Origin: a virus
Reading direction: 5' to 3' (one strand)
IMG/VR virus record: IMGVR_UViG_3300035681_000111
Span: 1-26,190 of that record
DNA: 26,190 nucleotides
Of the stretch, positions 1-26,190 are shown piece after piece; the first letter of the stretch is position 1; each line of letters opens with the position of its first letter. The notes beneath the pieces are model-generated. The model searched no databases, was not told the origin of the DNA, and saw nothing but the letters and a program-made list of their open reading frames with translations. Both the position numbers and the translations under genes were made by a program.

Positions 1-93
1 AAGGTGGAGGATCGGCTGAACGGACTTCTGTTTTCGCGAAACGAATATCATGCACCGAGGGAGGCGCTGTCCCGCGCCCTGAAATCGCCATAG
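1..93 (+). CDS. C-terminal end of an unknown protein (partial)
   Basis: Frame 1 is open from the window edge to a TAG at 91-93, giving the last 30 residues (KVEDRLNGLL...ALKSP). The composition is that of a normal helical protein end and the codons are GC-rich like the following genes. It lies 70 bases upstream of the small terminase gene, where phages often carry a regulator or small DNA-binding protein, but nothing here identifies a family. It could also be a chance open frame. Confidence 0.4.
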   Translation, partial: KVEDRLNGLLFSRNEYHAPREALSRALKSP

Positions 94-144
94 TATTGAG
101 CGGCCGGCGTGGCGAATGTTCGTGTCGGCATGAACTGTGGGCCG

Positions 145-163
145 TTGACGCCCGGCGCGGGGC
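145..163 (+). promoter_or_regulatory. TTGAC-N14-start element before the small terminase gene
   Basis: TTGAC at 145-149 is followed by 14 GC-rich bases and then the ATG at 164. The same word at the same distance precedes seven other phage genes in this window. No Shine-Dalgarno sequence or -10 box is visible. Confidence 0.6.
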
Positions 164-775
164 ATGGACGCCATCCCACCGGACATCGCCAAGAAGCTGC
201 TCAACCGCGACTTCGCCAATCTCGTCAAACGTGTGCAGGCGGGCGGGAAGATCAACCGCACCGAGCGGGCGATGTTGCAGTCGATGGCCTCGGGCGCGGG
301 CGGCGACGGCCCGGCCTACGTGCGCAACTTCGTCGAGCTGGCGGTGGCGCTGAAGGTCAGCCGGCAGACGATCAACGGGTGGAAGAAATTCGAGGACGCG
401 CCTAAGCCCGAGGCCAACGGCCTGCATGACGTGGCCAAGTGGCGGGAGTTCATGCGGGCGCGCGGACTCAAGGGCGGCGAGGAAACCCCGGACGTTCAGC
501 AGGCGCTCAAAGCCCGGAAGCTGCTCGCCGAGGTGGAGGAGCGCGAGCTGCGGCTGGCCGTCCGCCGGGGTGACTTCGTGGCGGTGGAGCAGGTGAAAAA
601 GGAATGGATCGCCCAGATCAGCCGTGCGCGGGCGCTGCTCGAAGCCCGGCTCCTTGATGAAATGCCGCCCGTGCTTTCCGGCAAGGACGCCCACGGCATC
701 CGCGAGGAACTGGAGCGGTTCGTGATCGAATTTTACGAACTGCTGCACGGGGCTACGGACGCCGCGCGGAAATGA
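164..775 (+). CDS. Small terminase subunit (Nu1-like)
   Basis: The 203-residue product probably binds the packaging start site and brings DNA to the large terminase. A helix-turn-helix-like stretch (VALKVSRQTINGWKK, about residues 64-78) is followed by a short wing-like segment and DVAKWREFMRARG. The second half is charged and helical and ends in an acidic, aromatic tail, like oligomerising small terminases. It is immediately upstream of an unmistakable GpA-type large terminase, with ATGA overlap (772-775), so the two are translationally coupled. The ATG at 164 is chosen because the TTGAC-N14 element precedes it exactly as at other gene starts. The family call rests mostly on position and the helix-turn-helix. 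Confidence 0.8.
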   Translation: MDAIPPDIAKKLLNRDFANLVKRVQAGGKINRTERAMLQSMASGAGGDGPAYVRNFVELAVALKVSRQTINGWKKFEDAPKPEANGLHDVAKWREFMRARGLKGGEETPDVQQALKARKLLAEVEERELRLAVRRGDFVAVEQVKKEWIAQISRARALLEARLLDEMPPVLSGKDAHGIREELERFVIEFYELLHGATDAARK

Positions 776-2595
776 GCGCGTTGTTGGATGGCATTTGGCG
801 CGACGCCTGGCGTCCGCCGGATCGCTCGCCTCCGTGGCTCTGGGCGCACCGGCATATCGCGGCGATTCCGTATTCGCCGATCCCCGGGCGGTTTCGCATC
901 GAGAACTCGCCCCACATCCGCGAGCCGCTCGAAACCATTGTCGATCCCGCCGTGCGCCAGGTCTGCATCCTCGCCTCGGTGCAATCCTCCAAGACCACGG
1001 CCGCCGAGCTGGCCCTGTGCTACGTGATCGCCAATCTACCCGGCCCGACGCTCTGGCTCAACGAAACGGACGACGACGCCAAGGACCAGGCCGAGTCCCG
1101 GCTGCACAAGCTCTTCGAGGAATGCGAGCCGGTGACCCGGCTCTTCCCGCGCGACCGCCACAAGAAACGCACGGCCACGATCCACTTCGCCAACGGTATG
1201 ACGCTCTGGGTGCTGGGAGCGCACAACAAAACGAACCTGCAGCGGCGCTCGATCCGCTGGATCTTCGCCGACGAATGCTGGTCCTATCCGCAGGGCCACA
1301 TGGCCGAGGCCGAGGCGCGCGTCACCGCCTTCGGCTGGCTGGGCAAGTGCATCTGGATGAGCCAGGGCGGGGAGGAGGGCGACGATTTCGACCGCAAGTT
1401 CCAGACGACCGACATGCGCGAGTGGACCTTCGAGTGCCCGCATTGCCACACGCGCCAGCCGTGGAGTTGGGAGCAGGTCGAATGGTCCAAAACGGCCCGC
1501 GACGAAAACGGCGAATGGGATTTTGCCGAGGTGCGGCGCACGGCGGCTATGCGCTGCGTGTCGTGCAATTTCTACTTCGATGACAGCGACCGCATCAGGC
1601 GCGAGCTGAACGCCACCGGCCGTTTCGTCGCCCAGAACCCGCGCGCCGCGAAGGAAAATGTCGGTTTCCACTGGAACAGCCTCAGCACGATGAGCTGGGG
1701 CGCGCTCGCGGAGCTGTATCTGCGGGCCAAAGCCATTGCCCGCCGTGGCGACATCAGCACGCTGAAGCAGTTTTTCCAGAAACGCCTGGCCCAGCCGTGG
1801 CGCGAGTATGAGGAAGACTACAAGCTGGAGATCACACGCGGCGGCTATCGCAAAGGCGAACTGTGGGACGACGAGGCCGGCGTGAACGCGCGCGGCCAGA
1901 TTGTCGCCGCGCCCTACGAGCCGGGCGACATCGTGGCTCCTCTGCGCATCCTCACCGTGGACTGCCAGATGGATCACGTTTTCGCGGTCGTGCGCTTGTG
2001 GAGTGCGACCGGTTCGTCCCGACTAATCTGGAACGAACGCTTGCTCACCTTTGAGGACGTCGATGCATTACAAACGCGCTTCGACGTGCATCCGAGCCTC
2101 GTCTTTCTTGATGCGGGCTATGCGACCTACGACGTGTATCGCGAATGTGCCAAGCGTGGCTGGGTCGCGCTGATGGGCGACCGGCGCGCGACGTTCGTCC
2201 ACCGCACTAGGAGCGGGAAGAGCGTGCAGCGTTTCTACTCGCCCCGGCGTAAGGTCGTGCTCGGCCACAACCGGCACTGCTTCGTCCACTACTTCAGTGC
2301 GCTAAACATCAAGGACGCACTCGCGCGGGTGCGGCGCAATCAGAACCCGGAGCGCGGAGGGACGTGGGAAGTGCCCAGCGACATCGACGACGATTACCTC
2401 ACGCAGATGGAAGGCGAGCAGCGCGTGAAAAAATCAGGCAAATGGCTCTGGGAGCGTATCGGCAAGCGGCCTCAGCATTTTTTCGACTGTGAGGTCATGC
2501 AGGTGTGCGCGGCGACGATGCTCAAGCTCATCGGAGCCGAGTCGGAATTGACACCCCCGGTCGAGAGTGACCAAGGAGGAACTTCGGGCCTATAA
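772..2595 (+). CDS. Large terminase subunit, GpA family
   Basis: This is the DNA-packaging ATPase and nuclease (607 residues, close to lambda gpA). The N-terminal ATPase half has a degenerate Walker A region in ILASVQSSKTTAAEL (about residues 66-80) and a Walker B in RSIRWIFADECW. Two CxxC pairs (FECPHCHTRQ and AMRCVSCNF) form the zinc-finger insertion typical of GpA terminases. The C-terminal nuclease begins near ILTVDCQMDHVF, where the first acidic residue of the RNase H-like fold sits, and continues with VFLDAGYATYDVY. It overlaps the small subunit upstream by four bases and the HNH gene downstream by 29 bases. It should dock on the portal encoded at 12657-14102. The wide gap between terminase and portal is unusual and holds the tRNA/RtcB module. 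Confidence 0.95.
   Translation: MSALLDGIWRDAWRPPDRSPPWLWAHRHIAAIPYSPIPGRFRIENSPHIREPLETIVDPAVRQVCILASVQSSKTTAAELALCYVIANLPGPTLWLNETDDDAKDQAESRLHKLFEECEPVTRLFPRDRHKKRTATIHFANGMTLWVLGAHNKTNLQRRSIRWIFADECWSYPQGHMAEAEARVTAFGWLGKCIWMSQGGEEGDDFDRKFQTTDMREWTFECPHCHTRQPWSWEQVEWSKTARDENGEWDFAEVRRTAAMRCVSCNFYFDDSDRIRRELNATGRFVAQNPRAAKENVGFHWNSLSTMSWGALAELYLRAKAIARRGDISTLKQFFQKRLAQPWREYEEDYKLEITRGGYRKGELWDDEAGVNARGQIVAAPYEPGDIVAPLRILTVDCQMDHVFAVVRLWSATGSSRLIWNERLLTFEDVDALQTRFDVHPSLVFLDAGYATYDVYRECAKRGWVALMGDRRATFVHRTRSGKSVQRFYSPRRKVVLGHNRHCFVHYFSALNIKDALARVRRNQNPERGGTWEVPSDIDDDYLTQMEGEQRVKKSGKWLWERIGKRPQHFFDCEVMQVCAATMLKLIGAESELTPPVESDQGGTSGL
2548..2566 (+). promoter_or_regulatory. TTGAC-N14-start element inside the end of the terminase gene
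   Basis: TTGAC at 2548-2552, then 14 bases, then GTG at 2567. The element lies in the coding end of the large terminase, yet the spacing is the same as at intergenic copies, which supports GTG 2567 as the HNH start. Confidence 0.6.
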
Positions 2596-3289
2596 CCGCG
2601 AATACCACAGGCGCTGGCGCCGCAACAATCCCGAGAAGGTGCGGGCGATCAGTCGCCGCAGCAAGGAGCGCCAAAAGGCAAAGCCGACGTTTCAGAAAGC
2701 CAGTCGAGAATGGGCGCGGGAATATGCACGACGACGTAGCAAAGACCCAGCTTGGCGGACGCTCAAACGCAAGTATTCGAAGCGTTGCTATGAGCGGGCG
2801 AGGCAGAACCTCGCCAAAGTCAACAAGAGGCGGGCTGAAGCGCTTGCTTCATACTACCGGTGCAAGGGCGACCCGGTTCGAAATGCGCGCCGACTCGCGC
2901 GAATTCGCGAGTGGCACCGGAACCGCGTCAAAGAATGCCCATCCTTCGCGATCATGAGGAACTTGCGCAGTCGCCTCAAGGCGTGCCTAAAGCGATCTCG
3001 CGCGCAAAAAAGCGATCGCACCATCGAATACGTCGGCTGCTCGTTGGCCGAACTTCGTCGCCACCTTGAGCGGCAGTTTAAGTATGGCATGACGTGGGCC
3101 AACCACGGCCGTGTCTGGCACATCGACCACATCATCCCGTGCGCGAAGTTTGATCTGACCGACGAGCGCCAGCAGCGACTCTGCTTCCACTACCTCAACC
3201 TCCAGCCCCTCCGCGTTGAGGAGAATCTGCGCAAAAAGGACAAACTGCTCGCACCTGCCCAACTGCCGCTCCTGCTGCCCGCCAGTTGA
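2567..3289 (+). CDS. HNH endonuclease, phage packaging-region type
   Basis: The 240-residue protein has a long, very basic N-terminal region of short repeats (NREYHRRWRRNN, KASREWAREYARRR and similar), probably DNA-binding. The C-terminal nuclease module contains EYVGCSLAELRRHLERQF, GMTWANHG and the HNH core WHIDHIIPCAKFDL, followed by CFHYLNLQPLRVEEN. The H-I-D-H pair supplies metal-binding and catalytic histidines and the later N-L-Q-P the HNH asparagine. HNH proteins next to terminase assist cos cleavage in many phages; a homing endonuclease is the alternative, and both are inferences. Translation starts at GTG 2567, 29 bases inside the terminase gene. It ends in the TGA that also forms part of the next TTGAC element. 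Confidence 0.85.
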   Translation: MTKEELRAYNREYHRRWRRNNPEKVRAISRRSKERQKAKPTFQKASREWAREYARRRSKDPAWRTLKRKYSKRCYERARQNLAKVNKRRAEALASYYRCKGDPVRNARRLARIREWHRNRVKECPSFAIMRNLRSRLKACLKRSRAQKSDRTIEYVGCSLAELRRHLERQFKYGMTWANHGRVWHIDHIIPCAKFDLTDERQQRLCFHYLNLQPLRVEENLRKKDKLLAPAQLPLLLPAS

Positions 3290-3304
3290 CGCGGGCGGCG
3301 AGGC
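3286..3304 (+). promoter_or_regulatory. TTGAC-N14-start element before the lipoprotein gene
   Basis: TTGAC at 3286-3290 contains the stop codon of the HNH gene. It is followed by 14 bases and ATG 3305. Confidence 0.6.
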
Positions 3305-3484
3305 ATGAAGCACGATCCCCTCTTCCATTCACTCCGACTCGTCCTCGGTATTCTCCTCATCGTGGCGCTCGCGCTGATTTTCGCCGGCTGCGGTGCGCCG
3401 ATGCGCCTCGAGTATCAGAATCCAAAATACGGCGCCGGGGCCGTCGAATTCACGCTGCCGAAGAAAGGGGGCTACGCGAAATGA
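3305..3484 (+). CDS. Small lipoprotein, possible lysis (spanin-like) component
   Basis: A 59-residue protein with a short charged N-terminus (MKHDPLFHSLR), a hydrophobic stretch (LVLGILLIVALALIF, residues 12-26) and a lipobox-like IFAGC ending at Cys29. That arrangement predicts a lipid-anchored protein with a 30-residue periplasmic tail. It overlaps the peptidoglycan-binding gene by ATGA (3481-3484), so the two are coupled and probably act together at the cell envelope. An outer-membrane spanin subunit (Rz1-like) is possible, but no Rz partner or proline-rich tail is seen. A superinfection-exclusion lipoprotein is an alternative. The start is supported by the TTGAC-N14 element. Confidence 0.7.
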   Translation: MKHDPLFHSLRLVLGILLIVALALIFAGCGAPMRLEYQNPKYGAGAVEFTLPKKGGYAK

Positions 3485-4098
3485 ATCTCGATGCCACCAT
3501 TCGTGCCGTGCAGGCCAAAGTCGGCGTAACCGTTGACGGCAAGGCCGGTCCAAAAACGTGGGACGCCATCCACCTCGCGATCATCGGCGAACGACCACCG
3601 GCTGATGCGCGCGTGCTCCTGCCCTCGGAACCGGAGTGGCGTTTTCTCAAAGTCTATCGTGAAGGCGACGACATCGTTGTGCCGGACGCCATTGCTACCG
3701 TTTTCGGCTGGGACACGGCGCTCGGGGTTCGCGACCCGGATGACAATGGCGAGTGCTCCAGCGGCAAGAGCACGAAGGACCATCCCGGGCTGATGGGCTG
3801 CGCCCTGCCGGTGAGCGAGGCACGCCGGTCCACGCGCGGCTCCGCATTTCCGAAAGTGCCGGGGCTCCCGTGGCTCACCAAGGTCGCGGTCACGCGCGGC
3901 GGCAAAACCATCACGGTCGAACTGGTCGATAACGGCCCATCGGCACCGCCGCCGAATGATCCCGAGCCCGCCGGCATCGACCTGACGCCCGCCGCGTGCC
4001 TCGCGCTCGGTTCGTCGCTTGAAGACATCCGGTGCAACCGGGTCGCGTTCAAAGTCAGCTTTCGCCTGCCCGGCGCGGGCCGCTACGTCCGGGGATGA
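3481..4098 (+). CDS. Peptidoglycan-binding protein with RlpA-like double-psi beta-barrel
   Basis: The 205-residue product starts with a peptidoglycan-binding type 1 repeat (TIRAVQAKVGVTVDGKAGPKTWDAI, in pieces over residues 4-30; key words VTVDGKAGPKTW). The C-terminal half contains LVDNGPSAPPPND and GIDLTPAACLALG (about residues 154-182). This matches the double-psi barrel signature of RlpA and expansin-like proteins, where an aspartate and a conserved DL-T/S-PAA segment lie in the barrel. A cell-wall lytic or wall-binding role in host lysis is likely. No N-terminal signal peptide is visible, so export would need a holin or other help. It sits between the lipoprotein and the glycosyltransferase, with ATGA overlaps on both sides. 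Catalytic activity is not shown by sequence alone. Confidence 0.7.
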   Translation: MNLDATIRAVQAKVGVTVDGKAGPKTWDAIHLAIIGERPPADARVLLPSEPEWRFLKVYREGDDIVVPDAIATVFGWDTALGVRDPDDNGECSSGKSTKDHPGLMGCALPVSEARRSTRGSAFPKVPGLPWLTKVAVTRGGKTITVELVDNGPSAPPPNDPEPAGIDLTPAACLALGSSLEDIRCNRVAFKVSFRLPGAGRYVRG

Positions 4099-4835
4099 AC
4101 CCCTACGCCCTGCCTCACGGGCCGGAATCCCTCCGGCTGGAAGCCGTCACCGCGTGCGTCGGATTCGACGATCTGCTCGATGCCACCCTCGCGCTGAATC
4201 ATCCGCATCTCGACACGATGATCGTCGTGACCAGCCACGACGACCGTCGTACCCAGGCCGTCGCGCACAAGCACGGAGCCACCTGCGTCCAGACCGATCT
4301 GTTCAAAAAGAACGGGCGCACCTTCAACAAGGGCGCGGCCATCAACGCGGGCCTGAGCCGGTTCCAGTATCATGGCTGGCGGCTGCATCTCGATGCCGAC
4401 ATCGCGCTGCCCGACAACTTCCGCCGCCTGCTCTTCAACCACACGCATCTCGATCCAACCTGCATCTACGGTGCGGACCGGTGCGACGTGATCGGCCACG
4501 AGGAACTGCGTGCGACCCGCGCCCGCGATCCGCAGCACGCCTGCGGCGCGTTCATCTCGCCGCAGCACCATCGCCCGCTCTCCCCGCGCTACGTCGATGC
4601 GCTGCGCGGCTACGTGCCCATCGGGTTCTTCCAACTCTGGCACGCGCACGCCCAGAAGCCCTACCCATATTCGCTCGGCACGGCGGCGCACGACGACGTG
4701 ATGTTCGCCGAGCAATGGGCCACCGAGCACCGCCGCCATCTGCCCACGGTCATCTGCCACCATCTCTGCGCACGGGCACCAACGCTTGGCGAAAACTGGG
4801 AGGGCCATCGCCGACAGCCGCGCCTGAATAAATGA
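4095..4835 (+). CDS. Glycosyltransferase, GT-A fold (GT2-like)
   Basis: The 246-residue protein reads like a small GT-A glycosyltransferase. It has an early nucleotide-sugar-binding strand (TMIVVTSHDDRRTQ, about residues 36-49), NKGAAINAGL, and a metal-binding DxD in LHLDADIALPDNF. A later AHDDVMFAEQW may hold the catalytic base region. GT-A enzymes move a sugar from a nucleotide donor; phage versions glycosylate phage DNA, virion proteins or host surface sugars. The acceptor here is unknown. It overlaps the previous gene by ATGA. A second GT-like gene lies in the tail region (24471-25322). Confidence 0.8.
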   Translation: MNPYALPHGPESLRLEAVTACVGFDDLLDATLALNHPHLDTMIVVTSHDDRRTQAVAHKHGATCVQTDLFKKNGRTFNKGAAINAGLSRFQYHGWRLHLDADIALPDNFRRLLFNHTHLDPTCIYGADRCDVIGHEELRATRARDPQHACGAFISPQHHRPLSPRYVDALRGYVPIGFFQLWHAHAQKPYPYSLGTAAHDDVMFAEQWATEHRRHLPTVICHHLCARAPTLGENWEGHRRQPRLNK

Positions 4836-4881
4836 ACTTTCGCAAAAACGCCTGAAACTCCCAAGCCATTCGGGTGTTAGC

Positions 4882-4968
4882 GGCTGAGTAAGTCTGTGTT
4901 CATCAAAGAATCTTACCAACTATTCAAACTTTCCTGTTGACTCGCAGAGAACACTGACTTACTGAGCC
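4882..4968. repeat. 20-base near-perfect inverted repeat around a 47-base centre
   Basis: Left arm 4882-4901 (GGCTGAGTAAGTCTGTGTTC) and right arm 4949-4968 are reverse complements with two mismatches. The centre is AT-richer. The size suits a miniature transposon remnant or a long stem in a transcript; no target-site duplication is evident at the ends. Confidence 0.65.
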
Positions 4969-5065
4969 ATACCTTCATCACCAATGAACTCGTTAAGAAC
5001 ATATTCAAGGCACTCGCAAGCAACCGCATGGTTGCGTTGCGCGGGTATGTTCCTGCGTATTGGCA

Positions 5066-5081
5066 AACCCGGATCCGGGTT
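5066..5081. repeat. 16-base perfect palindrome
   Basis: AACCCGGATCCGGGTT reads the same on both strands. It could be a protein-binding operator or a compact hairpin in RNA. Confidence 0.5.
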
Positions 5082-5169
5082 CGGCGTCACGCAGCCGAGT
5101 TCCGCAAACGAAGACCATACCAAGGAGGCAGGCAGGTAGTTCACGATCCAACAGATCATCGATTTTCGA

Positions 5170-5202
5170 GAACCCTGCTCGCCTGATAAGCAAGCAGGGT
5201 TC
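5170..5202 (+). terminator. Ten-pair hairpin, possible terminator
   Basis: GAACCCTGCT (5170-5179) pairs with AGCAGGGTTC (5193-5202) around a 13-base loop, followed by TTCGTTTCC. The T-run is interrupted, so a processing or structural hairpin is equally possible. Confidence 0.4.
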
Positions 5203-5641
5203 TTCGTTTCCGGGTGACTCACCACTTTTCCAAACCGCGGCCAGACGGCCGCACAAACCAAAAGCAACCATACTGATCGACCAACACATTTGAACCACAA
5301 CGTGGGCGATAAAAGCCCCGCCGCCAGCTGTAACTGACGACGGGGCGGAATCGGTCACCAATCCAGATAAGTCCCTAGCGGAGACGCCTGTGAGTTAGTA
5401 ACCGCACAAACGGTGGCAGCTCACGGAGTAACTGTCAAGCCAGTCAATCTTACGATGACTAGCTAGCGGGTCTGTATTGTCTGATTCCTCGCCCTGACTT
5501 TTCCAGTCCAGAGGCTTCGCATGACTATCCATCATGCATCGGGAGGTGTGCCTGAAACACCGAAACAACCGCCGTGAAATCATCCTGCGGGTGCGAACTC
5601 AAGTTCCGAGTTGGCAGCGGTGTTTGTTCTTTTTGTCGTAT

Positions 5642-5669
5642 GCGGCGCGGGTGTCACAACCCGCGCCGC
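5642..5669 (+). other. Strong hairpin at the entrance to the tRNA array
   Basis: GCGGCGCGGGT (5642-5652) pairs perfectly with 5659-5669 around the loop GTCACA. It is followed by CCCATTTG, resembling the CCATTTC that follows most tRNAs in the array. A 5' boundary or processing signal of a long tRNA transcript is plausible; a terminator is less likely as no proper T-run follows. Confidence 0.6.
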
Positions 5670-5675
5670 CCATTT

Positions 5676-5749
5676 GCGGTCATCGTCCAAGAGCAGGATG
5701 CCTGAATGCCAATCAGGCGATGCCGGTGCAATTCCGGCTGACCGCACCA
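5676..5749 (+). tRNA. tRNA-Gly (GCC), altered elbow
   Basis: Acceptor GCGGTCA/TGACCGC, anticodon loop ATGCCAA (GCC at 5708-5710), discriminator A, encoded CCA. D-loop AAGAGCA carries AG instead of GG. T-loop is TGCAATT with G55 instead of T55. Confidence 0.85.
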
Positions 5750-5767
5750 CTTTCAAATACCCACAAC

Positions 5768-5841
5768 ACGGCGGGCGCCAGCTTGCGCAGCTTGGTCTCC
5801 AAAACCTTGCGGGCTCGGGGCAGCACCGAGACGCCGTGCCA
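5768..5841 (+). tRNA. tRNA-Trp (CCA), altered elbow
   Basis: Acceptor is six good pairs plus a G-A (or seven if started at 5767). Loop CTCCAAA gives anticodon CCA at 5799-5801, but the anticodon stem has T-T mismatches. T-loop GGCAGCA, D-loop CAGCTT, discriminator G, encoded CCA. The weak stem makes this the least tidy fold among the named isotypes. Confidence 0.7.
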
Positions 5842-5852
5842 TTTCTTCAAAT

Positions 5853-5925
5853 CGCGGGGGAGCCAGGTGGGAAGGCAGCGGCCTCATAAGCCGTCAATGA
5901 GCGGGTTCGATTCCCGCCCCCGCCA
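5853..5925 (+). tRNA. tRNA-Met (CAT), initiator-like, canonical elbow
   Basis: C1 faces C72 as a mismatch, a hallmark of initiator tRNA, above six pairs GCGGGG/CCCCGC. Anticodon CAT at 5885-5887 lies on a GC-rich stem. It keeps GG in the D-loop (AGGTGGGAA) and a normal T-loop TTCGATT. CCA is not encoded (TCA follows). It is one of only three canonical-elbow tRNAs here. Confidence 0.85.
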
Positions 5926-5935
5926 TCAATTTCAT

Positions 5936-6010
5936 GGGCCGCTCGACCATTCAGGAGGTCACTCGCCTCGCAAGCGGGAGAGCACGGTGCAAAGCCGTGG
6001 CGGTCCACCA
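5936..6010 (+). tRNA. tRNA-Ala (CGC), altered elbow
   Basis: Acceptor GGGCCGC pairs with GCGGTCC (one G-T). Anticodon CGC at 5969-5971 in loop CTCGCAA. D-loop ATTCAGGA has AG; T-loop TGCAAAG has G55. Discriminator A and CCA are encoded. Confidence 0.85.
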
Positions 6011-6019
6011 TTTCAAAAT

Positions 6020-6091
6020 CGCGGGAAGGTTGAGAACCAGAGGAGTCTCATAAGCTCCCCTATCGTGGTGCGACTCCACGTCCCGCAACCA
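6020..6091 (+). tRNA. tRNA-Met (CAT), initiator-like, altered elbow
   Basis: C1 faces A72, the same mismatch as E. coli initiator tRNA, and the end reads CGCAACCA. Anticodon CAT at 6049-6051. The D-arm is very short (GGT TGAGA ACC) and the T-loop is TGCGACT with G55. It is a second initiator-like tRNA, this time with the array's altered elbow. Confidence 0.8.
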
Positions 6092-6095
6092 TCTC

Positions 6096-6184
6096 GGGTT
6101 GGTAGCCGCGTAAAGATCGCGAGCCGCCTGTAAAGCGGATGTCCAGCCGGACCAGCGTCGGAGCGTTACCGACACAACCCACCA
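6096..6184 (+). tRNA. tRNA-Tyr (GTA), class II, altered elbow
   Basis: Acceptor GGGTTGG pairs with ACAACCC (last pair G-A). Anticodon GTA at 6130-6132. A long variable arm (GTCC/GGAC) is as expected for bacterial Tyr. D-loop contains AAAG and T-loop is AGCGTTA. Discriminator A, CCA encoded. Confidence 0.85.
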
Positions 6185-6189
6185 TCCTT

Positions 6190-6266
6190 GGCCTGTTAGC
6201 TCAGCTACGAAGAGCAGCCGCCTGTCGAGCGGAAGGTCGCGGGAGCAATGCCCGCACAGGCCGCCA
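6190..6266 (+). tRNA. tRNA-Asp (GTC), altered elbow
   Basis: Acceptor GGCCTGT/ACAGGCC, anticodon GTC at 6224-6226, discriminator G as usual for Asp, CCA encoded. T-loop AGCAATG. D-loop AGCTACGAA has CG where most others have AG. Confidence 0.85.
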
Positions 6267-6276
6267 TTTTCAATAT

Positions 6277-6351
6277 CGCGCGCGAGGGAGACAGCAACCC
6301 GCCTCGCTTGGGACGAGGAGACACTCGGGGCAGCACCGAGGCGCGCGACCA
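6277..6351 (+). tRNA. tRNA-Pro (TGG), altered elbow
   Basis: Perfect acceptor CGCGCGC/GCGCGCG with the C1-G72 typical of Pro. Anticodon TGG at 6309-6311, D-loop AGACAGCAA, T-loop GGCAGCA, A73 and encoded CCA. Confidence 0.85.
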
Positions 6352-6361
6352 TTTCATTGAA

Positions 6362-6436
6362 GCTCCCGTGGCCGAGCAGACCACAGGCATCCGCCTTCTA
6401 AACGGAACGACGCAGGTGCAATTCCTGCCGGGAGCA
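6362..6436 (+). tRNA. tRNA-Arg (TCT), altered elbow
   Basis: Acceptor GCTCCCG/CGGGAGC, anticodon TCT at 6397-6399 (stem has a C-A at its top), large D-loop with CAG, T-loop TGCAATT. Discriminator A; CCA is not encoded. Confidence 0.8.
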
Positions 6437-6504
6437 AATTGCCGCTCCGGCGGCTATGCGGAATGCGCTCCGCGGTTTTCGGTGAGCGCTTTCGCGCGAA
6501 GCAT
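6437..6504 (+). other. Structured spacer within the array
   Basis: This 68-base gap is longer than the usual 5-15 bases. It holds nested inverted repeats, including GCGGA/TCCGC and GGAATGC pairing with GCATTCC, the latter running into the start of tRNA-Asn. No cloverleaf fits. It may be a decayed tRNA or a processing element. Confidence 0.4.
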
Positions 6505-6579
6505 TCCTCTCAACGCACAGAGTGTGCGGCCCGCCTGTTAAGCGGTGTGAGCTTGGTGCGATGCCAAGGGGAGGAGCCA
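6505..6579 (+). tRNA. tRNA-Asn (GTT), altered elbow
   Basis: Acceptor TCCTCTC/GGGAGGA, anticodon GTT at 6537-6539, discriminator G, CCA encoded. The D-loop is only AGAGT; T-loop TGCGATG. Confidence 0.85.
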
Positions 6580-6589
6580 TTTCACAAAC

Positions 6590-6674
6590 GGAGCGCGTCC
6601 GGCTGGCCGAGGACGCTGTCTTGAAAACAGTCGCACCAGCAATGGTGTCCAAGGTTCGAGTCCTTGGCGCTCCG
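6590..6674 (+). tRNA. tRNA-Ser (TGA), class II, canonical elbow
   Basis: Acceptor GGAGCGC/GCGCTCC, anticodon TGA at 6622-6624, long variable arm CACC/GGTG. The T-loop is the normal TTCGAGT and the D-arm resembles ordinary serine tRNA with GG. Discriminator G; CCA is not encoded. It is one of three canonical tRNAs in the array. Confidence 0.9.
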
Positions 6675-6684
6675 CTTTTCTCAC

Positions 6685-6759
6685 GTCCCTGTAGCTCAAC
6701 AGACTTAGAGCGATCCTCTCCTAAAGGATCAGATGCGAGTGCAACTCTCGCCAGGGATA
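6685..6759 (+). tRNA. tRNA-Arg (CCT), altered elbow
   Basis: Acceptor GTCCCTG pairs with CAGGGAT, with G1-T72 wobble. Anticodon CCT at 6720-6722, D-loop AACAGACTTA, T-loop TGCAACT. Discriminator A, no encoded CCA. Confidence 0.85.
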
Positions 6760-6761
6760 AC

Positions 6762-6835
6762 GCCCGCATGGTGCAATAGCAGCACGCTTGGTTCTCAACC
6801 AGGAAACCCCGGAGCATTACCGGGTGCGGGTGCCA
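6762..6835 (+). tRNA. tRNA-Glu (CTC), altered elbow
   Basis: Acceptor GCCCGCA/TGCGGGT with G1-T72, anticodon CTC at 6794-6796, G73 and CCA encoded. D-loop AATAGCA, T-loop AGCATTA. Confidence 0.85.
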
Positions 6836-6843
6836 CCTTCATT

Positions 6844-6917
6844 CGCCCGATAGCTCAAAAGGAGAGCGACCGGCTCACATCCGGCAGACCGAGGAGCGTT
6901 ACCTCGTCGGGCGACCA
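6844..6917 (+). tRNA. tRNA-Val (CAC), altered elbow
   Basis: Perfect acceptor CGCCCGA/TCGGGCG, anticodon CAC at 6876-6878, A73, CCA encoded. D-loop AAAAGGA, T-loop AGCGTTA. Confidence 0.85.
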
Positions 6918-6924
6918 TCTTCAT

Positions 6925-6998
6925 TCCTCCGTAGCTCAAAAGCAGAGCCCTCGCCCGATAAGCGAGAGACCGCGGCGCAATACCGCGCGGAGGGACCA
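6925..6998 (+). tRNA. tRNA-Ile (GAT), altered elbow, C33
   Basis: Acceptor TCCTCCG/CGGAGGG with T1-G72, anticodon GAT at 6957-6959. Position 33 is C (6956) rather than the nearly universal T. D-loop AAAAGCA, T-loop CGCAATA, A73, CCA encoded. Confidence 0.85.
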
Positions 6999-7000
6999 CT

Positions 7001-7075
7001 GGCTGCGTAGCTGAGATAGATTAGCACTTCGCTGAAGACGAAGGGAGTCCGGCGCGATACCGGACGCAGCCACCA
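7001..7075 (+). tRNA. tRNA-Phe (GAA), altered elbow
   Basis: Perfect acceptor GGCTGCG/CGCAGCC, anticodon GAA at 7034-7036, A73, CCA encoded. D-loop AGATAGATTA, T-loop CGCGATA. Confidence 0.85.
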
Positions 7076-7080
7076 TTTTC

Positions 7081-7155
7081 GCGTCATTGGTGTAACAGCA
7101 AGCACGGCGGTCTTCCAAACCGCGGGCGCCGGGGCAGCACCGGCATGGCGCACCA
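7081..7155 (+). tRNA. tRNA-Gly (TCC), altered elbow
   Basis: Acceptor GCGTCAT/ATGGCGC, anticodon TCC at 7114-7116, A73, CCA encoded. D-loop contains ACAGC; T-arm GCCGG-GGCAGCA-CCGGC. Confidence 0.85.
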
Positions 7156-7161
7156 TTTTTA

Positions 7162-7238
7162 GCTCCCGAGGTGTAAGAGTTCTGCACGCCGCTTTGCGAA
7201 GGCGGAGGTTCGAGGTGCGAGTCCTCGCGGGAGCACCA
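7162..7238 (+). tRNA. tRNA-Arg (GCG), altered elbow
   Basis: Acceptor GCTCCCG/CGGGAGC, anticodon GCG at 7196-7198 with a T-G pair closing the loop. GCG is uncommon because bacteria normally read CGN codons with ACG. T-loop TGCGAGT; D-loop has AAGAG. A73, CCA encoded. Confidence 0.75.
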
Positions 7239-7246
7239 TTTCAGAT

Positions 7247-7320
7247 TCCTCCGTGGCAGAGGTCAGCAATGCACTCCTCTCGTAAAGGAGACCATGCCGG
7301 GGCAGCGCCGGCCGGAGGAT
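7247..7320 (+). tRNA. tRNA-Thr (CGT), altered elbow
   Basis: Acceptor TCCTCCG/CGGAGGA, anticodon CGT at 7281-7283, T-loop GGCAGCG. Discriminator T73 is shared with the two other Thr tRNAs here. CCA is not encoded (CAC follows). Confidence 0.8.
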
Positions 7321-7331
7321 CACTTTCAAAC

Positions 7332-7407
7332 GGAGGCCGTGATGTAACAGCCAGCATTCGATCCTGTGAAGATCGCCGAGCGGGGGCAGCACCCGTCGGC
7401 CTCCCCA
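7332..7407 (+). tRNA. tRNA-His (GTG) with encoded G-1, altered elbow
   Basis: G-1 (7332) faces C73 (7404), the histidine identity pair, above a seven-pair acceptor with one G-T. Anticodon GTG at 7366-7368. T-loop GGCAGCA; D-loop contains ACAGC. CCA encoded. Confidence 0.85.
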
Positions 7408-7416
7408 TTTCCAAAA

Positions 7417-7493
7417 GCGCGCGATGCCGAAATCGTCGAGGCGGCGGCTTGCAAACCCGCTCTTACCCGGTGCAAGTCCGGGCGCGCGCTCCA
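7417..7493 (+). tRNA. tRNA-Cys (GCA), altered elbow
   Basis: Perfect acceptor GCGCGCG/CGCGCGC, anticodon GCA at 7451-7453 (C31-C39 mismatch), and T73, the Cys discriminator. T-loop TGCAAGT. The large D-loop lacks a clear AG and has TCG. Confidence 0.8.
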
Positions 7494-7497
7494 TTTC

Positions 7498-7571
7498 GGG
7501 GCCATCGTCCAACAGCAGGACGACGCAATGGCATTGCGTAGATCGGGGTGCGATTCCCCGTGGCTCCACCA
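7498..7571 (+). tRNA. tRNA-Ala (GGC), altered elbow
   Basis: Acceptor GGGGCCA/TGGCTCC, anticodon GGC at 7530-7532, A73, CCA encoded. D-loop AACAGCA, T-loop TGCGATT. Confidence 0.85.
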
Positions 7572-7578
7572 TTTGGAA

Positions 7579-7593
7579 GGACACAACGTGTCC
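7579..7593 (+). other. Six-pair spacer hairpin inside the array
   Basis: GGACAC pairs with GTGTCC around the loop AAC. The last base overlaps position 1 of tRNA-Pro (CGG). Possible processing signal. Confidence 0.4.
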
Positions 7594-7667
7594 GGGCACG
7601 AGGAAGACAGCAATCCGCGCCGTTCGGATCGGCGAGACACTCGGGGCAGCACCGAGGTGCCCGACCA
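7593..7667 (+). tRNA. tRNA-Pro (CGG), altered elbow
   Basis: Perfect acceptor CGGGCAC/GTGCCCG with C1-G72, anticodon CGG at 7625-7627, D-loop AGACAGCAA, T-loop GGCAGCA, A73, CCA encoded. Confidence 0.85.
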
Positions 7668-7675
7668 TTTCAAAT

Positions 7676-7747
7676 TCCGCCAAAGCGTTGGTAGCGACGC
7701 ACGCCGCTGGTATCGGCGAGAGACCGGTGCAGCTCCGGTTGGCGGAT
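7676..7747 (+). tRNA. tRNA-Thr (GGT), altered elbow
   Basis: Acceptor TCCGCCA/TGGCGGA, anticodon GGT at 7709-7711, T73, no encoded CCA. T-loop TGCAGCT. D-loop TGGTAGCG holds both GG and AG, so its pairing to G55 is ambiguous. Confidence 0.8.
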
Positions 7748-7752
7748 CGTTT

Positions 7753-7828
7753 TGCCCTGTAGCTCAACAGCTAGAGCGCCCGGCTCTGACCCGGGAGGTT
7801 GATGGCGCGAATCCATCCGGGGCAGCCA
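7753..7828 (+). tRNA. tRNA-Gln (CTG), altered elbow
   Basis: Acceptor TGCCCTG/CGGGGCA with the weak T1-A72 pair and G73 of Gln, anticodon CTG at 7786-7788. D-loop AACAGCTA, T-loop CGCGAAT, CCA encoded. Confidence 0.85.
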
Positions 7829-7834
7829 CTTTCT

Positions 7835-7923
7835 GGAAGTCAAAGCGGACGAGCGCGCCGCCGCCGGTTGGAAGCCGGATGGAGCTGCGACCGCAGCTTG
7901 TGGAGCATGTCCACTGACTTCCG
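7835..7923 (+). tRNA. tRNA-Ser (GGA), class II, altered elbow
   Basis: Acceptor GGAAGTC/GACTTCC, anticodon GGA at 7870-7872, variable arm AGCTGC/GCAGCT. D-loop ACGAGCGCG, T-loop AGCATGT. G73; CCA not encoded. Confidence 0.85.
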
Positions 7924-7927
7924 CTTT

Positions 7928-8001
7928 GGGTCGCAAGCATTGCAGCGATGCAGCGGTCTCTTAAACCGCGGAGCACGGGGCAGCACCGTGGCGACCCACC
8001 A
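7928..8001 (+). tRNA. tRNA-Lys (CTT), altered elbow
   Basis: Perfect acceptor GGGTCGC/GCGACCC, anticodon CTT at 7960-7962, D-loop TGCAGCG, T-loop GGCAGCA, A73, CCA encoded. Confidence 0.85.
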
Positions 8002-8011
8002 ATTCCAACAT

Positions 8012-8102
8012 GGAAGCTGAACCGGACAAGCGCGCCGGGACCGCCTCGAGAGCGGATCGTTCTGCTAGGCAGAATGGGGAGCATGACCTCCGGCTTCCGC
8101 CA
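8012..8102 (+). tRNA. tRNA-Ser (CGA), class II, altered elbow
   Basis: Acceptor GGAAGCT/GGCTTCC, anticodon CGA at 8047-8049, variable arm TTCTGC/GCAGAA, D-loop ACAAGCGCG, T-loop AGCATGA, G73, CCA encoded. Confidence 0.85.
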
Positions 8103-8108
8103 CTTTCC

Positions 8109-8183
8109 GCCGGCTTGGCAGAGCAGCCATGCACTCGTCTTGTAAACGAGATCAGACCGGGGCAGCACCGGTAGCCGGCTCCA
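8109..8183 (+). tRNA. tRNA-Thr (TGT), altered elbow
   Basis: Perfect acceptor GCCGGCT/AGCCGGC, anticodon TGT at 8141-8143, T73, CCA encoded. D-loop contains GCAGCC, T-loop GGCAGCA. Confidence 0.85.
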
Positions 8184-8188
8184 CTTGT

Positions 8189-8264
8189 AGCCCTGTAGCT
8201 CAATCAGCGGAGCGCCCGACTTTGAATCGGGAGGTTGATGGTGCGAATCCATCCGGGGCCGCCA
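8189..8264 (+). tRNA. tRNA-Gln (TTG), altered elbow
   Basis: Closely resembles the Gln (CTG) gene in its T-arm and acceptor. Position 1 A faces C72, so the first pair is open. Anticodon TTG at 8222-8224, D-loop AATCAGCG, T-loop TGCGAAT, G73, CCA encoded. Confidence 0.85.
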
Positions 8265-8270
8265 CTCATC

Positions 8271-8289
8271 GCCGCGCACAGCGCGCGGC
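8271..8289 (+). other. Seven-pair spacer hairpin inside the array
   Basis: GCCGCGC (8271-8277) pairs with GCGCGGC (8283-8289) around ACAGC, between the Gln and Val genes. Probably a processing or spacing structure. Confidence 0.4.
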
Positions 8290-8295
8290 ATTCAC

Positions 8296-8370
8296 GCGCC
8301 GGTAGATCAATAGCAGATCGCCGCACCGACATTGCGGAGGCAGGCGGGGCAGAACCGCCCCGGCGCACCA
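8296..8370 (+). tRNA. tRNA-Val (GAC), altered elbow, C33
   Basis: Perfect acceptor GCGCCGG/CCGGCGC, anticodon GAC at 8328-8330 preceded by C33. D-loop AATAGCA, T-loop GGCAGAA, A73, CCA encoded. Confidence 0.85.
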
Positions 8371-8380
8371 TTTCAACAAA

Positions 8381-8457
8381 GCTCCCGTAGCTCAGCAGAT
8401 CAGAGCGGCCGGCTTCGAACCGGCGGGTCGTGGGTGCAATTCCTACCGGGAGCACCA
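8381..8457 (+). tRNA. tRNA-Arg (TCG), altered elbow
   Basis: Perfect acceptor GCTCCCG/CGGGAGC, anticodon TCG at 8415-8417, D-loop AGCAGATCA, T-loop TGCAATT, A73, CCA encoded. Confidence 0.85.
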
Positions 8458-8464
8458 TTTTTTC

Positions 8465-8540
8465 CCCGGCGTAGCCCAACAGCAGAGGCACTCCGCTCAG
8501 AACGGAGCCAGTGCGGGTGCAAATCCTGCCGCCGGGACCA
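8465..8540 (+). tRNA. tRNA-Leu (CAG), short variable loop, altered elbow
   Basis: Perfect acceptor CCCGGCG/CGCCGGG, anticodon CAG at 8498-8500. The variable loop is only CCAGT, whereas bacterial Leu tRNAs are class II. D-loop AACAGCAGA, T-loop TGCAAAT, A73, CCA encoded. Confidence 0.85.
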
Positions 8541-8545
8541 CTCTC

Positions 8546-8617
8546 GCTCCCGTAGCCCAACGCAGAGGCAGCGGACTTAAACCCCGCTCAGTGTCGGTGC
8601 GAATCCGGCCGGGAGCA
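8546..8617 (+). tRNA. tRNA-Leu (TAA), short variable loop, altered elbow
   Basis: Acceptor GCTCCCG/CGGGAGC, anticodon TAA at 8578-8580 with an A-C at the loop-closing pair. Variable loop TCAGT. D-loop AACGCAGA, T-loop TGCGAAT, A73, no encoded CCA. Confidence 0.8.
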
Positions 8618-8629
8618 CTTCATCTCAAT

Positions 8630-8705
8630 GCCCGCGTAGCCCAACAGAAGAGGCACCGACTTCAAACCTCGGACAGTGCAGGTGCAACTCCTGCCGTGGG
8701 CGCCA
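8630..8705 (+). tRNA. tRNA-Leu (CAA), short variable loop, altered elbow
   Basis: Acceptor GCCCGCG/CGTGGGC, anticodon CAA at 8663-8665 (C-C closing mismatch), variable loop ACAGT. Discriminator is G, unusual for Leu. T-loop TGCAACT, CCA encoded. Confidence 0.8.
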
Positions 8706-8707
8706 AT

Positions 8708-8800
8708 GGAACGTGAACCGGACAAGCGAGCCGGGACTCTTTGCTAAAGAGATCGTCGCGCATTTCGCGTGATGGGGAGCATGCCCTCCGCGTTCCGCCA
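8708..8800 (+). tRNA. tRNA-Ser (GCT), class II, altered elbow
   Basis: Acceptor GGAACGT/GCGTTCC, anticodon GCT at 8743-8745, variable arm CGCG/CGCG, D-loop ACAAGCGAG, T-loop AGCATGC, G73, CCA encoded. Confidence 0.85.
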
Positions 8801-8811
8801 TTTCATCAAAC

Positions 8812-8887
8812 GCCCGTGAATGCAAAGAGCCGAGCGCCTCGCCTTTCAAGCGAGTCCTAGCCGGTGCGAGTCCGGCCACGGGTGCCA
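8812..8887 (+). tRNA. tRNA-Glu (TTC), altered elbow
   Basis: Acceptor GCCCGTG/CACGGGT with G1-T72 as in the other Glu gene, anticodon TTC at 8845-8847, D-loop with AAAGAG, T-loop TGCGAGT, G73, CCA encoded. Confidence 0.85.
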
Positions 8888-8899
8888 TTTCAACACAAC

Positions 8900-8976
8900 G
8901 GTCGCGTAGCCCAACTGGAAGAGGCACGGCGTCGAGAACGCCGCCAGTGCTGGTTCAAATCCAGCCGCGACTACCA
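8900..8976 (+). tRNA. tRNA-Leu (GAG), short variable loop, canonical elbow, C33
   Basis: Acceptor GGTCGCG/CGCGACT (G1-T72), anticodon GAG at 8934-8936 after C33, variable loop CCAGT. D-loop AACTGGAAGA keeps GG and T-loop TTCAAAT keeps T55. Its close Leu relatives in the array have AG and G55, an internal control for coupled change. Confidence 0.85.
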
Positions 8977-8980
8977 TTTA

Positions 8981-9052
8981 GAACCCGAAGCTTTGATAGC
9001 GAAGCTGCCGCCTTTTAAGCGGCTCAGGAGGGTGCAAGTCCCTACGGGTTCA
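8981..9052 (+). tRNA. tRNA-Lys (TTT), altered elbow
   Basis: Perfect acceptor GAACCCG/CGGGTTC, anticodon TTT at 9014-9016, D-loop TGATAGCG, T-loop TGCAAGT, A73, no encoded CCA. Confidence 0.85.
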
Positions 9053-9060
9053 TCTTCTTT

Positions 9061-9182
9061 CCGCCGGAATGACAAACCCGCAGCCGAACGGCATCGCCGC
9101 GCCCGGTTCTGCACATCGGCAATCCGGCGGCATGGTAATCGGCTCACAACCGACTGGGTTCGACTCCCATCCAATCGATCCA
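9061..9182 (+). pseudogene. Degenerate tRNA-like tail of the array
   Basis: CCGCCGGA (9061-9068) pairs with TCCGGCGG (9123-9130), but no cloverleaf fits between. From 9138 a 3' half of a tRNA is seen: ATCGG-CTCACAA-CCGAC (anticodon CAC, Val-like), then a canonical T-loop TTCGACT and a final TCCA at 9179-9182. No matching 5' acceptor strand exists. It could be a broken tRNA, a recombination scar or an old attachment site. Confidence 0.4.
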
Positions 9183-9187
9183 CGGTG

Positions 9188-9284
9188 GTGACCCGCACGC
9201 AAGTGCAGCCGCGACGCAGCCTGCGCAGCCAGCCGAAAGGCCACGCTGCCCGCTGCCGAGCGGTGGCCGCCGCCGTGGGTCGCA
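9188..9284 (+). ncRNA. Cloverleaf-like structured RNA upstream of slipin
   Basis: GTGACCC (9188-9194) pairs with GGGTCGC (9277-9283), like an acceptor stem. Inside are GCAC/GTGC (9195-9206), a short CGCAG/TGCG hairpin and a long arm GGCCAC/GTGGCC (9239-9268) with inner CGCT/AGCG. No credible anticodon or T-loop is present. It may be a tRNA-derived leader or processing element for the slipin message. Confidence 0.4.
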
Positions 9285-9315
9285 ACTTTCAACCAACCAA
9301 CAACCAACACCAACC

Positions 9316-10119
9316 ATGACCATCGAACAGATCCTCATTCTCATTCTCGCGGTCGCCGTCGCCATCGGCGGCGTGGCCAAGTTCGTCCGCGCCCGCTACC
9401 GCCACGAGTTCATCGTGACCGAAGGCTACGCGGCCCTGCTCTACCACAACGGCAAGCTCGTCGATACGCTCGCCGCCGGACGCCACATCCGCTGGGGCCG
9501 CAACTACCGCGTCGCGCTTGTCGATACGCGCAAGATGTTGCTCCAGGTCGCCGGCCAGGAAGTGCTCAGCGCCGATAACGTCGGCGTGAAACTCAGCATC
9601 GTGCTCACCACGCAGATCGTCGATGCGGCCAAGAGCCTGCAGACCGCGGACAACCACGCGGCGCACATCTACAGCGCGACCCAGACGGCCGTCCGCACCG
9701 TCGTCGCTGGCGTCACGATGGAAGCGCTGCTCACCCAGCGTGTCGCCATCGGGGCACAACTCCGCGAACTCGTCGCGCCGCAGGCAGAAGCTGTCGGCGT
9801 GCAAGTCCACGCCGTCGAAGTGCGCGACGTGATGCTGCCAGGAGAACTGCGCAAGGCCTTCAGCGAAGTGCTCAAGGCCAAGCAGGAAGGCCAGGCCGCG
9901 CTGGAACGCGCCCGCGGTGAATCCGCCGCGCTGCGCAACCTCGCCAACGCGGCGCGCCTCATCGAAGGCCAGCCGGCGCTCGCGACACTCCGCTTCCTGC
10001 AAACGCTCGAAGCGTCCCATGCGGGCCAGACGTTCGTGATGAACGACCTCTCGGCCCTGCTCCCCTCGCTCAGTTCGCGTGGCACCAAGCCGTCCGCGAC
10101 TGAGCCGGGAGAAACGTGA
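9316..10119 (+). CDS. Slipin / SPFH (band 7) membrane protein
   Basis: The 267-residue protein begins with a membrane segment (ILILILAVAVAIGGVAKFV, residues 6-24), then the SPFH domain. That domain has VTEGYAALLYHNGKLVDTL, GRHIRWG, a long central region with AVRTVVAGVTMEALLTQR, and VEVRDVMLPGELRKAF near residue 175. The tail is charged, helical and Ala/Glu-rich (KAKQEGQAALERARGESAAL), as in slipins that oligomerise on membranes. Slipins are often encoded beside RtcB in bacteria; a scaffold for RNA repair at the membrane has been proposed for such pairings. The leader is A/C-rich (CAACCAACC repeats) with no Shine-Dalgarno sequence and no TTGAC element. It lies directly after the tRNA array and before rtcB. 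Confidence 0.9.
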   Translation: MTIEQILILILAVAVAIGGVAKFVRARYRHEFIVTEGYAALLYHNGKLVDTLAAGRHIRWGRNYRVALVDTRKMLLQVAGQEVLSADNVGVKLSIVLTTQIVDAAKSLQTADNHAAHIYSATQTAVRTVVAGVTMEALLTQRVAIGAQLRELVAPQAEAVGVQVHAVEVRDVMLPGELRKAFSEVLKAKQEGQAALERARGESAALRNLANAARLIEGQPALATLRFLQTLEASHAGQTFVMNDLSALLPSLSSRGTKPSATEPGET

Positions 10120-10177
10120 ACAGACACAGTGAGTCACCTTCACAGCACTTGGGGCTCGCCAATTGAAAGGAGGAAAA

Positions 10178-10216
10178 GCTCCGTCGGTGGCTGCAATCCG
10201 GCAGCGCCGACGGGGC
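10178..10216 (+). other. Long hairpin between slipin and rtcB
   Basis: GCTCCGTCGG (10178-10187) pairs with CCGACGGGGC (10207-10216), and inner GCTGC with GCAGC. It is followed by ATTTC, not a T-run. The following bases to 10306 contain a second GC hairpin and end in CCCACCATTTTC, like the 3' ends of the tRNAs. Confidence 0.6.
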
Positions 10217-10306
10217 ATTTCTGCTACGACAAAAAAGAACAAACACCGCTGCGCACTCGGAGTGTGTCCGCACGCTGCGCCCACCATTTTCAACCGAACC
10301 AAAACC

Positions 10307-11701
10307 ATGAACACCAAAGACCTCATCCGCCTCGGCGTGCCTGTGGACGAGCCGATCAAGCTCGCGCACGAGTTCATCCAGAACTTCATCGCGCAGGGCC
10401 AGGACGGCGCGCTGCTTGAAGTCGAGATTTTCAACATCGTGGCCAATCCGCCGGCGTTCTTCGCCGACGAACTGCGTGCGCCGCTGGCCCGTGCGATCTA
10501 TCGCCCGGCGTTCACGCCGCGCGCGGAACTCGCGCCGTGGCGTCAGTGGGGCGAGGGCCTCGAAGCCGAGGCGGTGAAGCAGATGGCCAATGCGTGTGCG
10601 CTGCCGGTGGCAGTGGCGGGCGCGCTCATGCCCGACGCGCATGTGGGCTATGGCCTGCCGATCGGCGGCGTGCTCGCGACGGACAACGCGGTGATTCCTT
10701 ACGCCGTCGGCGTGGACATCGCGTGCCGCATGAAGCTCACCGTCTATGACCGCAAGGCGAACACCCTCGCCGGTCAGCGTGACCGCCTCGCGAACCTCAT
10801 CGAAAGCGAAACGCGCTTCGGCATGGGCTGCGAGTTCAAGCAGCGCCGCGAGCACGACGTGATGGACGAAGACTGGAGCGTTTCGCCGGTGACAAACCGG
10901 CTGCGCGACAAGGCGTGGTCGCAGCTCGGCACGAGCGGAAGCGGCAATCACTTCGTCGAGTTCGGTGCGTTTACGGTCGAGCAAAACGATCTCGGCCTTG
11001 AGCCGGGCGAATACCTGGCGCTGCTCACGCACTCGGGTTCGCGCGGCACGGGCGCGCAGGTGTGCGATTTCTACAGCAAGCGCGCGATGGCCCGCCACGA
11101 GCACCTGCCGAAGGAACTCAAGCACCTCGCGTGGCTCTCGCTCGACGACGCCGACGGCCAGGAATACTGGGCCGCGATGAACTTGATGGGCCGCTACGCT
11201 GCCGCGAACCACGCGCTCATCCACAAGCACATCGGCAAGAAGCTCGGCGCGCACGTCGTCCTCGACATCGAGAACCACCACAACTTCGCGTGGAAGGAGC
11301 GCCACGTCGTGAACGGCGAAGAGCGCGAAGTCATCGTGCATCGCAAGGGCGCGACGCCCGCGGGTGCCGGCGTGCTCGGGATCATCCCCGGCTCGATGGC
11401 GTCGCCCGGCTACGTCGTGCGCGGCAAGGGTTCGCCCGAGTCGCTCAACAGCGCGTCGCACGGCGCAGGCCGCGTGATGAGCCGCACCAAGGCGATGCAG
11501 AGCTTCACATGGAGCGCGACCAAGAAGCTGCTCGCCGAGCGCGGCGTCGAACTGCTCTCCGCCGGCCTCGATGAGGTGCCGGGTGTCTATAAGGACATCC
11601 ACGCCGTCATGGCCGCGCAGACCGATCTGGTCGAAGTCCTCGGCCAGTTTGATCCGAAGCTCGTGAAGATGTGCCCAGCCGGCGACCGCGCCGAAGACTG
11701 A
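10307..11701 (+). CDS. rtcB: RtcB family RNA ligase
   Basis: RtcB joins 2',3'-cyclic phosphate or 3'-phosphate RNA ends to 5'-OH ends using GTP and Mn2+, repairing cleaved tRNAs. The 464-residue length is normal. Seen in order: MPDAHVGYGLPIGG (about 108-121), VGVDIACRM with the metal-binding Cys140, GSGNHFVE (211-218), HSGSRG (242-247), ENHHNFAWK (322-330), HRKGATPAG (345-353), PGSM (361-364) and SASHGAGR (382-389). His385 there matches the histidine that takes GMP. All catalytic groups look intact. ATG 10307 is preceded by an A/C-rich leader without Shine-Dalgarno. The position beside 39 tRNA genes strongly suggests tRNA repair or maturation as the job. Confidence 0.95.
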   Translation: MNTKDLIRLGVPVDEPIKLAHEFIQNFIAQGQDGALLEVEIFNIVANPPAFFADELRAPLARAIYRPAFTPRAELAPWRQWGEGLEAEAVKQMANACALPVAVAGALMPDAHVGYGLPIGGVLATDNAVIPYAVGVDIACRMKLTVYDRKANTLAGQRDRLANLIESETRFGMGCEFKQRREHDVMDEDWSVSPVTNRLRDKAWSQLGTSGSGNHFVEFGAFTVEQNDLGLEPGEYLALLTHSGSRGTGAQVCDFYSKRAMARHEHLPKELKHLAWLSLDDADGQEYWAAMNLMGRYAAANHALIHKHIGKKLGAHVVLDIENHHNFAWKERHVVNGEEREVIVHRKGATPAGAGVLGIIPGSMASPGYVVRGKGSPESLNSASHGAGRVMSRTKAMQSFTWSATKKLLAERGVELLSAGLDEVPGVYKDIHAVMAAQTDLVEVLGQFDPKLVKMCPAGDRAED

Positions 11702-11706
11702 CGACC

Positions 11707-11739
11707 GCGGAGGCGGGGCGTGAACCGTTCCGCCTCCGC
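11707..11739 (+). other. Ten-pair hairpin between rtcB and the HNH gene
   Basis: GCGGAGGCGG (11707-11716) pairs perfectly with CCGCCTCCGC (11730-11739). ATCACTTCC follows instead of a T-run. It matches the hairpins before the array and before rtcB in placement, so a shared processing role is likely. Confidence 0.6.
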
Positions 11740-11764
11740 ATCACTTCCAACAACCACTTTTCCA

Positions 11765-12346
11765 ATGAACGACATCCTCAACAAATCGACCGTCCTGGTG
11801 CTCAACCGCAACTGGCAGGCGATCCATGTGAAGACGCCCGCGGAAGCGTTTTGCATGCTCGCCACCGGAGCGGCGACTGCGCTCGACGTGCAGGGCGATG
11901 ACTACATCACGCCCGTGCGCTGGGACGATTGGCTCAAGCTGCCCGTCCGTGAGCACGACAACGCCGTGAACACCCCACGCGGCCCCGTGCGCGTGCCCAC
12001 CGTCATCGTCGCCGCAAACTACGCCAAGGTCCCGCTGCGCCGCCCGTGCTTCGGCACCCGCGGCATCTGGGAGCGCGACGGCGGCGTGTGCCAATACACC
12101 GGCCGCAAGCTCTCGCCGAAGGAAGGCAACATCGACCACGTGGTCCCGCGCTCCCGCGGCGGCAAAACGTCCTGGGACAACTGCGTCCTCGCCCACCGCG
12201 AAGTGAACTCGCGCAAAGCGAACCGTCTCCCGCACGAAGCCGGCCTGCGCCTGCGCAAGCAACCGGTCGCCCCTCGCGTGGTGCCCGCGAGTGTGCTCAT
12301 CCGCAACCACCACGGGGTCCGCGACTGGGAGCACTTCCTCGGTTAG
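11765..12346 (+). CDS. HNH endonuclease, VLNRNW-type small family
   Basis: A 193-residue HNH protein. The N-terminal part (TVLVLNRNWQAIHVKTPAEA, residues 9-28) is the conserved front domain of a widespread bacterial HNH family. The nuclease core GNIDHVVPRSRGGKTSWDN (121-139) with H125 and N139 is followed by HREVNSRKANR. In most relatives CxxC pairs bind a structural zinc; here the first reads CQYTG, so the usual cysteine pair is missing. The role is unknown. Its place after RtcB, with the same A/C-rich leader type, suggests it belongs to the tRNA/slipin/RtcB module, either as a helper or as the nuclease that moved it. Confidence 0.85.
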   Translation: MNDILNKSTVLVLNRNWQAIHVKTPAEAFCMLATGAATALDVQGDDYITPVRWDDWLKLPVREHDNAVNTPRGPVRVPTVIVAANYAKVPLRRPCFGTRGIWERDGGVCQYTGRKLSPKEGNIDHVVPRSRGGKTSWDNCVLAHREVNSRKANRLPHEAGLRLRKQPVAPRVVPASVLIRNHHGVRDWEHFLG

Positions 12347-12383
12347 CGCCGACTCGCCGCCAACTCCGAGCCGTTGTGTGTCT

Positions 12384-12402
12384 TTGACATGCAGCGGCTC
12401 GC
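12384..12402 (+). promoter_or_regulatory. TTGAC-N14-start element before the W-like gene
   Basis: TTGAC at 12384-12388, 14 bases, then ATG 12403. It marks the return to phage structural genes after the tRNA/RtcB module. Confidence 0.6.
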
Positions 12403-12660
12403 ATGGCGTCCACACCTGATTATTCCATCGGCTTCACCCGCGCCGAGGTGGAGGAAATCCTCGCCGCCCAGAAGGAGGAGCTGAAGCGCACGCTCGCGGC
12501 GTGGTCGGAATCGGGCTCGACGGTCACCAAACGCCGGATCGACGAGATCCATACGATCATCGCCGCGTGCCAGTCGGCGCTGCGGAAACTCGCCCCGGAA
12601 ATCTACGGACGGCCCGTTCGTGTCGGCACGAGCGGGGTCATCGGTCATCTGCCCAAATGA
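12403..12660 (+). CDS. Head-tail joining protein W-like
   Basis: An 85-residue, mostly helical protein (FTRAEVEEILAAQKEELKR, then RIDEIHTIIAACQSALRKL). Size, helix-turn-helix-like layout and the position directly before the portal gene match lambda gpW, which plugs the portal before the tail attaches. It overlaps the portal by ATGA (12657-12660). The family call relies on context and shape rather than a sharp motif. Confidence 0.7.
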   Translation: MASTPDYSIGFTRAEVEEILAAQKEELKRTLAAWSESGSTVTKRRIDEIHTIIAACQSALRKLAPEIYGRPVRVGTSGVIGHLPK

Positions 12661-14102
12661 ATCCACTGCGCGCCATCGCCCGCTTCCTGCCTCGTGCCTG
12701 GTTCAGCCCCTACGAATCGGCCAATCCCTCGCCGCGCCGTGGACGTGTGCCGGGCGCAGCTCCGCGCGATGCGAAACTTGATCTCACACCAGGCACCCGG
12801 CGCGAGCTGGTCCGGCGCTCCCGTTACCTGCACAAGAACTCCGGCTTCGTCCGCGAGCTGGTCGGGAACATGGCCATCTACTCCACCGGCGACGGCATCA
12901 AGCCGCAGGCACTTTCGACGGACACCAACTGGAACAAGGCCGCCGAGGATTACTTCGCCCGGTGGGCCGCCCGCTGCGAAATCACCAGCCGGTTCTGCTT
13001 CGCCGAATGCCAGGCGCTGGTCTGCCGCGGCATGGATGTGGACGGCGAGTATTTCATCCACAAGACCCGGAGCGCCGATGGTGCGCCCCGGCTCCAGCTC
13101 ATCGAATCCCACCGCATCGGCGACGCCGACCTGGATGACACGGAAGATGGCATCGGTTTCGACGCCTACGGTGCGCCCGCTTTCTACCGCGTCCTGCTCG
13201 ACCATGGCGGTTTCCGGGACATCCCGGCCCATGTGATGCTCCATGTCTTCGAGCCGGAGAGCGCGAGCGCGGTGCGGCAGCCGCCCACCTTGCAGCACAG
13301 CGTCAATCATCTGCTGGACGAGATGGAGCTGCTCGCGCTCGAAAAGCATGCGGTGAAGGACAACGCGGACGTGTCCCGCGTGCTCAAGACCGAGCGCGGC
13401 GAACTCGACGAGGACGGCGACTTCGCCATCGGCAAGCCGGCTGACGGTGAAAAGAGTGAGCCGGGCGCGTTGCAGAAGATCATCGGCGGCAAGCTCGTCG
13501 CGCTGAAGCCCGGCGAATCGCTCGACAGCTTCCAGCCAAACCGGCCCAGCCCGACCTTCACCGGCTTCCTCGAACATCTGCGGCGCGACTCGGCGCTCGG
13601 CCACATCCCGTTCGAGTTTGCGGCCGACTCGAGCAAGATCGGCGGCGCAGGCGTGCGGCTGGTGGTGGCAAAGGCCGACCGCCGGTTCTCCTATCGCCAG
13701 CTCATCCTCATCGAGCGGTTCCTGAAGCCGGTATGGTTGTTCGTCATTGGCGATGCCATCGCCACGAGGCAACTACCCGAGGCAGAAAACTGGACGAAGG
13801 TCGCCTTCACGACTCCGAAGCGCGTGACCGTGGATGCCGGACGCGAGGCGCAGCAGAACCGCGCGGACGTGGAGATGGGAATCAAGACGCTCCACGCGCA
13901 TTATGCGGAGCAGGGGATGGACTTTGCCGAGGAGATGGAAATCCGCGCGCAGAACGCCCGGGCGCTGCTCGACCTGGCGGAGAAATACCGGGTGCCACTG
14001 GAGATGATCTACCGCCCGAGCGGCGGCATCGAGGCCACGCCCGTCGTGGGCGAAGTGGAAGATCCGCCACCCCCGCAGCCGCTCAGCCAAGGTTACCGGT
14101 AA
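12657..14102 (+). CDS. Portal protein, lambda B family
   Basis: The 481-residue protein forms the twelve-fold ring at the capsid vertex through which DNA passes. Recognisable lambda-portal features are TRRELVRRSRYLHKNSGFV near residue 47, NMAIYSTGDGIKPQ, QALVCRGMDVDGEYF, and the conserved region LKPGESLDSFQPNRPSPTF. A long helical stem follows with YRQLILIERFLKPVWLFV. The C-terminus is a proline-rich tail (EDPPPPQPL). Length is a little under lambda gpB (533). It is coupled to the W-like gene upstream. The ATG at 12657 is favoured over longer frames because of the ATGA overlap. Confidence 0.92.
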   Translation: MNPLRAIARFLPRAWFSPYESANPSPRRGRVPGAAPRDAKLDLTPGTRRELVRRSRYLHKNSGFVRELVGNMAIYSTGDGIKPQALSTDTNWNKAAEDYFARWAARCEITSRFCFAECQALVCRGMDVDGEYFIHKTRSADGAPRLQLIESHRIGDADLDDTEDGIGFDAYGAPAFYRVLLDHGGFRDIPAHVMLHVFEPESASAVRQPPTLQHSVNHLLDEMELLALEKHAVKDNADVSRVLKTERGELDEDGDFAIGKPADGEKSEPGALQKIIGGKLVALKPGESLDSFQPNRPSPTFTGFLEHLRRDSALGHIPFEFAADSSKIGGAGVRLVVAKADRRFSYRQLILIERFLKPVWLFVIGDAIATRQLPEAENWTKVAFTTPKRVTVDAGREAQQNRADVEMGIKTLHAHYAEQGMDFAEEMEIRAQNARALLDLAEKYRVPLEMIYRPSGGIEATPVVGEVEDPPPPQPLSQGYR

Positions 14103-14245
14103 ACCTTGCGCATGTGCGTCTCGCTCAACCTGACAAACCCTCCGGCGAGCGTGGCTTTGGCACTCTTTGGCTTTGGCGCTGCTGCTTTTGCGGCGATCTT
14201 TTTTCCTTTGGACTTCGGGGAAACCTGCTTGGGCTTTTTCGGCAT
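14093..14245 (-). CDS. Small lysine/alanine-rich basic protein (reverse strand)
   Basis: A 50-residue frame beginning MPKKPKQVSPKSKGKK and continuing with AAKAAAPKPKSAK, like histone H1-type tails, then a less biased end (GGFVRLSETHMRKVYR). It fills most of the 234-base gap between portal and protease, on the opposite strand, and overlaps the portal end by 10 bases. Such peptides can bind DNA or RNA. The frame may extend to 14305, and it has no clear start signal, so a chance frame is possible. Confidence 0.4.
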   Translation of the reverse strand: MPKKPKQVSPKSKGKKIAAKAAAPKPKSAKATLAGGFVRLSETHMRKVYR

Positions 14246-14317
14246 CCGCGCACGCTGGGGAGCGGCATGATCGAAGTCAACGTGAATGCCGGTGCGCAGT
14301 TTCAATCGACCTCGCCG

Positions 14318-14336
14318 TTGACAGGCCGCGTCCGGC
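14318..14336 (+). promoter_or_regulatory. TTGAC-N14-start element before the protease gene
   Basis: TTGAC at 14318-14322, 14 bases, then GTG 14337. Supports GTG as the protease start. Confidence 0.6.
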
Positions 14337-15158
14337 GTGACGCCGCTCCTTCACGCCATCCATCATCAGCCCTGGCTCATCACGCCCGAGGCACACGCCG
14401 CCATGGGCCGCACCGCCGGCCACGCCGGACTGTTCACCCAGCCACCGCCGCCACCGCCGGAATCGGAATTCCTGACCATCGAACACGGCGTCGGGATCGT
14501 CTCCATCTCGGGCGTCCTGATGAAGCGCCCGGACCTCTTTTCCCGCGTGCTCCTGGGCGCGACGGACATAGACGAGATTGCGGCGGCACTGATCGAGGCG
14601 CGCGATCGTGCCGATGTGCGGGCCGTGTTCCTCGACGTGGATTCGCCGGGCGGCACGGTCAACGGCACCCCGGAACTGGCCGCGCTCGTGGCCGACGTGT
14701 CCAAGGCCAAATACACCTACGCTTTCACCGACAGCGAAATGTGCAGCGCGGCCTACTGGATCGCCTCCCAGGCCGATGCCATCTACGCCACGCCCAGCGC
14801 GCGGGTCGGCTCCATCGGCGTGTTGCTCCCGATGCTCGATGAGACGAAGGCTTTCGAGCAGGCAGGGCTCAAGGTCGAGCTGTTCGCCGCCGGCAAATTC
14901 AAGAGCGTCGGCGTGCCGGGCGTGTCGCTGACCGACGAGCAGCGCGCGTGGCTGCAAGCCGACATCGACGAAATCTACGGCGACTTCAAAGCGGCCGTCC
15001 TCGCCCGTGGCCGACGCATCACCGCCGACGTGATGGAGGGCCAATGCTTCTCGGGCCGCAAAGCATCCTACAACTCGCTCACTTCCGGCGTCGTCCAGGA
15101 TCGCGCCACCGCGCTGATGAAGCTGCGCGAGCGGCACGTCCAGCCGCCGGCGAGTTGA
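14337..15158 (+). CDS. Capsid maturation protease, S49 (lambda C-like)
   Basis: The 273-residue protein is an SppA/ClpP-fold serine protease of the lambda gpC type, which cleaves scaffold and portal during prohead maturation. Seen: VGIVSISGVLMKRP, FLDVDSPGGTVNG (about residues 99-111, oxyanion-hole glycines), the nucleophile region SEMCSAAYWIAS with its catalytic serine, and FAAGKFKSVGVPG with the catalytic lysine about 50 residues later. ARVGSIGVLLPM is also typical. No scaffold is fused at the C-terminus; a separate scaffold gene follows. Confidence 0.92.
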   Translation: MTPLLHAIHHQPWLITPEAHAAMGRTAGHAGLFTQPPPPPPESEFLTIEHGVGIVSISGVLMKRPDLFSRVLLGATDIDEIAAALIEARDRADVRAVFLDVDSPGGTVNGTPELAALVADVSKAKYTYAFTDSEMCSAAYWIASQADAIYATPSARVGSIGVLLPMLDETKAFEQAGLKVELFAAGKFKSVGVPGVSLTDEQRAWLQADIDEIYGDFKAAVLARGRRITADVMEGQCFSGRKASYNSLTSGVVQDRATALMKLRERHVQPPAS

Positions 15159-15177
15159 CATCAAAACGCAGGCACAG

Positions 15178-15756
15178 ATGAAAACCATCGACGAACAACT
15201 CGAAGAGGCTCTCGCGCGCATCGCGCAGCTCGAGAGCGACGCCACCGCCAGCGCAGCGCTGCTCACGGAATCCGGCCACCAGCACGAACGCTTCCGCCAG
15301 GAGATTGCCGCACTGACCAAGGAAAAGGACGCCCTCGCGGCTTCCACGTCCGCCGAACAAATCGCCGCGCTCACCGCCGAGAAGGAAACGCTCACGCTCG
15401 CCAACGGCGAGTTGACCGAGCAGCGCGACCAGATCGCGGGCGAACTCGCCACCGCGAAGCAATCGCTCACTTCCGCCGCGACCTCCGCCGCAGACCTCAC
15501 GAAAGCGCAGGAACAGATCGCGGCACTCACGGCCGAGGTCGCCAATCTCAAAGCCAACGCCAAATCCGCCGAGCGCATCGCCGCCGAGCGTTACGGCGCC
15601 GCCAGCCCGCAACCGCTCCCGGTCACCTCGCGCGGCGACAGCAAGGCCGACGAACTCGTGACCCGCTTCAAAGCCATCAGCGATCCCGCCGAGCAAACCG
15701 CCTTCTGGCGCTCCCTCACCCCCGAACAACGCACCCTCATCCAAAACGCCCACTAA
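15178..15756 (+). CDS. Capsid scaffold protein (coiled-coil)
   Basis: A 192-residue protein that is almost wholly coiled coil for its first 140 residues (repeats such as EEALARIAQLES, EIAALTKEKDAL, QIAALTAEVANLK). A short globular end follows (ELVTRFKAISDPAEQTAFWRSLTPEQRTLI). It lies between the S49 protease and the capsid gene, the standard place of lambda-type scaffolds. It probably shapes the prohead and is degraded by the protease. A TTGAC occurs upstream (15155-15159, made with the protease stop) but 18, not 14, bases before ATG. Confidence 0.85.
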   Translation: MKTIDEQLEEALARIAQLESDATASAALLTESGHQHERFRQEIAALTKEKDALAASTSAEQIAALTAEKETLTLANGELTEQRDQIAGELATAKQSLTSAATSAADLTKAQEQIAALTAEVANLKANAKSAERIAAERYGAASPQPLPVTSRGDSKADELVTRFKAISDPAEQTAFWRSLTPEQRTLIQNAH

Positions 15757-15768
15757 CCATCCATCGTC

Positions 15769-16662
15769 ATGCCCAACACCCTCACCAACGTCAAAGACAT
15801 CAAGGTCGCGCAGAACGCGCTCCAGCCGTTCATGTCGGCGCTCCTGCCGATGCGCGCCTTCTCCACGAACTTCTCGCCCGAGCCGGCCGACAAGCTCGAC
15901 ACCGTCCGCGTGCCCGTCGTCGGCGCGCCCTCCGCCGCGAGCGACTTCGCGGGCAGCTACACCACGTCGGCGGACAGCACCATCGACGTCGTGCCCGTGC
16001 AGCTCAACCGGCACAAATACAAGACCGTCCACGTCACAGCGCGCGAGGCCGCCGAGACCGCGCTCAACGTGCTGGAAACCCTCGTGTCCAGCGCGGTCAA
16101 ACAACTCGCGCAGGACGTGCTCCAGGATGTCTTCAGCGAGATCACCAACGCCAACTACGGCGCGCCGGCCATCGCCGCGCTAGCGTCCACGGCTTTCGAC
16201 TACAAGAAAGTCCTCGGCGTGCGCGAGACGTGCGCGGGGGCGAAGATGCCGGTCAGCGACCGCGCCCTCGTGCTCGACGGCGCGTATTTCACGAACCTGC
16301 TGGGCGACGACATCGTGGCCAAAAGCTTCATGCCGCCAATCGCGCAGCCCGGCGTCGTCGAGGGCGTCATCCGCCGCCTCGCAGGCTTCGACGTGTATGA
16401 GACGAGCATCCTGCCTGAGAACGGCGAAAAGCTGGTCGGCTTCGCGGCCCACCCAAGCTGCCTGACCGTGGCCATGCGCTACCTCATGCCCGTGGCCGAC
16501 TACGACGAAGCCGGCGCGGTCACCGATCCCGACACGGGCCTGACCTTCGGCTACCTGCGCTACACCGAGACGAGCAGCAACCGCATCTTCGTCACCGTCG
16601 AGTGCCTCTACGGCTTCAAGAAAGCCATCGGCAACGGCCTCAAGCGCATCGTGAAGCCGTAA
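15769..16662 (+). CDS. Major capsid protein
   Basis: The 297-residue product is the probable main shell protein. It has an N-terminal helical segment (VKDIKVAQNALQPFMSALLPM), a beta-rich middle (DKLDTVRVPVVGAPSAASDF, LNRHKYKTVHVTAREAAET) and a C-terminal run typical of coat proteins (SSNRIFVTVECLYGFKKAIGNGL). The place after protease and scaffold and before a terminator fits high-level expression. It starts 12 bases after the scaffold with no Shine-Dalgarno sequence. No fibre or Ig-like domain is attached. Confidence 0.85.
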   Translation: MPNTLTNVKDIKVAQNALQPFMSALLPMRAFSTNFSPEPADKLDTVRVPVVGAPSAASDFAGSYTTSADSTIDVVPVQLNRHKYKTVHVTAREAAETALNVLETLVSSAVKQLAQDVLQDVFSEITNANYGAPAIAALASTAFDYKKVLGVRETCAGAKMPVSDRALVLDGAYFTNLLGDDIVAKSFMPPIAQPGVVEGVIRRLAGFDVYETSILPENGEKLVGFAAHPSCLTVAMRYLMPVADYDEAGAVTDPDTGLTFGYLRYTETSSNRIFVTVECLYGFKKAIGNGLKRIVKP

Positions 16663-16690
16663 GGCGCGGCTGAAATCATTCGGTGGTTGC

Positions 16691-16727
16691 AAAGCCCCGC
16701 TGCTGGAAACGGCAGCGGGGTTTTTGC
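16691..16727. terminator. Strong terminator after the capsid gene, possibly bidirectional
   Basis: CCCCGCTGC (16695-16703) pairs with GCAGCGGGG (16712-16720), followed by TTTTTG. The upstream side has AAAG, giving a short T-run on the other strand. It lies between the capsid gene and the converging reverse-strand gene. Confidence 0.85.
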
Positions 16728-16735
16728 GTCCTGCA

Positions 16736-16945
16736 TCAGCCAGCGTTCCCGGCGGCGATATGCAAGGTGAGGCCGGCCTTTTTCAGTCGCGAAAGGCTCT
16801 CGATAACCTCCTCGTAATTGTCCCCAAGTGCCCACGGCTGCGCCACCACGATCTCGGACACTCCCAGCGATTTCGCTTCCGCACACATCTTGATGAAGTC
16901 TGCGAACTTTTCTTCGTATCCGGGCGGTGTGCTGTGCGGGGACAT
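16736..16945 (-). CDS. Small protein of unknown function (reverse strand)
   Basis: A 69-residue protein starting MSPHSTPPGYEEKFADFIK, with CAEAKSLGVSEIVVAQPW, NYEEVIESLSRLKKAGL and LHIAAGNAG. It has the alternating helix-strand pattern of a folded domain and reads like a real protein, not a shadow; no family is recognised. It faces the capsid gene across the terminator. The frame could start at ATG 16975 or TTG 16984. It is likely a separately expressed accessory gene (moron). Confidence 0.65.
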   Translation of the reverse strand: MSPHSTPPGYEEKFADFIKMCAEAKSLGVSEIVVAQPWALGDNYEEVIESLSRLKKAGLTLHIAAGNAG

Positions 16946-16997
16946 GGCGGCAAGGATAGTTCCGCGCCTTTGCATCAATGGCAACTTTTCCCGGCAA

Positions 16998-17016
16998 TTG
17001 ACAGCCGGCCGCGGGC
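16998..17016 (+). promoter_or_regulatory. TTGAC-N14-start element before the head-tail gene cluster
   Basis: TTGACA at 16998-17003, 14 bases after TTGAC, then ATG 17017. It follows the capsid terminator, so a promoter is needed nearby. Confidence 0.65.
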
Positions 17017-17325
17017 ATGTCGCTCCACGATGAAAAGTTCGCCGCCCTCACTGAAATCCTCGCCTCCACTGGCGAACCGGTCCTCTGGAAAGGCCGGACG
17101 TTTCAGGCACTCGTCACCGACAATCCCCTCGATCAAACCCTCGCGCTCGGCGGCTTCGAGGCGAAGGGCAACTGCACGATCAAAATTCCGCGCAGCGCTT
17201 TCTCGAACGAACGCCCGAAGCTCGGCGATCCCATCGAGTTCAACGGCGAGCCCTGGCGCATTACGCGCGTCACCGATCACCCGCAGTATCCGCTGCTCGT
17301 GCTCGTGGCCGAACCGCAGAACTGA
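17017..17325 (+). CDS. Head-tail joining protein (FII-like)
   Basis: A 102-residue, beta-rich protein (EPVLWKGRTFQALVTDN, GNCTIKIPRSAFS, GDPIEFNGEPWRITRVTDH). The pattern KGDPIEFNGEPWRI resembles lambda FII-like and HK97 stopper proteins, which form the surface that receives the tail. Position after the capsid supports this. It is the first gene of a coupled cluster. Confidence is moderate because these families are short and diverse. Confidence 0.65.
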   Translation: MSLHDEKFAALTEILASTGEPVLWKGRTFQALVTDNPLDQTLALGGFEAKGNCTIKIPRSAFSNERPKLGDPIEFNGEPWRITRVTDHPQYPLLVLVAEPQN

Positions 17326-17327
17326 CC

Positions 17328-17735
17328 ATGCTCGACCACGCCCTCGACGACGCGCTACTCGCCCATCTCAAAGCGCTGCCCCAGCTCGCCGCGCTCCACG
17401 GCTACACCGGCCAGGACAACGCGGAGCACAAGCTCCCGGCGCTCACCGTGAGCACCACCACACCCGAGGCGCTGGCCGGCTCCGACCTGGCCTTCAAGGG
17501 CGAGGTGGACGTGATCATCGAAAGCGAAGCGCACGACACTGCGCCCGAGGCGCACGCGGCGCGCGTCGAGTCCGCGCGGGCCGCGCTGGCGGATCGCGCC
17601 GCGGTCATCGCCGCGCTCAACGCCACCGACAAACTGCACATCTACGGCTACGCGGCCCTCGGCACCGAACCCACCGCGGGCGACGCCCGTTTCAACACGA
17701 AGCTCAAGTATCGCTTCGGCTTCGGCCCGGCGTGA
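17328..17735 (+). CDS. Tail terminator / minor tail protein (U-like)
   Basis: A 135-residue protein in the position of lambda U/Z. It opens LDHALDDALLAHLKALPQL and has a beta-rich centre (GEVDVIIESEAHDTAPEAH) with a C-terminal strand (LKYRFGFGPA). The layout of helix, strands and ESARAALADRA helix resembles tail-terminator proteins, which cap the finished tail tube. Starts two bases after the FII-like stop and overlaps the next gene by GTGA. Confidence 0.55.
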   Translation: MLDHALDDALLAHLKALPQLAALHGYTGQDNAEHKLPALTVSTTTPEALAGSDLAFKGEVDVIIESEAHDTAPEAHAARVESARAALADRAAVIAALNATDKLHIYGYAALGTEPTAGDARFNTKLKYRFGFGPA

Positions 17736-17941
17736 GTTTTGACACGGAGTCCGAGGCAATTGTGAACGCCATTCAGCAAGCCCTCAGCAAACACCGGCAG
17801 GAAAAAGCCATGATCGAGAAGCGCGTCGCCGGCGACCAGCAGCGGCTGCGCGAACTCGACGCCGTCATCGCGGCGCTCGAAGCGATTCCCGCCGCACCCG
17901 CACCCGGCCCGGCCGCAAAGCCCAACACCAACCCGAGCTAA
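17732..17941 (+). CDS. Small coiled-coil protein of unknown function
   Basis: A 69-residue protein from GTG 17732, overlapping the previous gene by GTGA. One long amphipathic helix (IVNAIQQALSKHRQEKAMI, QQRLRELDAVIAALEAI) is followed by an Ala/Pro tail (PAAPAPGPAAKP). Possibly an assembly factor of the tail; no family is recognised. Confidence 0.6.
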   Translation: MSFDTESEAIVNAIQQALSKHRQEKAMIEKRVAGDQQRLRELDAVIAALEAIPAAPAPGPAAKPNTNPS

Positions 17942-17944
17942 CCC

Positions 17945-18277
17945 ATGCCCGCCAACGACGTAAAATTCGGCATCTCCCGCCACGCCGGCGCGCTCATCGA
18001 CTCGGTGGAAACCGACGACAGCGTGCAGATCAAGGAACTCGCCGGCAGCGACGGCGAGATCGCCCGCGTGAAACCCTACCGCCAGATGACCGAAGGCTCG
18101 GTCAAGGGCCACGGCGAACTTTCCGTCGTGCCCGGCGTCGGCGACCCGGGCGTGAGCGGCCTGCCCACCGGCGGCGTGACCGTCATCACCAACGTGAAGC
18201 GCAGCGAGAACAACGAGGATTTCGACGGCTGGGATTACAGCTTCAAACATTACCCGAGCGCGGAGGCCGTGGGCTGA
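17945..18277 (+). CDS. Putative tail tube protein
   Basis: A 110-residue, beta-rich protein (KFGISRHAGALIDSVETDD, IKELAGSDGEIARVKPY, GHGELSVVPGVG, GGVTVITNVKRSENNEDF). The G-E-I-A and G-S-V-K-G-H-G-E-L strands resemble small tube-forming folds, and it sits where the tube gene is expected, between the terminator-like gene and the chaperones. It is short for a lambda V homologue, so this is an inference from context. Confidence 0.5.
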   Translation: MPANDVKFGISRHAGALIDSVETDDSVQIKELAGSDGEIARVKPYRQMTEGSVKGHGELSVVPGVGDPGVSGLPTGGVTVITNVKRSENNEDFDGWDYSFKHYPSAEAVG

Positions 18278-18278
18278 T

Positions 18279-18722
18279 ATGGAAAAAGGCGACCAACTTT
18301 GCATCCTGCGCGCCGAGGTGAAGACCGAAGCCGACGCGCTCAACCTGCTGCGGCTCGTGGCGGCACTGGCCACGCTCGGCATCCCGCTCGACAACGACTG
18401 CCCGTATCTGGAAACGCGCGAGCTGATCGACGGACGCGAACGCCGACTGGTGACCTGGACGCTCAAGGCGCAGAGCGTGTGCGGGCAGCACGACGCGCGG
18501 AAACTCATCGAGGCGTGGCACGATCCGGTCTGGACGACGCAGAACGCGGAGCATCCCTTTACCTACATCGCGACCGCCTTCCGCAACGCCAGCCTGCTCG
18601 GCGCGGAAGTCGCCCGGCTCGCGCCCGTGGCGCTAATCCGCAAGGGACGGCGGTTCGCGCTCGTGCCGTTCGACGCCACGCCGGAGCGCCGCAAGGAACT
18701 TCTCACCGCGCTGGAAAAATGA
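18279..18722 (+). CDS. Tail-cluster protein of unknown function
   Basis: A 147-residue protein with no motif I recognise. It opens QLCILRAEVKTEADALNLL and contains RRLVTWTLKAQSV, then HPFTYIATAFRNASLL. It starts one base after the tube-like gene and overlaps the G-like chaperone by ATGA, so it is translated with the tail genes and probably acts in tail assembly. Confidence 0.6.
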   Translation: MEKGDQLCILRAEVKTEADALNLLRLVAALATLGIPLDNDCPYLETRELIDGRERRLVTWTLKAQSVCGQHDARKLIEAWHDPVWTTQNAEHPFTYIATAFRNASLLGAEVARLAPVALIRKGRRFALVPFDATPERRKELLTALEK

Positions 18723-19168
18723 ACGAACCCGCACCCGATCGCACGCAGTCCAACATCGACGCCTTCATCGAGCCCGCGCCGGAAACGAGCGGCCTGAAGC
18801 TGCGTCCGTTCTCCGCCGGCACGCTCACGCTTTGCCGCGCGCTCGGGCTCACCATGATCACCGGCGCGGGCCAGGAGCAGCTCGAAGCGATGTCGGCGGA
18901 CGACAAGCAGCGCCAGCTCACCACGTTCCTTTTCATCCAGTCGCAGCCGCTCGACGCGGTGAAGAAAGCCGTGAAGCTCGCGCGCGAAAATCGCGAGGCT
19001 TTCGAGGAGGAATATCTGCTGCCCTTCGAGCTGGAGCTGCCCGTGACGGCGATGTTCACCGCCATGACGCAGCTTGAAAGCAACCTCACCGCCATCGAGG
19101 CCGCGCAAATCGAGGTCATCGCGCGCCCAGCCGGTCGGAGCAAAGAAGCGCAGCCGCCCCCAAACTGA
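18719..19168 (+). CDS. Tail assembly chaperone G-like
   Basis: A 149-residue, mostly helical acidic protein (GLKLRPFSAGTLTLCRALG, AVKKAVKLARENREAFEEE). It corresponds in position and size to lambda gpG (140 residues), which chaperones the tape measure protein. Its last sense codons form the slippery heptamer CCCAAAC directly before TGA, and an open -1 frame follows (the T part). So both G and a G-T fusion are expected. It is coupled to the preceding gene by ATGA. Confidence 0.75.
   Translation: MNEPAPDRTQSNIDAFIEPAPETSGLKLRPFSAGTLTLCRALGLTMITGAGQEQLEAMSADDKQRQLTTFLFIQSQPLDAVKKAVKLARENREAFEEEYLLPFELELPVTAMFTAMTQLESNLTAIEAAQIEVIARPAGRSKEAQPPPN
19159..19165 (+). promoter_or_regulatory. -1 ribosomal frameshift site CCCAAAC
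   Basis: Read in frame as C CCA AAC with TGA next. This is a textbook X XXY YYZ slip site at the end of the G-like gene; slipping back one base continues into the T frame. No clear stimulatory hairpin was identified downstream. Confidence 0.75.
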
Positions 19169-19383
19169 TCGAGCCGGTGTGGACGGCGAGCTTCGTCTTC
19201 ACACTGGCGCGAGAAACGGGATGGCCGGAGCACTTCATTTTTTGGGAACTGCCGCTCTCGCGGCTCCTGCAATACCAGCACTGCGCGCTGCGCGCGCATG
19301 ACGTGTGGACCGTCCCCGTTGCGCCCGCGCCCGACCTGCAATTCGACCGGCTGCTCACCGGCTGGACGCCTCATGAAACCTGA
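19165..19383 (+). CDS. T-like domain of the tail chaperone, made by frameshift
   Basis: About 72 residues continue in the -1 frame after the slip site (LIEPVWTASFVFTLARETGW...DRLLTGWTPHET, shown in part). Lambda gpGT is produced in the same way and its T part binds the tube protein. The segment is rich in aromatic residues (EHFIFWELPLSRLLQYQH), resembling T-like chaperone domains. It has no good start of its own; a GTG at 19177 exists but is poorly placed. Overlaps the next gene by 11 bases. Confidence 0.75.
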   Translation: MIEPVWTASFVFTLARETGWPEHFIFWELPLSRLLQYQHCALRAHDVWTVPVAPAPDLQFDRLLTGWTPHET

Positions 19384-20038
19384 CCTCCGCTTCAACTTGG
19401 GCGAAATCAAACGCGCCCTCAAACGGCTTCAGCCGCATGTGAAGAAATCGCGCAGCGAACTGACCGAGCAGGCCGCGCGCGGGTTCGTCAAAGAGGTCGT
19501 GGAAATCAGTCCGCCGGGTGGGGGAGGGAGGCGTGGCAACGTGGCAAAGAAGACCGGCGAAGCCGCCATTAAATCCGATCTGGCGCGGGTGATGACCGGG
19601 GTGCGGGCGCGCAAGAACGTCGCCACTCAAGACCCGCGCGAGATTCATCAGCGGTTCCGCGACCTGCGCACCGGCCGCATCAATCCGCGCAACCTCAAGC
19701 AGCCCTACGCCGTGGATGCCTCGGCGCTGCGGGCGTTGCAGCGCGAACTCTTTGTCCGCGTGGGCAAGCTCGCCGGCGGCTGGAACGCCGGGGCGGCAAA
19801 GCTCGGCGTGAAGCTGCCCTCCTGGGTCGCGCGGCAGGGCCGCGGTCGCGGCGCGCTGGCCGTGGTGAACACCTTCCGGCTGTTCCGGATCACGATCATT
19901 AACGCCGTGAAATACGTTACGAGCGTTTCGGACTACGAACGGCGCATCAATTCCGCGATCAGCATCCAGGCGAACAAGATGCGGCGGCAGGCGGAGTTTC
20001 TTTTGACCCGCGCGCTCAAGCGTGGGGGATGGAAATAG
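19373..20038 (+). CDS. Tail-cluster protein, basic, unknown
   Basis: A 221-residue basic protein starting MKPDLRFNLGEIKRAL. The first half is Lys/Arg-rich with a glycine run (SPPGGGGRRGN); the second ends in helical ISIQANKMRRQAEFLLTRAL. An HK97 gp10-like or minor tail role is possible, because gp10-like proteins share the ALKRLQPHVKKSRSELTEQAARGF-type opening. It lies between the chaperone and the reverse-strand cassette that separates it from the tape measure gene. Confidence 0.55.
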   Translation: MKPDLRFNLGEIKRALKRLQPHVKKSRSELTEQAARGFVKEVVEISPPGGGGRRGNVAKKTGEAAIKSDLARVMTGVRARKNVATQDPREIHQRFRDLRTGRINPRNLKQPYAVDASALRALQRELFVRVGKLAGGWNAGAAKLGVKLPSWVARQGRGRGALAVVNTFRLFRITIINAVKYVTSVSDYERRINSAISIQANKMRRQAEFLLTRALKRGGWK

Positions 20039-20072
20039 CCAGCCAAAAAACCAGGTGTAGTGGGCTTGAGCA

Positions 20073-20681
20073 TCAGCGCGGTTTCCGCTCCCGTCTGCTC
20101 GCGCCAAATGATTTCAGGATCGTCTTCTCGTTTGTCGTGAACCACGCGACAAGTGCAGCGAGTGGAGTCACAATGTGTCTTTCGAGTTTCTTAGGGTCGC
20201 AGAAATCCGCGGGCGTGATCCGCGGAATCACCTTTTGAAAGACGTAGCCACGTTCCGGGTTGTCGAAGGTCGACTCGAAGTTCGCCGGCGGCGGGACGAT
20301 CGAAATGAGTTTGTCGGTGCTGCTGTCCGTAACTGTCTTATTTGCTCGGTACGCCGAGTAAACGTAGGCCGAGAAAGGATCTGCGCTTCCTACATGGAGC
20401 AAATTCTCGACTCCAGTATTTTCGATTCCAAAGGATAGTAAGGGTAATTCGGATTTTTTCCATTTAAGTAGCGGAAATGGCGTTAACGAGAAATAGCCAT
20501 CCTTCTCGATCATGTCATCGGATTTGAAATTGCCGTGGTGCTTGGCGTGAAATGCAGTGCAGATTTTGCTGGCAAACTCCTTTAAGTGCCTCTCAACCTG
20601 AGTAGCGCAGTCTCTCATCTGAGTGATGGTTTCCCAGTTTTTAAGAACGCACTGGTGACTGGCGTCGAGTTTGTTTGTCAT
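20073..20681 (-). CDS. Unknown partner protein of the PD-(D/E)XK cassette
   Basis: A 202-residue protein with no family I recognise. It starts MTNKLDASHQCVLKNWETI and has a helical N-terminus, a middle with YFSLTPFPLLKWKKSELPLLSFGIEN, and a basic end (SFGASRRERKPR). The DNA is less GC-rich than the tail genes. It overlaps the nuclease gene by four bases (20678-20681) and is second in that two-gene unit, so the two proteins probably act together, perhaps as sensor or regulator and effector. Confidence 0.7.
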   Translation of the reverse strand: MTNKLDASHQCVLKNWETITQMRDCATQVERHLKEFASKICTAFHAKHHGNFKSDDMIEKDGYFSLTPFPLLKWKKSELPLLSFGIENTGVENLLHVGSADPFSAYVYSAYRANKTVTDSSTDKLISIVPPPANFESTFDNPERGYVFQKVIPRITPADFCDPKKLERHIVTPLAALVAWFTTNEKTILKSFGASRRERKPR

Positions 20682-21397
20682 AGGTCGGTTCCTGAGTGTG
20701 AGGAAATAGAATTGATGTAAGCACCGAGGAAGACCACAAGGAGGTCGCTCTTTATTGGCAGGGCCACCAGCGCCTCCCTGAATGCTTGAAACAACGCGAT
20801 GCGCCGAATCGGTATGAGGTTGCGAGGATGGAATCCCACGAGCGTTCCTTCATGTGCGGTCGTGGGCCGGCGTCCATCATCGGTCAGGAAAACCGCGACT
20901 CGGTGGGATTCGGGAATCTGCCGTTCTTTGCTGAATACGACCAGTGACGATTGAAGATCGGAGAACTGCCCAGCTCGCTCATGATGCTTGACCTTGTTCT
21001 CGATGAAGACGGCGAAAGCGCCCCGCTTGTATGCCACAACATCGACCCTGGCCGGCCTCTCCCGCTGAACGGTGTATCCCGCGCACGACGAGTCGGGGAC
21101 GCCACAGTGTCGAAGCAGGCATTCCATGAAAACGCCACCCTGTTCGTGGCTTTCATTTTCGTCCAAGAACCACGCGACCACTCGGGAATGAGATAGTTCC
21201 CAAGTTTTCAGCCCGAACACATCAAGGATGTTCAGACGTGGGGTATAGGCTGAACGATCGTTGCGAGCCGCTTTGAAGGCCATGCCAAAATCGGCGACGA
21301 CACGGGGCCACACCGAGGAGCGTGCCGCCTTTGCGCTGACAAACGCAGCAATCGCCTTATCGAAGGCGACGGTGGGGCATGCGGCTACAACACTCAT
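20678..21397 (-). CDS. PD-(D/E)XK nuclease family protein
   Basis: The 239-residue protein has the layout of the PDDEXK_4-type family. The opening NILDVFGLKTWELSHSRVVAWFLDENESHEQG (in parts; key words FGLKTWELSHSRVVAWFLD, about residues 58-77) is followed by RPARVDVVAYKRGAFAVFIENKV. There the D of RVDVV and the E-x-K of IENKV supply the metal-binding site. Then come QFSDLQSSL and later strands. Such proteins occur alone or in defence cassettes. Here it is the first gene of a reverse-strand unit placed between tail genes, and probably an accessory gene for excluding other phages or nicking competing DNA. Target unknown. Confidence 0.8.
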   Translation of the reverse strand: MSVVAACPTVAFDKAIAAFVSAKAARSSVWPRVVADFGMAFKAARNDRSAYTPRLNILDVFGLKTWELSHSRVVAWFLDENESHEQGGVFMECLLRHCGVPDSSCAGYTVQRERPARVDVVAYKRGAFAVFIENKVKHHERAGQFSDLQSSLVVFSKERQIPESHRVAVFLTDDGRRPTTAHEGTLVGFHPRNLIPIRRIALFQAFREALVALPIKSDLLVVFLGAYINSISSHSGTDL

Positions 21398-21538
21398 TTT
21401 CAGATTTCTATCTTCTATGCAGACTTTGACGGTTAGAAGCGCAAATTGGAGATTGGTCAGCCTTCACGGGAAAATTTCACACACATTCTGGTTTGATGTC
21501 TGAGGACCGTGTTCTACCAATCGATCAGAGTGCGCACG

Positions 21539-21557
21539 TTGACGCCGCGCGGCGGGC
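21539..21557 (+). promoter_or_regulatory. TTGAC-N14-start element before the tape measure gene
   Basis: TTGAC at 21539-21543, 14 bases, ATG 21558. The tail cluster restarts here after the reverse-strand cassette. Confidence 0.65.
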
Positions 21558-23132
21558 ATGCCCAAAGCCACCGCCGTATTCGATGCCGATGACAGCCGCT
21601 TCGGCGCGGCCCTGACGCGCATCAATGGCAGGATGCTCGCGCTGCAATCGCGCATCGCGAAGTTTGCCGGCGCGTTTCTGGCGATCCGCGCGGCGTCGCG
21701 TGTGGTGACGGCGGGGTTCGATCATTTCAAGCAGGCGCTCGACGTGGGCGGGCAACTCAATGACCTCTCCGCCAATACCGGCGTGGCCGTCGGCGATCTG
21801 GTTGTGCTCCAGCAAGAATTCGCCAACGCGGGCAAGTCGGCGGAGGACATCGGGCCGGTGTTCGGCAAGATGGCGAAGACGCTTCAGGGCGGCTCGGCGG
21901 ACGACACGATCAGGAAGCTCGGTATCAATCTCGATGAGCTGAAAAAGAAGACGCCAGCGGAGCAGTTCCGTACGCTCGGCGCGGCCATCAACGCGGTGCA
22001 GGACCCATCGCAGAAGGCCGCGGCTTCGATGGAGATTTTCGGACGCAGCGGCGCGGACCTGCTCTCGCTCTTTTCCTCGGACGGCTTTGGCGATGCAGCG
22101 GCGCAGGTGGGTTCGCAGGCGCAGATTCTGGCGAAGGACGCCGCGCTCTTTGATGACGTCGGCGACAAGCTCGCGCTGACCGGCGTGAAGGTGCGCGGGT
22201 TCTGGGTCGGCGTGGCGGAGAAGGTCGCGCCGGTGCTCAAGCCGCTGCTCGACAAGTTCGCCTCGCTCGATCTGGCGAGCTGGGGGCAGAAGGCCGGCGA
22301 AGCCGTGGCCTTCATCGTCCAGGCGTTCGCGGATGGGAAGGTCGGGGATATCCTTTTCACCTCCGCGAAGATCGCGTTCGCCAACGCGGTGAATTTTCTG
22401 GCGGGCGCGCTCATGGCCGTGGCGCAGGCGCTCTGGCAGGCGCTCGTCGAGTCGATCAAGAACGCGATCACGATCTTTGAAATCCTGACCACTGCCGATT
22501 TCTGGGTCGGCATGGGCACGGCGCTCATGGGCATCGCCCAGGGCTTCATCGCGCTGCTGCTCGAAGGCGTGGCCAAGCTGCTCGACTACCTCAAGGACGT
22601 GCCGCTCGTTGGGGACAAGATTGGCGACGGTGCCCGGAAAATCCGTGAAACGGCGCGGGGCTTCCGCGACGCCGGGCAGGAGCAGCGCGATACCGGCACC
22701 GATCTGGTCACGCCTTCCGTGGACAAGGCCACGCAGCGGGTGCGCGACGCGTTTGCCGGCATCGGCAAGGCGTTCAGCGAGGGCTACGACAAGGGCAGCG
22801 GCCTCATCGACACGGGCGACTGGCAGCAGCATCTCGATGAAGCCATCGGCGGCGTGATGAATCGCGTGCAGAAGGTGTCCGAGAAAGCCCGCGAAGATGT
22901 GGAGCCGAAGAAACCCACCGGCGCGCAGATCCATCTCGATGACGAGGAGGAGAAGAAGCAAAAGACCAGGCACGCCGTCTCCGCCATCCAGCGCATCGGC
23001 GGTGGTGGCGGCGTGGCGCGGCATGACCCCGACGCCGCCGACCGGCGCAAGCAGCTCCGGCTCCTCGAACAGATCCGCGACGCGGTGAAGCAGAAACCCC
23101 AGGACCGGCACACGCCCGCCGTTTTCGCATGA
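21558..23132 (+). CDS. Tape measure protein
   Basis: The 524-residue protein sets tail length. It starts with a domain rich in small residues and helices (FDADDSRFGAALTRINGRML, AKFAGAFLAIRAASRVVTAG) and carries the typical phage tape-measure phrase VGDLVVLQQEFANAGKSAEDIG. Hydrophobic stretches (ALMAVAQALWQALVESI, ALMGIAQGFIALLLEGVAKLL) follow, then a charged C-terminal region (DDEEEKKQKTRH) and a glycine run. At about 0.15 nm per residue the tail would be near 80 nm, an inference from the general rule. Preceded by the TTGAC element and coupled to the next gene by ATGA. Confidence 0.88.
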   Translation: MPKATAVFDADDSRFGAALTRINGRMLALQSRIAKFAGAFLAIRAASRVVTAGFDHFKQALDVGGQLNDLSANTGVAVGDLVVLQQEFANAGKSAEDIGPVFGKMAKTLQGGSADDTIRKLGINLDELKKKTPAEQFRTLGAAINAVQDPSQKAAASMEIFGRSGADLLSLFSSDGFGDAAAQVGSQAQILAKDAALFDDVGDKLALTGVKVRGFWVGVAEKVAPVLKPLLDKFASLDLASWGQKAGEAVAFIVQAFADGKVGDILFTSAKIAFANAVNFLAGALMAVAQALWQALVESIKNAITIFEILTTADFWVGMGTALMGIAQGFIALLLEGVAKLLDYLKDVPLVGDKIGDGARKIRETARGFRDAGQEQRDTGTDLVTPSVDKATQRVRDAFAGIGKAFSEGYDKGSGLIDTGDWQQHLDEAIGGVMNRVQKVSEKAREDVEPKKPTGAQIHLDDEEEKKQKTRHAVSAIQRIGGGGGVARHDPDAADRRKQLRLLEQIRDAVKQKPQDRHTPAVFA

Positions 23133-23785
23133 GCGCCCCGCTGAAACTCAACGGCGTGGCTGGCTCGGTTTCCAAGACCGGGCTGGCCTCGATCACCGTC
23201 CCGTTCTACGTGGACACGCTGGCCGAGGCCCTCACGGTCACGCCGGACTTCGGCATCACGCTGCCGATGGTCAGCCGCCAGTTTCGTGAAACGGAAAATG
23301 GCGGCTTCGAGGTGAGCCTGACCTACGAGGGGCTGGAGAACGACCCCTCGGATGACCAGGCGGACTTCGAGCTGGATGTCTCGATGCAGGACGACCCGAT
23401 CCAGACGCATCGCTCCTTCGCCGCACTCAAGGCGCTCTACGGCTGGGACGTGGCCGAGGAGCGTTTTCCGGAGAAGGATCCCAACCAGCAGCCCTCGCCG
23501 GCTTACGGGGCCGAAAGCTACCTCGCGGTGGGCGCCGTGTTTCGCATCACCACCACCAGGCGCACCATCCCGGGCAGCGTGCTCAAAGGCATCGGGCTCA
23601 TCACGGCGGCCCCGCCCGGCATCGCGCAGTTCCAGATTCCCAACGCGGACGGCAACCGGAACTGGCTCAAGAGCGCTCCGAAGATCAAGCGCAAGGGCAA
23701 CGCGGTGAACATCACCGAGGAGTATCTGCTCAGCGGACCGAAGGGCTGGCTCCCGACCATCTACTCCGCGGCGCAACTGACGTGA
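23129..23785 (+). CDS. Tail protein, probable distal tail component
   Basis: A 218-residue beta-rich protein with no named motif. It includes SKTGLASITVPFYVDTLAEAL, MVSRQFRETENGGFEVSLTYEGL and YLAVGAVFRITTTRRTIPG. The position directly after the tape measure protein and the strand-rich pattern suit a distal tail or baseplate hub protein. Coupled to both neighbours by short overlaps. Confidence 0.55.
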   Translation: MSAPLKLNGVAGSVSKTGLASITVPFYVDTLAEALTVTPDFGITLPMVSRQFRETENGGFEVSLTYEGLENDPSDDQADFELDVSMQDDPIQTHRSFAALKALYGWDVAEERFPEKDPNQQPSPAYGAESYLAVGAVFRITTTRRTIPGSVLKGIGLITAAPPGIAQFQIPNADGNRNWLKSAPKIKRKGNAVNITEEYLLSGPKGWLPTIYSAAQLT

Positions 23786-24474
23786 TGGATTTCCATGTGC
23801 AACGCGGGGAGCCAATCCGGGCCGAGCTTTGGAATGCGCTCGTGGACGCCCTCGGGCAGGCCCAGATTTTTCCGGGCAAGGGCATCCGCCGACGCGTCTT
23901 CGATGGCCGGACCATGCTCAGCGCCGACCGCGTTCCGAGAACCGGCAATTCGGACACGCCCTACATTCTCGGCTCCACAAAATACGGCAGCAGCATGAGC
24001 GGCCCGCATGCGCACGACGACCCTCCGAAGTGGGGAGGGTTTGATGATGTCCCCACCTCGCAGAGCGATGCGTTTTTCGACCTGACCACGCCGCGCCTCG
24101 ACGAGTGGCACCGCAGCCGGCGACCGCTGGCTCCGGGCGCATCGGCGTCGTCGGATCAGCCCACCGACAGCGTGATCCTCGATCTCACGCGCACGCACCT
24201 CGTGCCGGCCAGCCATTCCGGTTTCTACTGGTCGGATTTCGATCCGGTGGTGTATCTGGCGTCGAGCGGCTCCACGGGCCTCGGTGCCTATGATTCCGGC
24301 TATGTGCCGCCGTGGGGTTCCTTCCTCCGCTACACCTTCAAACGCGCCGCGCTTTTCGACAGCCGCAACCTCCTCGTCTCGATTTCCGCCGAGCAACTCA
24401 TGGACATCGAGGTGGTGGATTATGGCAGCGGCAGCGGCGGCGTTCTGGCCGCGTGGGGCGGACTCCTCGTATGA
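23785..24474 (+). CDS. Tail-tip protein of unknown function
   Basis: A 229-residue protein starting MDFHVQRGEPIRAELWNAL (GTG 23782 is an alternative). Contains PYILGSTKYGSSMSGPHAH and HSGFYWSDFDPVVYLASSGSTG, and ends with glycine-rich SGSGGVLAAWGGL. It overlaps the previous stop as TGATG and the next gene as ATGA, so it is part of the tail-tip unit. Confidence 0.55.
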   Translation: MDFHVQRGEPIRAELWNALVDALGQAQIFPGKGIRRRVFDGRTMLSADRVPRTGNSDTPYILGSTKYGSSMSGPHAHDDPPKWGGFDDVPTSQSDAFFDLTTPRLDEWHRSRRPLAPGASASSDQPTDSVILDLTRTHLVPASHSGFYWSDFDPVVYLASSGSTGLGAYDSGYVPPWGSFLRYTFKRAALFDSRNLLVSISAEQLMDIEVVDYGSGSGGVLAAWGGLLV

Positions 24475-25322
24475 TCCGCACCGCGCTCTTTTCGTGGCGG
24501 GGTCCGTCGCCGAGCTACGGGCAATTCCTGCTCTGGGCCGGGTCGGTGCTCTACGCCCGCCGGATTTTTCCCCGTGTCGTGCTCGTCGCCGACAAGGCGG
24601 GCCAAAGCTGGCTGGTGGACATCCTCAAGCTGCCTTTCGACGAGGTGCTGGATCTGCCGGACTGGCCTGCCGAGGTGAACCACGTCTATGAGCTGCCGAA
24701 GCTCCACGCCTACGTCGCGATGTGCCGGGGCGGAACGCCGTTCGTCCACATCGACTGCGACGCCTTCCTGCGCCGCCGCCCGCCCGATGATTTCCTGCGC
24801 GCGCCAGCCGTGTGCGAGCACCTTTACGCGAACAAGGGCTTTCTGCGGCACGTCCACGCGCGCATGACAGTGAAGGGCGTGGCGCAAGACCCAGTCGAGG
24901 GTCGCGGGGCCGCGGGCGGCCTGATGGGGGGCTGCGCGACCGACGAGCTGGGGCCTTACGCGGCGAATGCGATCGCCGCCATTCTGCACCCGCAAAACCG
25001 TGCGCAAATCCAGCGGGAGAACGGCTACCAGGCGTCCTGCTATTTCGGGGAGTGCGCCTTTCACGAGCGATTCGCGGGCCGGATCAGTCCGCTGATCGGC
25101 CGGGCGTCTGCCGGCGGAAACGATTACTGGCGCGCAGGCTGGATGCACCTGGCCGGAAAACTCAAGCGCCAGCCGGTCGCGATCACGCGGGCGGAGTTCC
25201 AGGTGATGGCCGACCACGGCCTCGCCGCGTGGCAGCACATCCGCGATTGCTTCGACCTCATGGTCTGGGGCGAAAAACCAAGCTGGCCCGGCCGCAGCGC
25301 GAGTCCGGCCTTCGCTCTTTGA
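24471..25322 (+). CDS. Glycosyltransferase-like protein with a DxD motif
   Basis: The 283-residue protein shows features of GT-A-type sugar transferases of the GT8/GT32 kind: FPRVVLVADKAGQSWLVDILK as the first strand-helix unit, ELPKLHAYVAMCRGGTPFVHIDCDAFLRRR (in parts) with a D-C-D metal-binding motif at about residues 95-97, and later GGLMGGCATDEL and NDYWRAGWMH. The same order (KLHAY... H-D-D-F) is known from small glycosyltransferase-like families. Lying among tail genes, it may modify virion proteins or the host surface glycans that the tail recognises. Confidence 0.65.
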   Translation: MIRTALFSWRGPSPSYGQFLLWAGSVLYARRIFPRVVLVADKAGQSWLVDILKLPFDEVLDLPDWPAEVNHVYELPKLHAYVAMCRGGTPFVHIDCDAFLRRRPPDDFLRAPAVCEHLYANKGFLRHVHARMTVKGVAQDPVEGRGAAGGLMGGCATDELGPYAANAIAAILHPQNRAQIQRENGYQASCYFGECAFHERFAGRISPLIGRASAGGNDYWRAGWMHLAGKLKRQPVAITRAEFQVMADHGLAAWQHIRDCFDLMVWGEKPSWPGRSASPAFAL

Positions 25323-25337
25323 CAGCGCGGGATCGTC
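25319..25337 (+). promoter_or_regulatory. TTGAC-N14-start element before the last gene
   Basis: TTGAC at 25319-25323 contains the previous stop codon. It is followed by 14 bases and ATG 25338. Confidence 0.6.
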
Positions 25338-26190
25338 ATGCGGCTTTTCCTCAACAACGGCATCGTCACGACGGCCATTCACCTGAGCCTGGCCGCCAAC
25401 GCCAATGCCCGGCGCGGCGGACGCGAGCAGGTCGAGCTGCAGCTTCATCGGGACCGCGTGCCCGAGCGCCTGCCGGAGAACTGGCTCATCCTCCTCGGCG
25501 TCAAGGAAACCGGCCGCTACGACGCGCCCGCCTTTCTCACCCAGGCTTCCGATTGGACGAGGCCCGACGCGGACGAGGGCTTCTACACGGCATGGCTGCC
25601 CACGGACACCGGGCCGATCAATAGTCTGCTCCACCACGACGAAGACGACACCAACGACATCCCGGCCGTGGCCACGATGGCCCAGATCGACTGGCGGCCG
25701 GACCTCAACACCCCGCCGAGCAAGAGCCAGTCATTCACCGTCAATTTCCAAAGCGCCGTCAACAACGGCGACGAAACCCCCACCGAGCCGGAAATCCCCT
25801 TCGCGGCCCTCTTCCGCCAGAAATACCTCGCCGTCGCGGACGCCACCGCTCGCCTGGCGCTCACTGTGGAGCATGTCCACAACGGCGACGTGGTGCGCGA
25901 AATCGGTCGCGCGGAAGTCACAAAGATCACCTGCCTCGGAAGCACTTACGCATCGACCGCTCAGGTTTTGTCGTTTAATTTAGAGTCAGGCCTCGGGATT
26001 TACCTGGGTGGAGTTGGCTTCCTCATCGGCACGACGACCGATCAGGTGCTTGTCTGGTTCTATAACGGTAGTGGAACACCCCCGTCCGTAGGTGATCGAA
26101 GCATCGAGGTCGTTGTTACTGGCGACTTGGAATTCCTTACGGGATTCCAGTTGGCAGAAATGGCCGCAGCGGCTATTGACGCAGATGCCG
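25338..26190 (+). CDS. Probable tail-tip or receptor-binding protein (partial, runs off the window)
   Basis: The frame is open from ATG 25338 to the window end, 284 residues so far. It starts MRLFLNNGIVTTAIHLSLAA and contains LPENWLILLGVKETGRYD and QIDWRPDLNTPPSKSQSFTV, then FRQKYLAVADATARLALTVEH. From about 25925 the codons become clearly less GC-rich (for example TTT AAT TTA), typical of exchangeable binding domains. The position at the end of the tail genes and this shift suggest a fibre or receptor-binding protein, but no domain is recognised. Confidence 0.6.
   Translation, partial: MRLFLNNGIVTTAIHLSLAANANARRGGREQVELQLHRDRVPERLPENWLILLGVKETGRYDAPAFLTQASDWTRPDADEGFYTAWLPTDTGPINSLLHHDEDDTNDIPAVATMAQIDWRPDLNTPPSKSQSFTVNFQSAVNNGDETPTEPEIPFAALFRQKYLAVADATARLALTVEHVHNGDVVREIGRAEVTKITCLGSTYASTAQVLSFNLESGLGIYLGGVGFLIGTTTDQVLVWFYNGSGTPPSVGDRSIEVVVTGDLEFLTGFQLAEMAAAAIDADA

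Follow-up and report, generated by a model that had tools for sequence, protein, structure and literature searches.

In Anabaena sp. PCC 7120, a 26-tRNA operon forms, together with rtcB, slipin and HNH genes, a translation-stress regulon under the ribbon-helix-helix repressor TrcR, and antibiotics that target translation switch on the tRNA operon, which aids survival (PMC10272220). Dense tRNA array units are also carried by mycobacterial phages, plasmids and chromosomes, where an antidefense role has been proposed for them (PMC5966550, PMC12803027). Departures from the standard D- and T-loop bases are known from tRNA-Pyl, allo-tRNA, tRNA-Sec and mitochondrial tRNAs, in which arms are lost or remodelled or a single amino acid is served (PMC7609411). 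Within the tRNA elbow, the ribosome and RNase P both read the outer G19-C56 pair (PMC4810234). Outside tRNA, rRNA and riboswitches contain UGNRA T-loops (type R1 lonepair triloops), in which an A from outside the loop joins the loop G to give a composite GNRA fold (PMC2258182).

The window analysed here (the whole stretch of virus DNA, 26,190 nucleotides) carries the gene set of a TrcR-type module, that is, a large tRNA array with rtcB, slipin and HNH genes. In Anabaena these genes are co-regulated, whereas in the phage they are physically linked and lie between genes of the phage backbone:

164 to 2595, + strand: terminase small and large subunits, phage backbone
5676 to 9052, + strand: tRNA array of 39 genes for 20 amino acids, 36 with G55-C56 and 3 with U55-C56 (scans and T-arm enumeration)
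9316 to 10119, + strand: slipin / Band 7 (SPFH) protein (PF01145, 1.1e-32)
10163 to 11701, + strand: RtcB RNA ligase (phrog_1075, 2.5e-94)
11720 to 12346, + strand: HNH endonuclease, of a type that often adjoins tRNA arrays
12501 to 16662, + strand: portal, head maturation protease and major head protein, phage backbone

Packed into 3.38 kb on one strand, the genes form a dense cluster that qualifies as a tRNA array unit and, like the mycobacterial units, serves most amino acids and is accompanied by an HNH gene. All 20 amino acids are represented among the 39 anticodons, which under conservative wobble rules suffice for 55 of the 61 sense codons. The genes were found with a relaxed cloverleaf scan in which TTC and GG earn no credit and, by a second route, with a separate T-arm enumeration; genes with long variable arms and weak genes in the gaps were read from the sequence. 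They fit cloverleaves with stems of 7/4(3)/5/5 bp and anticodon and T loops of 7 nt. A strict search for T-arm, acceptor and CCA gave 28 matches in the array, all on its forward strand, and none when its reverse strand or five further stretches of the same length were searched, so the array is not a product of chance.

The G18-Ψ55 pair is regarded as near-universal except in a few special tRNAs, and both tRNA finders and modification studies rest on it. The canonical elongator pattern, G18-G19 with U54-U55-C56, is nevertheless kept here only in its G19 and C56: 36 of the 39 tRNAs lack U55, and nearly all of those lack G18. Bases 54-56 read TGC in 17 genes, GGC in 9, AGC in 7, CGC in 3 and TTC in 3. 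The initial annotation, made by eye, had counted 36 genes with G55-C56 and TTC only in Met 5853, Ser 6590 and Leu 8900, and the relaxed scan and the T-arm enumeration arrived at the same numbers; as neither TTC nor GG raises a gene's score in the scan, misalignment is ruled out as the source of the pattern. The D-loops likewise bear out what had been noted of them, with AG, or rarely CG, replacing GG in the G55 genes and GG kept in the three TTC genes. Besides a tRNA-Ala(GGC) at 7498, representative genes are the following:

5676 to 5746, + strand: tRNA-Gly(GCC), example of a G55 gene, D-loop AAGAGCA (A18 G19), T-loop TGCAATT (cloverleaf scan)
5853 to 5925, + strand: tRNA-Met, ordinary elbow (D-loop GG, TTC), C1 facing C72, initiator-like
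6277 to 6348, + strand: tRNA-Pro(TGG), example of the G54/G58 subclass, T-loop GGCAGCA, C1-G72 and A73 retained
6590 to 6675, + strand: tRNA-Ser(TGA), ordinary TTC T-loop
6844 to 6914, + strand: tRNA-Val(CAC), example of the A54/U58 subclass, T-loop AGCGTTA
8009 to 8100, + strand: tRNA-Ser(CGA), D-loop ..ACAAGCG.., T-loop AGCATGA
8900 to 8973, + strand: tRNA-Leu(GAG), ordinary GG/TTC elbow

Unlike tRNA-Pyl and the other special tRNAs, the phage set thus keeps a normal cloverleaf, serves all 20 amino acids and exchanges one tertiary pair.

This coupled change of 18 with 55, at constant G19 and C56, is not confined to the phage. It recurs in many phages and bacterial chromosomes, and the check that the initial annotation had proposed, covariation of the two positions in independent sequences, was passed in 1,030 non-redundant tRNAs drawn from phage, plasmid and chromosomal arrays. 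These comprise 544 G18-U55, 378 A18-G55, 3 G18-G55 and 12 A18-U55 tRNAs, most of the last being register errors, and G19 and C56 stay constant. A18 stands opposite G55 in 378 of 404 cases, a covariation seen in sequence only (Fisher test, p 3e-244, a significance inflated by shared ancestry). A second coupled change, of 54 with 58 (and 60), goes beyond what had been annotated. In all, hundreds of tRNAs of other phages, plasmids and bacterial chromosomes have the A18-G55 swap, often beside RNA-repair genes; in one Verrucomicrobiota chromosome the scan recovered 30 tRNAs, almost every one of them with G55, and these are neighboured by genes for a sigma factor, RtcB and Band 7 and by two RlaP genes. 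Phage Kabachok of Brevundimonas pondensis has a G55 tRNA-Val and an unannotated tRNA-Phe. Because the loci were collected with the GGCAGCA T-loop pattern, subclass counts are biased and do not give true prevalence, and many of the 117 genome pattern matches are chance hits without an array. A blastn search of the array against phages returned similarities to single tRNAs only. The suggestion that no such tRNA set had been described survives in that none was found in the open-access literature, a search that was not exhaustive; the set is, however, not unique to this phage. D- or T-loop changes go unmentioned in the two papers on mycobacterial arrays, and the mycobacterial array sampled (L287) differs from the phage in having an ordinary T-loop, with U55 in 26/26 tRNAs.

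The array's relatives point to Verrucomicrobiota as hosts of this tailed phage. Sampled dispersed chromosomal tRNAs of array-bearing Verrucomicrobiota were GG/TTC in 56 of 56 cases (23/23 and 33/33), which rules out G55 as the normal state of the host lineage. Absence of TruB from the hosts could be excluded too, the enzyme being encoded in 6/6 array-bearing hosts; TrmFO matches in hosts all fell under the curated cut-off and by their length resemble the related MnmG. As G55 cannot turn into pseudouridine, the earlier inference that TruB could not modify position 55 follows. The companion inference, that many of the tRNAs escape TrmA at position 54, applies only where T54 is missing, in 19 of the 36 genes, and not to the 17 TGC genes, which are still methylatable there.

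Related tRNAs have changed elbow repeatedly. Pairs with the same anticodon and about 80-90% identity outside the loops straddle the switch for Arg, Leu, Gln, Pro, Val, His and Ala. Outside the loops, the tRNA-Leu(GAG) at 8900 and its counterpart in locus L229 agree at about 90% of positions, yet the latter is AG/TGC, and the homologue of tRNA-Ser(CGA) 8009 in Caulobacter phage CcrRogue pairs ..ACAGGCG.. with ATC. Such repeated switches between similar tRNAs, and the presence of both elbow kinds in mixed arrays at 24 loci, are what one would see if the two elbows were interchangeable and arrays drifted from one to the other through compensated pairs of changes that bring no benefit. We consider this near-neutral reading rather unlikely, because none of the 56 dispersed host tRNAs has G55, whereas G55 predominates in 38 loci (some overlapping), chiefly of Verrucomicrobiota and metagenomic phages; together these argue that the change likely has a direction.

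The G55 tRNAs also retain the marks of working molecules. In the pooled set (not this array alone), the alanine identity signal G3-U70 is present in 22/22 G55 tRNAs, C1-G72 in 32/34 for proline, G-1 in 14/19 for histidine and the expected discriminator base in 382/456, and CCA is encoded in 457/510. Since these identity signals, whose retention is demonstrated, are preserved to the same level as in U55 tRNAs and CCA is mostly encoded, the G55 tRNAs look functional; expression, charging, folding and modification are inferred in the absence of RNA or protein data. Decay into pseudogenes, or an origin as homing-endonuclease debris, might be supposed from the adjoining HNH gene, the low scores given by standard tools and the few genes with weak D-arms or without encoded CCA. 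This explanation is already disfavoured and very improbable given intact acceptor, anticodon and T stems, a nearly exceptionless 18-55 covariation and the identity signals just described. The tRNAs could instead act outside translation, occupying tRNA nucleases, modifying enzymes or tRNA sensors as a decoy or sponge, an improbable role for which 20-amino-acid coverage, encoded CCA, G3-U70, C1-G72 and G-1 would be needless, even though the elbow is unlike the host's and damaged tRNAs induce rtcB in Salmonella (as told in PMC10272220).

The 18-55 swap corresponds to a known RNA motif, the UGNRA T-loop with its outside A, and not to an unknown pairing. Position 57 is a purine in 509 of 510 G55 tRNAs, so that GNR is present in all but one of the 510, and the TGC class has the U-G-N-R-A sequence. 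U54-A58 is absent from the GGC, AGC and CGC classes, which by their bases fit UGNRA only partly. Judged from base identities, G55-C56-R57 with an outside A18 matches the motif; the three-dimensional fold is inferred. A18-G55 would replace G18-Ψ55, with G55-C56-R57 and the D-loop A18 forming a composite GNRA fold and with the outer G19-C56 pair retained for its readers. In rRNA and riboswitches the same loop likewise meets an outside A, whereas in the phage it would replace the tRNA's own UUCRA/G18 elbow. Such an alternative elbow should be independent of pseudouridine 55, folding without it and offering TruB no substrate, although its stability without modification is an inference.

The array and its neighbours appear to travel together. 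A near-identical phage (L006, terminase 98% identical) has the flanking genes but neither the array nor the rest of this block, leaving an empty site, and other loci (L125/L037 and L039) hold the module at other positions, its exact boundary being inferred. Of the HNH relatives retrieved from rhizobial and Tsukamurella plasmids, most have no tRNA array. Identity as a defence system was rejected for want of a useful PADLOC match: RtcB and slipin matched none of its defence models, and HNH gave only generic HNH-domain matches. Sequence comparison alone demonstrates that 18 and 55 change together, how widely they do so, which genes make up the module and that its site is empty in a relative; the purpose remains inferred, namely a rescue when tRNAs are damaged and possibly a way to escape elbow-reading enzymes. 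We think it likely that the locus is a portable tRNA-replacement and RNA-repair module with an alternative elbow in most of its tRNAs. Slipin, RtcB ligase, HNH and a near-complete working tRNA set would form an optional block of the phage; host synthetases would charge the phage tRNAs, these would sustain translation when host tRNAs are cut or scarce, and RtcB would rejoin cut tRNAs.

Why the elbow itself changed is inferred, not demonstrated. The plasmid array of Nostoc PCC 7524, which is related to that of Anabaena PCC 7120 and stood in for its plasmid (pCC7120delta), has ordinary U55 in 15/16 tRNAs and AG/GGC only in Ile(GAT), and the Tunturi_5 array is without G55 in 15/15. As these arrays lie beside RtcB or HNH and keep the ordinary elbow, the swap is unnecessary for a rescue role. 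The new elbow may be an immunity device: if the ordinary elbow is what host nucleases, toxins or modifying enzymes recognise, the A18-G55 set would be spared while the host's is destroyed. This is an appreciable possibility, though one we would not assert. The G55 tRNAs come from mobile or clustered arrays, the sampled dispersed host tRNAs including none, and the neighbouring RtcB implies tRNA breakage. For the nuclease AriB, contact with the D-loop is predicted, cleavage was impaired when the D-loop was changed and a phage T5 tRNA variant is spared, yet AriB is independent of Ψ55 (PMC12409363) and most described tRNA nucleases cut the anticodon arm. In mixed arrays the G55 share is uneven among amino acids (p 2.6e-4), U55 prevailing for Arg and Lys and G55 for Ile and Phe, whereas in Verrucomicrobiota arrays nearly all amino acids have switched together, which a single-tRNA nuclease would leave unexplained; this analysis identified no antiphage nuclease that reads the elbow. 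We suggest only tentatively that phages and bacteria keep the A18-G55 tRNAs as a second, partly orthogonal back-up set for decoding, which would work without Ψ55, go unrecognised by elbow-reading enzymes and be deployed with RNA repair when the tRNA pool is attacked. The set allows one to ask whether such enzymes can be evaded, raises the question of whether translation-rescue modules are wider than known and, as a natural compensated swap for all 20 amino acids, provides ready-made double mutants for probing the roles of Ψ55 and G18.

ARAGORN calls only 19 of the array's tRNAs and the Rfam model RF00005 about 20. Standard tools thus overlook about half of such genes, and phage tRNA counts are consequently too low. 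A further piece near 9100-9178, the fortieth, resembles a Val(CAC) tRNA and has GG/TTC; D-arms are weak in the Trp gene at 5768 and in the CAT gene at 6020, both of which may be degraded.

The window covers its IMG/VR record in full. Terminase, portal, protease and head genes identify the record as that of a tailed phage, and the tRNA array is set among these backbone genes.

5676-9052, + strand: tRNA array, 39 genes, between phage backbone genes

Here we counted genes by combining a relaxed cloverleaf scan, which gave no credit for TTC or GG, with T-arm enumeration and reading of the sequence for long-variable-arm and weak genes. T-loop bases 54-56 were TGC in 17 genes, GGC in 9, AGC in 7, CGC in 3 and TTC in 3, which recovers exactly the class counts of the initial annotation, where 36 of 39 tRNAs had been reported to lack T55. 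A strict search gave 28 matches in the array, on the forward strand, and none on its reverse strand or in five other equal-length stretches; of the standard tools, ARAGORN found 19 tRNAs and Rfam ~20. The anticodons serve all 20 amino acids; counted with conservative wobble, they read 55 of the 61 sense codons. Directly after the array, at 9100-9178, lies a degraded tRNA that resembles Val(CAC) and has GG and TTC. Bacterial tRNA-Leu normally carries a long variable arm; all four Leu-anticodon tRNAs of the window (8465, 8546, 8630 and 8900) have short, 5-nt variable loops, and the long arm is missing from 35/76 U55 (ordinary GG/TTC elbow) and 33/42 G55 (G55-C56, mostly A18) 'Leu' tRNAs in the pooled set. 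Similarity at the level of a single gene was seen to actinophage tRNA-Leu (75 nt).

Across 1,030 non-redundant tRNAs, with position 18 assigned by a rule blind to the T-loop, the 18-55 combinations in C56 tRNAs were G-U 544, A-G 378, C-G 15, A-U 12 (mostly GG loops in the wrong register) and G-G 3. This association has p = 3e-244, ignoring shared ancestry. In several amino-acid types, similar pairs with the same anticodon straddle the switch, such as Leu(GAG) of the window (CAACTGGAAGA/TTC) versus that of stretch L229 (CAACAGAAGA/TGC), and Ser(CGA) of Caulobacter phage CcrRogue (AGG/ATC) versus that of the window (AAG/AGC). The CcrRogue gene (L286:6008-6095) is unannotated and has A54 in an otherwise ordinary elbow. 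Within the G55 class, 54 and 58 covary as U-A, G-G, A-U and C-A (mutual information 1.19 bits, versus 0.18 in U55 tRNAs), and base 60 tracks this change. A8 is commoner in G55 than in U55 tRNAs (A8-A14 in 61 and A8-U14 in 14 of 451 G55), and thus the 8-14 tertiary pair may be changing too.

In ordinary tRNA, residue 18 is inserted between 57 and 58 and contacts 55, with G19-C56 making up the flat face on the outside (PMC4810234). Other RNAs have UGNRA T-loops, which build a composite GNRA tetraloop from a loop G and an outside A (PMC2258182). Residue 57 is a purine in 509/510 G55 tRNAs, and by analogy, from sequence alone, G55-C56-R57 with A18 probably forms a UGNRA-like composite GNRA elbow. 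The TGC class matches UGNRA in full; the GGC, AGC and CGC classes, judged without a structure, keep the GNR core with a different 54-58 closing pair. Because G cannot become pseudouridine, G55 tRNAs lack Psi55, and we infer that their elbow is stable without it.

The swap might be a host habit or a response to a missing enzyme. We rejected both, since dispersed tRNAs sampled from three array-bearing Verrucomicrobiota genomes were all GG/TTC and TruB is encoded by 6/6 array-bearing genomes. An origin as decoys or debris is, judging from sequence and without expression data, hard to reconcile with the identity signals and CCA that G55 tRNAs keep at rates close to those of U55 tRNAs: in the pooled set, G3-U70 in 22/22 tRNA-Ala, C1-G72 in 32/34 tRNA-Pro, the G before His in 14/19 tRNA-His, the bacterial discriminator base in 382/456 and encoded CCA in 457/510. 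G55 tRNA-Gly has A73 instead of the bacterial U73 in 26/37, and tRNA-Phe has G73 in 12/32 (both pooled).

Scanning with the GGCAGCA T-loop as pattern collected 118 viral and at least 117 genome stretches, a sample qualified by metagenomic records, pattern bias and heuristic loop numbering. Some fetched arrays were nearly all G55 when scanned, others mixed with ordinary tRNAs. Among the matches listed, G55-rich cellular arrays fell nearly all in Verrucomicrobiota assemblies, and two Bradyrhizobium arrays held one or two G55 tRNAs. The cultured Brevundimonas phage Kabachok has an annotated G55 tRNA-Val and an unannotated G55 tRNA-Phe (L313:331-401, L313:419-489). Erythrobacter phage XM05 has an array of 18 or more tRNAs, two of them G55 tRNA-Val (L312:8291-8362 and 8557-8628), in a stretch without any tRNA annotation in its record. 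A search limited to open-access papers found no description of A18-G55 tRNAs.

Slipin (Band 7), RtcB and HNH genes lie 3' of the window array. In L006, a stretch whose terminase is 98% identical to that of the window, the flanking genes are joined.

L006:14061-14194 versus window 4835-12501: empty site; whole array-slipin-RtcB-HNH block absent

RtcB and HNH of L037/L125 are 93-94% identical to those of the window, at 80% for terminase; no arrays were found in terminase relatives at 57-89%, one of which (L011) has one ordinary tRNA. On G110, a 5.96-Mb Verrucomicrobiota contig, scanning gave 30 tRNAs, nearly all G55 (L328, G110:C1:1297000-1316900), and after them come genes for a sigma-70-family factor, RtcB, Band 7 and two RlaP repair-family proteins; the locus is possibly a sigma-controlled RNA-repair and tRNA-reserve operon. 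In genome G211, RtcB and HNH accompany a smaller array.

Anabaena TrcR represses a 26-tRNA operon, rtcB, slipin and an HNH endonuclease; translation-targeting antibiotics induce the operon, which favours survival (PMC10272220). In the phage block, genes of these types stand side by side, and on this likeness, without expression data, we read the block as a portable module for tRNA replacement and repair. A plasmid array in Nostoc sp. PCC 7524, with an HNH gene near, holds 15 ordinary tRNAs and one G55 tRNA-Ile(GAT) (L331:9468-9538), which indicates that rescue role and elbow swap are separate matters. The swap is an added feature; its benefit may lie in folding that needs no Psi55 or in escape from elbow-reading enzymes, or there may be none. 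Tunturiibacter phage Tunturi_5 (L338) carries an unannotated ordinary-tRNA array with HNH, RNA ligase and S6 modification (RimK-like) genes; the Anabaena TrcR regulon also includes rtcB, HNH and rimK.
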